A DNA stretch of 64,000 bases from Anaerovibrio sp. JC8 (GTDB lineage Bacteria; Bacillota; Negativicutes; Selenomonadales; Selenomonadaceae). The position numbers and the translations under genes are program-made. The stretch lies in assembly GCF_002100115.1 (NCBI RefSeq), contig NZ_ANBM01000001.1, positions 1 through 64,000 of the forward strand, read 5' to 3'. Under the pieces are notes generated by a model. That model saw only the letters and a program-made list of their open reading frames with translations. It did not search any database and was not told the origin of the DNA. This document shows positions 1-64,000 of this stretch, one piece after another (position 1 is the first letter of the stretch; every line of letters starts with the position of its first letter).

Positions 1-42
1 CGCTTTTTCTTATGATATATCACATCGATATTTTGCACAAAA

Positions 43-234
43 TTAGAGGGCTCTTTCAACCTTACCGGTACGCAGGCAGCGAGTGCAAACATTTACACGC
101 TTGATTTCGCCTTCTACAACGGCACGTACGCGCTGGATATTTGGCTTCCAGGAGCGCTTGGTCTTCAGATGGGAATGGCTGACATTGTTGCCGGACAGCT
201 CACCCTTACCGCATACTTCACATAAACTTGCCAT
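43..234 (-). CDS. rpmB: 50S ribosomal protein L28
   Basis: A 63-residue L28 of the large ribosomal subunit. It carries the four-cysteine zinc-binding form: CEVCG at residues 5-9 and CTRC at 50-53, with the typical NVSHSHLKTKR segment between. The reading frame extends further upstream, but the ATG at 234 is preceded by GGAGGTG at a good distance and gives the family's normal length. A strong promoter lies about 90 bp upstream. It appears monocistronic, ending 42 bp from the window edge. No oddities. Confidence 0.97.
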   Translation of the reverse strand: MASLCEVCGKGELSGNNVSHSHLKTKRSWKPNIQRVRAVVEGEIKRVNVCTRCLRTGKVERAL

Positions 235-588
235 ATAGCACACCTCCTTAACTTTTATCGGCGCATAGTCGCATATATGTAAATTCCTAAATGTACATAG
301 TCCTATACACACAACATACTGATTATAGCATAACAGCTCTGTCAAATGCAACCCCTTGGCAGCAAATATTTTTTGTCCCACGCGAACGGGTGCTAATATT
401 CCACACTATAAAACGGAATATAAGCACCTGTAAGCTCTGGATTAATTCGACTAAATTCAGTGAAAAAAACTAAAGCTATCACTGAATAAGTCTCATTGAA
501 CTGTCCATATCGCCAAAGGATTTCGCACAGTACAGTATAATCTATTGCCAAATTATACTATCATTTTTCTAATTCAAATGCAAGAAGA
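235..588. other. intergenic region between hslO and rpmB
   Basis: 354 bp without a gene. Besides the rpmB promoter it holds two inverted repeats. One is ATTCAGTGA-N15-TCACTGAAT at 455-487, whose minus-strand loop is T-rich and may help end the hslO transcript. The other is AGTATAAT-N10-ATTATACT at 534-559, with a -10-like TATAAT in both directions. I see no reading frame with a ribosome site. Confidence 0.5.
322..351 (-). promoter_or_regulatory. sigma-A promoter of rpmB
   Basis: On the minus strand TTGCAT (346-351) and TATAAT (322-327) are separated by 18 bp, and TGC before the -10 makes an extended -10. It points at rpmB and leaves a leader of roughly 80 nt. Confidence 0.75.
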
Positions 589-1464
589 TTATCGAACACC
601 GTCTGCCAGCTTCATGAGATGGGCCAGCTCGTCCTTTTCAAACTGGTACTTCTCGCCGCAGAACTGGCAGCATACCTCAGCATGGCCGTCTTCCACCAGC
701 TGCTGCATATCATTGTGGCTAAGGCTGAGAAGCACATCCTCAATGCGCTCCCTGTTGCACTTGCACTTGAAGGCCAGCTCCGTGGTGGTCAGATAATCCA
801 CATCAAAGTCAGCCATAAGCTCTGCAATAATGCCCTTGGCATCTACCCCATCAGCAATCATGCTGGACACAGGGCGAACCTTTTTCAGGGCATTCTCCAC
901 TCTGGTAATAATCTCCTCATCAGCATCCGGCATCATCTGAAGAATAAAGCCGCCGGAGGCCATGGCCTTGCAGTCAGTGCCAATCAGGACACCCAGACCA
1001 ACACTGGAAGGGGTCTGCTCAGACACAAAGAGATAGTTGGTCAAGTCCTCGGCAATTTCGCCGGACACAATCTCGCTGCTGCCCCGCATAGGGTCACCAA
1101 GGCCGGTAAAACGGGTCACCTGAATCAGGCCCTGGCCTACTGCGCCGCCTACATCCAGCTTACCGTTATCCTTTAATGGCAGATCCACATGGGGATTGCC
1201 CACATAGCCCCGCACATATCCCTCAGGGGTTGCGTCAGCGGTAATGTAGCCCAATGGGCCGTTACCCTGAAAGCTGACAGTGATGGCTTCCTTATTTTTC
1301 AGGTTGGCCGCCATCAAAAGAGCACCCGTCATAGTCCGTCCCAGAGCCGCTGCTGCAGTCGGGGAGCAGTCATGACGACGGATAGCCTCATTTACCAGAT
1401 CAGTGGTAACCGCTGCGTAAATGCGCACACCCTTGGTAATTGCTTTTACTAAAGTATCACTCAT
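589..1464 (-). CDS. hslO: Hsp33 redox-regulated chaperone
   Basis: A 291-residue Hsp33, a cytoplasmic holdase activated by oxidation. The C-terminal redox switch is intact: C234-K-C236 and C266-x-x-C269 bind zinc when reduced and form disulfides when oxidised. The N-terminal part (DTLVKAIT, then RRHDCSPTAAAALGR) matches the family. It is the last gene of the riboflavin operon, 16 bp after ribH, so its expression probably follows FMN-riboswitch control. That link between flavin synthesis and an oxidative-stress chaperone is inference from position only. Confidence 0.95.
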   Translation of the reverse strand: MSDTLVKAITKGVRIYAAVTTDLVNEAIRRHDCSPTAAAALGRTMTGALLMAANLKNKEAITVSFQGNGPLGYITADATPEGYVRGYVGNPHVDLPLKDNGKLDVGGAVGQGLIQVTRFTGLGDPMRGSSEIVSGEIAEDLTNYLFVSEQTPSSVGLGVLIGTDCKAMASGGFILQMMPDADEEIITRVENALKKVRPVSSMIADGVDAKGIIAELMADFDVDYLTTTELAFKCKCNRERIEDVLLSLSHNDMQQLVEDGHAEVCCQFCGEKYQFEKDELAHLMKLADGVR

Positions 1465-1480
1465 TTTATCAGTTCCTATC

Positions 1481-1951
1481 TTAGAGCTGCTTCAAAAGGT
1501 TGGCCATCTCAATGGCGGTCATGGCACCATCAGCCCCCTTGTTGCCAGCCTTGGTGCCGGCACGCTCGATAGCCTGCTCAATATTCTCGGTAGTAACCAC
1601 ACTGAAGGTTACAGGAACGCCGGTGGACATGCTGGCCTGGGCAATACCCTTGGCAGCCTCGTTGCATACATAATCATAATGGGTAGTGGAACCACGGATT
1701 ACAGTGCCCAGGGCAATAATAGCATCATACTTGCCGGACTCTGCCATCTTCTTGGATACCAATGGCAGCTCGTAAGCACCTGGAACCCAAGCCACGGTAA
1801 TATCATCCTCAGCTGCGCCATGGCGATGGAGAGTGTCCAAAGCACCACCCAGCAGCTTAGAGGTCAAAAACTCATTGAAACGGGCTACAACAATACCAAA
1901 CTTCATGCCCTGGGCATTAAGCATACCTTCCAAAACCTTAACTTCTTTCAT
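1481..1951 (-). CDS. ribH: 6,7-dimethyl-8-ribityllumazine synthase
   Basis: 156 residues, normal for the family. It condenses 5-amino-6-ribitylamino-uracil with 3,4-dihydroxy-2-butanone 4-phosphate to lumazine, the penultimate riboflavin step. Visible motifs are [13 protein letters not shown] near the N-terminus, the substrate loop VPGAYELPL, and [19 protein letters not shown], followed by the usual GNKG near the C-terminus. It lies 20 bp after ribBA and 16 bp before hslO, inside the rib operon. Confidence 0.97.
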
Positions 1952-1971
1952 CTTAATATACCTCCGTAAAA

Positions 1972-3177
1972 TCAGATTTTCTCAGCTAAAATATGACCCA
2001 TCTTGGTCTTCTTTACCTTCATGTAGTTCTGGTTATACTCGTTGGTCGGTACCTCCAGAGCCACTCTGTCCACGATTTTCAGGCCATAGCCCTCAAGGCC
2101 GGCACGCTTTGCAGGGTTGTTGGTCATAAGGCGAATGGTGGTAAGGCCCATATCAGCCAAAATCTGGGCACCGATACCATAGTCACGCTCATCCGGAGCA
2201 AAGCCCAGCAATACGTTGGCCTCAACAGTATCCTTGCCATGGTCCTGCAGCTCGTAAGCACGCATCTTGTTGCCCAGGCCAATGCCACGGCCCTCCTGAC
2301 GCATGTAGAGAACCATGCCCTGGCCCTCAGCCTCGATACGCTTCAAGGCAGTAGCCAGCTGATCACCACAGTCACAGCGCAGGGAACCCAGCGCATCACC
2401 GGTGAGGCACTCGGAATGAACGCGAACCAGCACGTTCTCCTTGCCCTTAACATCACCCTTCACAATAGCCAGGTGGCACTTGCCGTCCAGCTTGCTCTCA
2501 TAGGCGTGAATGCGGAAATGACCATACTTGCTTGGCAGATCTGCCTCTGCAATCTTTTCCACGAAGCACTCAGTACGCTTTCTGTACTCGATCAGAGCCT
2601 TGACAGTGATGAGCTTCAGGCCATGCTCCTTGGAGAACTCGATAAGGCGTGGGGTCCGCATCATGTGGCCGTCATCGTCCATAATCTCACAGCACAGGCC
2701 GGCAGGAGCCAAACCAGCCAGCTTTGCCAAATCAGTGGTAGTCTCGGTGTGACCTGCACGACGGAGAACACCACCCGGAACACTGCGAAGCGGGAATACA
2801 TGGCCCGGACGGCGGAAATTCTCCGGCTTGGCCGTTGGGTCAATGAGACGTTTTACGGTTTCACAGCGCTCAAAGGCGGAGATACCGGTAGTAGTGGTAT
2901 CAGCATCCACGGATACAGTGAATGCGGTCTCATGGTTGTCGGTATTATTGGATACCATTGGGAAAATCTCCAACCGATCCAGATACTCAGCCTCCATAGG
3001 GGTACAGATAAGCCCCTTGGCATAGGTAGCCATGAAATTAACGTGCTCAGGGGTCAAGGTCTCAGCGGCTACAATGAGGTCACCTTCGTTTTCCCTGTCC
3101 TCATCGTCCACTACAACGACCATATTACCCTTACGAATTTCTTCTATTGCTTCTTCAACTGTTGCAAAATCTGACAT
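1972..3177 (-). CDS. ribBA: Bifunctional DHBP synthase / GTP cyclohydrolase II
   Basis: A 401-residue fusion catalysing both committed inputs of riboflavin synthesis. The N-terminal half (about 1-205) is RibB, with the acidic metal-binding DDEDREN at 24-30 and RPGHVFPL at 123-130; it makes dihydroxybutanone phosphate from ribulose 5-phosphate. The C-terminal half is RibA, with zinc cysteines C257, C268 and C270 and the RQEGRGIGL loop at 293-301; it opens GTP. It lies 11 bp after ribE. Both active sites look intact. Confidence 0.97.
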
Positions 3178-3188
3178 AATCTCGCTCC

Positions 3189-3827
3189 TTAAAAACCATT
3201 ATTTTTGAGAAAGTCCATGGTGATGCGGCTGACATTTTCCTTTGGGGTTTCCTTGGGCTGCAGCAGCTTTTCCACGTACTTTCCAATAACATCATTTTCT
3301 ATATTAATTGTCGACCCAGCCTTTTTGCTGGATAAGTTGGTCACCTGGCGGGTGTGGGGTATCAAGGATACCGTAAAATCACTGTCCGTAACCGCCGCCA
3401 CTGTCAGGCTGATGCCATCCAGGGCCACAGAGCCCTTCTCCACAATATGACGCAGTATATCCTTATCCGCAGAAATCTTCATGAGAACAGCGTTCTTGTC
3501 CTCCTTCAAGGAAAGGATATGGCCAACGCCATCAATATGTCCGCTGACTATATGGCCGCCCAGGCGGCTCTGCAGGGTCAGGGCCCGCTCCAAATTCACC
3601 GGGCTCCCCTTCTTCAGCTCCGCCAAAGAGGTCCGGCGAATGGTCTCCGGCATCACATCAGCATCAAAGCTGCCGCCGTCAAAGCGGGTCACTGTAAGGC
3701 ATACACCATTTACGGCGATACTGTCTCCCAGCTGAACGTCCTCCAGCACCCTTGAAGCCTTTATGGACAGGCAGCCGCCCCCAATGCTGCGGACCGTGCC
3801 AACTTCTTCAATTATACCTGTAAACAT
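3189..3827 (-). CDS. ribE: Riboflavin synthase alpha chain
   Basis: 212 residues with the hallmark start MFTGIIEEVG and two lumazine-binding barrels in tandem. The first carries NGVCLTV and the second DGISLTV, with GGHIVSGHIDG at the junction. It dismutates two 6,7-dimethyl-8-ribityllumazine molecules to riboflavin. It lies 66 bp after ribD; that spacer contains a 47-bp copy of a dispersed repeat, unusual inside an otherwise compact operon. Confidence 0.96.
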   Translation of the reverse strand: MFTGIIEEVGTVRSIGGGCLSIKASRVLEDVQLGDSIAVNGVCLTVTRFDGGSFDADVMPETIRRTSLAELKKGSPVNLERALTLQSRLGGHIVSGHIDGVGHILSLKEDKNAVLMKISADKDILRHIVEKGSVALDGISLTVAAVTDSDFTVSLIPHTRQVTNLSSKKAGSTINIENDVIGKYVEKLLQPKETPKENVSRITMDFLKNNGF

Positions 3828-3844
3828 CTAATCACCTGTTTTTA

Positions 3845-3891
3845 CACCTCATCCGTCCACTACGTTGACACCTTCCCCTCAAGGGGAAGGC
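3845..3891 (+). repeat. Dispersed palindromic repeat, copy 1
   Basis: Starts CACCTCATCCGT and ends with the hairpin CCTTCCCCT-CA-AGGGGAAGG (3871-3890) plus GC. A second copy in the opposite orientation lies at 5268-5317; the two flank ribD and its riboswitch. In this copy the middle palindrome is degenerate (GTCCACTACGTTGAC). Confidence 0.8.
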
Positions 3892-3893
3892 TT

Positions 3894-4982
3894 TTATTTA
3901 TCCACACGGGCGGTTATGAGAATATCCCCGTCAATGAGCTCCGTTGTTGCATCCTTTAGCTCCACGGCCTGACTCAGCTCCTCAAAGCCCTCGCCCTCCA
4001 CAGGAGTCAGGGCCTCACGGCCGCCAATCAGCTTTGGAGCAATAAAGGCATACACCTTATCCACAAGACCGGCCTTTAGCATGGAGAAATTCAGCTGACC
4101 GCCGCCCTCCACCAATATGGAGGAAATTTCCATTTCTGCCAGCTTCTTTAACAGCTGAGGCAAATCAACCCGCTCACTGCCTGCGGAAATCACCTGAACT
4201 CCGGCATCCCGCAGATCCTGTACAGCCCCTGCATCAGCCGCCCCGGATACCGCCACAATGGTTTTGGCCTTTCCGTCCGTTACCAGATGGGAATCCAGAG
4301 GCAATCTGGCCCTGCTGTCCACCACGATACGAATTGGATTACGGCCCACCCGGTCCGGAAGTCTGGTGGTGAGGCTTGGATTATCCTTTATGGCCGTATT
4401 GATACCCACCATGATACCATCATAGCAGTCCCGCAGCTCATGGGTCCGCCGACGGGAGGCCTCATTGGTAATCCACTGGGACTGCCCGGTGGAAGTAGCA
4501 ATTTTTCCGTCCAAGGACATGGCCGTCTTTAACGCCACAAAAGGCATCTCCTTGGTAATCCATTTCAGAAATATCTCGTTGAGCTTTTTGGCTTCATCTT
4601 CAAGAACACCGGTCACCACTTCAATGCCCGCATCCCGAAGAATGTTTACACCACGGCCCGCCACCTTTGGGTTGGGGTCCAGCATGGCCACTACTACTCT
4701 GGAGACTCCCGCCTCCACCAGTGCATTGGCACAAGGACCAGTACGGCCATAGTGGGAGCACGGCTCCAATGTTACATATACTGTTGCCCCCCTGGCCAGC
4801 TCGCCGGCCATGTTCAGGGCATGAATTTCAGCATGGGGAGTGCCAGCCTTGCGGTGCCAGCCCTCGGCAATGATTCGGCCATCCTTGACGATAACCGCAC
4901 CCACCAGAGGATTTGGCGAAGTTCTGCCCAAGGCATTTTTTGCCACCCGCAGGGCTTCACTCATATAAAACTCATCCTGCAA
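3894..4982 (-). CDS. ribD: Bifunctional deaminase / 5-amino-6-(5-phosphoribosylamino)uracil reductase
   Basis: First gene of the rib operon. The N-terminal zinc deaminase shows H50-A-E52 and C75/C84 (EPCSHYGRTGPC); the C-terminal NADPH reductase follows from about residue 150 (MSLDGKIA, then SILVEGGG). The frame is open to 5048, but I choose the TTG at 4982. AGAGGTG lies 6 nt upstream, it gives MQDEFYMSEAL with 362 residues as usual for RibD, and the longer version would start inside the riboswitch terminator. Confidence 0.93.
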   Translation of the reverse strand: MQDEFYMSEALRVAKNALGRTSPNPLVGAVIVKDGRIIAEGWHRKAGTPHAEIHALNMAGELARGATVYVTLEPCSHYGRTGPCANALVEAGVSRVVVAMLDPNPKVAGRGVNILRDAGIEVVTGVLEDEAKKLNEIFLKWITKEMPFVALKTAMSLDGKIATSTGQSQWITNEASRRRTHELRDCYDGIMVGINTAIKDNPSLTTRLPDRVGRNPIRIVVDSRARLPLDSHLVTDGKAKTIVAVSGAADAGAVQDLRDAGVQVISAGSERVDLPQLLKKLAEMEISSILVEGGGQLNFSMLKAGLVDKVYAFIAPKLIGGREALTPVEGEGFEELSQAVELKDATTELIDGDILITARVDK

Positions 4983-5036
4983 TTCTATCACCTCTTTCCA
5001 TGGAAAAATGAGATACACAGAACAGCCTATATCAAT

Positions 5037-5069
5037 AAAAAAGGCCATTGAAGAAACTCTTCAACAGCC
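5037..5069 (-). terminator. Riboswitch-controlled intrinsic terminator ahead of ribD
   Basis: On the minus strand a 12-bp stem (GGCTGTTGAAGA / TCTTCAATGGCC, two G-U pairs) with loop GTT is followed directly by six T. It sits between the FMN aptamer and the ribD ribosome site, the classical place for FMN-induced premature termination. Confidence 0.85.
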
Positions 5070-5100
5070 CTAAATGCACACAAAAACAATGTACATACAC

Positions 5101-5209
5101 GTCTTTTCCCATCCAGACTATACTGTCGGCCCTGGAATCACACCAGGTCATGCCTCAACGGCTCGCGGGCTTTACCGCCGGTAGGGAATTGCACCCTGCC
5201 CCAAAGACT
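5101..5209 (-). promoter_or_regulatory. FMN riboswitch (RFN element)
   Basis: The minus strand shows the RFN core: P1 (GTCTTT pairing with AAAGAC), GGGGCAGGGTG-AATTCCC, TACCGGCGGTAAAGCCC, GCGAGCC, a variable helix GACCTGGTGTGATTCCAGG, and GGCCGACAGTATAGTC. FMN binding should favour the terminator at 5037-5069 and shut off ribD-ribE-ribBA-ribH-hslO. Confidence 0.96.
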
Positions 5210-5230
5210 GTATCTGTATTTCCACCGCTT

Positions 5231-5259
5231 ATTTTACCATATTGTCAGTTGTATGACAA
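5231..5259 (-). promoter_or_regulatory. Promoter of the rib operon
   Basis: Minus-strand TTGTCA (5254-5259), 17-bp spacer, TAAAAT (5231-5236), with TGG in the extended -10 position. Transcription would begin about 15 nt before the RFN element. Confidence 0.7.
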
Positions 5260-5267
5260 CATAAAAC

Positions 5268-5317
5268 GCCTTCCCCTTGAGGGGAAGGTGTCAGCCGATA
5301 GGCTGACGGATGAGGTG
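5268..5317 (-). repeat. Dispersed palindromic repeat, copy 2
   Basis: Reverse-oriented copy of the repeat at 3845-3891. Read on the minus strand it starts CACCTCATCCGTCAGCC, forms a perfect GTCAGCC-TATC-GGCTGAC hairpin, and ends in CCTTCCCCT-CA-AGGGGAAGG followed by CGTTTT. It starts 4 bp beyond the brnQ stop and probably serves as its terminator. Confidence 0.8.
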
Positions 5318-5321
5318 TTCC

Positions 5322-6671
5322 TTAGATATCCGAATTTATTTTTGCCAAAATAAGTCCGATTACCAGACCCACCAAAGCCGGCACTATCCAGCCAAAGCCC
5401 TGGGTGAAGAATGGCAGATACTCCCCTGCAAAGCCTACCATGGAGGAAACAAAGGCAGAGCTGCCCAGCTCCTTTGGCAGAGCATTCAGCAGGTCAAAGA
5501 TGGCGGCAACCACTGTAAACAGGGTAACCATGCCATAGACCCACTTGGACTGGTAAAAGAAGTCACCCACCAGACCCAGCAGAGTAAGGGTAATAGTCAA
5601 TGGATACAGGAACATCAGCACAGGAATAGCATAAACAATAATAGCAGTAAGACCCACATTGGAAATCAGCAGGGATACTGCACCGAAAATGCAGGCCCAA
5701 GTGCGATAGCCAGGCCCCCCTGGGAACATTTCGCAGAAGGTCTCGGAACAGCTGGTTACAAGGCCAATAGCAGTCTTAAGGCAGGCAAAGGTGGCAATAC
5801 CAGCCAGCACGAACACACCAGCCGCCCCAAAGAAATGGCCGGAAATATCAGACAGTGCAATACCGCCGTTTTCTGCCATTGGGAACACACCCATACTCAT
5901 GGTACCCATAAGGATAATCATCACATAGATAACGGACATGATGATACCGCTAAGAACACCAGCCTTGATGGTAGAAGAAGCAATGGCCTCATTGGTTCTG
6001 AGGCCAAGATTTTTCATGCTGTTTACAACGATAATACCGAAGGCCAGACCCGCCATGGCATCCATGGTGTTGTAGCCCTCCAGCACGCCCTTGGCAAAGG
6101 CACCGGATTCATAGTCAGCTGATGGTGCAATATTGGCAATGCTGTCCACCATTGGATTGGCAAAGGCCACTACCAGCAGGCTGCCCAGAAATACCAAAAA
6201 GATAGGAGTCAAAATCTTTCCTACCCAGGTCACAATTCCACTTGGTCTGAGAGAAAAGAACATGACAATAGCAAAAAACACCAGAGAAAAGCCAAACAAT
6301 GCCATTTCCGGACTAAAATCCGTAAGCATTGGTGCTACGCCCATGGCAAATGGCACAGTGGCACAGCGTGGGATAGCAAAGCAAGGACCGATGGTCAGAT
6401 AAAGCATGCAAGTAAAGAACATGGCATACTTCTTATTGACTCTGGAAGCCAGATCCTGCAGGCCGTTGCCCCCGGACATGCCGATGGCGGCCACCGCCAA
6501 AATAGGAATACCCACACCGGTCAAAATGAAGCCTGCAATGGCCGGCCATACATTGCTGCCCGCCGCCTGGCCCAAATGAACCGGGAAGATAATGTTACCA
6601 GCACCGAAAAACATACCAAACAGCATGCTGGCAACAAATAAATAATTTTTCCAACTCAAATTTTCATTCAC
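5322..6671 (-). CDS. brnQ: Branched-chain amino acid cation symporter
   Basis: A 449-residue LIVCS-family inner-membrane carrier for leucine, isoleucine and valine. The protein is hydrophobic throughout, with about 12 membrane segments. The family-typical start region FVASMLFGMFFGAGNIIFP is at residues 12-30, followed by GVGIPILAV. Its neighbours are unrelated: the riboflavin leader downstream and a 220-bp structured intergenic region upstream. Start ATG lies behind GAGGGGCG. The exact substrate among branched-chain amino acids cannot be read from sequence. Confidence 0.93.
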   Translation of the reverse strand: MNENLSWKNYLFVASMLFGMFFGAGNIIFPVHLGQAAGSNVWPAIAGFILTGVGIPILAVAAIGMSGGNGLQDLASRVNKKYAMFFTCMLYLTIGPCFAIPRCATVPFAMGVAPMLTDFSPEMALFGFSLVFFAIVMFFSLRPSGIVTWVGKILTPIFLVFLGSLLVVAFANPMVDSIANIAPSADYESGAFAKGVLEGYNTMDAMAGLAFGIIVVNSMKNLGLRTNEAIASSTIKAGVLSGIIMSVIYVMIILMGTMSMGVFPMAENGGIALSDISGHFFGAAGVFVLAGIATFACLKTAIGLVTSCSETFCEMFPGGPGYRTWACIFGAVSLLISNVGLTAIIVYAIPVLMFLYPLTITLTLLGLVGDFFYQSKWVYGMVTLFTVVAAIFDLLNALPKELGSSAFVSSMVGFAGEYLPFFTQGFGWIVPALVGLVIGLILAKINSDI

Positions 6672-6689
6672 AATTAAACGCCCCTCATA

Positions 6690-6808
6690 AAATGATAACT
6701 TATTCAGATGGAGTTTTAAACTCCACCTGAATCTAGTTGAATTTTACCCATTGCTTTACTGGCACTTAACTCCCACCTAAAAGGAAGGAGTCTTAGTGCC
6801 AGTTAGCA
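6690..6808. repeat. Structured intergenic element upstream of brnQ
   Basis: Two strong inverted repeats. One is ATTCAG-TGGAGTTT / AAACTCCACCTGAAT at about 6696-6733. The other is CTGGCACTTAACTCC / GGAGTCTTAGTGCCAG at about 6760-6806, with CCCACCTAAAAGG in its loop. On the minus strand it precedes brnQ and could be a transcribed leader. I do not recognise it as a known riboswitch, and it has no second copy here. Confidence 0.5.
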
Positions 6809-6891
6809 TCGGATATTTTTAAAGTCACAGCAAATAAAATGTTACCACCGCAATACAGGGATGTCAAAGGAATGAAACAAGATGGACATTA

Positions 6892-7575
6892 TTACAAGAT
6901 GTCCAGTACACGAAGACACTTTTCATCCACGGAGAATTTTATCTCCATCTCCCCAAATGGAAAGCCGTATACCCGCTCCGGGTCGTGGTGATAGGATGGC
7001 CGCGGGTCGTTTTGCAGGACTCCCAACAGGGCCTCCCGCTGGTTTTCCGGCACTTTTTCAAATAATTCGGGTGGGAACTCCACCTCCAGCATCCGGTTCC
7101 AGCCACCGCTGCGGAAGCCCTCAGTGGCCTCCGGGTGACTGTCAGCATAAGGAATATATGGCTTTATATCAAAAATTGGTGTGCCGTCCATCAGATCTGC
7201 CCCGCTGACTATAAGCACCGGACCATCATGGGAATCCAGCTCAACCTTTTCCAGCTTAACACTGGAAAGACCAATGGAATTAGGACGAAACGGGGAACGG
7301 GTAGCAAAGACACCAACCCGTGTATTGCCACCTAAAATAGGTGGTCTTACTGTTGGTGACCAGCCCTCGCGAACATTTTCGGAAAATTGCCAAATAAGCC
7401 AGAGATAGGAAAAGCCCTCTATCCCCCGCAGGGCATCCTCATTGCGGTATTCCGGCTCAAAGACAATGCGTCCCTTCAGCTCCTTCACCACCCCACTCTG
7501 CCGGGGAATGCCAAACTTGGTGGGAAATTCCGTCCTTATGCGGCCAATAATCTTCATTTCTATAGTATCAGTCAT
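6892..7575 (-). CDS. trmO: tRNA (N6-threonylcarbamoyladenosine37-N6)-methyltransferase
   Basis: A 227-residue TrmO (YaeB/TsaA family), which methylates t6A37 in tRNA-Thr using S-adenosylmethionine. Typical stretches are IGRIRTEFPTKFGIPRQ at the start, FSYLWLIWQF, the beta-barrel core RVGVFATRSPFRPNSIGLS, and DLMDGTPIFDIKPYIPY. A C-terminal extension (NDPRPSYHHDPERVYG) is also usual. The ATG at 7575 lies 8 nt behind AAGGA; the in-frame ATG three codons upstream abuts the ribosome site. Confidence 0.94.
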   Translation of the reverse strand: MTDTIEMKIIGRIRTEFPTKFGIPRQSGVVKELKGRIVFEPEYRNEDALRGIEGFSYLWLIWQFSENVREGWSPTVRPPILGGNTRVGVFATRSPFRPNSIGLSSVKLEKVELDSHDGPVLIVSGADLMDGTPIFDIKPYIPYADSHPEATEGFRSGGWNRMLEVEFPPELFEKVPENQREALLGVLQNDPRPSYHHDPERVYGFPFGEMEIKFSVDEKCLRVLDIL

Positions 7576-7671
7576 ATTAATCATCCTTATTTTTTTCTGT
7601 CAGAGAAACTATACCAAATTATACTGCCATTATTCAAATTTTCACAACCAGTGCAGCCATATTTACGCAAA

Positions 7672-7700
7672 GGAAAAAGCCCTCCCCGAAGGGAAGGCCC
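7672..7700 (-). terminator. Intrinsic terminator after the chemoreceptor gene
   Basis: Minus strand GGGCCTTCCC-TTC-GGGGAGGGC followed by TTTTT, 25 bp beyond the chemoreceptor stop. Confidence 0.8.
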
Positions 7701-7724
7701 AATCCTATATATTCTACACACACC

Positions 7725-9773
7725 TTACAGCTTAAACTTGCTGATTTCACTTTGCAGCTCCGTAGCCATCCTGGACAGGCTTTCAGCGGCGTTGGAAATC
7801 TCCGTTACGCTGGCACTCTGTTCCTCAGTAGCCGCAGATACGGTTTCAGCTTCCTCAGCTGCCTTTCTGCTGGCACCGCCAATGGTACGGATATGGCCCA
7901 TAACCTCTTCACCATTGGCCGCCATACCGGTTATAGCGGAAGAAATATGCTGAACCTGACCGGATACAGTTTCTACAATTTCTATAATCTGGCGGAAGTT
8001 ATCGCCCATTTTGATAATATTCTGGGTACCCACACGAACCTCTTCACTGCCGGCCTGCATACCAGCCACAGCATTGTCAGTATCCTTGCGGGTCTGCTGG
8101 ATAAGCTCGGCAATCTGGTTGGCTGCCTCCTGAGAAGACTCAGCCAGCTTACGGACCTCATCAGCTACAACGGCAAAGCCACGGCCATGCTCACCGGCAC
8201 GGGCTGCCTCGATGGCTGCGTTGAGAGCCAACAGATTGGTCTGGGCGGAAATGTTGGAAATAGTATCTACTATCTGACCGATTTCAGCGGAACGCTCACC
8301 CAATGCAGTTACCACCTTGGTGGACTCGTTGGTACTCTGCTCAATACGCTTGATCTGGCCAATAGCCTGCTCCAGAGTCTGGCCACCATCTCTAGCCACC
8401 TCTGCTGCCTCCCGGCCATGACTGGCTGCCGCATCTGCTTCGCTGGCAATAGTCTGAATGCTGTTATTAAGGTCTTCAATAGCCTGACTGGTGGAGTTCA
8501 CTGCATCCAGCTGCTCACTGGTACCCTGGGCAACATTTACAATGGAATCAGCCACCTGGTTGGAGGCCTGTGCCGACTGCTCCGTGGTTACATTCAGCTG
8601 CTCCGCTGAAGATGCCAGACTCTCTGAAGACTCACGAACCTGCTTCATTACGGAGCTTACGCCCTGACGCATTTCCCGTACAGCAGAGGCCAAAGCACCC
8701 AATTCGTTATTAACAGTAATACGGCTTGGGCGGTTGCGGAAATCGCCGGAAGCCAGCATATGCATTTCGTCCATCATCACCTGCAGCGGTGCCATTGCCC
8801 TGTTGACAGTGATGAGTACACCAAAGGAAATCAGTACCAGCAGCAGTAAGCTGATACCCACCATGATTTTCAGTACATTGCTTACCGGAGCAAAGAGCTC
8901 ATCCTGGTAAGCTATGGTTGCCATACCCCAGCCAGTAGCCTTGATAGGGTTATAGAAGGCTATCATGTCGTCGCCGGCTTTATTGGTGAACTTATAGACA
9001 CCAGCCTGGCCGGACAGCATTTTTTCACCCAGGGCCTTGATTTCAGGGTCGTCATCCTCAGAAATCTTCTTTTTCATAATGGCGTCTTCATCAGGATTTA
9101 CAATATAGGTACCTTCCTTGGATACCAGGAGGCTGTAGCCCTTCTCACCCAGCTTGAAGTCGCTTACCTTTTCCATTACGGCATCAACATAGATGGCTGC
9201 CAATACCATGCCTACATTCTGGCCATTGTTATCCTTGGCCAAAGCAATGGAGTTAACAATAATCTTGCCGGTAGCCTGGGAAATAACAGGGGAAGCCATA
9301 AAGGAGTCCTTGGCCCCGGTCATGGTTTCCTTGTACCAGGCCTTTTCTGCATTGTGCATTTCCTTAAAGCCAGCCTTGGTTTCGCCGTACAGCACACCAG
9401 AGCCGTCAAAAGGTCCCCAGCTGACGGAGTCATATACTCCCGGATAAATCTTGTTCATGAGCGCAAGACGATATTTGTTGTTCTCGTTCATGCCAGCCGG
9501 ATTATCCTTCAGCACCTTGGCGGCCGGAATGTTGGCCGACGCCTGGGTTTCCAGCATACGGGCCTCCAGCCATGCGGATACACCGTCGGATACCTCCTGG
9601 GCATTGTTCAATGAGCTGCGGGTAAGCTGATCCTCAAAGGTAGAACCCACGTATTTAAAGATAATACCGGACATAACCAGCAGACCGATAATAACAATTG
9701 GCAGCACATACATCAAAATTTCCGTTTTGACAGTGCGGACATTGTCATTTTTTGAATAATTGCCATTTGACAT
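7725..9773 (-). CDS. Methyl-accepting chemotaxis protein (membrane, dCache type)
   Basis: A 682-residue chemoreceptor. Membrane segments lie near residues 20-42 ([20 protein letters not shown]) and 297-322. They enclose a periplasmic double-Cache domain of about 250 residues ([13 protein letters not shown], then [17 protein letters not shown]). A HAMP linker ([11 protein letters not shown]) and the cytoplasmic signalling domain follow, with the hairpin tip [20 protein letters not shown] near residue 510. Such Cache sensors usually bind small amino acids or organic acids; the ligand cannot be read here. AAGGAAGGG precedes the ATG. It is divergent from the soluble chemoreceptor gene. Confidence 0.93.
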
Positions 9774-9913
9774 ATTATCCCTTCCTTTCCAGCAGAGTTA
9801 TAAATAAACCCTTTTTTCACTCTAGGTTAATAGTTCTATAACAGTAACCAAAATCCTCTTTTTCTAAAAAAATATATAATCATTTTTTACCTAATTGGGG
9901 AATATTTTTAAAA

Positions 9914-9940
9914 TAAAGAAGGATTTAACAAACCAATAAC
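9914..9940 (+). promoter_or_regulatory. Possible flagellar sigma-28-like promoter for the FIST chemoreceptor
   Basis: TAAA (9914-9917), 15 bp, CCAATAAC (9933-9940). This resembles the sigma-28/FliA consensus (TAAA-N15-GCCGATAA) that commonly drives chemoreceptor genes. The -10 half differs at several positions, so this is tentative. Confidence 0.4.
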
Positions 9941-10008
9941 GAATTTTATCTAATATAAGTGATTGTGTATGAAAGGTGTCTAGACATTAATATAGGAGGT
10001 CTAATGTT

Positions 10009-12108
10009 ATGTTTGAAAGTTTATTCAAATCAAAGCAGCCACAGGCTGACAGGCCATCACCAGCTTCACGAATCGCTCCATCTGCTGAACGTCCGGCAGC
10101 CAGGCCGTCCGTTCCAGCCACACCCGCAGCACCATCCAGTGCTGATATAAAGGTAGCCTACTTGTCTGCCAGTGAGTTAAGCTCCAACACCCTGACTCCA
10201 CTCTTTGATGTTCCGGAGGGGCCAGCCCTGGTAATGGGTTATCTTTCCCCGGATAATGATGTACGCAGCATTGCTTCCACTATAAAGGGTGTCCTGCCGC
10301 CAAATGCCAAGCTTATTTTGGTTACCACCTCTGGTGAGCTGTGCCGTCCACCTGGGAGCCGCACCCTGTATTGTGAGGCCCCGGATAACCGCAGCAAGGT
10401 TCTCCTGCAGGTATTCTCCCGCCGCATGATTGACGACAGCTATATCATGACCATTAAGCTGCCAAACGATGATCTGCGGCAGGGTCAGGTCAACATGAGT
10501 GTTGAGGACCGCGTAAACCGTATGCAGCGCGAGATCGACAGCCACCATGTTCCATTCCGCATGAACGTAAACCATACCTTTGCTTTGTTATATATTGACG
10601 GTCTGTCCAACTGCGAGTCCTTCGTAATGCAGGCCTTCTACCAGAACGGCATGTACCCTATTCCATTTATCGGGGGCAGCTCCGCCGGTCTGCTGGATTT
10701 CAAGCATACTTACATCTACAATGACAGCGAGGTACTGGAAAATGTGGCCGTGGCCGTTATCGTCCATACCAGCAAGAATTACCGCTATGGTATTCTCAAG
10801 ACCCAGGCCGTTGAAAGGGTGGGCAAGTATTTCGACGTAGTAAATGCCAACTCCGCCCTGCGCTATATTTCCACAGTTGAGGACAGAAACGGCGATGCTG
10901 TTCCATTTATTGATGCTCTTATGAGCGAGCTGGGCTGCTCCAGCGTGGCTGAGCTTAACAGCAAAATGCAGGAATACACCTTCGCCACCGACATCAAGGG
11001 CGAGAACTTTATCCGTTCCATTTCCGGCATTGACGAATCCAACTACCGCATTAATTTCTTCTGCGATATTGAATCCGGCGAGCGTCTGCATCTGATGAGG
11101 CGTGTGGGACTGGAAAGCGATCTGCAAAGAGCCATCCGGGAATTCAATCAGGGCAAACCAGCCCCTATCGGTGCCATTTTAAATGACTGTATTCTCCGCC
11201 GCCTTGGTTATCCGGAGGAAATCAAGCATGTTGATGCATTCTCCAATCTGCCGGTGGCCGGCTTCTCCAGCTTCGGTGAAATCAGTGGCCTGCACATGAA
11301 TGAGACCCTTACAGCCATTTTCTTCTACTATGAGCCAAACGGCACCTCCTTCCATGACCAGTATCTGGACTTCTTTGCAGGGCATTATGCCGCCTGTCAG
11401 GAGTTCTTCCTTACCCGTGTCATTGCCCGTCAGGCCCGTGTTGGTGCCTTGAAGGATCAGGTTCTGGACCTCTTTGATGAATATCAGCAGAGCCTGCCGT
11501 CCATCATCAAGACCATTATGCAGATGTCCAAGGACGTGGATAACGTAAAGGATTCCATGCAGGAGCTGTCCGGTGGTATTGAGGAACAGGGCTCCTACTT
11601 CACCCAGCTGCTGGAACGCAATTCGGAGATTACGCCGAAGCTGAAGCTCTTAAGCTCCAGTACGGAAAAGATTAATGACGTAATGCAGATTATTACGGAT
11701 ATTTCCTCCCAGATTAACCTGTTGGCCCTCAACGCAGCCATCGAGGCTGCCCGTGCCGGTGAGCATGGCCGTGGCTTTGCCGTTGTAGCCCAGGAGGTAG
11801 GCAAGCTGTCCAAGAGCACCCAGGAAAGTGTACAGAGCTCCGATGAAGCCATCAACACTCTGGTAAACGATGTTAAGGCCATCGACACCATTCTGGCAAA
11901 GAACAAGGAATTTGAAGCCAAGATAGACGAATTTGACCAGCGGTTCTCCAAGCAGGTGGCTTCCGTTCATGAAAGTCTCCAGCACAGTCTGGATCAGATT
12001 TCCAAGTCCTCCCAGGTTATCAAGGATTTGGACAATGTAAATGCCACTGTTACTGAAAAGCTCTCAGCATTGCAGGAAACCATCCGCAACATCGAGCTGG
12101 GTATTTAA
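10009..12108 (+). CDS. Soluble chemoreceptor with FIST sensory domain
   Basis: A 699-residue protein with no membrane segment. After a proline/alanine-rich linker (about 10-45) comes a FIST-N-like domain (about 48-265, with [15 protein letters not shown]) and a FIST-C-like domain (about 270-445, with [14 protein letters not shown]). The C-terminal part is a chemotaxis signalling domain with [20 protein letters not shown] near 570. FIST domains are thought to sense small ligands such as amino acids (family knowledge). Such receptors act in the cytoplasm on CheA/CheW. AGGAGG lies 9 nt before the ATG. It is divergent from the membrane chemoreceptor. Confidence 0.9.
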
Positions 12109-12130
12109 TCAACTTTTAATCATAAAAAGA

Positions 12131-12163
12131 CTGCCGGTTCCTTGTGGGACCGGCAGTTTTCTT
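12131..12163 (+). terminator. Intrinsic terminator after the FIST chemoreceptor
   Basis: CTGCCGGTTCC-TTGT-GGGACCGGCAG followed by TTTTC. Confidence 0.88.
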
Positions 12164-12192
12164 CGATATTTACTACGAAAGGAGTGATTTCC

Positions 12193-12702
12193 ATGGATAA
12201 AATCAAAATTTTCGTATTAACTATTGGCATTATGCTATTTTCCATAAGCAGCTGCTTCGCCTGGGGCTTTGGCTGGGGCTGGGGTGATCTGGATGATATT
12301 GGTGACCGCCCCCTGATTCAGTATTACGCCCACACCCTGGAAAAGGGCTGGTCCGACCGGGCCAATGACGGTGAAGCCGCCGGAGACCCTTATGGTACCC
12401 AGACCATTGATGCCATACGGGTACAGTTCCTCACAGGCCGCAACATGTACGTCATGTATCGGGTCCATGTGCAGAATGGTGAATGGACCGGCTGGGGCAT
12501 GAACGGCTCCACCGCCGGCATCTATGGCAAGCCTATTGATGGCATACAGATTTCTCTGGGCAGCTGGCGGGGCGATATCTGGTCCGTTTCCTACAAGGGC
12601 CGCATCAAGGGCCAGGGCTGGTCCAAGGAATGGCTGCCTGAGGGTGAAATACTGGGCAATTTGAAGGACCCTATCCTGTCCTTTAGGGTACGTGTCAACT
12701 AA
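12193..12702 (+). CDS. Small secreted protein with ChW-like repeats
   Basis: 169 residues. A signal peptide (KIFVLTIGIMLFSISSCFA, about 4-22) is followed by a Trp/Gly-rich stretch and roughly three units resembling clostridial hydrophobic-W (ChW) repeats: IQYYAHTLEKGWS...DGEAAG, YRVHVQNGEWTGW...NGSTAG, and YKGRIKGQGWSKEW. ChW modules occur in exported surface proteins of clostridia; their role is poorly known. The ATG at 12193 is behind AAAGGAGTG. The stop overlaps the stop of the convergent metal ATPase gene by 4 bp. Export and repeat type are inferences. Confidence 0.75.
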   Translation: MDKIKIFVLTIGIMLFSISSCFAWGFGWGWGDLDDIGDRPLIQYYAHTLEKGWSDRANDGEAAGDPYGTQTIDAIRVQFLTGRNMYVMYRVHVQNGEWTGWGMNGSTAGIYGKPIDGIQISLGSWRGDIWSVSYKGRIKGQGWSKEWLPEGEILGNLKDPILSFRVRVN

Positions 12703-14600
12703 AGGCCTTGAGGCCTTTCAGACTTGACATACATACAGCGCATGGAATTGAGAATAGCCAGCACTGCCACACCCACATCGGCAAAAATAGCTGCCCACAT
12801 GCTGGCAAAGCCTATGGCACCAGCCAGCAGTACCAAAACCTTTACACCAATGGCAAACCAGATATTCTGCTTCACTATCCGCAGACACTTGCGGGAAATC
12901 CGGATAGCCGTGGCAATTTTATATGGGTCATCGTCCATGAGCACCACATCCGCCGCCTCAATGGCCGCATCACTGCCCATGGCTCCCATGGCAATACCAA
13001 TATCCGCCCGGGACAATACCGGAGCATCATTGATACCGTCGCCTACAAAGGCCAGACGGTATTTTTTTGTGGAATTCTTTTCCAGCAGCTTCTCCACTTC
13101 CCGCACCTTATCCTGAGGCAAAAGGTCACTGATAACTCTGTTAAGCCCCAATTCGCCGGCCACCTTTTCCGCTACAGCCCTGGTATCACCAGTGAGCATA
13201 ACTGTTTCCTTAATGCCCTGGGCCCTAAGTGCCTTGATGGCCTCTTTACTGTGTGGCTTCAGGGTATCAGACACAACGATATGGCCTTCATATTCTCCAT
13301 TGATGGCTACATGGACAATGGTACCGGAATGCTCGCAGGGCTTCCACTGAATGCCCAAGTCCTCCATCATGCGGGAATTGCCCACATAAACCGTATCTCC
13401 ATTAATCAGGGCCTTAATACCCCGGCCGGCGATTTCCTCCGTCTGCTCTATCCGGCAATCGTCGTGTTCATCCGGATATGCCTCCAACAAGGACAAGGCG
13501 ATAGGATGGGAGGAATAACGCTCCACATGGGCCGCCATGTGCAGAAGCTGGTTCTGGTCCAGCTTTTCCGGGTGAATCGCCACCACACTGAAGGTACCCT
13601 TGGTGAGGGTGCCGGTCTTGTCAAAGACCACTGTTCCCACCTCAGACAAGGTTTCCATATAGTTGGAGCCCTTGACCAAAACACCATGACGGCTGGCAGC
13701 CCCAAGCCCCGCAAAGAAGGACAGTGGAATGGATATAACCAAAGCACATGGACAGCTGATAATCAGGAAGGTCAGGGCCCGATAGAACCACTCCCCCCAC
13801 ATGGGGTCACTGTTCATAGCAGTCAGTACAACCGGCGGAATTACCGCCAATGCAATAGCCGCATATACCACTATTGGCGTATACACCCGGGCAAAGCGGG
13901 TAATGAATTCCTCGGACTTGGACTTGCGGGAGCTGGCATCCTCAATCAGCTCCAATATTTTGGAGGCTGTGGACTCACCAAATTCCTTGGTAGTTCTTAC
14001 CTTTAACACGCCACTTAAATTTATACTGCCGGAAATAATCTCATCCTGCTCTGCCACGTCACGGGGCAGGGATTCACCGGTAAGTGCCGCAGTATTTAAG
14101 GTAGAATTGCCCTCTACCACAATACCGTCAATAGGAACCCGCTCCCCCGGCTTTACCACAATAACAGAACCGATTTCCACCTCATCCGGGTCAACCTGCT
14201 CCAGCTGCCCCTGGTCATCCTCAATATTGGCATAATCCGGCGCAATATCCATCAGATCAGCAATATCCTTGCGGCTTTTGCCCACTGCATAGCTCTGGAA
14301 CCATTCCCCCACCTGATAAAACAGCATTACGGCAATGGCCTCCACGTAGTCACCGCTACGATACAGGGCCAGCACAATGGCTCCCAAGGTAGCCACTGCC
14401 ATCAGCAGATTTTCATCAAAGGGCTGACGGTTCTTTATTCCCTTGGCAGCCTTCAGCAATATATCATGCCCGATAATAAAGTAAGGGATTATATACAGGG
14501 TAAATCTGAACACCCCCTCCGCCGGTATGAAATACAAGGCTGTCATAATCAAGGTGGTAATCGCTATTCGAATAAGGTTCTGCTTCTGTTTTGCGTTCAT
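12699..14600 (-). CDS. P1B-type Zn2+/Cd2+-exporting ATPase
   Basis: A 633-residue heavy-metal efflux pump (ZntA/CadA group). Visible are the phosphatase motif TGES (174-177), the metal-transport motif C283-P-C285 in a membrane helix, the phosphorylated D327 in DKTGT, and GDGINDAP in the P domain, with about eight membrane segments. It lacks the usual N-terminal metal-binding domain, which is encoded separately just upstream at 14640-14861. Metal identity is inferred from CPC plus the adjacent CadC-like repressor; lead or cobalt are possible. Confidence 0.92.
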   Translation of the reverse strand: MNAKQKQNLIRIAITTLIMTALYFIPAEGVFRFTLYIIPYFIIGHDILLKAAKGIKNRQPFDENLLMAVATLGAIVLALYRSGDYVEAIAVMLFYQVGEWFQSYAVGKSRKDIADLMDIAPDYANIEDDQGQLEQVDPDEVEIGSVIVVKPGERVPIDGIVVEGNSTLNTAALTGESLPRDVAEQDEIISGSINLSGVLKVRTTKEFGESTASKILELIEDASSRKSKSEEFITRFARVYTPIVVYAAIALAVIPPVVLTAMNSDPMWGEWFYRALTFLIISCPCALVISIPLSFFAGLGAASRHGVLVKGSNYMETLSEVGTVVFDKTGTLTKGTFSVVAIHPEKLDQNQLLHMAAHVERYSSHPIALSLLEAYPDEHDDCRIEQTEEIAGRGIKALINGDTVYVGNSRMMEDLGIQWKPCEHSGTIVHVAINGEYEGHIVVSDTLKPHSKEAIKALRAQGIKETVMLTGDTRAVAEKVAGELGLNRVISDLLPQDKVREVEKLLEKNSTKKYRLAFVGDGINDAPVLSRADIGIAMGAMGSDAAIEAADVVLMDDDPYKIATAIRISRKCLRIVKQNIWFAIGVKVLVLLAGAIGFASMWAAIFADVGVAVLAILNSMRCMYVKSERPQGL

Positions 14601-14639
14601 GGCTTTCTCCCAGGGCGAGTTTTCGCCCGTTACTTACAA

Positions 14640-14861
14640 TTACTCAAAGAAAATTTCGCAATCCGGCTCTACCTTGCGGCAATCTGCCAGAACCTTGTTC
14701 ATTACCTCAGTTGGCTCCACGCCATCCTCAAATTCCACCTTCATCTTTAAGGCCATGAAATTTACGGCAGCAGACTTGATGCCCTCCACCTTGTTGGCAG
14801 CCTCCTCCATCTTGGCGGCACAGTTGGCACAGTCTACTTCAATTTTATAAGTCTTTTTCAT
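14640..14861 (-). CDS. Stand-alone heavy-metal-associated (HMA) domain protein
   Basis: 73 residues forming one ferredoxin-like HMA domain with the metal motif C11-A-N-C14. The tail PDCEIFFE resembles the acidic extension of Zn/Cd HMA domains. It precedes the ATPase gene by 39 bp and appears to be the ATPase's missing N-terminal domain as a separate protein. It could hand metal to the pump or act as a sensor. A GGGCG-AAAACT-CGCCC hairpin lies between the two genes and may tune their ratio. Confidence 0.9.
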   Translation of the reverse strand: MKKTYKIEVDCANCAAKMEEAANKVEGIKSAAVNFMALKMKVEFEDGVEPTEVMNKVLADCRKVEPDCEIFFE

Positions 14862-14909
14862 AATGATTTCCCCCTATTTTGCCAATAGTTTATCTACATT
14901 GTGATAACA

Positions 14910-14996
14910 ATTAAATATTCATTTAATCGTTTTCTTTGACTATATATTAAACAATCGTTTAATCGTTGTCAAGGAATAATTAAACTTTTGCTTAAT
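14910..14996. promoter_or_regulatory. Three tandem ArsR-type operators
   Basis: Three 18-bp palindromes of form ATTAAAC-N4-GTTTAAT: 14910-14927 (arms ATTAAAT/ATTTAAT), 14946-14963 (perfect ATTAAAC/GTTTAAT) and 14979-14996 (ATTAAAC/GCTTAAT). Each is followed by CGTT. They resemble SmtB/CzrA/CadC operators (TGAACA...TTCA type) in architecture and lie between the divergent repressor and efflux genes. Centre spacings are 36 and 33 bp. Confidence 0.75.
14944..14972 (-). promoter_or_regulatory. Promoter of the HMA-ATPase operon
   Basis: Minus strand TTGACA (14967-14972), 17-bp spacer, TAATAT (14944-14949). Operator 2 (14946-14963) covers the -10 and spacer, as expected for repression. Confidence 0.78.
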
Positions 14997-15052
14997 CGTT
15001 ATTTTTGATATACTTATAAATATAAACTTACTTTATTCAGGGAGTGTATATC

Positions 15053-15421
15053 GTGACCTTGCATCTGCCCCATCGCCATCACAGCGAGGAAGAAGAACAA
15101 TTTATATTTGAAAATATGCCAGCCGAGTGCACCATTGCCACGGTGGCCGAAGCCATGAAGCAGCTGGGGGACCCTACCCGTCTCCGGATTTTCTGGCTCC
15201 TGTGCCATACGGAGGAATGTGTCATCGACATTGCGGCCTTTATGAATATGTCCTCCCCCGCCGTATCCCATCACTTGCGGGTGCTGAAGGCCACCGGCCT
15301 GGTATCCACCCGTCGTGAGGGCAAGGAGGTCTACTACACCGCCGCTGACACCCCTATGGTCAACAAGCTCCACCACACCATTGAGGACATTGCCCAAATC
15401 AACTGCTGTCCGCCGGAATAA
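15053..15421 (+). CDS. ArsR/SmtB-family metal-responsive repressor
   Basis: A 122-residue winged-helix repressor. QLGDPTRLRIFWLL and the recognition helix MSSPAVSHHLRVL are typical, as is the wing STRREGKEVYY. Possible metal ligands are C51 and C56 in LCHTEECV (at the position of the CadC ELCVC motif), C26 near the N-terminus, and C118-C119 at the C-terminus; several His near the start may join. I choose the GTG at 15053, with GGAG 8 nt upstream. It is divergent from the HMA and ATPase genes and likely represses them and itself until Cd/Zn/Pb binds. Confidence 0.9.
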   Translation: MTLHLPHRHHSEEEEQFIFENMPAECTIATVAEAMKQLGDPTRLRIFWLLCHTEECVIDIAAFMNMSSPAVSHHLRVLKATGLVSTRREGKEVYYTAADTPMVNKLHHTIEDIAQINCCPPE

Positions 15422-15440
15422 GCACCATAAAAATAAACAA

Positions 15441-15480
15441 GGACCATGTAAGAGCCTGAAGCTCCTGCATGGTCCTTTTT
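15441..15480 (+). terminator. Terminator after the ArsR gene
   Basis: GGACCATG-TA-AGAGC / GCTC-CT-GCATGGTCC followed by TTTTTATT. It may also serve thiC from the other side, where the T tract is poorer. Confidence 0.8.
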
Positions 15481-15520
15481 ATTGGCAGCACCAAGTAAAA
15501 TACAATGGGCGTGCCAGCTT

Positions 15521-16834
15521 CTACAATATATCAATAACCTCTCCGGCCAGAGCCTTGTTCATGGAGCGGACGGCACAGAATTTGCCGCACATGCTGCAGG
15601 TGTCGGCATGGTCCTCCTCCGGAGCCCGGGAATCACGGATAGCCTTGGCTGTCTCCGGGTCCAGTGCTTCCCTGTACTGGGCCTCCCAATCCAATTTGCG
15701 GCGGGCATCGGCCATGCGGTCATCCTGATCACGGGCCCCCGGCAGCCCCTTGGCAATATCCGCGGCATGGGCTGCTATCTTGCTGGCAATAATCCCCTGC
15801 CGTACATCATCCACGTTTGGCAGTGCCAAATGCTCCGCCGGAGTCACATAGCACAGGAAGGCCGCCCCGCTCATGGCGGCTATGGCCCCACCAATGGCCG
15901 AGGTAATATGGTCATAGCCCGGAGCAATATCCGTCACCAACGGCCCCAGCACATAGAAAGGCGCCCCCTTGCAGATGGTCTGCTGCACCTTCATATTGGC
16001 CGCTATCTGGTCCATCGGCACATGGCCAGGCCCTTCCACCATAACCTGCACATCCTTGTCCCATGCCTGCTGGGTCAGCTCACCCAGGCGAATGAGCTCC
16101 TCTATCTGCACCCCGTCAGTGGCATCAGCCAGACAGCCCGGCCGGCAGGCATCCCCCAGGCTCACGGTCACATCGTATTCCCGGCAAATATCAAGGATTT
16201 CATCGTAATACTCGTAGAAAGGATTTTCCTCCCCCGTCATGGACATCCAGGCAAACACCAGCGAACCGCCTCTGGACACGATATTCATCTTCCGCTCTCC
16301 CTTGCGGATCTGCTCTATGGTTTTTCTGGTAATCCCGCAGTGAAGAGTCACGAAGTCCACACCATCCTCGGCATGGAGCCGCACCACATCCACAAAATCC
16401 TTGGCCGTCAGGGTCCCCAGATCCCGCTGATAATGAATCACGGCATCATACACCGGCACCGTTCCCACCATGGCCGGACATTCCCGGCACAGCTTCTGTC
16501 TGAAGGGCTGGGTATTGCCATGGCTGGAAAGGTCCATAATGGCCTCGGCGCCCAGGTTTACTGCACTCATAACCTTCTGCATTTCCACATCGTAGTCCTT
16601 GCAGTCCCTTGATACACCAAGATTTACGTTTATTTTGGTCCTCAGCATACTGCCCACCCCGTTGGGCACAAGGCACTGATGCAGTTTATTGGCTGGAATG
16701 GCTACCTTCCCCTGAGCCACCATATCCATGATAAAATCCACATCCCGCTGCTCTTTTTGGGCCACCGCCTCTATTTCCGGTGTCACAATGCCCTTTCTGG
16801 CAGCCTCCATCTGTGTCGCATACTCTCTTTTCAT
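15521..16834 (-). CDS. thiC: Phosphomethylpyrimidine synthase ThiC
   Basis: A 437-residue radical-SAM enzyme of the short clostridial/archaeal type. It rearranges 5-aminoimidazole ribotide to HMP phosphate for thiamine. The C-terminal cluster motif is CSMCGKFC (CX2CX3C). Core motifs visible are VMEGPGHVPMDQI, PFYVLGPLVTDIAPGYDHI and the metal/substrate region GDACRPGCLADATD. The ATG at 16834 follows GGGGAGG by 9 nt; a longer frame begins inside that ribosome site. It is controlled by the TPP riboswitch and terminator upstream and is a single-gene unit. Confidence 0.96.
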   Translation of the reverse strand: MKREYATQMEAARKGIVTPEIEAVAQKEQRDVDFIMDMVAQGKVAIPANKLHQCLVPNGVGSMLRTKINVNLGVSRDCKDYDVEMQKVMSAVNLGAEAIMDLSSHGNTQPFRQKLCRECPAMVGTVPVYDAVIHYQRDLGTLTAKDFVDVVRLHAEDGVDFVTLHCGITRKTIEQIRKGERKMNIVSRGGSLVFAWMSMTGEENPFYEYYDEILDICREYDVTVSLGDACRPGCLADATDGVQIEELIRLGELTQQAWDKDVQVMVEGPGHVPMDQIAANMKVQQTICKGAPFYVLGPLVTDIAPGYDHITSAIGGAIAAMSGAAFLCYVTPAEHLALPNVDDVRQGIIASKIAAHAADIAKGLPGARDQDDRMADARRKLDWEAQYREALDPETAKAIRDSRAPEEDHADTCSMCGKFCAVRSMNKALAGEVIDIL

Positions 16835-16856
16835 TTCATTTGCCCTCCCCATACAA

Positions 16857-16884
16857 AAAAGACAGTGCCCGCTTGGACACTGCC
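16857..16884 (-). terminator. TPP-riboswitch terminator ahead of thiC
   Basis: Minus strand GGCAGTGTCC-AAGC-GGGCACTGTC followed by TTTTTT, 22 bp before the thiC start. Confidence 0.88.
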
Positions 16885-16934
16885 TTACTTATAAGTTTTA
16901 TTTATGAGTACGTCATCAAGCTCACGACTCTGTC

Positions 16935-17021
16935 AGCATTCCTACGTTGGCATTATCCAAATCAGGTTAAGGGTCGTGCATCATTTCAGACACACCTCTC
17001 AGCATTACCGCTCCCCTTGCT
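16935..17021 (-). promoter_or_regulatory. TPP riboswitch (THI element)
   Basis: Minus strand shows P1 (AGCA/TGCT), GGGGAGC, CTGAGA, ACCCTTAACCTGATTTGGAT and AATGCCAACGTAGGAA, the conserved thi-box core. It precedes an intrinsic terminator, so thiamine pyrophosphate should end transcription before thiC. Confidence 0.96.
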
Positions 17022-17038
17022 ATTAACTTACTGTTTTG

Positions 17039-17067
17039 ACTATAGCACTGTTTACAGGCTATTGCAA
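17039..17067 (-). promoter_or_regulatory. Promoter of the thiC leader
   Basis: Minus strand TTGCAA (17062-17067), 17 bp, TATAGT (17039-17044) with TGC extended -10. It lies just after the trpD stop, so thiC is transcribed on its own. Confidence 0.75.
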
Positions 17068-17073
17068 GAATTA

Positions 17074-18096
17074 TTATTGGTTGGACTCGGCAATATATGC
17101 CTCCATGGTCTTGTAGGCCTTGCCGCTGTCAATCATCTCGGCTGCCAGCTCGATACCAGCCTGCATGGTTGGTGCCTTCTGGGCTACATAAAGGGCCAGA
17201 CCCGCATTCATCAGTACAGCATTTCGCTTGGTACCCTGAATTTTTCCGGACAAAACATCCCTGGTAATCTGGGCATTTTCCTCGGCAGGGCCCCCCACCA
17301 GCTCCTCCTTGGTGCCCCGCACAAGGCCGAAATCCTCCGGACAAATCCTCGTGGTCCGATAATAGCCGTTCTTCAGCTCGCACACAGTAGTAGGTGCGCT
17401 TGGAGATACCTCGTCCAGACGGTCCAGACCATGAACCACCACTGCATTGGTTACCCCCAGCTTATCCAAAACCTTGGCCACCGGCTCCACCAGATATTCA
17501 TCATAAACACCCAGCAGGAAATAATCCGGGTTGGCAGGATTGGTCAATGGGCCAAGGATGTTGAATACGGTTCTAAAGCCCAGCTCCTTGCGGATAGGCC
17601 CCACATACTTCATGGCACTGTGATATTTCTGGGCAAAGAGGAAGCACATGCCGCAGCCATTGAGCATGGCCAGAGCCTTTTCCGGGTCCTGCTGAATATT
17701 TACACCCAATGCCTCCTGCACATCAGCAGTGCCGGACTTGGAGGAAGCCGCCCGATTGCCGTGCTTGGCCACCTTTACCCCGGCAGCTGCAATAACAAAG
17801 GCGGAGGTAGTGGAAATATTAAAGGTATTGGAACGGTCACCGCCAGTGCCCACTATTTCCAGCACCTTAAGGCCCGGATGAGGAACCGGGGTAGCCAGCT
17901 CCCGCATAGCCGCTGCACAGCCGGAAATCTCTGCAATGGTTTCCGCTCTGGTGCTCTTGGTGGACAGGGCCGCCAAAAATGCCGCATTCTGGGTCTGGGA
18001 GGTCTGGCCGCTCATTATTTCATTCATAACCTTGTAGGCCTCATCATAGGTCAAATCCTCTTTTCTTACTATTTTTTCAATTGCCTCTCTAATCAT
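17074..18096 (-). CDS. trpD: Anthranilate phosphoribosyltransferase
   Basis: A 340-residue TrpD, which transfers phosphoribose from PRPP to anthranilate in tryptophan synthesis. The PRPP-binding GTGGD is at 83-87, followed by [18 protein letters not shown] and the GPLTNPA segment. The ATG at 18096 has AAAGGAGAAGG upstream. No other trp gene is nearby; it is a single gene behind its own Trp T-box. It must therefore work with a trp cluster elsewhere, or be a second, separately controlled copy. Confidence 0.95.
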
Positions 18097-18133
18097 GTTA
18101 CCTTCTCCTTTCAAAATTCCTGCCGAAAGAAAT

Positions 18134-18172
18134 AAAAAACGCCCGTGACGATATAAACTATCATCAAGGGCG
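18134..18172 (-). terminator. T-box terminator ahead of trpD
   Basis: Minus strand CGCCC-T-TGATGATA / TATCGTCA-C-GGGCG stem with loop GTTTA, then six T. It overlaps the region that uncharged tRNA is expected to rearrange. Confidence 0.88.
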
Positions 18173-18395
18173 AGAATTTACCATTCCCGTGGTGCCACCT
18201 AGATTTGCGATTAAACACACACTTAGCAGGATACCAACATATCCTCGGCAACTAACGTATGCCTCACGTCATAAGGTACTCGGCGGCCAAGGCCTCCTTT
18301 CACCATGCCCTCTGTGGTCCATTTACAAATCAGCGTTCTGCCCGGCTCTCAGCTGCCCGGACTCTCTGTGAGTGCCCCTTTTGCTTGATCTCCAC
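18134..18395 (-). promoter_or_regulatory. T-box leader, tRNA-Trp specific
   Basis: The T-box sequence AGGTGGCACCACGG lies at 18187-18201 (minus strand), followed by the terminator. Upstream is a long stem I; its specifier loop reads AAATGGACCAC with TGG at 18319-18321, a tryptophan codon followed by the conserved purine. Uncharged tRNA-Trp should allow read-through into trpD. Confidence 0.9.
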
Positions 18396-18435
18396 ATCAT
18401 CGGTTTGTTCAATATTGAATTTTGAACCTGTTTGT

Positions 18436-18464
18436 ATTAAACAATAATATTACACCAATGTCAA
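18436..18464 (-). promoter_or_regulatory. Promoter of the trpD T-box transcript
   Basis: Minus strand TTGACA (18459-18464), 17 bp, TTTAAT (18436-18441). Confidence 0.7.
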
Positions 18465-18478
18465 GAAAAATGTTCAAT

Positions 18479-19078
18479 TTACTTACTGCTGGTATCTATA
18501 GAGCAGTCCCATTGTCCTTCTGTGGTACACATTTTAAAATATTGTTCTTCCAAGGGAATCCATCTGGTCTCAAACATTTTGGCCGCCATAGGGCCGTTGC
18601 GCCGAATAATCCGCGCCATCTGGTCCTCCGCTCCGACCGTCATAAAGATACGATAATCGTAATAATCCCGCAGGGCAGGATGGCAGCTGTAGGAGCCCTC
18701 CACAATGCAGAGCCTCCCCGGATGAATGGTTACAGGCTCCTGCAGTGACTGACTTTTGCAGTCAAACCGCTGATAAGGAAATTCCGTTGCTCCCTCATTC
18801 AAGGGCTTTAAAACCTCCTCCAGAAACCGCTCATGGTCCACATTTTCCCCCGGCTTGCTCAACCGTTCCGCAGTCCGCTGCTCCGGCCGCAAAAAGAAAT
18901 CGTCCAGATGAAAAACCGTGGCCCCGGTCTGCTCGTGCAAATAGGCCGCCAGAGTGGTCTTACCCGCCCCACAGCGGCCATCAATGGCTATTATAATCCG
19001 CCTGTTCGTCTCCCTCTCCATAAGGGAAGCAATTGTATTTAATACCTCTTGTTCAGATGCACTATACTGTTCCAGCAA
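18479..19078 (-). CDS. P-loop kinase of the uridine kinase / phosphoribulokinase-like family
   Basis: 199 residues. Walker A GRCGAGKTT lies about 35 residues from the start, then VFHLDDFF and VEGSYS, as in uridine kinase-like enzymes. The substrate is unknown. It is the last gene after cobT and cobC, so a cobamide or ethanolamine-derived alcohol is a plausible substrate (inference); a nucleoside salvage role is the alternative. I chose the TTG at 19078, with AGGGGG 5 nt upstream, starting just after the cobC stop. A longer frame would overlap cobC by 40 bp. Confidence 0.7.
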   Translation of the reverse strand: MLEQYSASEQEVLNTIASLMERETNRRIIIAIDGRCGAGKTTLAAYLHEQTGATVFHLDDFFLRPEQRTAERLSKPGENVDHERFLEEVLKPLNEGATEFPYQRFDCKSQSLQEPVTIHPGRLCIVEGSYSCHPALRDYYDYRIFMTVGAEDQMARIIRRNGPMAAKMFETRWIPLEEQYFKMCTTEGQWDCSIDTSSK

Positions 19079-19092
19079 AGAAATCCCCCTAC

Positions 19093-19665
19093 CTACAGCT
19101 GCATTTCCCCCAAGGAAAATTTCAGCTTCCAAAAATCCTCCATGGGCCGCTGCTCATCAATCAGCTTTATTACCTTCAGCACCCCGCCATGGGATACCAC
19201 CACCGCATCACTGTCCGAGGCCTCTATCTTTTTCTTCAGAATCTGCCAGCAACCTTCAATGCGGTCATAAAACTGCCGGAAGCTCTCACCCTCAGGAAAG
19301 GAAAAATTTATCCAGTCTGCGTGCCATCTGGCACATTCCTCCGGATAATCCCGCTGAATATCCTCGTAGGCCAGACCCTCCCAGGCCCCAAAGTTGATTT
19401 CCGTCAAGTCGGGAAGCACTTCAATATTGCAGGGAACAGCCAGCTGCTCCTCCAGGATACAGGCCGTTTTAAAGGCCCGCTGCAGAGGACTGGAGAAAAT
19501 TGTCAGCCTCTCCCCAGTCCGTCCCTTTAATAATTTTGTCAGCTCCGCAGCCCGTTCACAGGCCTGCCTTTTTCCTTCCTCCGTCAACAGGGTATCAGTT
19601 CTGCCATAGTATCCACCATGACAATTTCCCTCTGATTCTCCATGACGTATCAAATAGGTTGCCAT
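19093..19665 (-). CDS. cobC: Histidine phosphatase, alpha-ribazole phosphatase type
   Basis: 190 residues of the phosphoglycerate-mutase-like fold. The catalytic RHGES is at residues 7-11, SSPLQRAFKTA supplies the second Arg, EINFGAWEGL is the family signature, and VVSHGG holds the second His. CobC removes phosphate from alpha-ribazole 5'-phosphate (or adenosylcobalamin 5'-phosphate) in the nucleotide-loop branch. Its place directly after cobT supports this over a general phosphatase. AAGGTGG precedes the ATG. Confidence 0.82.
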   Translation of the reverse strand: MATYLIRHGESEGNCHGGYYGRTDTLLTEEGKRQACERAAELTKLLKGRTGERLTIFSSPLQRAFKTACILEEQLAVPCNIEVLPDLTEINFGAWEGLAYEDIQRDYPEECARWHADWINFSFPEGESFRQFYDRIEGCWQILKKKIEASDSDAVVVSHGGVLKVIKLIDEQRPMEDFWKLKFSLGEMQL

Positions 19666-19701
19666 ATAATCGCCACCTTATTTTAATAAGTATACTTTAT
19701 A

Positions 19702-20733
19702 TTATGAGGATTTGCTCCGGCAACATCCCTTGGCCTGGGCCTCCAAATGCTCCATCTGGTCAATATGGGCTACAGTGTACAGCATTGTCTTTAATATATT
19801 AAGCTCAAGAATAGCACCCGTACCCTCACCCAGGGCCAGACCAGCCCGGATAGGCACCTCGTCCTCACTTATGCCGCCCAGAGACAGGGCATATTTCATC
19901 CCCGGCTCCTTGGAAAGATGGGATGGCAAGGCCACACGGGCCACCTCCGGACAAATTTTCACCGCACAGGCAAAGGCCACCGCCGTAATAAACCCATCCA
20001 ACACAAAGGGAACACGGCTTTCCCCACACTGCACCATGGCCCCGCAAAGGGCTGCTATATCAAAGCCTCCCACATAGCGGATTATATCCTGAGGCGTATT
20101 TAAACGGTCCTTATATTTCCGGACCGCCTCAGTAATCACCTGACGCTTGCGCTGGATAACCTCCGGAAAGGCCGGATTGGCCCCATAGCCCACAATAAAT
20201 TCTGCCGACGTGCCGGACAAGGCGTGGAGCACCGCTGAAGATGTGGTGGTATTGCCTATGCCCATTTCACCAAAGGACAATATGTTATAGCCGATATTAA
20301 TGGCCGCAGACACCTGCTCCCGGCCGGCTTCATAGGCCTTATTGAACTCCGCCTCCGTCATGGCCGGCTCCTTGAGAAAATTCCGGGTCCCCTGACGCAC
20401 CTTGCGGTTCAGCCCCACCGACTCACTGCGGTTAATCCCCACATCCACCACCAGAAATGGAATATTGTTAACTATGCAGAAACAGCTTATGGTGGACAGC
20501 CCCTTCATCATATTCCGGGCCTGCAGATAGGTAATATCCTGAGGCTGCCTTACAACCCCTTCTTCTATAATACCATTATCTGCCGCAAAAATATAATGAA
20601 AAGGTTTTAGTTCAAACTGAATATTTTTCCAGGCCCGCATGAGCTTCTGCAGCTGGGTCTCCAGCAAGCCCAGGCTCTTTTTCGGCACTGCCATTCTGGC
20701 CGTTAATCTGGCCACCTCATCCATCTGCACCAT
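19702..20733 (-). CDS. cobT: Nicotinate-nucleotide:dimethylbenzimidazole phosphoribosyltransferase
   Basis: A 343-residue CobT activating the lower base of cobamides. Signature stretches are VFAADNGI-like YIFAADNGIIEEGV, FGEMGIGNTTTSSA and EGTGAILEL near the end, including the general-base Glu region. The C-terminus ends in a short Cys-containing tail (GCCRSKSS) beyond the fold. It lies 12 bp after eutC, tying cofactor assembly to the B12-dependent ethanolamine enzyme. The native base could be another benzimidazole. Confidence 0.93.
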   Translation of the reverse strand: MVQMDEVARLTARMAVPKKSLGLLETQLQKLMRAWKNIQFELKPFHYIFAADNGIIEEGVVRQPQDITYLQARNMMKGLSTISCFCIVNNIPFLVVDVGINRSESVGLNRKVRQGTRNFLKEPAMTEAEFNKAYEAGREQVSAAINIGYNILSFGEMGIGNTTTSSAVLHALSGTSAEFIVGYGANPAFPEVIQRKRQVITEAVRKYKDRLNTPQDIIRYVGGFDIAALCGAMVQCGESRVPFVLDGFITAVAFACAVKICPEVARVALPSHLSKEPGMKYALSLGGISEDEVPIRAGLALGEGTGAILELNILKTMLYTVAHIDQMEHLEAQAKGCCRSKSS

Positions 20734-20745
20734 ATCTGCACCTCC

Positions 20746-21519
20746 TTAAATCTTCAGCTCAACGCCGCTTTTCTTCTCCTTCATGAGGATTTCCGTCAAA
20801 TGAACCACCTGGGCTCCCGCTTCAATAGGCGGTATGCCATTGCTGTAAATGTTGGATACCACTGTCCGCTGGGATTCCGGTTTTTTCGGGCTGGACTCAT
20901 AAGCCATATACACGCTCATGCTCTCACCAGTGGCCAGACCCGGCCGCTCACCAATAAGCTGAACCGTTACCTTGGCTCCCAGAGCCTCACTGATCCGGTC
21001 CATGGTGGCAACCCGGCTGTAGCGTACGAATATAGGGGTACCCACGGTATAGTTCTTCTGCTTGTAGCCATCCAGCATAATGGCGTACATATCCCGAAGA
21101 TTTGCATTGATGGCAAAGCCGCTAAGGCCGTCTGCCACAATTATCTGTACATCCGGATTATGAATACAATCCCGCTTTATGGCTTCCGTGGTTTCATCGG
21201 AAAAGATGCGTCCCAAGTCCGGACGCCGCACGTATTCCTCCTTGTTGTTTACCATTGTCTGAACCTTGTAGAAGCCCAGCTCGTCCACCAGTGACTCATC
21301 AATCTCAGTCCAAACCGCATCCTGGGCAATGGCATGGTCCGCCCGAAATTTCAGCAGGGTCTCCGTCTTAAAACGGTCCCCGGCCCGGCCGATACCCAAG
21401 CGGGCATTGGTAGTCTTTTTCAGGCGTTTCACCATTTCCAGACTCTTTGGGCGGTCTATCAGCACCTTGTCCTTAACCTCCGGCAAGGATATATCTGCTA
21501 CAAATTCTTCCTTCATCAT
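20746..21519 (-). CDS. eutC: Ethanolamine ammonia-lyase small subunit
   Basis: 257 residues. With EutB it forms the adenosylcobalamin enzyme splitting ethanolamine into acetaldehyde and ammonia. Family stretches visible are ARLGIGRAGDRFKTETLLKFRADHA near the N-terminus, QIIVADGLSGFA, and LIGERPGLATGESMSVYM. The start ATG overlaps the eutB stop by 4 bp, the usual translational coupling of the two subunits. No truncation is seen. Confidence 0.96.
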   Translation of the reverse strand: MMKEEFVADISLPEVKDKVLIDRPKSLEMVKRLKKTTNARLGIGRAGDRFKTETLLKFRADHAIAQDAVWTEIDESLVDELGFYKVQTMVNNKEEYVRRPDLGRIFSDETTEAIKRDCIHNPDVQIIVADGLSGFAINANLRDMYAIMLDGYKQKNYTVGTPIFVRYSRVATMDRISEALGAKVTVQLIGERPGLATGESMSVYMAYESSPKKPESQRTVVSNIYSNGIPPIEAGAQVVHLTEILMKEKKSGVELKI

Positions 21520-22913
21520 ACGGCACTCCCCCTATATCTTTCCTGCTCCCGCCAAATAAACAGGGATGGGTCCCCGGCAACATCAGTGAGGTTGCCCTTG
21601 ACATCAAATATCCCCAGCTCCTTCATGCGCTTTTCAAAGGGAGCAATGGTATGCTTGCCGCTCAACCGGCGCAAAGCCGCCGCATCATGGTAGCTGGTGG
21701 TCTGATACATCAGCATTACATCATCCCCGGCCGGAATGCCCATAAAGTAATTGCAGTCCGCCAGCGTCAGCATCATGGCCAGATTTTCCAAATCGTTCTG
21801 GTCTGCCCGCATATGGTTGGTATAGCACACGTCACAACCCATTGGAATTCCTGTGAGCTTGCCCATGAAATGGTCCTCCAGCCCAGCCCTTATCATCTGC
21901 CGCCCATCATATAAATATTCCGGGCCAATAAAGCCTACAACGGTGTTGACCAAAAATGGATTATACCGCTTGGCAAAGGCATAGCAACGGGCCTCCATCA
22001 CCAGCTGGTCTGCACCATGGTGACCATCAGCCGACAGCTCGGATCCCTGACCTGTCTCAAAATACATGAAATTAGGCCCCTTGGAGCTTTTCTTCTCCTT
22101 CATGATGGCATAAGCCTCATCCATCAGGGCCACATCAATGCCAAAGGCCCGGCTGGCCACCTGGGAACCGGCCAGGCTCTGGAACATCAGGTCCATAGGA
22201 GCCATATTTTTTTCCAGCACCTTCATCTGGGTAGTAACATGGGCCAATACACAATTCTGGGTCGGGATATCCCAGCGGTTCATGAAATCCTTAAACTCCC
22301 GCAGTATATCCGCCACACTGTCAATGGCATCCACCGCCGGATTAAGGCCGATAACCGCATCCCCCACGCCATAGCTGAGTCCTTCCATCACTGAGGCCAT
22401 AATACCGGCCACATCATCAGTTGCATGGTTGGGCTGCAGGCGGGAGGAAAGGGTCCCCGGCTTGCCAATAGTGGTATTGCAGGTGGCCTCTACGTGCATT
22501 TTCTTTGCCGCGTACACCAAATCCATATTGGACATGAGCTTGGCCACTGCCGCAATTATCTCCGCCGTCAGCCCGGGGCGTATTGCCGCTATCTCCTTCT
22601 CGGAAGCTGACAGCAGAAGCTCACGGAAATCTCCCACCGGCATAGACTTAATACGGTCAAAGACCGCCTTATCCACCGAATCCTGATCAACTCTGGTAAT
22701 GTCATCCTCTTCATAAGGCACCACCGGATTATTGCGTAAATCCTCCAGGGTCATATCCGCCAGCACCGACTTGGCCGCAATACGCTCCATATTGGATTCC
22801 GCTGCCACTCCGGCCAGTATATCACCTGATTTTTCCTCATTTGCCTTGGCCAATACCTCTTTAACGTCCTTAAAGGAATAGGTCTGGCCAAACAATGTTG
22901 TTTTTAATTTCAT
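21516..22913 (-). CDS. eutB: Ethanolamine ammonia-lyase large subunit
   Basis: 465 residues, close to the usual length of about 455. The TIM-barrel catalytic subunit is recognised from KLSNMDLVYAAKK-like LMSNMDLVYAAKKMHV, LSSRLQPNHATDD, ANEGFYE-region counterparts and FYFETGQGSELSA-like MYFETGQGSELSADGHHG, plus GCDVCYTNHMRAD near the C-terminus. It lies 13 bp after eutA. No carboxysome-like shell genes occur in the cluster, so catalysis is apparently cytosolic unless shell genes lie elsewhere. Confidence 0.96.
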   Translation of the reverse strand: MKLKTTLFGQTYSFKDVKEVLAKANEEKSGDILAGVAAESNMERIAAKSVLADMTLEDLRNNPVVPYEEDDITRVDQDSVDKAVFDRIKSMPVGDFRELLLSASEKEIAAIRPGLTAEIIAAVAKLMSNMDLVYAAKKMHVEATCNTTIGKPGTLSSRLQPNHATDDVAGIMASVMEGLSYGVGDAVIGLNPAVDAIDSVADILREFKDFMNRWDIPTQNCVLAHVTTQMKVLEKNMAPMDLMFQSLAGSQVASRAFGIDVALMDEAYAIMKEKKSSKGPNFMYFETGQGSELSADGHHGADQLVMEARCYAFAKRYNPFLVNTVVGFIGPEYLYDGRQMIRAGLEDHFMGKLTGIPMGCDVCYTNHMRADQNDLENLAMMLTLADCNYFMGIPAGDDVMLMYQTTSYHDAAALRRLSGKHTIAPFEKRMKELGIFDVKGNLTDVAGDPSLFIWREQERYRGSAV

Positions 22914-22926
22914 AATGAACCTACCT

Positions 22927-24357
22927 TCAACTCTTGAAAATCAATGTTTTCACTGCCACGGGAACGATGCCGGACACCGTTTTCCCCACATCCACGTAAT
23001 CTCCCTCCACCGCATGAATCCGGTCAAGGCAGATAATGTGCCGTTGGCTGGCAAACTGCCGCAGCAGCATGCCCAAAGCCTTGGCAAAGTCATGCTCCAC
23101 AATAACCAGCAGAATATCCCCCTCATTGCGGGTAACCTCTGCCAAACTCTGAGCCAACGCTCTTACCGCAACATACTCAGGAGCCCGACTTCCCGCAAAG
23201 GAAATGGCCACCTGCTGAGTATCGGGGTAAAGCCGCCGCTTGCGTCTATATTCCTCCGACAGCTCCTGCACCCGGTCCGGATGGTCCAGACGAAGCACCG
23301 GAATATTCTTTAGGGGCACACACCCATCATCCATAATGACTGTACTGCCGCTGAGACTGAGGGAATAGCTGCCGGCCCCAATAACAGTGGCACGGATTTT
23401 TTCCCTGGGCTCCAGCACCAGAATATCCTCGTCCTCAGCAAAGGCTTCACGAATAGAAGCCCCCAGCAGGGGGCCCATATCACCAAAACGGCCAACAGAG
23501 GAAATATCCCCATCGGCAAATTTGCCCATATCCTCCGCTGCAGCGGCATCACTGTAGATACATTCAGCCACCCCGCCGGAAAACATCACCCGGGAATATT
23601 TTCTGTTCTCAATACCATGATTAATAAAAAGGGTTCCTTCTGCCTCCCCCAATTCCATACCATGACAGATATGCAGCAACACCCGTGCCAAAGCATCCGT
23701 TAATTGCTTCAGCCCCTCCATGGTGGCGGGCTGCCCCTCTGCCAAGGGCAGGGACAGGGATTTTATCAGCGGCTTAATTCGGTCGGAAATATAGAGGATT
23801 TTCCCCTGTTCATCCAACCGCACCAGCCGTCCGCCAATATCCAGGGCAAAGGAATCCTTCAGCTCCTCATTGCAGAACACCGCCGCATTGGTGGTGCCAC
23901 CGCCAATATCAAAATTGATTACATTGCCTTCCCATACACGGGATGCGGCTGCTGCCCCGGAACCAAATCCAGCCAGTACAGCCTCCAGATCCGGTCCGGC
24001 CTCAGCCACCACAAAGTCACCAGCCTCATTGGACAGCCCCTGCAGAGCCTGTTGGGCATTATCCTTCCGGGAGGTTTCCCCCGTAATAATGACCGCTCCG
24101 GTGGAAATATCCTGACGTTTAATTCCCGCCAGCTCATATTCCTCCTGCAAAATTGACTGCAGGGCCCCAATGTCTATCTGATTGCTGTCGGTCAATGGCG
24201 TAAAATATATCCTGCTCTTATATATTATTTCCTTATTTTTTATGCGGACCTCGGGAATAGCCGTATAAGAGATATTCTCCAAGCTTATACGGCTAAATAT
24301 CACCTGTGAGGTGGTAGTTCCCAAGTCTATGCCCGCACTTAAAATTTCCTGTTCCAT
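22927..24357 (-). CDS. eutA: Ethanolamine ammonia-lyase reactivase EutA
   Basis: 476 residues with the actin-like ATPase fold. Phosphate-binding GIDLGTTTSQ is at 9-18 and the second phosphate motif NFDIGGGTTNAA is in the middle. EutA exchanges damaged for fresh adenosylcobalamin in the EutBC enzyme. It is placed between the permease and eutB, with only 3 bp between it and the permease stop. Confidence 0.94.
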   Translation of the reverse strand: MEQEILSAGIDLGTTTSQVIFSRISLENISYTAIPEVRIKNKEIIYKSRIYFTPLTDSNQIDIGALQSILQEEYELAGIKRQDISTGAVIITGETSRKDNAQQALQGLSNEAGDFVVAEAGPDLEAVLAGFGSGAAAASRVWEGNVINFDIGGGTTNAAVFCNEELKDSFALDIGGRLVRLDEQGKILYISDRIKPLIKSLSLPLAEGQPATMEGLKQLTDALARVLLHICHGMELGEAEGTLFINHGIENRKYSRVMFSGGVAECIYSDAAAAEDMGKFADGDISSVGRFGDMGPLLGASIREAFAEDEDILVLEPREKIRATVIGAGSYSLSLSGSTVIMDDGCVPLKNIPVLRLDHPDRVQELSEEYRRKRRLYPDTQQVAISFAGSRAPEYVAVRALAQSLAEVTRNEGDILLVIVEHDFAKALGMLLRQFASQRHIICLDRIHAVEGDYVDVGKTVSGIVPVAVKTLIFKS

Positions 24358-24360
24358 AAA

Positions 24361-25740
24361 TTATTCCTGATCCAAATCATCCATTACGCCAAATTCCTCC
24401 TCATAAGGACGGATATGCTTGTTGCCGTGAATGAAGTAATAAGCAATGGCCACAGCATAAATACCAACCACATAAGGCAGGGCATCACTGGACGCCATCA
24501 CAAGACTTACTACGCAGAAAATAGCGGTAATCATGCTGATAATTGGAATAATCGGATAGGATACCTTGAATGGACGCTTGAGATTTGGTTCCTTGCTCCG
24601 CAAAATGAACAGGGATACCAGACTGGTAACGTACATAATAACTGAGCCATAGCAGGCAATGGTAATTACAAGGTCAGTCAAGCCGGTAAGTGCAGTAAAC
24701 AGACATACAATACCAGGCAGAATCAATGCCCATACAGGGGTATGGTGCTTCTCATCAATGTGAGCCAAAAACTTTGGCAGATAACCGGTACGGGCCATGG
24801 CATAGGTCTGACGGGAATAGCCCACGATAATACCATGAAGGGATGCAATCAAACCGAAAAGACCAATACCACTCATAAGAAGAACAGGCAGGGAGCCATC
24901 ACCATATACAGAACTCAGGGCCAATGGCAATGGGAAATCCACTGCGGAAATTGTCTCCACATCACCAATGCCGGCAGTCAAAAACAGGGTCAAGGCAGCC
25001 ATAACAAGCAAAGTAGCCATACCACTGAGGAAGCCCTTTGGAATATCCTTCTGAGGGTCAACCATTTCCTCGGCACTCATGGCACCACCCTCAATGGCCA
25101 GGTAGAACCAAATTGCAAATGGCACTGCTGCCATCACACCGCTGAAACCGTTTGGCAGCATAGGCTCAGCCAACACTCTGGCTGCATCAAAATGAGGTGC
25201 GGCCAATACCCAATAAACCACCAGACCCAAAAGGGCAATTACTGTCACAGCCAGCTCAAAGGTGGCCGAGGTCTTCATGCCCAGATAGTTCAGGAAAATG
25301 AAGAAGAAAAAGGCCGCTACTGTTGCCACCATCGGGTCAATCACTGGCAGCAGGGCATGTACATAACCACCTACGGCCAAAGCAATGGCTGGTGGTGCAA
25401 AAACGAACTCAATAAGACAGCTGATACCATTCAGATAGCCGCCAAACTTTCCCATGGCCCGACGGGCATAGGCCGATGGACCGCCGGCGTGAGGAATGGC
25501 AGTTGCCAGCTCAGAATAGGACAAAATAAAGGTTACATAGAAAATCGTTACCGGGATCAGAGCCAGGGCCAAACCCATGACACCACCCTCGGCAAAGCCG
25601 TAGCTCCATCCAAAATAATTACCGGATATTACCAGCCCCACGGCCAAAGACCAAAGATGAATTGGCTTCAGTACCCGGGTCAGGTCCTCTTCTTTTCTCG
25701 GTGCCTCCATGGTGGCGGCGCCACTATAATTCATGCTCAT
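24361..25740 (-). CDS. eat: Ethanolamine permease (APC superfamily)
   Basis: A 459-residue transporter with about 12 membrane segments. HLWSLAVGLVISGNYFGWSYG at the first segment and IPHAGGPSAYARRAMG are characteristic of ethanolamine permeases. First gene of the eut-cob cluster, consistent with substrate entry. GGGAGG lies 7 nt before the ATG. The short hydrophilic N- and C-termini (PYEEEFGVMDDLDQE) are cytoplasmic. Amino-acid specificity cannot be excluded, but the neighbours argue for ethanolamine. Confidence 0.92.
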   Translation of the reverse strand: MSMNYSGAATMEAPRKEEDLTRVLKPIHLWSLAVGLVISGNYFGWSYGFAEGGVMGLALALIPVTIFYVTFILSYSELATAIPHAGGPSAYARRAMGKFGGYLNGISCLIEFVFAPPAIALAVGGYVHALLPVIDPMVATVAAFFFFIFLNYLGMKTSATFELAVTVIALLGLVVYWVLAAPHFDAARVLAEPMLPNGFSGVMAAVPFAIWFYLAIEGGAMSAEEMVDPQKDIPKGFLSGMATLLVMAALTLFLTAGIGDVETISAVDFPLPLALSSVYGDGSLPVLLMSGIGLFGLIASLHGIIVGYSRQTYAMARTGYLPKFLAHIDEKHHTPVWALILPGIVCLFTALTGLTDLVITIACYGSVIMYVTSLVSLFILRSKEPNLKRPFKVSYPIIPIISMITAIFCVVSLVMASSDALPYVVGIYAVAIAYYFIHGNKHIRPYEEEFGVMDDLDQE

Positions 25741-25773
25741 ACATATTCCTCCCTTACTTGCACCTGGTCTTTA

Positions 25774-25814
25774 ACAACAAAAGCCGTCAAAGTGCCTTTA
25801 CGCACCTTGACGGC
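25774..25814 (-). terminator. Second leader terminator before eat
   Basis: Minus strand GCCGTCAAGGTGC-GTAAAG-GCACTTTGACGGC (one G-U pair) followed by TTTTGTTGTT. It lies 33 bp before the eat start and so would attenuate the eut operon. Confidence 0.75.
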
Positions 25815-25848
25815 CTCATTGCCAAACCTAATATACTTGCACTGACAG

Positions 25849-25894
25849 AAAAAAAGCTCCGCCTACCGGCACCATCAGTGCCATAGGCGAAGCT
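25849..25894 (-). terminator. Strong terminator between the EF-G paralogue and eat
   Basis: Minus strand stem AGCTTCGCCTATGGCAC / GTGCCGGTAGGCGGAGCT with a TGATG loop, followed by seven T. It may end the EF-G-paralogue transcript, or the short transcript from the promoter at 25926-25954, or both. Confidence 0.85.
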
Positions 25895-25925
25895 TCGTTG
25901 CTGTTCAGTATTAAATTATGGGATA

Positions 25926-25954
25926 ACTATAACCTATTATTGAAATATTGTCAA
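25926..25954 (-). promoter_or_regulatory. Strong promoter upstream of the eut leader
   Basis: Minus strand TTGACA (25949-25954), 17 bp, TATAGT (25926-25931). It lies between the EF-G-paralogue stop and two successive terminators. Transcription would start near 25919 and meet the first terminator about 70 nt later. Confidence 0.75.
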
Positions 25955-25972
25955 CATTTTATACAAAACATT

Positions 25973-28060
25973 TTATTCCTCGGCATCACTGGCTGCCAGC
26001 TTCTCCTGATATGCCGCAATAGCCTTGGACTGTACATCCTCAGGAGCCTGGTCATAACGGGAGAACTCATAGGAGAAATCCCCACGGCCGCCGGTCATGG
26101 ACCGCAGCACGGTGCTGTAGCCAAAGAGCTCCATCTGAGGAATCTCCGCCTCAATGACCTGCTTACCGTTCATCGGAGTCATGCCCATTACACTGCCCCG
26201 ACGCTTGTTAAGGTCACCGATAACATCACCAATATAGGAATCAGGCACCGTTACCTTCAGCATTACAAATGGCTCCAGAAGCACTGCCCCTGCCTCCATA
26301 ATACCCTTCTTGAAGCACTGCTCTGCCGCAATCTTGAAGGAATTCTCGGAAGAATCCACAGAATGATAGGAACCATCATAAAGGGTGGCATGAACGCCTA
26401 CTACCGGATAACCGGCCAACGGTCCACGTTCACAGCCGGCAGCAATACCCTTTTCAACAGCAGGGAAGAAGTTCTTTGGTACAGCGCCGCCTACTACTTC
26501 CTCGTCAAATACATAAGGGTCATTGGTACCAGACGGACCGAAGCGCATCTTTACATGGCCATACTGACCATGACCACCTGTCTGCTTCTTGTACTTGAAT
26601 TCCACATCAGAACGCTTCTTGATGGTCTCACGGAAGGCCACCTTCGGCTTTTCTGTCTTAATCTCTGCCTTGTATTCGTTCAGCAGACGGGACTGAATAA
26701 TCTCCAGATGCAAATCACCCATGCCATAAATCAAAGACTGACGGTTGGCATTATCCCGCTCAAACTTAAAGGTCTGGTCCTCGGCGGCAATTTTCTGCAT
26801 GGCCATGGCAATCTTGTCCACATCGCCCTTATTAACCGGCTTCCATCTCATGCAGGTATAAGGTGTAGGCAAATCCATCTTGGCATAGACCACAGGATTA
26901 TTCTTGGTGGACAGGGTATCACCGGTCTTGATGGCTGTCTGCTTGGCCAAGGCACCCAAATCACCGGCATGAAGCTCCGGCACCTCAGTGGCCTTGTTAC
27001 CCCGCAGCACATACAGCTTGCCAATCTTGAACTCATTGCCGGTGCGTACATCGTACATCATATCATCGGCCTTCACAACACCGGAACGAATCTTTATGAG
27101 ACTGTAAAAACCAATGAATGGATCTGCAATGGTCTTGAATACGAAAGCGGTCTTTGGCTTCAGCACATCAAAGTTTGCCTCAAAAATCTCATTGGTCTGG
27201 GCATTGATACCGGACATCTGCCGATTATCTGCCGATGGCATATATTTTACAATATCATCCAGCAAGGTATACACACCACGCTGGGCCACACCGGAGCCGG
27301 ACTCAACAGGAATGATGGAGCCATCGGAAATGGCACTGCGCACTGCTGCACGAATCTCTGCCTCGGAGAAGGAATCACCGGACAAATAGCGGTCCAGGAA
27401 TTCCTCGGAGGTTTCAGCTACTGCCTCCATAAGGGAATCATTGTACTGATTCAGATAGCTTACGGAATAATCAGGCACATCTTCCTCCACTGCCTCTTCA
27501 CCCTGATAGCGGAAGGCCTTCTTCTGAATTACATTGATATAGCCCGCCAGCTTCTCCTCCTCACGCAATGGCATGTTGAAAGGAGCAATCTTCTTGCCGA
27601 ACATGATATTAAGGTCATCCAGCACCTGACGATAGGAAACGGAGTCAATATCCATGTCGGTGATAAAGAAAATTCTAGGCAGATGGAACTTTTCGCACAG
27701 GTCCCAGGCCCGCTCCGTACCAGCCTCTACACCAGCCTTGCCGGATACCACGATAATAGCACCGTCCGCTACGCTCATGGCCTGGTCAACCTCACCTTCA
27801 AAATCAAAGAAACCCGGCGTATCCAGCACATTAATCTTGAAATCATCCCACTCAATAGGCACAACGGAAGTGGAAATGGAAATCTGCCGCTTCGTCTCTT
27901 CCTTGGTGCAGTCGGAAATAGTGGAGCCATCCTCTACCTTACCCGGTCTGGATACTATACCGCTAAGATAAGCCATTGCTTCAGCCAAGGTTGTCTTTCC
28001 ACAGCCACCATGGCCAAGCAAAACCACATTACGGATTTTGTCAGTAGTATAAACCTTCAT
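25973..28060 (-). CDS. Elongation factor G-like translational GTPase (paralogue)
   Basis: 695 residues with the full EF-G domain series: GTPase domain 1-270, beta barrel, and domains III-V (GGHGQYGHV in domain IV, MTGGRGDF in domain V). It is not canonical EF-G. The P loop is GHGGCGKT (16-23) rather than AHxDxGKT, and the usual NKxD is TDMD in FFITDMDID. It belongs to the widespread FusA-like paralogues of unclear role; ribosome translocation or recycling under special conditions is possible. GGAGGGG precedes the ATG. No ribosomal protein genes adjoin. Confidence 0.88.
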   Translation of the reverse strand: MKVYTTDKIRNVVLLGHGGCGKTTLAEAMAYLSGIVSRPGKVEDGSTISDCTKEETKRQISISTSVVPIEWDDFKINVLDTPGFFDFEGEVDQAMSVADGAIIVVSGKAGVEAGTERAWDLCEKFHLPRIFFITDMDIDSVSYRQVLDDLNIMFGKKIAPFNMPLREEEKLAGYINVIQKKAFRYQGEEAVEEDVPDYSVSYLNQYNDSLMEAVAETSEEFLDRYLSGDSFSEAEIRAAVRSAISDGSIIPVESGSGVAQRGVYTLLDDIVKYMPSADNRQMSGINAQTNEIFEANFDVLKPKTAFVFKTIADPFIGFYSLIKIRSGVVKADDMMYDVRTGNEFKIGKLYVLRGNKATEVPELHAGDLGALAKQTAIKTGDTLSTKNNPVVYAKMDLPTPYTCMRWKPVNKGDVDKIAMAMQKIAAEDQTFKFERDNANRQSLIYGMGDLHLEIIQSRLLNEYKAEIKTEKPKVAFRETIKKRSDVEFKYKKQTGGHGQYGHVKMRFGPSGTNDPYVFDEEVVGGAVPKNFFPAVEKGIAAGCERGPLAGYPVVGVHATLYDGSYHSVDSSENSFKIAAEQCFKKGIMEAGAVLLEPFVMLKVTVPDSYIGDVIGDLNKRRGSVMGMTPMNGKQVIEAEIPQMELFGYSTVLRSMTGGRGDFSYEFSRYDQAPEDVQSKAIAAYQEKLAASDAEE

Positions 28061-28212
28061 TTTAACCCCTCCAAATTCTTTTAGAAGCCTCTATCAATGC
28101 CTCATTTTATTAGCTTTAATTATTCCCCTGATTATCGAAGCCTCCTCATCTAAAAACTCTTATGCTTTTAATATTCTCTAATTTTATGTAAATTCCTCTA
28201 ATTAGAAATAAA

Positions 28213-28221
28213 TGTTATAAT
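28213..28221 (+). promoter_or_regulatory. Extended -10 promoter of the CyuA-like gene
   Basis: TGTTATAAT fits the extended -10 motif TGnTATAAT; no good -35 is visible. The start codon is 36 bp downstream. Confidence 0.5.
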
Positions 28222-28256
28222 TAAATTGCATATTATTACGGGAAGGGTGAACCAAC

Positions 28257-29534
28257 TTGGAGAAAAGCAACAAAACCTACAAGGCCTATATCGAAATACT
28301 AAAGCGGGAGCTGGTGCCGGCCATGGGCTGTACCGAGCCTATAGCCATTGCCTACTGTGCCGCCAAGGCCAGGGAGGCTCTGGGGGGGCTGCCTGATCAC
28401 ATTACGGTGGCCGCCAGCGGCAATATAATAAAAAACGTAAAAAGCGTTATTGTGCCAAACACCAACGGCCGCAAGGGCATTGAAGCCGCTGCCGCCATCG
28501 GGGTGCTGGCCGGTGATGCCAATGCCGCCCTGGAGGTTATCGCCCACGTTAAGCCGGAGGAAAAGGAAAAGCTGGGCAATTACATGGACAATACCACCAT
28601 CACCGTGGAGGCCGCCCAGTCAGACCACGTACTGGATATTATCGTTACTGTAAGCAGGGGCAATGACACTGCCCAGGTTCAGGTGGTCAACGAGCACACC
28701 AACATCGTAAAAATCCGGAAAAATGATACCATCCTCTTTGAAAAAGAAATCATAGATACAGTGGAAACCGGCAAGCCGGATTACGAATGTATGACCATCG
28801 AGGATATTTTCGACTTTGCCATGACCTGCGATCTGGATGATGTCAAGGAGCTGCTGGACCGCCAGATAAAATACAACACCGCCATTTCTGACGAAGGCCT
28901 TAAGAATGACTATGGTGCCAATATTGGCAAGACTCTGCTGAAGGCCTACGGCAATGACATTCACATTCGGGCCCGGGCCAGGGCCGCCGCCGGCTCCGAT
29001 GCCCGCATGAACGGCTGTGAAATGCCTGTAGTTATCAATTCCGGCAGTGGCAATCAGGGCATGACCGTTTCCCTGCCTGTTATCGAATACGCCAAGGAGC
29101 TGGGCAGCACTCAGGAGGAGCTGTATCGGGCCCTGCTTCTCTCCAATCTGGTCACTCTCCACGAAAAGGAGGGTATCGGCCGCCTCTCCGCCTACTGCGG
29201 GGCCATCAGTGCCGGGGCCGGGGCCGGGGCCGGTATCGCCTGGCTGTGCAGCAAGGACTATGAGACTGTGATTCACACCATTGTCAATGCCCTGGCCATT
29301 ACCTCCGGCATTGTCTGTGATGGGGCCAAGGCCTCCTGTGCCGCCAAGATTTCCGCCGCCGTGGACGCGGGCATCATGGGCTTTGAAATGTACCGCAATG
29401 GCCAGCAGTTCTACGGTGGTGACGGTCTTGTATTAAAGGGCGTGGAAAACACCATCCGCAACATCAGCCGCCTAGGCCGCATCGGCATGAAGGAAACCGA
29501 CAAGGAAATCATCAAGATGATGATAGGACAATAA
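28257..29534 (+). CDS. L-cysteine desulfidase / serine dehydratase alpha-type protein (CyuA/YhaM family)
   Basis: 425 residues of the UPF0597 family, oxygen-sensitive iron-sulfur enzymes that release H2S, ammonia and pyruvate from cysteine. MGCTEPIAIAYCAAKA with C25 is the family hallmark; further cysteines sit in VCDGAKASCAAKI. NSGSGNQGMTVSLPV and a Gly/Ala-rich GAGAGAGIAW stretch are also typical. The TTG at 28257 follows GGAAGGGTGA by 6 nt. It stands alone, divergent from the EF-G paralogue. L-serine dehydratase activity is the alternative. Confidence 0.88.
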   Translation: MEKSNKTYKAYIEILKRELVPAMGCTEPIAIAYCAAKAREALGGLPDHITVAASGNIIKNVKSVIVPNTNGRKGIEAAAAIGVLAGDANAALEVIAHVKPEEKEKLGNYMDNTTITVEAAQSDHVLDIIVTVSRGNDTAQVQVVNEHTNIVKIRKNDTILFEKEIIDTVETGKPDYECMTIEDIFDFAMTCDLDDVKELLDRQIKYNTAISDEGLKNDYGANIGKTLLKAYGNDIHIRARARAAAGSDARMNGCEMPVVINSGSGNQGMTVSLPVIEYAKELGSTQEELYRALLLSNLVTLHEKEGIGRLSAYCGAISAGAGAGAGIAWLCSKDYETVIHTIVNALAITSGIVCDGAKASCAAKISAAVDAGIMGFEMYRNGQQFYGGDGLVLKGVENTIRNISRLGRIGMKETDKEIIKMMIGQ

Positions 29535-29551
29535 AGCTTTCGTATAGAAAA

Positions 29552-29587
29552 GCAGGGCTGCCGAAAACGGCAACCCTGTTTTTTTAT
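29552..29587 (+). terminator. Terminator after the CyuA-like gene
   Basis: CAGGG-C-TGCCG-AAAA-CGGCA-A-CCCTG followed by seven T. Confidence 0.88.
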
Positions 29588-29597
29588 ATTGCTTGTA

Positions 29598-31184
29598 TTA
29601 ATATTCTTCAGGTGTATCCGCAACAGGTTGTCTTTCGAATTCGACGCCCTGGCCGCCATTATATTTCTTCAAAAGCTCATGGGACAGCTCCTGCCATTTG
29701 TAGAAATTATTAATGGCGTTTTCCTGTAGAGACGCAGCAAACTTTGCCTTATTGTAGCCCGCTGCGGACTTAACCAAATCCAAGGAAGTCCGTTCCGAAT
29801 TCTCCACTGCCTTGCTGACTATTGGTGACATAATATTAAAGAATCCCTGATCCAAGGCCATAACCTGATTGGAGGCCCAATACATTTTATCCGGATTATA
29901 GGTATCCCGCAGGGCCTTTTCATAAACCCTTGGAAGCTTGCCTACAATAAGCGGTATGAACGGATTTTCATACGGGGAACTAATGGAATACCATACCACC
30001 GGTGACGGCAAGGATTCATTCAGCTGCACAATGTGAGAATAGCTGGTCTTGGCCGTAAGAATAGATCTCTGCCCCTGCTCCTCACCATAATGATAAGGGG
30101 AACCATAAAGTCCGGACAAAGGGCTCTTGGACTTATCATATTCTGTTCCCGCGTAATAGTTTCGATACAAACGAGCCAAGTCTTCCACACCAAGTTTTCT
30201 GTCAGGGTGAATGGAGAAAGGATAGGTCTTGGCATCCCAATCTGCCACCCTGGATGGCAGATTCTGTGATGGGGCCACATTATTCATGGCACTCCATACA
30301 CGACGCTGAGAATAATATGGATGGTGGAATTCCTTTGACTCCATAGATCTTACCCAATCAAGATTTCCATCTTCATCATAGGCGGCCCAGCCAGCATCCT
30401 TTATCATCTGAGGCAGACGAGGATTAAAAATCTGGTTAGGATTGCCTTCCTTGATAGCACGAATTCTCAACTGATTGGCAGCAATGAAAAAATCACCGTC
30501 AGGAATCCTCTCCGCTATCCAGAATCCTCCCTTGCCACCAGGAGCCGGCTGCATTTCCAACACTCAACACTCATTTTGGTCAGCCACCGCCAATGTTTCA
30601 GCAGTGCCCCACAGGCCATACTCGTCAATCAGACTGCCCATTAATTCTATTGCTTCCCGGGACGTCCGGCACCGTTCCAAAGCCACCCTACTAAGCTCTG
30701 CGGCATAGAAAATACCGCCGCCTTCCTGATATGGTGCCTCCGGCAAATGGGCTGACATATCAGTACACTCTCCAAACATCAGCCCGTGTTCATTGGCTAT
30801 TCCATAGGCTGCGTCCATATAAGCATAGGTATGCTCCACCTCTGGTATATAGCCTAGGGGTTTAGTATGGGGACGTCCTGGATAATCATAATCTTCGCAT
30901 CTCTCCGGGGCTACCAGATTTGGTTGGTTAAAGCAGTTATAGTCTGGCATTTCCCCCACCCCAGCCGGTGATGGATATACCGGCCGCATGCTTCCGCGAG
31001 GATGGTCCTTGGCTGGTATAAAGGCAGGATTCATCTCACCACCAAAGGCGTCATTGGAGTGAGATACAATCATGCTCCCATCTGTGGAAGCCCCCTTGGT
31101 CACCACCATAACCGTACATGCTTCAGTGCTGGCTCCCAGGAGCATCAATGCCGTCATTCCCGCAGCAAGAGTCTTTAACAACAT
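29598..31184 (-). pseudogene. C69-family dipeptidase interrupted by an in-frame TGA
   Basis: Read through, 528 residues of a secreted Ntn-type dipeptidase. The signal peptide (1-22) ends directly at C23, the expected autocatalytic nucleophile of family C69 (EA-CTVMVV). Codon 207 (30564-30566) is TGA in the context NEC-TGA-VLEMQP. The frame continues with good family sequence (GFWIAERIPDGDFFIAANQLRIR) to a normal end. Relatives usually have Trp here (family knowledge), so a single TGG-to-TGA change is the simplest explanation. Translation of both halves, readthrough or selenocysteine cannot be excluded. The ATG at 31184 follows AGGAGG. Confidence 0.85.
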
Positions 31185-31318
31185 GGCCACCTCCTAAAAC
31201 TATTAATCCTGTAAGTTTTCCGATTCCATACACCTTGTACGGGTAAACTTCTACGCAGGAGGTGGTAATCCTGCTAAAAAACAATATTATAATTTTAATA
31301 TTACTGAGTTTTCTTTCA

Positions 31319-32179
31319 CTACATTTTTAAAAGCATAGCCACATTTTCCGGGCAGTATTCTGTCTGCTCCGACCAGCGGCGCAGGGCTTCAGATATATCT
31401 CCCGTAATGGCAGCCACAATAAAAATATATTCCACGGAAATATCCGTATAAATCAGTATATCCTCCTTGCTGTACTCCCCCAGCTTTTCCAGCTGACGGT
31501 ACATGATATACTCATAGATTTTTTGAAATGAGCCTTTTGGCATTACATTACAGTAGGCAGCCAAAAAATCCGGGTTACTTTGGGCATATTCCACATAACG
31601 CTTAATGTCCAGTTCCCAGCTGTCATCTATAGGTTCCGTTCTCCCCATAATATCCAGCACTTCCAGGGCATCTCTTTGTTCCAGACCCGGCTGAAATACC
31701 AGCTGCTCCGGCGTAAAATCGATGCCCAACATACTTAGGAGTCCAGAAAAATCCATTGTTTCCTTATGCCCCTCCAGATAGAATTCCAATGGTTTGTCAT
31801 CTGACAGCAGCAGTTCACAGGATACCTCACAGCTTAGCCCTACACCAGCCAGCTCATAGTTATCTAGCAGAGTATAAAACCGGGGATGATTGGTGCAAAT
31901 ATCGCATAATATTTCCTCACCAGCGGACAAAATCAGCTTACAAAGGCCGTTATCCTGCAAAAAGGGACAATGCTCCTCCTTCGTCAGCGCAAAAGAAAAA
32001 ATGCCATTCTGACTGGTTATGTTGGCCCGAATTTCATCTCCTAAAGGACCCGACATTTGCTGGTACTTTGTGGCCGTAGCTTTATCTATGTCGATTTCCC
32101 AGCCCTTACAGCAGGAATGGTGGCATTTATCCGCCACACAGATGAATTTATCATAGAAAGATGGATATATTGTGTGCAC
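31319..32179 (-). CDS. Flagellin lysine-N-methylase-like protein (FliB family)
   Basis: 286 residues. The N-terminal half carries the cysteine-rich core: CHHSCCKGWEIDID at 19-32, HCPFL...GLCKL, and ILCDICTNHPRFY. These Cys are expected to bind an iron-sulfur cluster or metal. FliB methylates surface lysines of flagellin in several bacteria (family knowledge). The GTG start follows AGGTGATA. It lies 83 bp after a FliD-like gene, which supports a flagellar context, though no flagellin gene is in the window. Confidence 0.82.
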   Translation of the reverse strand: MHTIYPSFYDKFICVADKCHHSCCKGWEIDIDKATATKYQQMSGPLGDEIRANITSQNGIFSFALTKEEHCPFLQDNGLCKLILSAGEEILCDICTNHPRFYTLLDNYELAGVGLSCEVSCELLLSDDKPLEFYLEGHKETMDFSGLLSMLGIDFTPEQLVFQPGLEQRDALEVLDIMGRTEPIDDSWELDIKRYVEYAQSNPDFLAAYCNVMPKGSFQKIYEYIMYRQLEKLGEYSKEDILIYTDISVEYIFIVAAITGDISEALRRWSEQTEYCPENVAMLLKM

Positions 32180-32208
32180 TCTATCACCTAAACCTTACTT
32201 TTACCTAA

Positions 32209-32236
32209 AAAAGCGCCCTGCTTTCGCAAGGCGCCA
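32209..32236 (-). terminator. Terminator after the FliD-like gene
   Basis: Minus strand GCGCCTTGC-GAAA-GCAGGGCGC followed by TTTTTT. Confidence 0.9.
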
Positions 32237-32262
32237 TGGTTCATTATTACCAATCCAGAATG

Positions 32263-33111
32263 TTACCAATACATATTTAAGAAATTACCCATATTGGCAT
32301 AGCCATTCATACGGAGCATAGCACTTCCGGTATAAACCTGAGCCGTCTTCAGCTCCTTGCCAAAAAGGGACTCAACTGATGGGAACAGCTTGTCCTTCTG
32401 AGCATTTGCAGCACTGATATGGGACTCAGTCTTACCAGCCAGTCCATCCTTACCCAGGATACGGCTAACCTTATCCGGGGAATTGGTAATTGCATTGGCC
32501 AGCTTATCCTCATCCACTGACAGGCTGCCATCCTTGCCCACACCGATACCAATACTGTTGTAATTTGAAGCACGATAAGTGGTGTCCGCAAACATCTCAT
32601 TTACGCGACCCATGCGCTTGGAAATGGAAGCATTGTCCTTAATGAAGCTAACAGAATCATTGTAGCTGCTTACGAAGTCCTTTACGTTCTTCAACGCAGT
32701 CTTCAGGCCATCGCTCATCTCAGTCTGGGTGCTGGTAGTGGTCTTGCCGTCCTTATCAGTGGTAGTAACCTCTTTCTTGGTCAAGGCATCCTTACCCACA
32801 TTAAAATCAGTGGCCTTAAGATTCTTTAAGGACTTGGAAAGATCATCCATCTTGGAGCTGAAATCCTCGTTGAAGTCCTTTCTGGTGCTTTCATAGGAGG
32901 AAAGAAGCTCCCGGGCACTTTCCTTTATGCCATAGATATCAGTAGCATTAAAGCCATAGTTGCTGTTCTGATTGCTGGCATAATTGTTCCACATAGTGGA
33001 TATTGCAGTATTTCTATTTACGTTCTTGCTGTTGGACGAAATGCCATAATTTTGCGTAAACTGACTGAAGCTGTAATTGTTGTTTATCATTGAATTAATT
33101 GTCATAGCCAT
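32263..33111 (-). CDS. FliD-like (flagellar cap C-terminal domain) protein
   Basis: 282 residues. The N-terminal 60 are Asn/Ser-rich (NSMINNNYSFSQFTQN) without a signal peptide. Residues about 65-110 and 145-240 resemble the helical FliD C-terminal core: KNVKDFVSSYNDSVSFI, then a GIGVGKDGSLSVDEDKL segment and SPDKVSRILGKDGLAG. At 282 residues it is well short of a normal FliD and lacks a clear variable outer domain. It may be a reduced cap, a decoy paralogue or a filament-associated export substrate. It has its own terminator and precedes the FliB-like gene. Confidence 0.6.
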   Translation of the reverse strand: MAMTINSMINNNYSFSQFTQNYGISSNSKNVNRNTAISTMWNNYASNQNSNYGFNATDIYGIKESARELLSSYESTRKDFNEDFSSKMDDLSKSLKNLKATDFNVGKDALTKKEVTTTDKDGKTTTSTQTEMSDGLKTALKNVKDFVSSYNDSVSFIKDNASISKRMGRVNEMFADTTYRASNYNSIGIGVGKDGSLSVDEDKLANAITNSPDKVSRILGKDGLAGKTESHISAANAQKDKLFPSVESLFGKELKTAQVYTGSAMLRMNGYANMGNFLNMYW

Positions 33112-33233
33112 AAGTCATCACCTTCCATCCTTGAAGCGAAGCATATCCTATTCTCAAAACTCATAACGTCACAATTTTCCCTAAGATATTTTAACATATT
33201 TTACCAGTTTTGTCTATTTTTTCATAATAGTTA

Positions 33234-33908
33234 TTAATTACGCTGTAATATCCAGACAATACCCTTGGCCAGACGCCAATCCGGTTTCTGGAAATGGTTG
33301 CCGGGATTAAGCTCAAACACCGTATCGATACCATTCTCTTTATAGCTATTATATATATTCCTGGTCCTATCTTCCACCTGTCCCAGCAATTTATTTTTCG
33401 TGTTTTTCTCCTTATCTCCCAAGGAGAAATATACCTTGTCCGGCATCTTTAAAAATGCATTTTCATTGGAAAAATCCTCGAAGCCCGGAAACCACAGGGA
33501 ACCGGAGGCACTGACCGCCCGTGCAAATACATCCGTCCTATACAGACTATACAGGGCAAACAGCCCCGCCAGAGAATACCCGGCAATGACCAGATATTCC
33601 GGATCCAGTGAATGCTCCTGCTTAATGGCTGGAATAATACTATTGGTCAGTTTATTGAGATATTCCTCTGCTCCGGCAGTGAAGGCCGACTCCCCCTTAA
33701 ACACAGGCGGACTTTCCCAGGGAGCCATTTCGTGATTCCAGTCAATATCCCCAACTACTGCCAGTGTAAAGGAGCTATCGGTCATTTCCGTGGCCGCCCC
33801 ATAGATCTCCCTGCCATCCCCCTGAAAGGTATTGACAACAACCAGCGGTGCCCCCTTTTCCTCACCACCATAAACATATACCCTTTTCCCTTCTGTCTCC
33901 ACCTTCAT
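33234..33908 (-). CDS. Esterase D/Fes-type alpha/beta hydrolase
   Basis: 224 residues. The nucleophile elbow is GYSLAG, the catalytic His is likely in NPGNHFQKP near the C-terminus, and an acidic partner is in SLGDKEKN. VFARAVSASGSLWFPGF is typical of the esterase family that includes enterochelin esterases. There is no signal peptide, so it is cytoplasmic. The start is uncertain: ATG at 33908 and two GTG codons (33914 and four codons further in) share one AGGTGG. Substrate unknown; no siderophore genes adjoin. Confidence 0.78.
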   Translation of the reverse strand: MKVETEGKRVYVYGGEEKGAPLVVVNTFQGDGREIYGAATEMTDSSFTLAVVGDIDWNHEMAPWESPPVFKGESAFTAGAEEYLNKLTNSIIPAIKQEHSLDPEYLVIAGYSLAGLFALYSLYRTDVFARAVSASGSLWFPGFEDFSNENAFLKMPDKVYFSLGDKEKNTKNKLLGQVEDRTRNIYNSYKENGIDTVFELNPGNHFQKPDWRLAKGIVWILQRN

Positions 33909-33932
33909 CACCACCTAATTAATTCTAAACAA

Positions 33933-33970
33933 AATTCCCTGCAAACCACAAGCCGTGGTTGCAGGGATTT
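33933..33970 (-). terminator. Terminator after the PIN toxin gene
   Basis: CCCTGC-A-AACCAC / GTGGTTGCAGGG stem with a short loop; the minus strand continues AATTTTGTTT. Confidence 0.65.
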
Positions 33971-34022
33971 AGACAACAACACATTCACGTCTCACACTAC
34001 TATTAGATGAGGAGTGATTATT

Positions 34023-34448
34023 TTATACAAGATGCCCCTCAATAAACTCATTAGGCAAACACGCCGGCACCTTTGAAGTCTCAAAATCTTTAATATTTCT
34101 TGTAATAATAAAATCCAACTTTTCATTAAATGCGCATTGCATTTGCAACCCATCTTCCAAATCTAGCCAAGCCTGATTTTCCAAGGTATCTTTTATTGTT
34201 TTATAATCTTCCGTAATAATATAAAAATATCGGCACAATAACAGTAAAACCTGTTTGCGCTTTGTCACTTCCATATCTTTGCGCAAAATATAAAACAAGT
34301 CCGTCAAACAATGGGCCGTCAAATAACCTCGAATTTTACCGTGCAGACAGGCATATAAAATCGTCTTTGCTTCAGAATTAAATGGCTCACGTTGCATTAA
34401 CCAATCAAGAACAATATTCGTATCAATCAGCACGCGTATACTTTTCAT
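34023..34448 (-). CDS. PIN-domain toxin
   Basis: A 141-residue PIN nuclease, expected to cleave RNA. The acidic sites are D in VLIDTNIVLDW near the start, LDLEDGLQ in the middle and RNIKDF near the end; these are the usual metal ligands. The ATG at 34448 lies 6 nt behind GGAGG and the gene overlaps the antitoxin gene by 26 bp. A terminator follows. Classed with VapC-like PIN_3 toxins by pattern; the target is unknown. Confidence 0.85.
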   Translation of the reverse strand: MKSIRVLIDTNIVLDWLMQREPFNSEAKTILYACLHGKIRGYLTAHCLTDLFYILRKDMEVTKRKQVLLLLCRYFYIITEDYKTIKDTLENQAWLDLEDGLQMQCAFNEKLDFIITRNIKDFETSKVPACLPNEFIEGHLV

Positions 34449-34653
34449 CACGGGCCTCCATCAATTCTGTCTTGACATCGAGATTAGAAGAAATGCTACC
34501 TGATAGTGATTCAAACAACACTAAATCTTCCGGGCTGGCACTCTCATGAAATTCCTCACTAGGAAATATCACTAAAACATTCGCTTTTTTTACAGGTACA
34601 TACCCCTTAATCGATAAATTACCATTATCGTAAACACCCTGCAGAGCAATCAT
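34423..34653 (-). CDS. Antitoxin partner of the PIN toxin
   Basis: A 76-residue acidic protein (SASPEDLVLFESLSG, ELMEARDEKY) directly upstream of and overlapping the PIN toxin gene, the usual VapBC-type order. The N-terminal IALQGVYDNGNLSIKGYVPVKK could form a small beta-rich DNA-binding or dimerisation part. The family is not recognised with certainty. The ATG at 34653 is chosen over the GTG three codons upstream, which lies too close to AGAGG. Confidence 0.72.
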   Translation of the reverse strand: MIALQGVYDNGNLSIKGYVPVKKANVLVIFPSEEFHESASPEDLVLFESLSGSISSNLDVKTELMEARDEKYTRAD

Positions 34654-34684
34654 AGTAGTCACATCCTCTCATCATCTTTGCTTT

Positions 34685-34693
34685 ATTATACCA
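34685..34693 (-). promoter_or_regulatory. Extended -10 promoter of the toxin-antitoxin pair
   Basis: Minus strand TGGTATAAT, 32 bp before the antitoxin ATG. It suggests the pair is transcribed independently of the large gene upstream. Confidence 0.5.
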
Positions 34694-34767
34694 TATTTAT
34701 TCCTTGCTTTTCGCTATTTACTTTTTGCGTATAAGGTTCCCTTTAAACAACTATTGTAGTAAATCTC

Positions 34768-37700
34768 TTAGCATTCGATTCTTTTTTGTGCTTCTTCTAT
34801 ATTATACATAGCCTCACGTTTATATTCGTCTGCAATTTTCCTAAGAATATCCGCATACCGAGAATATCCCTTCGCTTCTACAATATTCGCCCTATTGTTA
34901 TAATCTTCAGATAGTTCCAATTCTGGCTTGCCCTCTGGGTCAACATAATGTGCCCCTCTTTGATTAATAATACCTAAATAATATCCACGCCGAAGTGCAT
35001 CATTTTCGGCTAAATTTAGTTCCTTAACGATAGCCATTGGAGGAAATTTGTCAGCGTCTAAAGTTGCATACGACAATCCTGAACCGACCGTATACATTGC
35101 TACTTCAAAGCGCTCATGCTCTTTACTCCATTTTTTCACTGAATCCATCCAAGCTTTAAAAATATTTTCATCAAAAACACCATCCCAATTGATTCCTGGC
35201 GTAACCTTATATTGAAACAAAACACTAAACAGTCTATCAGCAACTCCTTTATTTACATCAACTTCATCTTGGTCACCAGATTTTCCCTTATAAAAATGCT
35301 CAAGCATACTACAAAAATAATCTGGCTCAAGACTTAATCTTGTATTTAATGCGCGTGGCTGCTCTCCTGAATATATATCAATAAAAGGTAAATAAATAAA
35401 ATCTATATCACTTCGCAATTGCAAATCTACGTTTTCCTGTTTTTGGAACCAACTAATTATGTTTTTTATAGCAAAACTATCAATTGACTCATTACCTATA
35501 GATTCCTCTGTTCCTGCAAGTATTAATAGATTATAAACGTCACTTGCCGTAATGACTGGTTCAAATTCAGAACGTCCGAGCAAATTTACGGCTGTAATAT
35601 ATCGCTTGCAAGACTTAAGTTTTTCTAAAATAATACTTAAAAATTTAATATCTGCCTCGTTGCAGCAATAAGGCATCACCGCTTTTTCCCAATAAGCATA
35701 CTCATCTGTCAAAACTATATTTACTATTTTTATTAATTCTTGTGATAATGGTATCTTTGAGAGCATCTCTAAAATAAACCCTTGATCCTTACTACTCAAT
35801 GAAGTGGCTAGGACTTCTGATGCCCCACGACAATATAAAAAAGATGCAAGACAGGAAATGGTAAACTCTTTTGACAATGTCTCCAAATAACATGCATCAA
35901 TTATCATTGACTGCTCACCAACATTCAGCGACCCACCCAGTCTTCTTGCAACATCATCTATGTTTTTCACCGCATAGCCAAACGCTTCAGTTCCCTCATA
36001 TCCATAACGATCAAAAATTTCCCTTACTGCCACACTCTTTTCAGTCTCAACCTTTTGCCATGTACTAACATAGTCACCCTTATCAATAAAACGCTTCGTT
36101 CCCAAATACAACTCACGATACTTTAGCCTAATATCGTCTGGTTCCATCTTTTCAATCAAATTCTGAAATCTATCCATTTTTTTTTGCAAAACTTTACCTG
36201 CTGTAGTTTTTATCAGTTCAATACTCTCACACAAATTTAACCACAGAGAAAAGATATGCTCTTTCGTATTTTTTTCAATACAGGTATCTATATGATCTAA
36301 GTAATTATCTAATGTTTGGTCATTCATATATGTTATTTTACTAGTCAAGTCTACAATTTTGTTAACATCACACTGTGCCTCATCAACCGCTAACCCCAAT
36401 AAATAAGCATACTCGTTACTTATTTCTGCACTCGTAACATTTATTTTTTCTGGAATATCTAATAATAGATACCGTGGTCTAGGATTATTCATACTTGTAC
36501 ATCCATAACTCGGCAATAATTGACTTAACACGTCCCAATAAATATCCATGTTTTCATTTTTTAGGCTTAATAACGCATTCTTTCTTTTTGCAAAACCTGC
36601 AACTGTCTGTGGATACCAAGGAAGTAATATTGAAATGATAGAATTTTTGGGTGTATTAGACCAATTAGTTTTTGTATATGACAATGTTTCCAACAATCCC
36701 AATATTCGTATAGAACGAACTAAAAAATCTGGCGACCATGCCAATATTTCCAAGGACCATAACAGATGAGTAATATAATTGGCTGTGCCAAATAATCCAC
36801 TTTTTTGCGGGAATAAACGCAAAATTTCTTGAGGTTTATTTATTATTCCCTGTTCAATCATATCCAAAAAGCATTCTGGATCCAACTCTGCTAAATATTC
36901 CAAACAATCACTAAGACTTGCCCATCTAGTCCATTCAACATTTTGCAACGTTTCTCTTACCAACAGTGAAATCATATTTTCGATTTTATTACGGTTACAA
37001 TTAGATATATCAGGAAGTGCTTTTTTGATCCAGCATACACTTTCAATTAAACTCTTACGCAGTTCAACAGAATTATCGTACTCATCTGAAACAGAATAAC
37101 AGTAATCATTTTGATTCATTACCATTTTACTTTTTTGCAATAAAACATTTTTAGTTGCTTTGACTAATTTTTCAATAGAAGCATCAAATAACATTTCTTT
37201 ACACTGGAGCAATATTTCGTCTTTATGAAGTACCTTCCAACTTCCATTAGTCAATTGCAAATAAGCAGAATTACCCAAAATCATATTCTTTGCTTTTAGT
37301 TCAAAATCTGAATAATTCAAGCCTGAGATTTTTTTAATAGTCTGCCTATCAAAATCATTATCCTCCCTCCAAGCCCCAATCATAGCAATAGTTGGAACAA
37401 AAAAATCTAGTCCTGTAATTGGAGCAGGAATAAAGGTTATTAACTTTTTAACTAAAAATAAATCCTGTATACCCTTATCAATATTATTCATGTCAATAGA
37501 AGCACCAGCCTGATTGCAGAAGCCCGCATATTCTACAAGCCTTTCCCAAACACCATAGGCATCCATTGAAGAATTGCACTTAATTAATGCAGCTGATAAT
37601 GTACGATTTACGCTTTCATTACAATCCATATCAAACAACAACAAAATAAATGCCTTACAAAAACGCCATAATGCAAATGGTTCTGGCTTACTCCCCTTAT

Positions 37701-38226
37701 AGGATGTAATAATATTTTCTATAGTATTATAAGTTTTGTCGATATCTGAACTAGCATAATTGACAAGACTTATTCTACGCCTAAAATCTTTTTCATCACT
37801 TGATACAATGGCCTGCTCATGTATAAACCTTAATGCTTTTTGTTTACTAGGATGAATCTGTGCTGTTAACAAAGCAATTTGGTCTTTTTCTTTGTCAAAA
37901 GAATCTTTACAAAAATCACTCCATGCTGCACAAATAACTTCCTGAAATGTCTTATCTTTTTCAGTTACCTTTACACTATGTTTTATTTGGCAGAGCATTT
38001 TTCTATCTTTATTTTTACCATAAGTAAATACTACCAAGTCATCAACATCATATCCCAAATGTTTAGCTTGAAAGCACACTTTTTTTGTCCTCTCATTCAA
38101 TGCAGGGCAGAATCCATCTATCAACAAAGATAAAAGGAACATCGCCTGGATGCGCTGCTCAAAATTCCCCCCTCCATTCCCTGTTGAAAAGGGATTACTT
38201 ATTTTACTAACCATGTTTTTTCCCAT
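34768..38226 (-). CDS. Large protein with N-terminal Cap4-like nuclease domain, putative defence effector
   Basis: 1152 residues. The N-terminal 200 resemble the restriction-like nuclease domain (Cap4/DUF4297 type) that heads many anti-phage proteins: NPFSTGNGGGNFE (11-23), then DVDDLVVF (60-67) and CQIKHSV (79-85). E23, D63, Q80 and K82 are the likely PD-(D/E)xK residues. The remaining 900 residues look mainly helical. I find no Walker A or B motif, unlike Avs-type STAND proteins. The C-terminal tail (RRGYYLGIINQRGAHYVDPEG, then a GYSRYADILRKIADEYKREA helix) resembles tails of other defence NTPase proteins. GGAG lies 8 nt before the ATG. Function inferred from domain and island context only. 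Confidence 0.75.
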   Translation of the reverse strand: MGKNMVSKISNPFSTGNGGGNFEQRIQAMFLLSLLIDGFCPALNERTKKVCFQAKHLGYDVDDLVVFTYGKNKDRKMLCQIKHSVKVTEKDKTFQEVICAAWSDFCKDSFDKEKDQIALLTAQIHPSKQKALRFIHEQAIVSSDEKDFRRRISLVNYASSDIDKTYNTIENIITSYKGSKPEPFALWRFCKAFILLLFDMDCNESVNRTLSAALIKCNSSMDAYGVWERLVEYAGFCNQAGASIDMNNIDKGIQDLFLVKKLITFIPAPITGLDFFVPTIAMIGAWREDNDFDRQTIKKISGLNYSDFELKAKNMILGNSAYLQLTNGSWKVLHKDEILLQCKEMLFDASIEKLVKATKNVLLQKSKMVMNQNDYCYSVSDEYDNSVELRKSLIESVCWIKKALPDISNCNRNKIENMISLLVRETLQNVEWTRWASLSDCLEYLAELDPECFLDMIEQGIINKPQEILRLFPQKSGLFGTANYITHLLWSLEILAWSPDFLVRSIRILGLLETLSYTKTNWSNTPKNSIISILLPWYPQTVAGFAKRKNALLSLKNENMDIYWDVLSQLLPSYGCTSMNNPRPRYLLLDIPEKINVTSAEISNEYAYLLGLAVDEAQCDVNKIVDLTSKITYMNDQTLDNYLDHIDTCIEKNTKEHIFSLWLNLCESIELIKTTAGKVLQKKMDRFQNLIEKMEPDDIRLKYRELYLGTKRFIDKGDYVSTWQKVETEKSVAVREIFDRYGYEGTEAFGYAVKNIDDVARRLGGSLNVGEQSMIIDACYLETLSKEFTISCLASFLYCRGASEVLATSLSSKDQGFILEMLSKIPLSQELIKIVNIVLTDEYAYWEKAVMPYCCNEADIKFLSIILEKLKSCKRYITAVNLLGRSEFEPVITASDVYNLLILAGTEESIGNESIDSFAIKNIISWFQKQENVDLQLRSDIDFIYLPFIDIYSGEQPRALNTRLSLEPDYFCSMLEHFYKGKSGDQDEVDVNKGVADRLFSVLFQYKVTPGINWDGVFDENIFKAWMDSVKKWSKEHERFEVAMYTVGSGLSYATLDADKFPPMAIVKELNLAENDALRRGYYLGIINQRGAHYVDPEGKPELELSEDYNNRANIVEAKGYSRYADILRKIADEYKREAMYNIEEAQKRIEC

Positions 38227-38464
38227 AAAAGCATCTCCATAGATTGAAAAATAATAAGTAATAATCTTTCTATATGGTATTTTTAGAAAAGAATTACTCT
38301 CATTAAAACTTACCCCATTATAAAAAAATCAATTATGCCAAAACGAAAAATCTGTCATTACTATCTTCAATAACAATTTAACATCCATTTTTTGTCCCCG
38401 AAACATCTATTTCACCACAAAAAATCAGTAACAATATTGTTCATCCATTAAAAAATCGAATTAC
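38227..38464 (-). other. Intergenic region between the two nuclease genes
   Basis: 238 bp, very A/T-rich, with no gene. It contains the perfect 12-bp palindrome AACAATATTGTT at 38430-38441, possibly an operator or part of the upstream gene's 3' end. There is a good -10 (TATAAT, minus strand, near 38325) without a convincing -35, so the 1152-residue gene may have its own promoter. No intrinsic terminator is obvious. Confidence 0.4.
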
Positions 38465-40339
38465 TTAAACATTACTTCCACCATTTCTTGTCTTTTGACG
38501 CTTCTTTTTAGCACAACGTGGGCACCCATGACCATCTTTAAGCATATGCGGTGTTGCATACCAGTTATTACCACATTGCTTACAATGACATTCAATTTTT
38601 GTGTCAGTACTAATATATTCTCCAATAATATCTATATTGGGGTTCACAACACTCATTTGAAAAACAAATTCTTCTGTTGATAATTTTCTTGTTCCACCAC
38701 ATGCAGGACAACCGGTTGGTTTAGAACTTATTAACTGCCCTGCGGCTGGCTTCCACCTGTAACCACACTTATTACATTTACAAGCAATCTTTTCTTTACT
38801 ACCTCTATATTCACTTTCAACCTCTATATGTGGATTAATAGAATGTAGCTTTTGAATAAACTCAGACTGTGAATACATTCTCTTCTTTCTGCGTATCTCG
38901 ATTCCACATTTAGGGCATCCTTTCCCAGCAAGTAAATCGCCAGGGGAAACATACCACTCTTTGTCACAAACCATACATCTACACAGGAGTTTTGAAGCTA
39001 CAGATTCATACTCCCCCATAACTTCTATTGTTTTATTTATCCCTCTAAGACGCTCCTTAAATTGTTCTGTTGTTACTCTCCGTGATTTAATATATGCTAA
39101 TCTACTTATTCTTTCCCACACTGGTTCGGTAAAATCGTTTGTAATATTTATCATCGCAAACAAGCTTTTTACGAGCATAACCAATCTCGAAAACTCTCTT
39201 TGATTCGCTAAATCTGACTCTAATGTAACTATGTTAGACTTATCCAAAGAACCCCCGTCATAATCATAATAGATAATAATTAATTTTATATTTTTAGCCT
39301 TACACAGTGATTGCTTTTGTATATCCATTTTATATTTCTTACAGTGCCACGTCCAAGACCCTGGTTCAATTGCAAAATTTTTAGACGGAATAAAAATATC
39401 TAGCTCTTTTCCAATGACTGACCTATCCCTTGAAATGACATTTTCCTCCCCTAATACCCAAATAAACGATTGGAGGATAAATTGCTCAACATAAGATGTC
39501 GAAGCATGCGCACAATTTGGGCATCCTCTTTTATGTAATAACATATGAGGAGTTACTTCCCATTCATAGCTGCAAATTTTACATTTGCATAATATTTTTT
39601 CATTTACACCTTTGTACTCACCTAAAACGAATATATTATCATTAATAGCTGCCAATTCAGCAATGAACTCATCATGCGCACGCTTATGTTTTTCACCTCT
39701 TACTTCATAAGAGCATTTTCTACAAGATCTTCCACGCAGCAAACTGTCACCAATAGGTGACCAAACATTACCACATTTCTTGCACTTACAAGCAATACGA
39801 TTTTTGGTACCAGTATATTTTCCAATCAGTTCGATACTATCATTTATAGCCGACACTTTCTTAATGAATTCCTCTTGAGACATTCCACTCTTTCGTGCAA
39901 CAGCTTTTTTAGAACAATTTGGGCAGTGGCTCTTTCCCATTAATAAATTATTTGCTGTTGGTAACCATTCAAAACCACATTTGTTGCAACAGCATCTCAC
40001 CTTTGCAGATGAACGCGTATACTCATCTAATACTTTAATCGTTGAATCTATTTCTCTAATTTTTTCCACAAAACTTTTATTATTCCAATCCCTTTTGACG
40101 CATGTTTTTCCTTTATGTGAACTACTCATTTTAACTTTAGCGCACTCAGGACAATTCGTTCCACGCAAAATATTGCCAGCTTCGGGAAACCATATATTAT
40201 TACATATTAGGCAATGACATTCAATAACATCTCCAAGCTTGCTATATACTCCAACCACATCAATATTAGGAGATATTTCTTTTATTTTTTTACGAAAAGA
40301 ATCTGTATTCCACTTTGTTTGAGGATGTTTTTCCATCAT
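38465..40339 (-). CDS. Seven-repeat zinc-ribbon protein with inserted nuclease-like domain
   Basis: 624 residues from the ATG at 40339 (GGAG 6 nt upstream; an ATG four codons earlier overlaps that site). Numbering here is from that earlier ATG. Seven repeats of about 60-65 residues share F-x7-IN..I.V.GEY, two paired CxC/CxxC sites, a W, LL.G and CP.C: near 19-70, 94-146, 162-213, 229-280, 430-482, 498-551 and 561-613. Between repeats 4 and 5 (287-405) is a Vsr/PD-(D/E)xK-like domain: E289, ISRDRS, ELDIFIP (316-322), AIEPG (327-331), D343 and the KLIIIYYD strand. The repeats resemble DUF4379-type zinc ribbons. DNA binding and cleavage are inferred. Confidence 0.75.
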   Translation of the reverse strand: MMEKHPQTKWNTDSFRKKIKEISPNIDVVGVYSKLGDVIECHCLICNNIWFPEAGNILRGTNCPECAKVKMSSSHKGKTCVKRDWNNKSFVEKIREIDSTIKVLDEYTRSSAKVRCCCNKCGFEWLPTANNLLMGKSHCPNCSKKAVARKSGMSQEEFIKKVSAINDSIELIGKYTGTKNRIACKCKKCGNVWSPIGDSLLRGRSCRKCSYEVRGEKHKRAHDEFIAELAAINDNIFVLGEYKGVNEKILCKCKICSYEWEVTPHMLLHKRGCPNCAHASTSYVEQFILQSFIWVLGEENVISRDRSVIGKELDIFIPSKNFAIEPGSWTWHCKKYKMDIQKQSLCKAKNIKLIIIYYDYDGGSLDKSNIVTLESDLANQREFSRLVMLVKSLFAMINITNDFTEPVWERISRLAYIKSRRVTTEQFKERLRGINKTIEVMGEYESVASKLLCRCMVCDKEWYVSPGDLLAGKGCPKCGIEIRRKKRMYSQSEFIQKLHSINPHIEVESEYRGSKEKIACKCNKCGYRWKPAAGQLISSKPTGCPACGGTRKLSTEEFVFQMSVVNPNIDIIGEYISTDTKIECHCKQCGNNWYATPHMLKDGHGCPRCAKKKRQKTRNGGSNV

Positions 40340-40742
40340 AATAAACTCCATAAATAATATAACGAATCCAGTATTACTTAAAACTTGATATTGTTTTTGA
40401 GACGTCAGTTTTGATTATTTCCATAATAGTATTTCGCACTATATTACTACTTATCCTGCTTGCAACCAAATTAAAAATCAATCTCTAACATGTATAAAAA
40501 CGAGCTTATCCTGTAAAAAAAGTTTTCCTCCCACCATCCTAAAATAATTCCACACAAATACTAAAAGAAGTATTAAACTCGATTATTTAGCAAAAAAACT
40601 GACAAGCTATAAAAAGCTTGTCAGTTTTCTCTATTATTGCAGTATATAACTTGCATACCACTTTTCCCTATATGAATAAAATGATTATATACTGTTATAA
40701 TTTTAGTGAATACCCCAATACATGTTCTATTTGTTGCTTTAA
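40340..40742. other. Intergenic region at the right edge of the island
   Basis: 403 bp without a gene. It holds the guaA-side terminator (40590-40632) and a short inverted repeat AATACT-AAAAG-AAGTATT near 40558. No start codon with a good ribosome site is seen, nor a tRNA or recognisable attachment site. Confidence 0.5.
40590..40632 (-). terminator. Bidirectional terminator after guaA
   Basis: ACTGACAAGC / GCTTGTCAGT stem. The minus strand continues with seven T and the plus strand with TTTTC. Confidence 0.85.
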
Positions 40743-42287
40743 TTATTCAAATTCAATAGTTGCAGGTGGTTTGGAGGTGCAGTCGTACATTACGCGGTTT
40801 ACGCCCTTTACCTCGTTGACGATACGGTTGGTAACCTTGTGGAGAACCTCCCAAGGTATCTGGGCGCTTTCAGCGGTCATAAAGTCGCTGGTCATTACGG
40901 CACGCAGTGCAATGGCATAATCATAGGTTCTGAAGTCACCCATAACGCCTACGGAACGCATATTGGTCAGTGCTGCGAAATACTGGCCCAGGTTCTTGTC
41001 TACTCCGGCCTTGGCAATTTCCTCACGGTAAATTGCATCAGCATCCTGAACAATCTTAACCTTTTCTGCGGTAACCTCACCGATAATGCGGATGCCCAGA
41101 CCAGGACCCGGGAATGGCTGACGATTTACCAGATACTCCGGAATCTCCAGCTCACGGCCGGCCTTGCGAACCTCGTCCTTAAATAGCAGACGCAGTGGCT
41201 CCACGATTTCCTTGAAGTCCACATAATCAGGCAGACCGCCTACATTATGATGGGACTTGATAACGGCGGACTTGCCCAGACCGCTCTCAATAACATCCGG
41301 ATAAATGGTACCCTGTACCAAAAAGTCTACGGCACCAATTTTCTTGGCCTCTTCCTCGAATACCCGGATAAACTCCTCGCCGATAATCTTACGCTTGGCC
41401 TCCGGCTCAGTTACACCCTTGAGCTTTTCGTAGAAGCGCTCCTGGGCATTAACCCGGATAAAGTTCAGATCATAAGGACCCTCAGGACCAAATACGGCCT
41501 CAACCTGATCACCTTCATCCTTGCGGAGCAGGCCGTGGTCTACAAATACACAGGTCAGCTGCTTGCCGATAGCCTTGGACAGAAGAACTGCGGCTACAGA
41601 GGAATCTACACCGCCGGACAGGGCACACAGGGCCTTGCCATTACCGATTTTCTCCTTCAGCTGCTGGATGGTGGTGGCCACGAAGGAATCCATGCGCCAG
41701 TCACCGGAGCACTCACATACCTTGTAAACAAAGTTGCTGAGCATCTTGGAGCCCTCTACGGAGTGAAGCACCTCCGGATGGAACTGTACCGCATAAATCT
41801 TGCGGGACTCGTCCTCCATACCGGCTACAGGGCAAACAGGGGTATCAGCAGTAACTGTGAAGCCCTCAGGTGCCTTGGAAATATAATCTGTATGGCTCAT
41901 CCAGCAGATGGTCTTGCTGGAAACATCAGCAAACAATTTGGAAGCGGAACTCTTGATAGAAACCTCGGTCTTGCCATACTCACTGACTGGTGCGGTATCT
42001 ACCTTGCCCCCCAGGAGATGGGCAATCAGCTGAGAACCATAGCAAATACCCAAAACCGGCACACCCAGCTCAAAAATTTCAGTGCTAATGGTAGCGGATT
42101 CAGGCTTGTAAACGCTATTAGGACCACCAGTAAAAATAATGCCCTTTGGATTCATTTCCTTAATCTTCTCAATGCTTAAGGTATTCGGATGAACCTCGCA
42201 GTATACATTACATTCACGGACACGACGGGCAATCAGCTGATTATACTGACCACCAAAATCCAATACCAGTATCATTTCATTTGCCAA
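40743..42287 (-). CDS. guaA: GMP synthase (glutamine-hydrolysing)
   Basis: A 514-residue cytoplasmic enzyme converting XMP to GMP. The class I amidotransferase half carries the nucleophile Cys in GICYGSQ and the His in VQFHPEV. The PP-loop ATP pyrophosphatase half begins [12 protein letters not shown], and the dimerisation domain ends at PPATIEFE. The TTG at 42287 is taken as start because AAGGAGG lies 9 nt upstream; the next in-frame ATG is 21 nt from it. It is a single gene with a terminator after it and a three-hairpin repeat before it. Confidence 0.96.
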
Positions 42288-42331
42288 GAGTTATAGCCTC
42301 CTTCAAAATTAGTCGAAAATGTCACAAGTCA

Positions 42332-42473
42332 TTATAACGCAATTGTTCAAATTTTGCCATAGGCAAAATATTTCTATTAGCGTTTCAACGAGGCGGGAGA
42401 TAATTACTCGCTGCCTGTTATTTGTTTTTTCTTACTTGCAGAAGAATAAGACAGCTTTTTGCCGAGTTATAAC
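42332..42473 (-). repeat. Three-hairpin repeat element, copy 1 (upstream of guaA)
   Basis: 142 bp bounded by TTATAAC and its inverse GTTATAA. Three hairpins: 42351-42369 (ATTTTGCC/GGCAAAAT), 42387-42419 (AAC-G-AGGC..GAG / CTC..GCCT-GTT) and 42430-42451 (TCTTA-CTT / AAG-TAAGA). It shares ATTGTTCAAATTTT and TTAGCGTTTCAACGAG with the copy at 48720-48867. The left end supplies TATAAT facing guaA, so it may carry the guaA promoter. Confidence 0.8.
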
Positions 42474-42490
42474 ATACCCGAATAATTAAT

Positions 42491-42520
42491 AAAAGGGACT
42501 GCTTTACGCAATCCCTTTAC
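42491..42520 (-). terminator. Terminator after recX
   Basis: Minus strand AAAGGGATTGC-GTAAA-GCAGTCCCTTT followed by TATTAATT. Confidence 0.8.
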
Positions 42521-42546
42521 AAAGAATCCAATTCAATTTATTTGAT

Positions 42547-43017
42547 TTATTCCCCGGAATCCTCCTCAGGCCACTCCTGCCGATAAGCCTCAATGGCATC
42601 TCTGGCGGCACTGAAGTCATAGCCTCTGGTGTACAGATATTGCTGCATTTTTCTCATATCTGCTCCCGGCCTGAACTTGCTGCGCAGGACCCGGCTGGCC
42701 TTTGCCAGCTCCCGGTCATATATCTCCTCAGGCACACAGGAACGGACCAGAGAGCTGTCATAGCCCTTTTGCATCAGCTTGGCGCAAATCTGCTTTACAC
42801 TGTAGCTGGAGGACTCGTAGAGATATTCAAACCTTCGTTGGCAGCCGGCCTCATCGTCGATAAAGTGCTTCTCCTGAAGCCACTCCACCGTCTCCTGAAT
42901 CTCCTCTTCGCTGTAATCCTTGCGGGCCAGCTTTTCCTTCAGCCGGCGAACGCTTTGATCACTGCGGGACAATAAATCCACGGCCTTGGCCTTGGCTGAT
43001 GGCTTATAATTACTCAT
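42547..43017 (-). CDS. recX: Regulatory protein RecX
   Basis: 156 residues of the helical RecX family, which blocks extension of RecA filaments. Three repeats are visible, with [33 protein letters not shown] near the N-terminus and [15 protein letters not shown] in the middle. It overlaps the end of recA by 8 bp, so translation is coupled to RecA and RecX should stay sub-stoichiometric. A terminator follows. Confidence 0.93.
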
Positions 43018-44053
43018 CGCTACCGGTCTTGGACTTCTTGGTTGGTGAAGTCAGCTTCTGCATTACTGCATCATCCTTGAGCATTTCATGGACCTTGCCC
43101 TCAATTTCATCGAAGAGCTCCGGCTGATTTCTCAGGGCTTCCTTTACGGTATCCTTGCCCTGGCCAAGACGCTCTCCATTGTAGGAATACCAGCTGCCGC
43201 TCTTCTGGAGGATTTCCAAATCGGAGGCAATATCTATGAGACTGCTTTCACGGGATACGCCCTCGCCATACATGATATCAAATTCCGCTGTCTTAAATGG
43301 TGGAGCCACCTTGTTCTTAACAACCTTTACACGGGTGCGGTTACCCAGCACGTTGGTACCCTGCTTAATCTGGTCGTACTTGCGGACATCCAGACGGACA
43401 GAGGCGTAGAACTTCAGGGCACGGCCACCGGTGGTAACCTCTGGGTTGCCATACATAACGCCAACCTTCTCACGAATCTGGTTGATGAAAATAGCGGTGG
43501 TACGGGACTTGCTGATAACACCGGTAAGCTTGCGCATGGCCTGGCTCATGAGGCGGGCCAGCAGCCCCACATGGGCATCACCCATCTCACCTTCAATTTC
43601 TGCCTTTGGCACCAGAGCCGCTACAGAGTCCACTACGATAATATCAATGGCACCACTGCGAACCAGTGCCTCGGCGATTTCCAGAGCCTGCTCACCGGTA
43701 TCCGGCTGGGAAATCAGCAGGTTGTCAATATCTACGCCCAGCTTCTTGGCATAAACAGGGTCAAGGGCATGCTCCGCATCAATAAAAGCCGCAATACCGC
43801 CGTTCTTCTGTGCCTCCGCAATCATGTGGAGAGTAACGGTGGTCTTACCGGAGGACTCTGGACCGTAAATCTCAATGATACGTCCCCGTGGAATACCGCC
43901 CACACCCAGGGCAATATCCAGAGGCAGGATACCGGTAGGGATAACTTCCACGTTCATGTTATTGGCCGCATCACCCAGACGCATGATGGCCCCCTTGCCG
44001 TAATCCTTCTCAATCTGCTTTAACGCACTTTTTAAGGCTTCTTCCTTCTCCAT
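43010..44053 (-). CDS. recA: Recombinase RecA
   Basis: A 347-residue RecA. Walker A is GPESSGKT, Walker B is [12 protein letters not shown], loop L1 is [12 protein letters not shown] and loop L2 is [15 protein letters not shown]. The C-terminus is short, polar and lysine-rich, unlike the acidic tail of enterobacterial RecA. GAAGGGAG precedes the ATG. A consensus-like promoter and a possible LexA site lie upstream. Confidence 0.97.
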
Positions 44054-44099
44054 TAATAGTTATACTCCCTTCTATATTGGATATTTATTTCTTTGTTTT

Positions 44100-44113
44100 A
44101 GAATATGTATTCG
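44100..44113 (-). promoter_or_regulatory. Possible LexA-type operator of recA
   Basis: Minus strand CGAATACATATTCT resembles the Firmicutes SOS box CGAAC-N4-GTTCG but deviates at three consensus positions. It lies about 25 bp downstream of the -10, in the transcribed leader. Confidence 0.35.
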
Positions 44114-44136
44114 ATATTTTCATATCACTGTTAAGT

Positions 44137-44165
44137 ATTATACCAAACAAAAGTTTTTATTACAA
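44137..44165 (-). promoter_or_regulatory. Promoter of recA
   Basis: Minus strand TTGTAA (44160-44165), 17 bp, TATAAT (44137-44142) with TGG extended -10. Confidence 0.75.
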
Positions 44166-44237
44166 TACCCATTATTAGGTTGGCCTAATTATTTGTCACC
44201 AACTTATTATATTCTTATTATACTACTCTTAAATTAA

Positions 44238-44275
44238 AAAATGAAGCTATTTATATAAAATAGCTTCATTTTTAT
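44238..44275 (-). terminator. Terminator after the RND pump gene
   Basis: AAATGAAGCTATTT / AAATAGCTTCATTT stem with a short A/T loop, flanked by T runs in both orientations; 20 bp after the pump stop. Confidence 0.85.
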
Positions 44276-44295
44276 TAAATATATTTTCTTAAAAC

Positions 44296-47200
44296 TTATA
44301 CATACTTCTTGTCGTGTTCCTTCTTTTTCTTCTTGTTCCAGCCTACCATATCGGCGAACCGAACAGTAATAATGTAAAAGGCCGGAATAATGAAGATACC
44401 GATAAAGGTGGCAAACAGCATGCCGCCTACTACGGCCACACCCATACCATTACGGGCTGCAGCACCGGCACCGGAGGCTATGGCCAACGGAATACAGCCG
44501 ATGATGAAGGCGAAGGAGGTCATGAGAATCGGACGAAGTCGCAGACCAGCGGCTTCAATGGCAGCCTTAAGCGGATTCATGCCCATATCTGCACGGGCCT
44601 TGGCAAATTCTACAATCAGAATCGCATTCTTGGCCGACAGACCAATAAGCATAATAACACCAATCTGCATGTACACGCTGTTCTGCAGGCCGGCATTAGG
44701 ACCAACTGTCAGGGTTTCCACCAAGCTCATGAACAGCTCTGAGAACAGAGCACCGAAGATACCAACCGGTACACAGAGAATAACGGCAAATGGTACACTC
44801 CAGCTTTCATAGAGAGCTGCCAGACAGAGGAATACGAACACCAGGGCCAGAGCCAATACCCGGCCAGTTGATTCACCGCTCTTAATTTCCTCACGGGCCT
44901 GACCGGACCACTCTACATTGTAGCCAGCCGGAGCCACCTCATGAACGATTTCCTCCATGGCGGCAATGGCCTGGCCGGAGGAATAACCGCTGGCAGCATT
45001 ACCCTGGAAGGATACTGCCTTGGAAGCGTTAAAGCGATGAACGATGGAAGGAGCCGTACTCATCCGCGGGGTCAGCAGGGACTCCAACGGAATCATCTGA
45101 CCGGAGTTGTTGCGGACGAACATGAACCGCATGTCATTGGCAGCAGTACGATATTCCTTATCAGCCTGAAGAACAACCTTGTAGCTGCGTCCAAACTGGT
45201 TAAAGTCATTAACCTGGCTGCCACCGTAGAATATCTGCATGGTATTGAACACATCCGACAGCCTTACATCAAGGCTCTTAACCTTATCGCGGTCAATATC
45301 ATACTGAACAATCGGTGAATTTACCTTGAAGGTGGAACGAACACCCTGAAGCTCTGGCCGCTGATTAGCCGCTGCCACAATCTTCTGGGAGAGCTCATTC
45401 AGCTCCTCATCAGTATGGCCGGACAGATCCTGAAGCTCCATCTGCCAACCACCGACGTTACCAAGACCTGGCAAAGCCGGCATATTGAAGGCAATAACCT
45501 GGGCCTCCGGAGCCACCTTGGCACCAATACCAAAGGTTTTACCGATAATTACGTTAATAGAGGTATCAAAAGAGGTACGCTTATCCCAGCTTTCAAGGCC
45601 GACGAACATGGTGCCGGCATTGGACTTGGTTCCGAAGGAGAAAATATCAAAGCCCGTAATGGAAATAACATTCTCTACTCCCGGCAGGCCACGCACCGCA
45701 CTGGACACATTGTCCATGGTTGTGGAGGTCTGGTTGATGGAGGTACCCTCCGGCAGGGATACGGAGATAGCATAGTAGCCCTGGTCCTCATCCGGCACGA
45801 AGGTACTTGGTACTATCTTGTACAGCAGAGCTGTAAGGCCCACTACCACCACAATGAGAATAACAGCATACTTGGCGTTGCCGATAAACCAGCCTACCAC
45901 GCCCTGATAGCTGATGCGCATCTCATTGAATTTATCATTGAACTTATTAAAGAATCTGTCTAACCAGCTGTCAGACTTTTCCTGCTTGGCATCGTAATCC
46001 ACCGGCTTCAGAATCATGGCACACAGGGCCGGTGTCAAAGTCAGGGCCACAAAGGCCGACAATGCCATGGAAATAGCAATAGTCAAGGCGAACTGACGAT
46101 AAAGCACGCCCATCATACCACCCAGGAAGGCTACTGGCACAAATACCGCTGCCAATACGAAGGCAATGGCCACTACCGGCCCCTGCACCTCATCCATGGC
46201 CCGCTCGGTAGCATCAATCGGGGTAAGACCGGTACTCATGTGATGCTCTACGTTCTCAATAACTACGATAGCATCATCTACTACCAGACCGATGGCCAAT
46301 ACCATAGCGAAAAGGGTCAGGGTATTTATTGAGAAGTCCAAAATTATGAAGGCGATAAAGGTACCAATCAGAGATACCGGTACTGCCAGCAGTGGTATCA
46401 GTGTTGCCCGCCAGTTCTGCAGGAAGATAAATACAACCAGCACTACCAGCAAAAGGGCCTCCAAGAAGGTTTCCACTACTTCCTTGATGGAGGTACTGAT
46501 GAAATCAGTGGTATCAACAATATACTGCAGCTTCAAGTCCGGCGGGAATTCCTTCTCCGCAGTCTCCAAAATTTTACGGACCTCTGCCACTGTGGTCATG
46601 GCATTGGCGTCCTCAGTGAGCTGTACACCGAAGGCCACAGTATTCTTGGCACCGTTCATATCAGAGAATACAGCATACTGCTTCGGACCATTTTCCACCC
46701 TGGCCACATCCTTCAGATGAACCATGGTACCGGTACTGCTGTCAGTCTTGATAACGATATTGCCGAATTCCTCAGGAGTTACCAGTCGACCGTCAATTTT
46801 GCCGGTAAACTGCTTTTCCTGCTGATTGCGTATAGGCAAGGCACCTACTGTACCAGCCGGTGCCTGAATATTCTGCTCATTGATGGCATTGGTGACATCA
46901 CTTACTGTCAAATTCAGCTCTGCCAGCCTATCCGGGTTCACCCAGATACGCAGGGCATGGTCAGCACCGAAGGCCTGTACGGAGCCTACGCCATCAACAC
47001 GCTTAATCTGATCAATCAGATAGATATCGGAATAGTTCTTGATCCAGGTGCTGTCAAAGGTACCCTCCGGAGAAACAATAGCCGCCATCAGGGCCATACT
47101 GTTGGATGCCTTGGAGGTTACTACACCTACGGACTTAACACTGTCCGGCAGACTTGGATTTGCAACGGCTACAGAGTTCTGCACCTTTACTGCATCCATA

Positions 47201-47502
47201 TCACCGTCAGTACCCAGCTCAAAGACTACAGACAGTGAATAATAACCGGAGTCAGAAGCATTGGAATTCATGTAATCCATACCCTGAACACCGTTAACCT
47301 GCTGCTCAATAATCTGGGCCACAGTTTCATTTACAACCTTGGCATTGGCACCAGTATAGGTGGTACTTACCGATATGGTTGGCGGTGCAATCTGGGGATA
47401 CTGGGCAATAGGCAGCTGAAAAGCGGAAATCAGACCGCCAATCACGATAATAAGGGATATAACTATCGCAAATATAGGTCTATGTATAAAAAATTTAGAC
47501 AC
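44296..47502 (-). CDS. RND-family multidrug efflux pump (HAE1, AcrB/MexB-like)
   Basis: A 1068-residue inner-membrane proton antiporter with 12 membrane segments and two large periplasmic loops. FFIHRPIFAIVISLIIVIGG is the first segment. The proton-relay aspartate pair is in GLVVDDAIVVIENVEHH, and IMLIGLSAKNAILIVEFAK carries the partner Lys. Its presence requires an outer membrane and so supports a Negativicutes host. The GTG at 47502 follows AAGGGGGT. It pairs with the adaptor gene 12 bp upstream. No TolC-like gene adjoins; substrates cannot be told. Confidence 0.95.
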   Translation of the reverse strand: MSKFFIHRPIFAIVISLIIVIGGLISAFQLPIAQYPQIAPPTISVSTTYTGANAKVVNETVAQIIEQQVNGVQGMDYMNSNASDSGYYSLSVVFELGTDGDMDAVKVQNSVAVANPSLPDSVKSVGVVTSKASNSMALMAAIVSPEGTFDSTWIKNYSDIYLIDQIKRVDGVGSVQAFGADHALRIWVNPDRLAELNLTVSDVTNAINEQNIQAPAGTVGALPIRNQQEKQFTGKIDGRLVTPEEFGNIVIKTDSSTGTMVHLKDVARVENGPKQYAVFSDMNGAKNTVAFGVQLTEDANAMTTVAEVRKILETAEKEFPPDLKLQYIVDTTDFISTSIKEVVETFLEALLLVVLVVFIFLQNWRATLIPLLAVPVSLIGTFIAFIILDFSINTLTLFAMVLAIGLVVDDAIVVIENVEHHMSTGLTPIDATERAMDEVQGPVVAIAFVLAAVFVPVAFLGGMMGVLYRQFALTIAISMALSAFVALTLTPALCAMILKPVDYDAKQEKSDSWLDRFFNKFNDKFNEMRISYQGVVGWFIGNAKYAVILIVVVVGLTALLYKIVPSTFVPDEDQGYYAISVSLPEGTSINQTSTTMDNVSSAVRGLPGVENVISITGFDIFSFGTKSNAGTMFVGLESWDKRTSFDTSINVIIGKTFGIGAKVAPEAQVIAFNMPALPGLGNVGGWQMELQDLSGHTDEELNELSQKIVAAANQRPELQGVRSTFKVNSPIVQYDIDRDKVKSLDVRLSDVFNTMQIFYGGSQVNDFNQFGRSYKVVLQADKEYRTAANDMRFMFVRNNSGQMIPLESLLTPRMSTAPSIVHRFNASKAVSFQGNAASGYSSGQAIAAMEEIVHEVAPAGYNVEWSGQAREEIKSGESTGRVLALALVFVFLCLAALYESWSVPFAVILCVPVGIFGALFSELFMSLVETLTVGPNAGLQNSVYMQIGVIMLIGLSAKNAILIVEFAKARADMGMNPLKAAIEAAGLRLRPILMTSFAFIIGCIPLAIASGAGAAARNGMGVAVVGGMLFATFIGIFIIPAFYIITVRFADMVGWNKKKKKEHDKKYV

Positions 47503-47514
47503 CAGTCTACCCCC

Positions 47515-48684
47515 TTAGTCGTGCTTTTCGATAAATGAGAAGCCCATTTCGTCAGCAGATACTGTAGTAACTGCCATCTCTACACCCTCTGTAAGATTGG
47601 TAAGTCCTTCAACAACTACCTGCTCGCTGCCATTAAGGCCGCTCTTAATTACATAATAACTTCCCACAGATTCACCAAGCTCTACAGGAACTACGGCGGA
47701 CTTGTTGCCCTCACCTACAACCATGACAAAGGACTTGCCCAAAAGCTGCTGTACTGCACGCTGAGGAACCAGAATAGCACCCTTGATGGTGTCGCCCACC
47801 AGACGGGCACGGGCAAACATACCAGGGATAAGAATGCCCTTGGAATTATCAAACTCAGCCTTGAGCATCAGTGAGGAGGTCTTTCCTTCCATAGCCCGGT
47901 CTACAGCCACAACATTGCCGAGGCCAGGATACTCCTTGCCATCGGAAAGCACAATGCGTACATTCTTGGATGGCAGAGCCTGTCCCGGAACTACAGACTC
48001 ACCAACATATTTAAGATACTCCGCCTCGCTGACACTGAACTGTACCATCATAGGATTGCTGGTACCAATGGTAACAAGGGATGTAGTACCGGCAGCAGCG
48101 TAAGTACCCACAGCCACATCGTCTACGGACAGCTTGCCGCTCATAGGCGCATAAACTACTGTATCATCCAGATTCTGCTGGGCAGTCTGAACAAGAGCCT
48201 CCATGGCGGAAACATTTGCCGCCAGAGAATTCACCTGAGCCCGCTGGCTGGTGAGAACCTGCTCGGAAATTGCCTCGGCAGCATAGAGCTGCTCATCTCT
48301 GGCCAAATCCACCTTGGCGTTGTTGAGATTGGCCTGGGCCTGGGCCAGATTGGCCTGGGCATTCAAAAGGGCCGCCTGATAGGTTCGTGGGTCGATGCGA
48401 TACAGGGCCTGGCCAGCCTGAACCTGGTCACCACCCTTAATGTACTTCTCCACAATAGTTCCGGAAACCTTGGAAGTCACCTTGGTGGTGTCCTTGCCAA
48501 TTACTGTACCCGGATATTCCAGAGTAACAGGAGTATCACGTTTGATTACATTCATGGCCTTGACCGGAAGTGCTCCCCCACCCTGACGCTGGCCGGCCAT
48601 CTGTGACATAAGGAACATGTAGCCGCCGATAACTGCTGCAATAACAACAACGACACATATTACAATACCTTTTTTAGATAACAA
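47515..48684 (-). CDS. RND efflux periplasmic adaptor subunit (AcrA-like)
   Basis: 389 residues. An N-terminal membrane anchor (GIVICVVVVIAAVIGGYMFL) without a lipobox is followed by lipoyl-type half-motifs (TSKVSGTIVEKYIKGGDQVQAGQ). Then come the coiled-coil hairpin (NAQANLAQAQANLNNAK), the second lipoyl half (VYAPMSGKLSVDDV) and the beta-barrel domain. It links the pump to an outer-membrane channel. The TTG at 48684 is preferred because AGGAGG lies 8 nt upstream; the longer frame would start inside the repeat element. Confidence 0.92.
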   Translation of the reverse strand: MLSKKGIVICVVVVIAAVIGGYMFLMSQMAGQRQGGGALPVKAMNVIKRDTPVTLEYPGTVIGKDTTKVTSKVSGTIVEKYIKGGDQVQAGQALYRIDPRTYQAALLNAQANLAQAQANLNNAKVDLARDEQLYAAEAISEQVLTSQRAQVNSLAANVSAMEALVQTAQQNLDDTVVYAPMSGKLSVDDVAVGTYAAAGTTSLVTIGTSNPMMVQFSVSEAEYLKYVGESVVPGQALPSKNVRIVLSDGKEYPGLGNVVAVDRAMEGKTSSLMLKAEFDNSKGILIPGMFARARLVGDTIKGAILVPQRAVQQLLGKSFVMVVGEGNKSAVVPVELGESVGSYYVIKSGLNGSEQVVVEGLTNLTEGVEMAVTTVSADEMGFSFIEKHD

Positions 48685-48719
48685 GTCATATTCCTCCTCA
48701 TATAAAAAATAAAAGTCTT

Positions 48720-48867
48720 TTATAATGCCATTGTTCAAATTTTTCTTCTTTAGAAGAAAAATCCTCCAATTAGCGTTTCAACGAGCTGGGAGATATGCTC
48801 GCCAGCTGTTGTAGTTTGTTTTCCCCCCACCTAAAGAGGTGGGGGACATCTTAAAGCTCGTTATAAC
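48720..48867 (-). repeat. Three-hairpin repeat element, copy 2 (leader of the RND operon)
   Basis: 148 bp bounded by TTATAA and GTTATAAC. Hairpins lie at 48739-48762 (ATTTTTCTTCT/AGAAGAAAAAT), 48779-48811 (CAAC-G-AGCTGG-GAG / CTC-G-CCAGCT-GTTG) and 48824-48845 (CCCCCACCT/AGGTGGGGG). Position and linkers match copy 1 at 42332-42473, while stem sequences differ with compensating changes. It lies between the RND promoter and the adaptor start, so it is transcribed. Confidence 0.8.
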
Positions 48868-48901
48868 AATAATATTAATTAAAAAGAACTGCCGATATAT
48901 T

Positions 48902-48930
48902 ATGCTACAGCAGAAAAAAAACATTGTCAA
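48902..48930 (-). promoter_or_regulatory. Promoter of the RND operon
   Basis: Minus strand TTGACA (48925-48930), 17 bp, TAGCAT (48902-48907). Confidence 0.65.
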
Positions 48931-48936
48931 CGCAAA

Positions 48937-48977
48937 CTAGGTACGAACTATATTTCTTTTATATAACTCGTACCTAG
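48937..48977. promoter_or_regulatory. 41-bp palindrome upstream of the RND promoter
   Basis: CTAGGTACGA-AC-TATAT / ATATA-AC-TCGTACCTAG around a 7-bp centre. It ends 7 bp upstream of the -35, a position for an activator or a dimeric repressor. It could also form a hairpin after the MBL-fold gene, but no T tract follows. Confidence 0.6.
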
Positions 48978-49040
48978 CTGTACTATTCTATTATATGTTT
49001 TTTACTTAAATGATATGCTTAAAATAAGATTAAAAGTATA

Positions 49041-49850
49041 TTAGAATTCGATGACTTCCAAATCATCAGGAACATATACATTGCCATCGAAATACTGCTT
49101 TGCCTCAGCACTGTAGGCTGCCTTGCGGGTATCAATGGTTTTGTCCTCAGTATGATAAAGCACCAGATTCTTTATTTCCAGCTTCTTGGCCAGCTCCGCT
49201 GCTTCCTTGCAGGTGCTGTGATGCTTTTCATAAGGCTTGAAGATATCCCGGTCCTCATATTTGCAGAAGGCCTCGGAAAGCATCCAGTCAGAGCCCTTGG
49301 CATATTCCTCACAGCCCTCGCTGAACGGCTCGTCCCCCAGACAGGTCAACAGCAGATTGTCCTCCTTGAACTGGAGCTGATAGCCAAACTGCTTTGCCTT
49401 GGTGGAATAAATATCAAATACGTTGATATCAAAGGCCGGCAGCTCAATCACCTGGCCATCCCAAATCTCATGAATGATGATGGTATCGCCTATGGTCTCA
49501 TAATCCTTGCGCTTCAGCATCATTTCACACATGCTGAGAAGGATGTCCTTCACCTCATCGTGGCAATAGATATGGAATTCTCCTTCGTATTTGCCGTTAT
49601 TGATCAGGGTGGCAATCTTCCTTATAACCCAAACTGCCCCCATGATGTGGTCAGTATGGGCATGGGTAACATACATGTGATGCAGCTTATTATAATCAGC
49701 CTCTGCAAGCTCCAGCTGGCGCAGTATTCCATTACCACCACCGGCATCGGTCAAAAACAGCTGCCCGTCTGATGTCTCAATCAGAAAACAGGTGTTGAAA
49801 ACCTTGGTAACCATGGCATTGCCAGTACCTAAAAAAATAAGCTTCCTCAT
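49041..49850 (-). CDS. MBL-fold hydrolase (RNase Z-like)
   Basis: 269 residues of the metallo-beta-lactamase fold. LIFLGTGNAM at the start and THAHTDH (HxHxDH zinc site) are clear; a further metal Asp is in LTCLGDEPF and a late His in VLYHTEDK. The layout resembles RNase Z/arylsulfatase-like members, but it lacks features that would fix tRNA processing. The ATG at 49850 is behind GGGAGGT. It stands alone between rnc and the RND operon. Substrate unknown. Confidence 0.8.
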   Translation of the reverse strand: MRKLIFLGTGNAMVTKVFNTCFLIETSDGQLFLTDAGGGNGILRQLELAEADYNKLHHMYVTHAHTDHIMGAVWVIRKIATLINNGKYEGEFHIYCHDEVKDILLSMCEMMLKRKDYETIGDTIIIHEIWDGQVIELPAFDINVFDIYSTKAKQFGYQLQFKEDNLLLTCLGDEPFSEGCEEYAKGSDWMLSEAFCKYEDRDIFKPYEKHHSTCKEAAELAKKLEIKNLVLYHTEDKTIDTRKAAYSAEAKQYFDGNVYVPDDLEVIEF

Positions 49851-49930
49851 ATTATTACCTCCCATAATACAGTCTTATTTTTATCCCGTTCACAAAGAAA
49901 AACTTGACCGTGTTCTCTTACCTCTAATAA

Positions 49931-49965
49931 TAAAGGACTGTTGCGAATTACGCAACAGTCCTTTG
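49931..49965 (-). terminator. Terminator after rnc
   Basis: AAAGGACTGTTGCG / CGCAACAGTCCTTT stem; the minus strand continues ATTATT and the plus strand GGTTTT. It closes the fatty-acid/rnc operon. Confidence 0.8.
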
Positions 49966-49968
49966 GTT

Positions 49969-50685
49969 TTATTTGTCCATTTTTTCAAGAGCCTGCTTGG
50001 CGGCCTGCTGTTCAGCGGCCTTCTTGCTTGGACCCGTTCCAATTCCTAAAACTTCATCATTAAGCCTTACTTCAAACTTGAATATCTTGGCATGGTCCGG
50101 ACCATCGGCACCAATCATGCAATAGCAGATTTTGTTCTCGCCGTTACGCTGCACCAGCTCCTGGAGCATCGTCTTGTAGTCCTTCACACTGGATACGCCT
50201 CTTTGCACCTGGTCAAGATGGTCCTCCAGCTGGCGGATTACATAAGCCTGGGCACATGCCCAGCCCTGGTCCATATAAATTGCACCGATTACTGCTTCAA
50301 AGGCATCCTCCAATATGGAAGCCCGTTTACGGCCCCCGGAGCTCTGCTCACCGTGACCCAGTAACAGATACTCACCCAGATTCAGCTCTGCGGCCCGGCT
50401 GGAAAGACTGGCCTCGCAGACAACAGCTGCCCTGGATTTAGTAAGATCTCCCTCAGGAAGTTCTGGGAAATGTTTAAAAAGATAGGTGCTGATAGCAAGC
50501 TCCAGCACCGCATCTCCTAAAAACTCCAAGCGTTCATTATGCTCTACACGAATACGGGACTCATTGGCATAGGAGGTGTGGGTAAGGGCCTGATGAAGCC
50601 AGCCGATGTGCTTGAACCGCACACCAAGCTGACTGGCAAGTCCCTCCAAGCGCCTCCTGCGTTCCACAGTCACACGCTCAACCAT
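49969..50685 (-). CDS. rnc: Ribonuclease III
   Basis: A 238-residue double-strand-specific RNase for rRNA and mRNA processing. The catalytic motif ERLEFLGDAVLEL lies near residue 45, followed by a second acidic site in EDAFEAVIGAIY. The C-terminal dsRNA-binding domain starts near 165 (DYKTMLQELVQ) and ends GPSKKAAEQQAAKQAL. It is the last gene of the fab operon, 18 bp after fabF, an arrangement common in Firmicutes. Confidence 0.96.
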   Translation of the reverse strand: MVERVTVERRRRLEGLASQLGVRFKHIGWLHQALTHTSYANESRIRVEHNERLEFLGDAVLELAISTYLFKHFPELPEGDLTKSRAAVVCEASLSSRAAELNLGEYLLLGHGEQSSGGRKRASILEDAFEAVIGAIYMDQGWACAQAYVIRQLEDHLDQVQRGVSSVKDYKTMLQELVQRNGENKICYCMIGADGPDHAKIFKFEVRLNDEVLGIGTGPSKKAAEQQAAKQALEKMDK

Positions 50686-50703
50686 AATAAATCACTCAAC
50701 TTC

Positions 50704-51948
50704 TTACTTAGAATATTTTTTTAATACAATGCAGGCGTTATGTCCGCCGAAGCCCAGATTGTTGGACAGAGCTGCACGGACAGTCTTTGCCTTTGCCTTG
50801 TTAGGCACGTAGTCCAGATCAAGGCCCTCATCAGGGGTCTCATAATTGATGGTAGGTGGCAGCATATCATTTTCAACAGCCAGAGCAGTTGCGATACACT
50901 CAATACCACCGGCAGCACCAAGAAGGTGACCGGTCATGGACTTAATGGAGCTTACGGATACATCCTTTGCATGCTCGCCCCAAACAGTCTTGATAGCCTC
51001 AGTCTCAGTCAAGTCATTGAGATGAGTGGAAGTACCATGAGCATTGATATAATCAACCTCAGATGGCTCAAGACCTGCATCCTTCAGAGCGTTGGCCATG
51101 CACTTGGCAGCCTGGGCACCATGTGGAGCCGGGCTGGTAATATGATAAGCATCGGAATTTGCACCATAGCCTACGATTTCAGCATAGATATGGGCACCGC
51201 GCTTCTCGGCATGCTCCAGGGTTTCCATAACGATAATGCCTGCGCCCTCACCCATGATGAAGCCACTGCGGTTTGCATCGAACGGACGGGATGCGTGGGC
51301 AGGATCATCATTGTGGTCAGTGCAGAGAGCCTTCATGGAACAGAAACCGGCAACTGCGGCCTGGGAAATGCTGGCCTCAGTACCACCGGCAACCATAACA
51401 TCAGCATCACCGCGCTGAAGTACGCGGAATGCATCACCGATGTTGTTAGTACCGGTTGCACATGCAGTAACAACACAGCTGCTTGGACCCTTTAAGCCAA
51501 GAGCGATGGACACATGGCCGGCAGCCATGTTACCAATCATCATTGGAATAAAGAAAGGGCTGATTTTGCTTGGGCCCTTGTCAAACAGCTTCTCATACTG
51601 ACCATGCATGGTTTCAATACCACCAATACCACTACCTACGAAGGTACCGATACGGTCGCAATCCTCAGCCTCCAGATCAAGGTTTGCATCCTCTACAGCC
51701 ATCTTGGCTGCAGCAACTGCAAACTGGGCATAGCGGTCAATGCGCTTAGCCTCCTTCTTGTCCATGTAATCAGCAGGATCAAAATCCTTTACCTCGCCGG
51801 CAATCTGAGACTTGTACTCAGAAGCATCAAAACGGGTAATTTTATCAATACCATTTTTGCCTTCCAGCAGGGACTTCCAAAATACATCCTTGCCGGTACC
51901 AACTGGGCTGATTACACCAAGGCCGGTAATTACAACACGATTAGACAA
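50704..51948 (-). CDS. fabF: Beta-ketoacyl-ACP synthase II
   Basis: A 414-residue condensing enzyme elongating fatty acids. The catalytic triad is visible: Cys in [16 protein letters not shown], His in [11 protein letters not shown] and His in [16 protein letters not shown] start at the TTG at 51948 (LSNRVVITG), 6 nt behind GAGGTG, which gives the standard N-terminus. It follows the second FabK-like gene closely. Confidence 0.96.
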
Positions 51949-51965
51949 AATTAACACCTCACAAT

Positions 51966-52910
51966 TCAATTAATAGCAGCAAGTTCTGCCTTAAGCTGCT
52001 GGAAAATTTCTTCTACAGTCAATATCTTATCTATAGTCGGCAAATATTCACCAGTGAACACAAGACCTGTTTCCACATCACCCTGCTGAGCACGGCTAAG
52101 GGCTCTGATAATACAGAAGTTATGCTTACAAGCCTTCAGACAGTTATCGCACTTGGTTGGCGGTACAGGACCCTCCATGATTCTTGCGGCCCATGGATTT
52201 CTTACTGCACGGCCCGGCAGACCTACAGGACTGTGAATAACCACAACATCCTCAGGCTTTGCCTTAAGATAATACTCTTTCAATGCTGGGGCACTGTTGG
52301 CCTCAACGCTGGCAGCAAAGCGGGAGCCCATCTGGACACCACTTACGCCCATTTTTATTAAATCAGCAATATCCTGGCCGTGGAGAACACCACCTGCAGC
52401 AATTACAGGGATGTCTACTGCATCAACGATATCTGGAATGATAGTCTTGATAGACTGGTCAGTTCCCAGATGACCGCCTGCCTCCTTGCCTTCAACTATA
52501 ATAGCTGCGGCGCCAAGACGCTGAGAAATTTTCGCTAATTTTACTGACGAAACGATTGGAACAACCGGGGTTCCGGATTTCTGGCCAAGGCCAAATATAT
52601 CACGGGAAAAGCCTGCACCAGCCACAACCAGGTCAATGCCTTCATCAATAGCAGTGTTTACGATTTCAGCAAATTTCTTTGCGGCAAACATGATATTGAT
52701 GCCGATAATGCCCTTGGAAAGTGCACGGGCCATCCTGATTTCATAACGAAGCTCATCATTGGTCATACCAGATGCAGCAATCAGGCCGATACCGCCTTGG
52801 TTTGCAACAGCTGCAGCCAGTCTGCCCGTAGACAAACGGATCGCCATGCCACCTTGAATAATTGGCATCTTGGCAATCTTATCGCCAATCTTAAGTTCAG
52901 GAAGCTTCAA
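51966..52910 (-). CDS. Second FabK-like / nitronate monooxygenase-family flavoprotein
   Basis: 314 residues, FMN-binding TIM barrel: [14 protein letters not shown] at the start, [11 protein letters not shown] and [15 protein letters not shown]. It differs from the FabK at 55008-55955 by a C-terminal Cys cluster, [13 protein letters not shown], followed by a helical tail. It may be an alternative enoyl-ACP reductase, a nitronate monooxygenase or a redox partner of the pathway; sequence alone does not decide. The TTG at 52910 is chosen, 7 nt behind GGAGG. A 57-bp hairpin separates it from acpP. Confidence 0.8.
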
Positions 52911-52937
52911 AATTACTCCTCCATTCATGGGGTGGTA

Positions 52938-52994
52938 CTTACCTTCTTTAGAAAATCCCGCGAAGTAACTTCACGGGACTTTCTTAAAGGTAAG
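52938..52994 (-). promoter_or_regulatory. Long hairpin between acpP and the second FabK-like gene
   Basis: CTTACCTT..AGAAA-TCCCG-GAAGT / ACTTC-CGGGA-TTTCT..AAGGTAAG inverted repeat spanning nearly the whole spacer, without a following T tract. It could be a partial terminator or an mRNA-stabilising end that lets acpP be made in excess. Confidence 0.6.
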
Positions 52995-53005
52995 ACGCAA
53001 AAAGC

Positions 53006-53236
53006 TTATTTGTTCTGGTCAATGAAAGTTACAACGTCCTGAACGGTCTTAATCTTTTCTGCTGCGCTATCTGGAATCTCGATGCCGAACTCCTCCTCAA
53101 AAGCCATGATGAGCTCAACAATATCAAGAGAATCAGCGCCTAAATCATCGATAAAAGTGGACTCGATTGCAACATCATCTGCATCTACACTCAGCTGTTC
53201 AACAACGATATCTCTTACTTTCTCAAAAGTAGACAT
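53006..53236 (-). CDS. acpP: Acyl carrier protein
   Basis: 76 acidic residues. The phosphopantetheine serine is in [21 protein letters not shown]. The ATG at 53236 follows GGAGGAGGTGAA and gives the standard ACP start [11 protein letters not shown]. It carries acyl chains for all the fab enzymes around it. It lies between fabG and the second FabK-like gene. Confidence 0.97.
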
Positions 53237-53278
53237 GAATGGTTCACCTCCTCCATCAAGTTTCATCTATAGACTATG

Positions 53279-54022
53279 TTACATAACCATACCGCCATCA
53301 ACATTGATGACCTGGCCAGTAACATAAGATGCATTATCAGACACCAGGAACAGAACTGCATTGGCAACATCCTCAGGAGCGCCAACTCTGCCCAGTGGAA
53401 TACCGGCTACCATAGCCTCACGTACATTATCTGGAAGTACGGAGGTCATGTCGGTATCTATATAGCCCGGTGCTACCATGTTTACAGTAATGCCACGGGA
53501 GGCAAGCTCCTTGGCCATGGTCTTGGAAAATCCAATAACACCGGCTTTGGCTGCGGAGTAGTTTGCCTGACCGGCATTACCGGTAAGACCTACAACAGAA
53601 GCCATATTAACAATGCGGCCAGCCCGCTTCTTCATCATGAGCTTGGAAACAGCCTTGGTGCAGTAGAACACGCCCTTAAGGTTGGTATTCATTACTGCAT
53701 CCCAGTCCTCTTCCTTCATTCTCATGAGGAGACCATCACGGGTGATGCCTGCATTATTTACGAGAATATCAATACCACCGAATGTATCAACTACTTCCTT
53801 GATCATAGCGTCAACGGCCTCACCGTTGGATACATCGGCCTGGACAATCATAGCCTTGCCGCCAGCTGCTTCAATAATGGACTTTACCTCTTCAGCAGCC
53901 TTTGCATTGCCTGCATAATTAATAGCAACAGCAGCGCCCTCAGACGCAAGCTTGATTGCAATGGCACGGCCTATGCCGCGGGAACCGCCTGTAATAAGGG
54001 CAGACTTTCCATCTAAAAGCAT
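53279..54022 (-). CDS. fabG: 3-oxoacyl-ACP reductase
   Basis: A 247-residue short-chain dehydrogenase using NADPH. The nucleotide motif TGGSRGIG is at 10-17, NNAG follows, and the catalytic Ser-Tyr-Lys appear as S in MASVVGLTGNAGQ and YSAAK. The ATG at 54022, behind AAGGAGG, gives the usual length; the longer frame overlaps fabD. Confidence 0.96.
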   Translation of the reverse strand: MLLDGKSALITGGSRGIGRAIAIKLASEGAAVAINYAGNAKAAEEVKSIIEAAGGKAMIVQADVSNGEAVDAMIKEVVDTFGGIDILVNNAGITRDGLLMRMKEEDWDAVMNTNLKGVFYCTKAVSKLMMKKRAGRIVNMASVVGLTGNAGQANYSAAKAGVIGFSKTMAKELASRGITVNMVAPGYIDTDMTSVLPDNVREAMVAGIPLGRVGAPEDVANAVLFLVSDNASYVTGQVINVDGGMVM

Positions 54023-54023
54023 A

Positions 54024-54965
54024 TTAGCGAACCTCCTTGAAATAGTCAAGCGTTTTTTCCAGTGACTCAACATCTTCAACATTCAGGCTCTTGATGGCCT
54101 TGTCAATTCTGCGGTTAAAGCCACAGAGGGTCTTGCCAGGGCCAGCCTCCAGCAGGGTATCAGCACCAAATGCCTGCATCTGGGCTACGCAGTCCTCCCA
54201 AAGAACAGGGCTGGCTGCCTGTGCTACCAGAGCATTCTTAATCTCATCCGCATTGGTGAGAATATGAGCATTTACATTTGCTACTACAGGAATCTTGGCA
54301 TCGGACATGGTAACCTTGTCCAGCTCTACTGCCAGCTTCTCAGCAGCAGGCTTCATGAGCGTGCTGTGGAATGGTGCACTTACTGGCAGGATAACTGCCT
54401 TCTTGGCACCAGCTGCCTTCAGCTCCTCTACTGCCTTCTCAACACCCAGGGTTGCACCGGCAATAACGGTCTGGCCAGGGCAGTTAAGGTTTACAGCCTG
54501 TACTGGGCTCTCGGAGTTGATGGACTCACAGATCTCAATGATCTCGTCGCGGTCAACACCGATGATGGCAGCCATGCCGCCTTCACCTACAGGAACTGCC
54601 TCCTGCATGAACTGGCCACGCTTGTGTACCAGTGCTACTGCATCCTGGAACTTCAGCACGCCGGCAGCTACCAGAGCGGAATACTCACCAAGGGAGTGAC
54701 CACCGGTAATCTCCGGCTGAATGCCATTTTCCTTCAAAATCTCGTTGGCAATGCAGCTGATGGTAAGAATAGCAGGCTGAGTATTTGCAGTCAGCTTCAA
54801 ATCATCCTCAGGACCCTCGAAGCACATATTCATAATGGAATAACCCAGTGCCTCATCAGCTTCCTTGAAGAGCTTCTTGGCCACATCATAGTGGTCGTAG
54901 AAGTCCTTGCCCATACCAACCTTCTGTGCACCCTGTCCAGGGAAAACAAAAGCAAGTTTACTCAT
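54024..54965 (-). CDS. fabD: Malonyl-CoA:ACP transacylase
   Basis: 313 residues. FVFPGQGAQKVGMG opens the enzyme, the catalytic Ser is in GGHSLGEYSALVAAG, and the His is in PVSAPFHSTLM. It loads malonyl groups on ACP. The ATG at 54965 has GGAG 8 nt upstream. The stop is 1 bp from the fabG start. Confidence 0.96.
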   Translation of the reverse strand: MSKLAFVFPGQGAQKVGMGKDFYDHYDVAKKLFKEADEALGYSIMNMCFEGPEDDLKLTANTQPAILTISCIANEILKENGIQPEITGGHSLGEYSALVAAGVLKFQDAVALVHKRGQFMQEAVPVGEGGMAAIIGVDRDEIIEICESINSESPVQAVNLNCPGQTVIAGATLGVEKAVEELKAAGAKKAVILPVSAPFHSTLMKPAAEKLAVELDKVTMSDAKIPVVANVNAHILTNADEIKNALVAQAASPVLWEDCVAQMQAFGADTLLEAGPGKTLCGFNRRIDKAIKSLNVEDVESLEKTLDYFKEVR

Positions 54966-55007
54966 TTTATATTCTCCATTTTTCAACTTCGTACTATATT
55001 ACTTACA

Positions 55008-55955
55008 TTACTTGGAAAAAGCCACTACTCTTTCCTTTACTGCTGCCAGACCGGAAACCAGCTCTTCCATAATAACAGCAACTGGCTTGATGTCCTCCAT
55101 CATGCCGGAAATCTGGCCAATCATAACGGAACCATTGTCCACGTCACCCTTGTGGGTTGCCATGTTCAGGCGGCCTGCACCGAACTTCTCCAGCTCTTCA
55201 ATGCTGGCCTGTCTTGCTTCCATCTCAGCATATTCACGGGTCATCTTGTTGCTGATAACACGAACAGGGTGACCAGTGGAACGGCCGGTAACAACAGTGG
55301 AACGGTCCTTTGCCTTCAATACCAGATTCTTGTAGTTTTCATGAGCGATACACTCCTCAGATACTACGAAACGGGTACCCATCTGAACACCGGAAGCACC
55401 CAGTGCAATGGCAGCAGTAATACCACGGGAATCACCAATACCGCCGGCAGCAATAACTGGTACATCAACAGCATCCACAACCTGTGGAACCAGAGCCATA
55501 GTGGTAATATCACCAATATGACCGCCGGACTCAGTGCCCTCAGCAATGACTGCATCAACACCGGAACGAACCAGACGCTTAGCCAGAGCTACAGAAGCAA
55601 CTACAGGAATAACCTTGGTACCAACCTCTTTAAGGGCTGGCAGATATTCAGCAGGGTTGCCGGCACCAGTGGTAACTACAGCTACACGCTCGTCAACAAC
55701 TACCTGCATAACCTCCTTAACGAAAGGAGACATGAGCATTATATTCACACCAAATGGCTTGTCAGTCCACTTCTTGGCCTTCTGAATCTCTGCTCTTAAG
55801 ATATCCGGAGGCATGTGGCCTGCACCAATAATACCAAGACCGCCAGCGTTAGATACAGCAGAAGCCAGCTCAGCAGTACCTATCCAGGCCATACCACCCT
55901 GAAATATAGGGTACTTGATATTCAATAATTTACAAATTGGATTTTCCTCAAACAT
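55008..55955 (-). CDS. fabK: Enoyl-ACP reductase II (FabK)
   Basis: A 315-residue FMN enoyl-ACP reductase completing each elongation cycle. ILNIKYPIFQGGMAWI-like LNIKYPIFQGGMAWIG, GTESGGHIGDITTM, PVIAAGGIGDSRG and LGASGVQMGTRFV are family signatures. No fabI is seen, so FabK is probably the main enoyl reductase, which would imply natural triclosan tolerance (family knowledge). AAGGAGG precedes the ATG. It is between fabH and fabD, the standard FabK position. Confidence 0.95.
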   Translation of the reverse strand: MFEENPICKLLNIKYPIFQGGMAWIGTAELASAVSNAGGLGIIGAGHMPPDILRAEIQKAKKWTDKPFGVNIMLMSPFVKEVMQVVVDERVAVVTTGAGNPAEYLPALKEVGTKVIPVVASVALAKRLVRSGVDAVIAEGTESGGHIGDITTMALVPQVVDAVDVPVIAAGGIGDSRGITAAIALGASGVQMGTRFVVSEECIAHENYKNLVLKAKDRSTVVTGRSTGHPVRVISNKMTREYAEMEARQASIEELEKFGAGRLNMATHKGDVDNGSVMIGQISGMMEDIKPVAVIMEELVSGLAAVKERVVAFSK

Positions 55956-55956
55956 G

Positions 55957-56961
55957 TTAATCCTCCTTAGACCATCTGATTATGCATGATGCCCAGGTCA
56001 GGCCTGCGCCAAAACCAGACAGTGCTATTATATCGCCTTTTTTAAAGCGCTTCTCAGCAGCGGCCTCGGCCAATGCAATCGGTATACAAGCCGCTGACAT
56101 ATTTCCATATTTTGCGACGGTCAATATTACCTTATCCATAGGCATAGCCAATCGCTTGGCTGCGGACTGGATAATGCGGATATTGGCCTGATGAGGTACC
56201 AGCCAATCAATCTCTTCCTGAGGCATGTCAATCTTTTCAAGGGCATGCTTTACAGTATTGCCCATGGCCTTAACAGCGAATTTAAAGACTTCCTTGCCAT
56301 TCATGTGAATGAGATTCAAACGCTGGTCAATGGTTTCCTTGCTCACCGGCAAACGGCTGCCGCTGGAAGGAATCTGAATTGCGTCACCGCCGGAGCCGTC
56401 ACTGCCCAGATCAAAGCTAAGGATTCCATAGCCCTCTTCAACCTGTCCCAGTACTGCCGCCCCTGCACCGTCACCAAAGAGTACACAGGTGTTGCGGTCT
56501 TCCCAGTTAATATACTTGGAAAGGGTTTCTGCACCTACAACCAGTGCCTTCTTGTAAGCACCGTTTTCAATAAACTGAGCTGCCACACTGAGGCCATAGG
56601 CAAAGCCGGAGCATGCCGCTGACAAATCAAAGGCAGCCGCTTTCTTGGCCCCCAAACGGGTCTGAAGCATACAAGCTGTAGATGGAATAATTCTATCGGA
56701 TGTAAGGGTACATACGATAATAAGGTCCAGCTCCTCAGGAGATACACCGGCATCCGCCAGGGCCTGCTCTGCTGCCTTCAAGGACAAATCAGAGGTTGCC
56801 TCATCATCGGCGGCTATGCGGCGTTCCTTAATACCAGTGCGTTCTGTGATCCACTCATCACTGGTATCAACAATCTTGGCCAAATCATCATTGGTCAGTA
56901 TCTTTTCAGGAACGTAAAATCCTGTTCCCAGGATGCCTGCGTTAGTTTTCTTCGTTGTCAT
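55957..56961 (-). CDS. fabH: Beta-ketoacyl-ACP synthase III
   Basis: 334 residues starting fatty-acid synthesis from acetyl-CoA and malonyl-ACP. Cys is in FDLSAACSGFAYGLS, His in WLVPHQANIRII and Asn in VAKYGNMSAA, a complete triad. GSGGDAIQIP is also typical. The ATG lies within the end of plsX (20-bp overlap), with GGAGG some 13 nt upstream, indicating translational coupling. Confidence 0.96.
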   Translation of the reverse strand: MTTKKTNAGILGTGFYVPEKILTNDDLAKIVDTSDEWITERTGIKERRIAADDEATSDLSLKAAEQALADAGVSPEELDLIIVCTLTSDRIIPSTACMLQTRLGAKKAAAFDLSAACSGFAYGLSVAAQFIENGAYKKALVVGAETLSKYINWEDRNTCVLFGDGAGAAVLGQVEEGYGILSFDLGSDGSGGDAIQIPSSGSRLPVSKETIDQRLNLIHMNGKEVFKFAVKAMGNTVKHALEKIDMPQEEIDWLVPHQANIRIIQSAAKRLAMPMDKVILTVAKYGNMSAACIPIALAEAAAEKRFKKGDIIALSGFGAGLTWASCIIRWSKED

Positions 56962-57970
56962 TCGCCAGCATCTCCTCCTTCTCTATGCTATCCCTAATAC
57001 GGTCAACTACATTATGTTTAACATATTCGTTGGCAACATTAATTGCACTGCAAATTGACTTGGCATCGGAAGAACCATGGCATATTATACAGCAGCCATT
57101 AACACCAAGTAAAGGTGCTCCACCATACTCGGTAACATCAAGTCTTTTGCCCAGCTTCTTAAGGGCCGGCATAACCAGCACCGCACCCAGCTTGGCAAAG
57201 ATACCGCCATTTTTGATGGCGTCCTTGATCAGTTCCAATAATGTTACTGCCAAACCCTCAGCAAATTTTAACACAATATTTCCAACAAATCCATCGCAAA
57301 TTACAACATCTGCCATACCCGTTGGAATATCACGGCCTTCCACGTTTCCGATGAAGTTTATGGAGTTCATGCCCTTAAGCATCGGATAGGTGGCCTGAAC
57401 CTTTTTGTTGCCCTTGGTCTCCTCTTCACCAACATTCAGGAGACCGACCTTTGGATTATCTATACCATATACATACTGGCTGTAGATGGAGCCCATGAGG
57501 GCCATCTCGGTCAAATCCTTCGGCTTGCTGTCCACGATGGCACCGGAATCCAAAAGAAGTACCAGACCATCCTTTGTAGGAAGCGGAGTAGCAATGGAAG
57601 GCTTGTCCACGCCCTTTATGGTACGGAGGAAAAGGGTTGCCGCTGTTGTGGCCGCCCCGGTACTGCCGGCTGACAGTACACCGTCACATTCACCAGTCTT
57701 GACAAGCTTAGTGGCTACCACCAGGCTGGAGTCCTTCTTCTTTCTCACTGCCTCCACCGGATGCTCGCCCATTTCGATAACCTCGGTAGTGTGATGAATA
57801 CTCAGTCTGTCGAGGTTCTGAGCATTGTTTGCCTTAAGCTCGGCTTCTATCTGTTCCTGGTCACCTACCAGGACTATTTCACAGTCATATTTTTTAACGG
57901 CCTCAATTGCCCCCATGACTATCTGCTTTGGAGCGTAGTCTCCGCCCATTGCATCTACTGCAAGTTTCAA
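56942..57970 (-). CDS. plsX: Phosphate acyltransferase PlsX
   Basis: A 342-residue peripheral enzyme making acyl-phosphate from acyl-ACP for phospholipid synthesis. MKLAVDAMGGDYAPKQIV, LLNVGEEETKGNK and CDGFVGNIVLK are family hallmarks. The TTG at 57970 has AGGAGG 7 nt upstream. It follows fapR by 14 bp, the classical Bacillus-like fapR-plsX order. Confidence 0.96.
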   Translation of the reverse strand: MKLAVDAMGGDYAPKQIVMGAIEAVKKYDCEIVLVGDQEQIEAELKANNAQNLDRLSIHHTTEVIEMGEHPVEAVRKKKDSSLVVATKLVKTGECDGVLSAGSTGAATTAATLFLRTIKGVDKPSIATPLPTKDGLVLLLDSGAIVDSKPKDLTEMALMGSIYSQYVYGIDNPKVGLLNVGEEETKGNKKVQATYPMLKGMNSINFIGNVEGRDIPTGMADVVICDGFVGNIVLKFAEGLAVTLLELIKDAIKNGGIFAKLGAVLVMPALKKLGKRLDVTEYGGAPLLGVNGCCIICHGSSDAKSICSAINVANEYVKHNVVDRIRDSIEKEEMLANDNEEN

Positions 57971-57984
57971 TTTTGAGCCTCCTA

Positions 57985-58545
57985 TTAACTCTCAGTCAAC
58001 GAAACCACTATAAATTTGGCACGAAATACCTCTTCCTTGTCATTTCTGGTCTTGACCCAGACAAAGAATTTGTTGCTGCGCTGACGAATGATTTCTGCCT
58101 TGGCAACAAGCATCTCGCCCAACTTGACCGGCACCTTATGCTTGATATTTGCCACGCCAGTCAAGGCCATAGGAGCATTAATTACAGCCACCGCCAACGA
58201 GCTGGCCTGGGCAAATATATAATGTCCCTTGGCAATCTGATTTTTTGAAAACACCATTTCCTCGGTAATCTTCAAAAGGGAAATTCCGGAACGGCCTGGC
58301 TGCAAATCAATGAGCTCACCTACCAGGTCATCCTTTTCAATAGTGGTAACTTTTTCACGGGCCTCTTCTGCAACCTTGCGGATGCGCTCACGCACCTCTG
58401 GTATGCCCAGCTCCATGCGGTCCAGTCTGATAGTCTGGATACTTACCTCAAGGAGCTTGGCCAGTTCCTCATCTGTCAGAAAAGGCTTTTCGCTGACCTG
58501 ACGCATTAAGAGTGTATGTCTTTCTTTCTTTTTTACCCGCGCCAT
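57985..58545 (-). CDS. fapR: Fatty-acid biosynthesis repressor FapR
   Basis: 186 residues: an N-terminal DeoR-like helix-turn-helix (LTDEELAKLLEVSIQTIRLDR) and a C-terminal hot-dog domain that binds malonyl-CoA (KGHYIFAQASSLAVAVINA). Malonyl-CoA releases it from DNA. The ATG at 58545 is behind AAAGGTG. It heads the fab operon, and a FapR-like box overlaps its promoter, indicating autoregulation of the whole cluster. Confidence 0.95.
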   Translation of the reverse strand: MARVKKKERHTLLMRQVSEKPFLTDEELAKLLEVSIQTIRLDRMELGIPEVRERIRKVAEEAREKVTTIEKDDLVGELIDLQPGRSGISLLKITEEMVFSKNQIAKGHYIFAQASSLAVAVINAPMALTGVANIKHKVPVKLGEMLVAKAEIIRQRSNKFFVWVKTRNDKEEVFRAKFIVVSLTES

Positions 58546-58712
58546 TTTACTCACCTTTTAAAACAACATAATCATCATATCACAAAAAGGCATTTCATTC
58601 CAAACATTACAAATTGTCAGGTTAACAAATGAATTCATTCCTTTAAAAACACATCAATCCGTTTGGTAATCTGACACTTCATAACATAGGCCATACCTTG
58701 TGATCCGCAAAA

Positions 58713-58733
58713 TTTAGTACCAAGTCCTACTAA
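58713..58733 (-). promoter_or_regulatory. FapR-like operator
   Basis: TTAGTACCAAGTCCTACTAA on the plus strand: TTAGTA and TACTAA half-sites and a close match to the Bacillus FapR box (TTAGTACC..GTC..TA type, from family knowledge). It starts 9 bp after the -10 and so overlaps the transcription start. Confidence 0.7.
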
Positions 58734-58742
58734 CTGCTTATG

Positions 58743-58771
58743 ATTATATAAATTTTCTTTGCAAAAGGCAA
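58743..58771 (-). promoter_or_regulatory. Promoter of the fapR-fab operon
   Basis: Minus strand TTGCCT (58766-58771), 17 bp, TATAAT (58743-58748). Confidence 0.75.
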
Positions 58772-58837
58772 GAAAAATATTATCAGCTACTAAATGTTTG
58801 AATTATATGTACAATTGGTTCAATGCTCACATTAAAA

Positions 58838-58866
58838 ATGAGCAGGCCTTACAGCCTGCTCATTCA
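58838..58866 (-). terminator. Terminator after rpmF
   Basis: Minus strand ATGAGCAGGC-TGTAAG-GCCTGCTCAT followed by TTTTA. Confidence 0.88.
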
Positions 58867-58874
58867 GCAGTCAA

Positions 58875-59054
58875 TTATTCAGCTGCGGAAATAACTTCCT
58901 TGCCATCATAGTAACCACACTCTGTGCAAACATGATGAGGCATCTTTGGCTCGTGGCACTGTGGGCACTCTACGAAACCAGGAACCTCTAACTTCCAGTT
59001 GGCACGACGGGAATCACGACGAGCCTTAGACATTTTACGCTTTGGTACTGCCAT
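58875..59054 (-). CDS. rpmF: 50S ribosomal protein L32
   Basis: 59 residues: MAVPKRKMSKARRDSRR at the N-terminus and a four-cysteine zinc site (CPQC and CTEC). The ATG at 59054 follows AAGGAGGTG. It is co-transcribed with yceD, 44 bp downstream of it, the usual arrangement, and is closed by a terminator. Confidence 0.97.
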   Translation of the reverse strand: MAVPKRKMSKARRDSRRANWKLEVPGFVECPQCHEPKMPHHVCTECGYYDGKEVISAAE

Positions 59055-59098
59055 TTCAGGATACACCTCCTTAACGAAACATTCACTAATGAATAGAA

Positions 59099-59611
59099 TT
59101 ATTTCTTAATCAATAATTGCTGCAATGCCGCCAGTCTTGGGTCAATAACAGTACGGTCACAGCCACAATCGCCATGATTGAGGTTTGCACCACACTTGAG
59201 GCACAGACCGCGACAATCAGCGTTGCATATATTATTTAACGGCTGGTCTGATAAGAGAACATCTCTGATCATCGGTGAAATATCCACCATATCGCCATCA
59301 AAATAATTCACATCTTGGTCATCTTCTGCATAACCCTGGCCCTTTTTCTGATATTCCTCGTCAAATTCATGCTCCTGCTGCTGAGAGGACTGCTCCAGAC
59401 AGCGGTCACAGACAAATGACTTGGTACAGGAAATCCGGCCACTTACGCGATACCCCCGGCCAGTAGCCACGAACTCACCCTTTACGGTAATATCACCGTC
59501 AAAGGAATAATTTTCATGGATGGCATCTATCTCCTGAGCGTTGGTAACAAACTCAAAGGATACGGGAGAACCAAGGTTTTCATTGGCTTCAATTATATTG
59601 ATCTTCATCAT
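59099..59611 (-). CDS. YceD/DUF177 family protein
   Basis: 170 residues. The family pattern is CTKSFVCDRCLE in the middle and a Cys-rich C-terminus (CNADCRGLCLKCGANLNHGDCGC), eight or more cysteines likely binding zinc. DUF177 proteins are linked to 23S rRNA accumulation in plants and bacteria and sit with rpmF (family knowledge). The frame is open to 59659, but a consensus promoter occupies that stretch, so the start must be ATG 59611 or the adjacent ATG 59608. Confidence 0.88.
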   Translation of the reverse strand: MMKINIIEANENLGSPVSFEFVTNAQEIDAIHENYSFDGDITVKGEFVATGRGYRVSGRISCTKSFVCDRCLEQSSQQQEHEFDEEYQKKGQGYAEDDQDVNYFDGDMVDISPMIRDVLLSDQPLNNICNADCRGLCLKCGANLNHGDCGCDRTVIDPRLAALQQLLIKK

Positions 59612-59630
59612 ATAGACATCAACCTCATTT

Positions 59631-59659
59631 ATTATAGCGACAGCCATATTGTTTGTCAA
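59631..59659 (-). promoter_or_regulatory. Consensus promoter of yceD-rpmF
   Basis: Minus strand TTGACA (59654-59659), 17 bp, TATAAT (59631-59636), a perfect sigma-A promoter. Transcription would begin only about 13 nt before the yceD start. Confidence 0.85.
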
Positions 59660-59704
59660 GAGAATTACCTTGACAAAATATCAATTTAAATTGCGGCTGG
59701 TTTA

Positions 59705-61414
59705 TTAAAGGTTTTCCAGCATTTCCAGGGCTTTTGCTGCCACCTGGGCCTTGCCCACATTGACCATTTCACCGTTGCGGCGAACCTTCAGCTCCACGCT
59801 GTCCTCATCAACGGATTTTGGACCAACGGTGATGCGCAGAGGATAGCCGATAAGATCAGCATCCTTGAACTTGACGCCGGCACGATCCTTGCGGTCATCC
59901 AGAAGAACATCCACGCCCTTGGCCTTGAGCTCGTTGTAAATATCCTCGGCAATCTTAAGCTGCTCCTCATTCTTGCCGTTGATTGGAACCACAACCACCT
60001 CAAATGGTGCAATGGCCTTTGGCCAGATAATGCCATTTTCGTCGTTGTTCTGCTCAATGGCCGCAGCCATGGTACGGCTTACGCCAATACCGTAGCAGCC
60101 CATAACCAATGGCTTCTCCTTGCCGTTTTCATCAAGGAAGGTTGCATGTAAGGACTGGGAATACTTGGTACCCAGGGTGAATACCTGTCCAGCCTCGATA
60201 CCACGGGTCATCTTTACAGGTGCGCCGCAATGAGGGCAGGCATCCCCTTCCTTAATCATGCGGATATCAGCTACAATAACATCCTTGAAATCCCGCTTCG
60301 GATTTACATTAATGTAGTGCATATCCTTCTCGTTGGCACCGGCACAGGCGTTGTACATTTCCATAACAGTAGCATCCACTACTACCTTGGTGCCTTCCTT
60401 AAGGCCGATTGGGCTCATGAAGCCAGGCACACCGCCGGCTGCCACAATGGCCTCATCAGCTGCCATATGAAGCTCAATGGCATCCTCAAAGAGATTTACT
60501 ACCTTAACATCATTTACATCATGGTCCCCACGGACGAAGGCCAAAATCAGCTCATCCTTGTCGCTCTGGAAGGCAACTGCCTTGATGGTCTTATCCAATG
60601 GCAGCTTCAGGCACTCTGCCACCAGCTCAATGGTGTGGGCATCCGGAGTGGAAACCTTCTCCAAAGCCTTCATTTCCTCCTCAGGAGCCTTAATAACTGT
60701 CAGCTCAGCCTTTTCGTCGGAAGCGGCATAATCACACTTGGTACAGTATGCGATATTGGACTCACCGGCATCTGCCAAAACGGTAAACTCATGGGAATGA
60801 CCGCCACCGATGGCACCGTTATCAGCCTCTACAGGACGGAATTCCAGGCCCATGCGGCTGAAGATGCGGGTGTAGGCATCATACATAATCTTGTAGGACT
60901 CGTTCATGCCCTCCTCATCCTTGTCGAAGGAATAGAGGTCCTTCATGATGAACTCACGGCCACGCATGAGGCCGAAACGAGGGCGAATCTCGTCACGATA
61001 CTTGTTCTGAATCTGATACAGCATGAGAGGCAGCTGCTTGTAGGAACGCACCTCATCACGGATCAGGGTTGTAACCATTTCTTCATGGGTAGGACCAAGA
61101 CAGAATTCGCGGCCATGACGGTCAGATACTCTGAACATCTCATCACCATATACAGACCAACGGCCGGTTTCCTTCCAAATTTCGGACGGCTGAACAATCG
61201 GCATGGCGATTTCCTGGCCGCCTGCCTCATCCATTTCCTCCCGGATAATCTGCATAATCTTTTTCAGAGTTTTCCAGGCCAATGGCATATAGGTGTACAA
61301 GCCGCCGGCTGCCTTTCTGATCATGCCGGCTCTCAGCATAAGCTGATGGCTTTTTACCTCCGCCTCGGCTGGTGTTTCTCTCAATGTTGGTGCATAAAGT
61401 CTAGTTGCGCGCAC
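59705..61414 (-). CDS. proS: Prolyl-tRNA synthetase
   Basis: 569 residues, bacterial type. Class II motif 2 is RPRFGLMRGREFIMKDLYSFD and motif 3 is GCYGIGVSRTMAA. The editing (INS) domain lies in between (residues about 225-400), and the anticodon-binding domain is at the end (DVLLDDRKDRAGVKF). The GTG at 61414 has AGGAGG 9 nt upstream. It is 4 bp from the ispG stop, last in the dxr-rseP-ispG-proS run. Confidence 0.96.
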   Translation of the reverse strand: MRATRLYAPTLRETPAEAEVKSHQLMLRAGMIRKAAGGLYTYMPLAWKTLKKIMQIIREEMDEAGGQEIAMPIVQPSEIWKETGRWSVYGDEMFRVSDRHGREFCLGPTHEEMVTTLIRDEVRSYKQLPLMLYQIQNKYRDEIRPRFGLMRGREFIMKDLYSFDKDEEGMNESYKIMYDAYTRIFSRMGLEFRPVEADNGAIGGGHSHEFTVLADAGESNIAYCTKCDYAASDEKAELTVIKAPEEEMKALEKVSTPDAHTIELVAECLKLPLDKTIKAVAFQSDKDELILAFVRGDHDVNDVKVVNLFEDAIELHMAADEAIVAAGGVPGFMSPIGLKEGTKVVVDATVMEMYNACAGANEKDMHYINVNPKRDFKDVIVADIRMIKEGDACPHCGAPVKMTRGIEAGQVFTLGTKYSQSLHATFLDENGKEKPLVMGCYGIGVSRTMAAAIEQNNDENGIIWPKAIAPFEVVVVPINGKNEEQLKIAEDIYNELKAKGVDVLLDDRKDRAGVKFKDADLIGYPLRITVGPKSVDEDSVELKVRRNGEMVNVGKAQVAAKALEMLENL

Positions 61415-61418
61415 TATC

Positions 61419-62483
61419 TTAATCCTCCTGTAAAATCTTATCTATTTCCTTGAATAATTCCTCAACCAGTTCAGTTTCCTTCACCTTGCGGATTATTTCC
61501 CCTTTTCTGAATACAAGGCCTTCACCGTTGCCGCCGGCAATGCCCACATCAGCCCCCTTGGCTTCACCCGGGCCATTTACCACACAGCCCATTACGGCCA
61601 CGGAAATCGGCTTTTTGATATCCTCCAGACGCTTTTCCACTTCCTCGGCAATTCCGGCCAGATCAATGCTGGTTCTGCCGCAGGTCGGACAGGAAATCAG
61701 GGTCGGGCCATATTCACGCATACCCAGAGATTTCAGAATCTCATTGGCCACCTTAACCTCCACCACCGGGTCACCAGTGAGGGAAATGCGGAAGGTGTCA
61801 CCAATACCCTGAGCCAGAAGGGCGCCAATGCCCACGGCGGATTTTATCATGCCGGTGCGGGCGGTTCCCGCCTCAGTAATGCCCAAATGCAGCGGATAAT
61901 CCACGGTTTTGGACATAAGCTGATAGGCCTCCAGGGTCAGCGGAACATCATGGGCCTTCAAGGAAATCTTCATATCGTGGAAATCCTGGGCCTCCAAAAT
62001 ACGCACATGCTCCATGGCTGATTCCACCAGAGCCTCTGCCGTAATTCCACCATACTTGGCCAGCAGCTTCTTGTCCAAGGAACCGGCATTAACGCCGATG
62101 CGGATTGGAATGTTATGCTTTTTGGCCTCGGTTACCACTGCCTTGACATTGGCCTCGCCGCCAATATTGCCGGGATTGAGGCGCAAAGCGGAAATCCCCT
62201 GATTAATGGCTTCCAATGCCAAGCGGTAATCAAAGTGAATATCCGCCACCAAAGGCACATTTACCTTCTTAATAATATTGCCAAGATTAAGGGCAGCATC
62301 CATATCGGGCACTGCCAGACGAACGATATCACAGCCTGCGGCCTGAAGGGCATTAATCTGGGCTACAGTGGCTTCAGTGTCTGTGGTTTTGGTATTGGTC
62401 ATGGACTGAACAGATATAGGGGCACCGCCGCCAATGGCAACATTGCCAATATGTATCTGTCTTGTTTCTTTACGCTTTATCAC
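61419..62483 (-). CDS. ispG: 4-hydroxy-3-methylbut-2-en-1-yl diphosphate synthase
   Basis: A 354-residue [4Fe-4S] enzyme of the MEP isoprenoid pathway. It opens HIGNVAIGGGAPISVQSMTNT; the cluster cysteines are in SCPTCGRTSID and MGCVVNGPGEAK. I start at the GTG at 62483, 6 nt behind GGAGGGG, just after the rseP stop. It groups with dxr, an earlier step of the same pathway. Confidence 0.95.
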   Translation of the reverse strand: MIKRKETRQIHIGNVAIGGGAPISVQSMTNTKTTDTEATVAQINALQAAGCDIVRLAVPDMDAALNLGNIIKKVNVPLVADIHFDYRLALEAINQGISALRLNPGNIGGEANVKAVVTEAKKHNIPIRIGVNAGSLDKKLLAKYGGITAEALVESAMEHVRILEAQDFHDMKISLKAHDVPLTLEAYQLMSKTVDYPLHLGITEAGTARTGMIKSAVGIGALLAQGIGDTFRISLTGDPVVEVKVANEILKSLGMREYGPTLISCPTCGRTSIDLAGIAEEVEKRLEDIKKPISVAVMGCVVNGPGEAKGADVGIAGGNGEGLVFRKGEIIRKVKETELVEELFKEIDKILQED

Positions 62484-62497
62484 TGGGCACCCCTCCA

Positions 62498-63529
62498 TTA
62501 TCTGGTTATATCATTGAATGTAGCAAAAATCATCAGGCTTATGAGCAGTACCACACCCACAGTCTGGATGTAATACATGGCCTGCTTGCTCATCTGCTTG
62601 CCACGCACAGCCTCAATGCAGAGGGTCACAAAGTGACCGCCGTCCAGGGCCGGAACCGGCAACAGATTTACAATGCCAAGGTTAAGGCTCAAGAAGGCAG
62701 CAAAATTCAACAGCGGAATAAAGCCGTGCTGAGCCACCTCACCGGCCATCTGGGCCACACCGATTGGACCAGACAGCTCCGATGACGCCCCCTCCTGGGT
62801 AAAGAGCATTACCAGTGCTCCCAGCATACTCTTGAAAATACTCCAGGTCTTATCCACTGACAGATAGGCAGCCTCCAACGGATTAACGCTCTCGGTGACA
62901 AGGGTACCCTGAATGCCGATGACCACCCGCTTGGTGGCTTCATCCTCCATAGGAATTACAGTGGTGGCCTTTGTCTCATCGCCACGCTGGTAGGTTACCT
63001 CATAAGGCTTGCCGGCACCATCACTTATCAATGCAGAAATATCCTTCCACTCAGCTACCGGCTGGCCATTGATGGTAAGGATTTTGTCTCCCGATGCCAA
63101 GCCAGCAGACTGGGCAGGTGCCCCGGCAATTACATCCCCAACCACAGGCTCCGTGTTGGGGGTCTGAACACCGGTAAAGGCAAAAATCAAAAAGAACAGT
63201 ACCAATGGCAGAACGAAGTTCATAAAGGAACCGGCCAATATTACAATCATCCGCGCCCAAACAGGACGTCTGTAATAAGCCCGCTCCCCTGCATCATTTT
63301 CATCCTCATCAAAATCCATGCCGGCAATGCGGTTAAAGCCTCCCAAAGGAATGGCCCGCAGGGCATACTTGGTTTCCCCCTTCTGCCAGTTCAGCAGTGT
63401 CGGTCCAAAGCCAATGGCAAATTCATCCACCCGCATGCCAGTCATTTTGGCAGTAACAAAATGTCCCCACTCATGAACCAGCACCAAAAGGCCAAATACA
63501 AATACCGCAGATACTATAGTCAATAACAT
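62498..63529 (-). CDS. rseP: Site-2 intramembrane zinc protease (RseP/RasP)
   Basis: 343 residues, four membrane segments. The HEWGH zinc site is in the first (LVLVHEWGHFVTAKMTG), a PDZ domain lies around 115-195 (GLASGDKILTINGQPV), and the third metal ligand is in LLPVPALDGGHF. It cleaves anti-sigma factors or signal-peptide remnants within the membrane. It lies between dxr and ispG, as commonly seen. Confidence 0.95.
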   Translation of the reverse strand: MLLTIVSAVFVFGLLVLVHEWGHFVTAKMTGMRVDEFAIGFGPTLLNWQKGETKYALRAIPLGGFNRIAGMDFDEDENDAGERAYYRRPVWARMIVILAGSFMNFVLPLVLFFLIFAFTGVQTPNTEPVVGDVIAGAPAQSAGLASGDKILTINGQPVAEWKDISALISDGAGKPYEVTYQRGDETKATTVIPMEDEATKRVVIGIQGTLVTESVNPLEAAYLSVDKTWSIFKSMLGALVMLFTQEGASSELSGPIGVAQMAGEVAQHGFIPLLNFAAFLSLNLGIVNLLPVPALDGGHFVTLCIEAVRGKQMSKQAMYYIQTVGVVLLISLMIFATFNDITR

Positions 63530-63543
63530 AATGTTTTCTCCCT

Positions 63544-64000
63544 TTATTTAGACAGTTCCTGACGGGTAATCTCCCGGGCCCACCTGTCAGCCTCCAAAAG
63601 CTGCTCCAGAGTTGGGTTATACTGAACCTCAGCCTTGTTCATGGCATTTTCGATTAAATCGTATATCTTCAGGAAACCGGCCTGTCCCTTCAAAAAGGCC
63701 TCAACCGCCACCTCATTGGCAGCATTCATGACACATGGCATGGTACCGCCGGTTTTGCCCGCCTCAAAGGCCAGCTTGAGGCCACGGAAGGTATCCATAT
63801 CCGGCTTTTCGAAGGTCAGCTGGGCCAGCTCATAAAAATCTACCCGCGGGAATCTGGACTCCACTCTTTCAGGATAAGTCAATGCGTACTGAATAGGCAG
63901 ACGCATATCAGTGCACCCCAGCTGCGCCATTACAGTGCCGTCACGATACTGCACCATGGAATGAACGATACTCTGAGGGTGTACCACCACCTGAATCTGA
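63544..64000 (-). CDS. dxr: 1-deoxy-D-xylulose 5-phosphate reductoisomerase (C-terminal part)
   Basis: Partial: the gene runs off the window end, leaving about 151 C-terminal residues. IQVVVHPQSIVHSMVQYRDG, LGCTDMRLPIQYALTYPER and VMNAANEVAVEAFL are family signatures. DXR converts deoxyxylulose phosphate to MEP with NADPH, the second pathway step. It sits 14 bp upstream of rseP in the same operon. Confidence 0.95.
   Translation of the reverse strand, partial: QIQVVVHPQSIVHSMVQYRDGTVMAQLGCTDMRLPIQYALTYPERVESRFPRVDFYELAQLTFEKPDMDTFRGLKLAFEAGKTGGTMPCVMNAANEVAVEAFLKGQAGFLKIYDLIENAMNKAEVQYNPTLEQLLEADRWAREITRQELSK

Follow-up and report, generated by a model that had tools for sequence, protein, structure and literature searches.

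The window, a 64,000-nt stretch of DNA from Anaerovibrio sp. JC8 (contig NZ_ANBM01000001.1), contains on its minus strand a single open reading frame of 628 aa (38465–40351; open reading frame list of the window) in which a predicted nuclease core lies between two arrays of zinc-type units. The reading frame opens at 40351, but the ATG at 40339 is the better start because a GGAG (40346–40349, read by eye) lies 6 nt upstream of it. The coding sequence was therefore placed at 38465–40339 (minus strand), which agrees with the original prediction. Residue numbers of the units and the core are counted along the 628-aa reading frame.

Seven C-x-C-x2-C motifs (residues 45, 120, 188, 255, 457, 524, and 588) were found in register with seven C-x2-C motifs (residues 67, 143, 210, 277, 479, 548, and 610). 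Four of the corresponding units precede the core: R1 (residues 13–74; 40130–40315), R2 (88–150; 39902–40090), R3 (155–217; 39701–39889), and R4 (222–284; 39500–39688). Three follow it: R5 (425–486; 38894–39079), R6 (491–553; 38693–38881), and R7 (556–617; 38501–38686), all on the minus strand. A layout of four units, core, and three units within one reading frame had been proposed, and the paired cysteine motifs confirm it. The same proposal described the units as near-identical; this was incorrect, with pairwise identity ranging from 27% to 43% (mean 35%, 21 pairs). The Pfam family CapR (PF21817) matched over 6 stretches of the protein (E = 7.2e-30; 103.4 bits, against a gathering cutoff of 24.2, which places the protein in the family) and DUF4379 over 5 stretches (E = 2.1e-14). 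A further match was obtained to Transpos_assoc (E = 2.6e-11). Chance or a frame artefact as the source of the units was ruled out by the CapR and DUF4379 matches and by the recurrence of the arrays in relatives.

C2H2 fingers are absent, and the units, of the form C-x-C-x2-C ... C-x2-C, are CapR/DUF4379 treble-clef-type modules, not classical fingers. In the full-length model (pLDDT 77.6, pTM 0.34) each unit consists of a helix, strands, and a helix, and the second pair of cysteines sits close to where a helix begins. This modelled secondary structure, obtained from a model built without zinc, would fit a treble clef. Given the pTM of 0.34, the mutual placement of the units is not predicted. 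Fold searches with the units returned weak PDB matches only (60 residues, Z 5.9, a mitoribosomal protein), and a search of viral structures returned 246 matches at E ≤ 0.001, among them several with treble clef or zinc-ribbon in their names, some from giant viruses. Passages of PMC10448857, in whose print DUF4379 appears in places as DUF4397, describe zinc units of the CapR, DUF723, and DUF4379 types as DNA-binding modules that recombine among T5orf172 homing endonucleases.

The Vsr/EDxHD-like nuclease core (residues 285–404; 39140–39499, minus strand), delimited by the structure model, fold matches, and alignments, contains the motif ELDIFIP...AIEPG. It is followed by a modelled helix leading into R5 (residues 405–424; 39080–39139, minus strand), in which W412, I415, A419, and Y420 were invariant in a four-row alignment. 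The Pfam scan of the protein matched no nuclease family, the NCBIfam scan gave nothing near its cutoffs, and a single-sequence search of the PDB gave no match at E ≤ 1. PHROG families matched by the protein are named HNH endonuclease (2.3e-92), endonuclease (3.5e-73), and homing endonuclease (1.5e-9). A profile of the core built from four close relatives matched the PDB sequence of the EDxHD homing endonuclease I-Bth0305I weakly (E = 0.0064). The core modelled from a 22-row alignment (pLDDT 89.7, pTM 0.85) was aligned by VIA-align to the very short patch repair endonuclease Vsr (1cw0; Z 8.7, 111 aligned, 3.7 Å), to I-Bth0305I (3r3p; Z 8.1, 96 of 98 residues, 3.0 Å), and to a second Vsr entry (1vsr; Z 7.7). 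These Z values are moderate, one mitoribosomal protein also reaching 8.6, and Foldseek gave no match to the core model at E ≤ 0.001. The core is predicted to have a Vsr-like nuclease fold, in line with what had been proposed from the sequence. Because the model matches Vsr-type folds, the outcome that would count against that proposal, a core with no nuclease fold, did not occur.

The predicted active-site positions are nearly invariant among the 31 rows of the clade described below: E289 (39485–39487; E in 29 of 31), D318 of ELDI (39398–39400; 31 of 31), E329 of AIEPG (39365–39367; 31 of 31), H336 (39344–39346; 29 of 31), and K346 (39314–39316; 31 of 31), all on the minus strand. Position 362 is D or E in 28 of the 31 rows, and the window protein has Y362 followed by D363. 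E289, D318, and H336 and an acidic residue at 362 would be the positions of the EDxHD motif; in the window protein the last of these is out of register, which may have slipped by one at Y362-D363. P330 occurs in 6 of the 31 rows, all within the window's subclade, where AIEPG mostly stands in for the common AIEYDG. The tyrosine at 362 bears on an alternative in which the protein is a domesticated DNA-binding regulator, its arrays binding DNA as those of CapR from the phage satellite PLE do and its core no longer cutting; CapR is described in passages of PMC10448857 as a repressor related to the DNA-binding domains of homing endonucleases. Retention of E289, D318, E329, H336, and K346 argues against loss of cutting, and D363 could stand in for the residue lost at 362. 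We consider this alternative improbable.

Relatives of the full-length protein were found by tblastn in 528 of 50,697 phage records, as compared with 166 records (E ≤ 0.01) for the core alone, so that many of the phage matches probably arise through the units. Among the 40 of these 166 records that were listed, several carry the annotation Hef-like or EDxHD homing endonuclease. Within the window's genus the gene was present in 1 of 16 genomes, namely the window's own, and was absent from all 15 others. Full-length searches were positive in 2 of 151 genomes of the order sample and 11 of 398 genomes of the phylum sample (own genome included in both), and searches with the core profile in 7 of 350 genomes of the class and 28 of 299 genomes of the family of G391. 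Units lay on both sides of the core in 23 of the 28 core-bearing reading frames from the fetched bacterial loci, the exceptions being two frames of L166, L170_948, L173, and L184 (near a contig end). The numbers of front and rear units were 2 + 2, 3 + 3, 4 + 5, 6 + 1, and others, so that a special meaning of the "symmetric split" into four and three units, as had been suggested for the window gene, is not supported.

In a tree built from 81 cores on 145 columns, a small number for an alignment of this depth, all 27 of the 27 rows with the core in the middle fell inside one clade of 31 rows (support 99/93), and the window row fell in a subclade of eight rows (100/97). In the remaining four rows of the clade, units were found before the core alone (L125 and L184) or not at all (L173), or the gene is interrupted by a transposase gene (L116). 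Because these four rows lie inside the clade, the core-in-the-middle arrangement needs three changes on the tree. Fourteen of the 19 rows with a C-terminal core were placed in a separate 16-row clade (96/88), and phage proteins of the Hef type formed a weakly supported group of their own (92/55). Viral contigs or a plasmid are the source of three of the 31 rows (L076, L116, and L125); the remainder are from bacterial genome assemblies, which may include prophages. Proteins with the nuclease inside the array thus form a distinct clade, found mostly in bacterial genomes. One relative directly follows a phage RNA polymerase subunit gene annotated in six pieces, and one sits between terminase genes. 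Tails resembling NUMOD1 or the NUMOD of I-HmuI were seen in 3 of the 10 clade members scanned, all under the Pfam cutoffs (proteins of G1011, G023 at L006, and G586 at L169).

Several loci showed additional arrangements. In one genome (G690, L164), two core-in-the-middle nuclease genes (6244–9132 and 9160–11337) are in tandem, 27 bases apart, and perhaps form a two-subunit enzyme. The phage copy in L116 (3845–6820) lies before an apparent tape-measure gene, and the transposase that splits it looks IS630-like (by eye). In G391, a close relative is apparently split over two contig ends, the end of C18 and the start of C15 (L132, L133), partly with stop codons. A 38% identical relative (L003, 2–2109) has as neighbours an integrase-like gene and one resembling a plasmid relaxase (by eye), a setting that suggests a mobile element.

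Neither the domains nor their combination is new. Passages of PMC12350094 (2025) describe homing endonucleases of phage introns in which three to five CapR-like units are followed by a C-terminal EDxHD/Vsr domain, and refer to thousands of UniProt hits, which may include core-in-the-middle proteins. The window protein resembles those enzymes in combining CapR/DUF4379/DUF723-like units, of which it matches CapR and DUF4379, with an EDxHD/Vsr nuclease, and differs from the C-terminal arrangement of those passages in that three units follow its core and in that proteins of its kind form their own clade. Repeated, exchangeable CapR-type DNA-binding modules are also a feature of T5orf172 (GIY-YIG) homing endonucleases and of CapR of PLE, but in the passages of PMC10448857 on these proteins the nuclease is at one end in the T5orf172 type and absent in CapR. 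I-Bth0305I, which the window core resembles in fold, is dimeric and has a target spanning nearly 60 bp, according to passages of PMC3943268. The likeness to Vsr is likewise one of the core fold, and no cytosine methyltransferase was present among the eight neighbouring proteins scanned with Pfam. Vsr is a small stand-alone mismatch nickase, whereas the window core is embedded in zinc-type arrays; I-Bth0305I is not known to carry a CapR array. What is new is the embedded core, its single clade, and its mostly bacterial spread, none of which was found in the open-access literature searched.

A comparison within one genus provided a candidate case of array exchange. The loci of G989 and G1011 have the right-hand flank in common (89.6% over 3.5 kb), and their nucleases with rear arrays were 97.4% identical over 383 positions (pS 0.04). 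Their front arrays were only 64.2% identical over 148 aligned positions (pS 0.46), with one extra unit in front in G1011, for which the start codon is unsure. This synonymous jump in the front array points to recombination exchange rather than point selection. The front array looks to have been swapped between these two species of one genus, in this one pair. Modular reading of DNA could be tested with this pair, in which the front arrays differ and the nuclease and rear array are almost unchanged. Between L178 and L181, from two species of one genus, short stretches next to the nuclease gene were reordered, one of them inverted.

Divergence between close copies of the unit was greatest in two stretches, at approximately columns 23–27 and 41–51 (103 unique units from the fetched loci). 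In units of the mEp021 phage family, dN/dS was 0.62 in the variable stretches vs. 0.14 elsewhere (89 close pairs from 23 unique units, the pairs not independent and synonymous sites near saturation). The contrast was small in close pairs of other units (0.29 vs. 0.26, n = 4); nearly all close pairs come from the mEp021 family, and the variable stretches were chosen on largely the same data as the comparison. Positive selection on these stretches was not found, dN/dS not exceeding 1. As the mEp021-family proteins end in an apparent GIY-YIG domain (by eye), the contrast bears on the unit family, not on the window gene. The pattern would fit positions of base contact but would also fit relaxed surface loops. 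Differences at several linker positions had been described from the sequence; within the unit, the part that was analysed, variation was strongest at these two stretches, in close copies nearly all of one phage family. Proteins of the mEp021 type in L029 and L126–L131 contain CapR units that arose by recent duplication (six in L029) and are useful for mapping base-contact positions.

The modular zinc-type array, the one nuclease domain, and the two variable stretches per unit recall a natural zinc-finger nuclease in the strict sense, with near-identical fingers, a readable code, and one nuclease. The low mean identity of the units, their membership in CapR/DUF4379 rather than C2H2 families, the lack of any code shown, and a dN/dS in the variable stretches that stays below 1 despite its excess over the rest of the unit all argue against this reading, which we regard as very improbable. 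The broader part of the original prediction, a modular DNA reader holding one nuclease, is supported in part, by the CapR/DUF4379 modules, the predicted nuclease fold, the two variable stretches per unit, and the swapped-looking front array; its comparison with zinc-finger nucleases in kind is not.

The gene lies in a low-GC segment (33221–40743) between guaA (40743–42287, minus strand) and a conserved flank. GC content is approximately 33–36% from 34 kb to 40.7 kb and approximately 50% around it. Homology with three relatives of the genus (G001, G003, and G005) runs up to the guaA stop codon and begins again at 33221. These relatives carry approximately 0.5 kb at this spot, with an arsC-like gene (from translation), a relative of which (65%) is present on another contig of the window's genome. 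At the same spot, G002 carries approximately 8.7 kb with one SIR2-like and one HerA-like gene; in G011, guaA is followed by methyltransferase-like genes and one DUF262-like gene (from translations). The stretch after guaA (window; L058, L060–L062, and L067) is a turnover spot in the genus. A homing event is not readable here because the gene is in no other genome of the genus and the spot differs from that of the relatives by 7.5 kb, not by the nuclease gene alone. The nuclease gene is free-standing in the variable spot; an Rfam scan of 32000–43000 gave no element and no intron association, and no convincing flanking direct repeats marking integration were found.

The next gene (34768–38226, minus strand) encodes a protein of 1152 aa. 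Its first 260 residues or so are similar (31% over 263 aa, 3e-37) to the N-terminal domain of a 1708-aa protein of G852 (L182) that is assigned to Avs4 by PADLOC (4.1e-174) and adjoins a core-in-the-middle nuclease; the rest resembles phrog_18693, the function of which is not known. The neighbour is possibly an unrecognised defence protein. PADLOC-DB 2.0.0 returned 0 families at E ≤ 1 for it and for the window protein. A fixed pairing of the two genes was rejected: homologues of the neighbour in L069–L071 and L075 lack such a nuclease across the 19 kb retrieved per locus, and only L182 had neighbour and nuclease paired, in reversed order and with the N-terminal domain alone in common. The same low-GC segment holds a PIN-domain (PIN_3) gene (34023–34451), which perhaps encodes a toxin.

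Defence-like genes directly adjoin several members of the clade: HerA with SIR2 (L180), a type III restriction-modification system (L170), the Avs4 protein (L182), and GmrSD-like genes (L004, with DpnII and DitA also nearby). Mrr (L167) and PDC-S41 (L169) were found one gene further away. L170 also encodes, one gene from the nuclease and on its other side from the type III system, a 1171-aa protein (948–4463) matching DpdF in PADLOC (3.5e-100) and, weakly, the core profile (1e-9). Strong PADLOC matches (E ≤ 1e-79, approximately the level down to which the 25 families listed allow counting) numbered 10 to 12 among 131 neighbour proteins, nine of them traced (the L170 methyltransferase being inferred from its Pfam match) and one to three untraced (spbK, PDC-S11, and PDC-S14). 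They numbered 4 among 130 control proteins from the same genomes, from which five longer than 1000 aa had been dropped for size (135 to 130; Fisher test, P = 0.07–0.17). At 1e-15, 123 PADLOC families were matched by neighbours vs. 109 by controls. By locus, the counts were at least 6 of 24 for neighbours and at most 4 of 20 for controls, control matches not being traced to loci (P = 0.48, computed for 6 vs. 3). Defence enrichment around clade members is suggestive but not significant.

These surroundings bear on the alternative that the gene is a defence nuclease, that is, a homing endonuclease adopted by bacteria that cuts fixed phage or plasmid sequences and is retargeted by array swaps beside defence genes. 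The gene content of the guaA spot in G002 and G011, the defence-like neighbours across the clade, and the domain that the 1152-aa protein has in common with the Avs4-like protein all favour it. It is weakened by the control comparison, by the failure of PADLOC to match either window protein, and by the tendency of variable islands to collect selfish as well as defence genes, and we regard it as rather unlikely.

The interpretation that we favour, and consider probable, is that the product of the window gene, which lies in a variable island, is a site-specific DNA endonuclease with an embedded core that derives from homing endonucleases. Descent from homing endonucleases is supported by the CapR/DUF4379 units, the PHROG names, the fold likeness to Vsr and I-Bth0305I, the conserved residues, the annotated phage relatives, the NUMOD-like tails, the apparent front-array exchange between G989 and G1011, and the earlier description of CapR units with EDxHD/Vsr in the passages of PMC12350094. 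Points against it are Y362, the lack of a Foldseek match to the core, the moderate Z values, the lack of an Rfam element in the region scanned, the absence of the gene from the 15 other genomes of the genus, the 7.5-kb rather than single-gene difference at the spot, and the full-length pTM of 0.34. We infer that the protein binds zinc and DNA and cuts DNA, that it descends from homing endonucleases, and that the content of its units sets the target. Under this interpretation, the seven CapR/treble-clef-type units, four on the N-terminal and three on the C-terminal side of the catalytic domain, would bind along a long asymmetric site, each probably contacting DNA through its two variable stretches, and the Vsr/EDxHD-type core held between the arrays would then cut. 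The gene, of a mostly bacterial branch with the nuclease inside the array, sits with possible defence cargo in the low-GC segment after guaA. It may serve selfish homing, defence, or both in turn.

It is unlikely, on this evidence, that the separate bacterial lineage represents a form of restriction re-aimed at new phage or plasmid sequences by whole-array exchange, with the core kept fixed, moving in defence islands and sometimes found beside Avs4-type proteins. If the arrays are exchangeable and each unit reads a few bases, the family would be a natural modular scaffold for DNA targeting, with the cutter in the middle.
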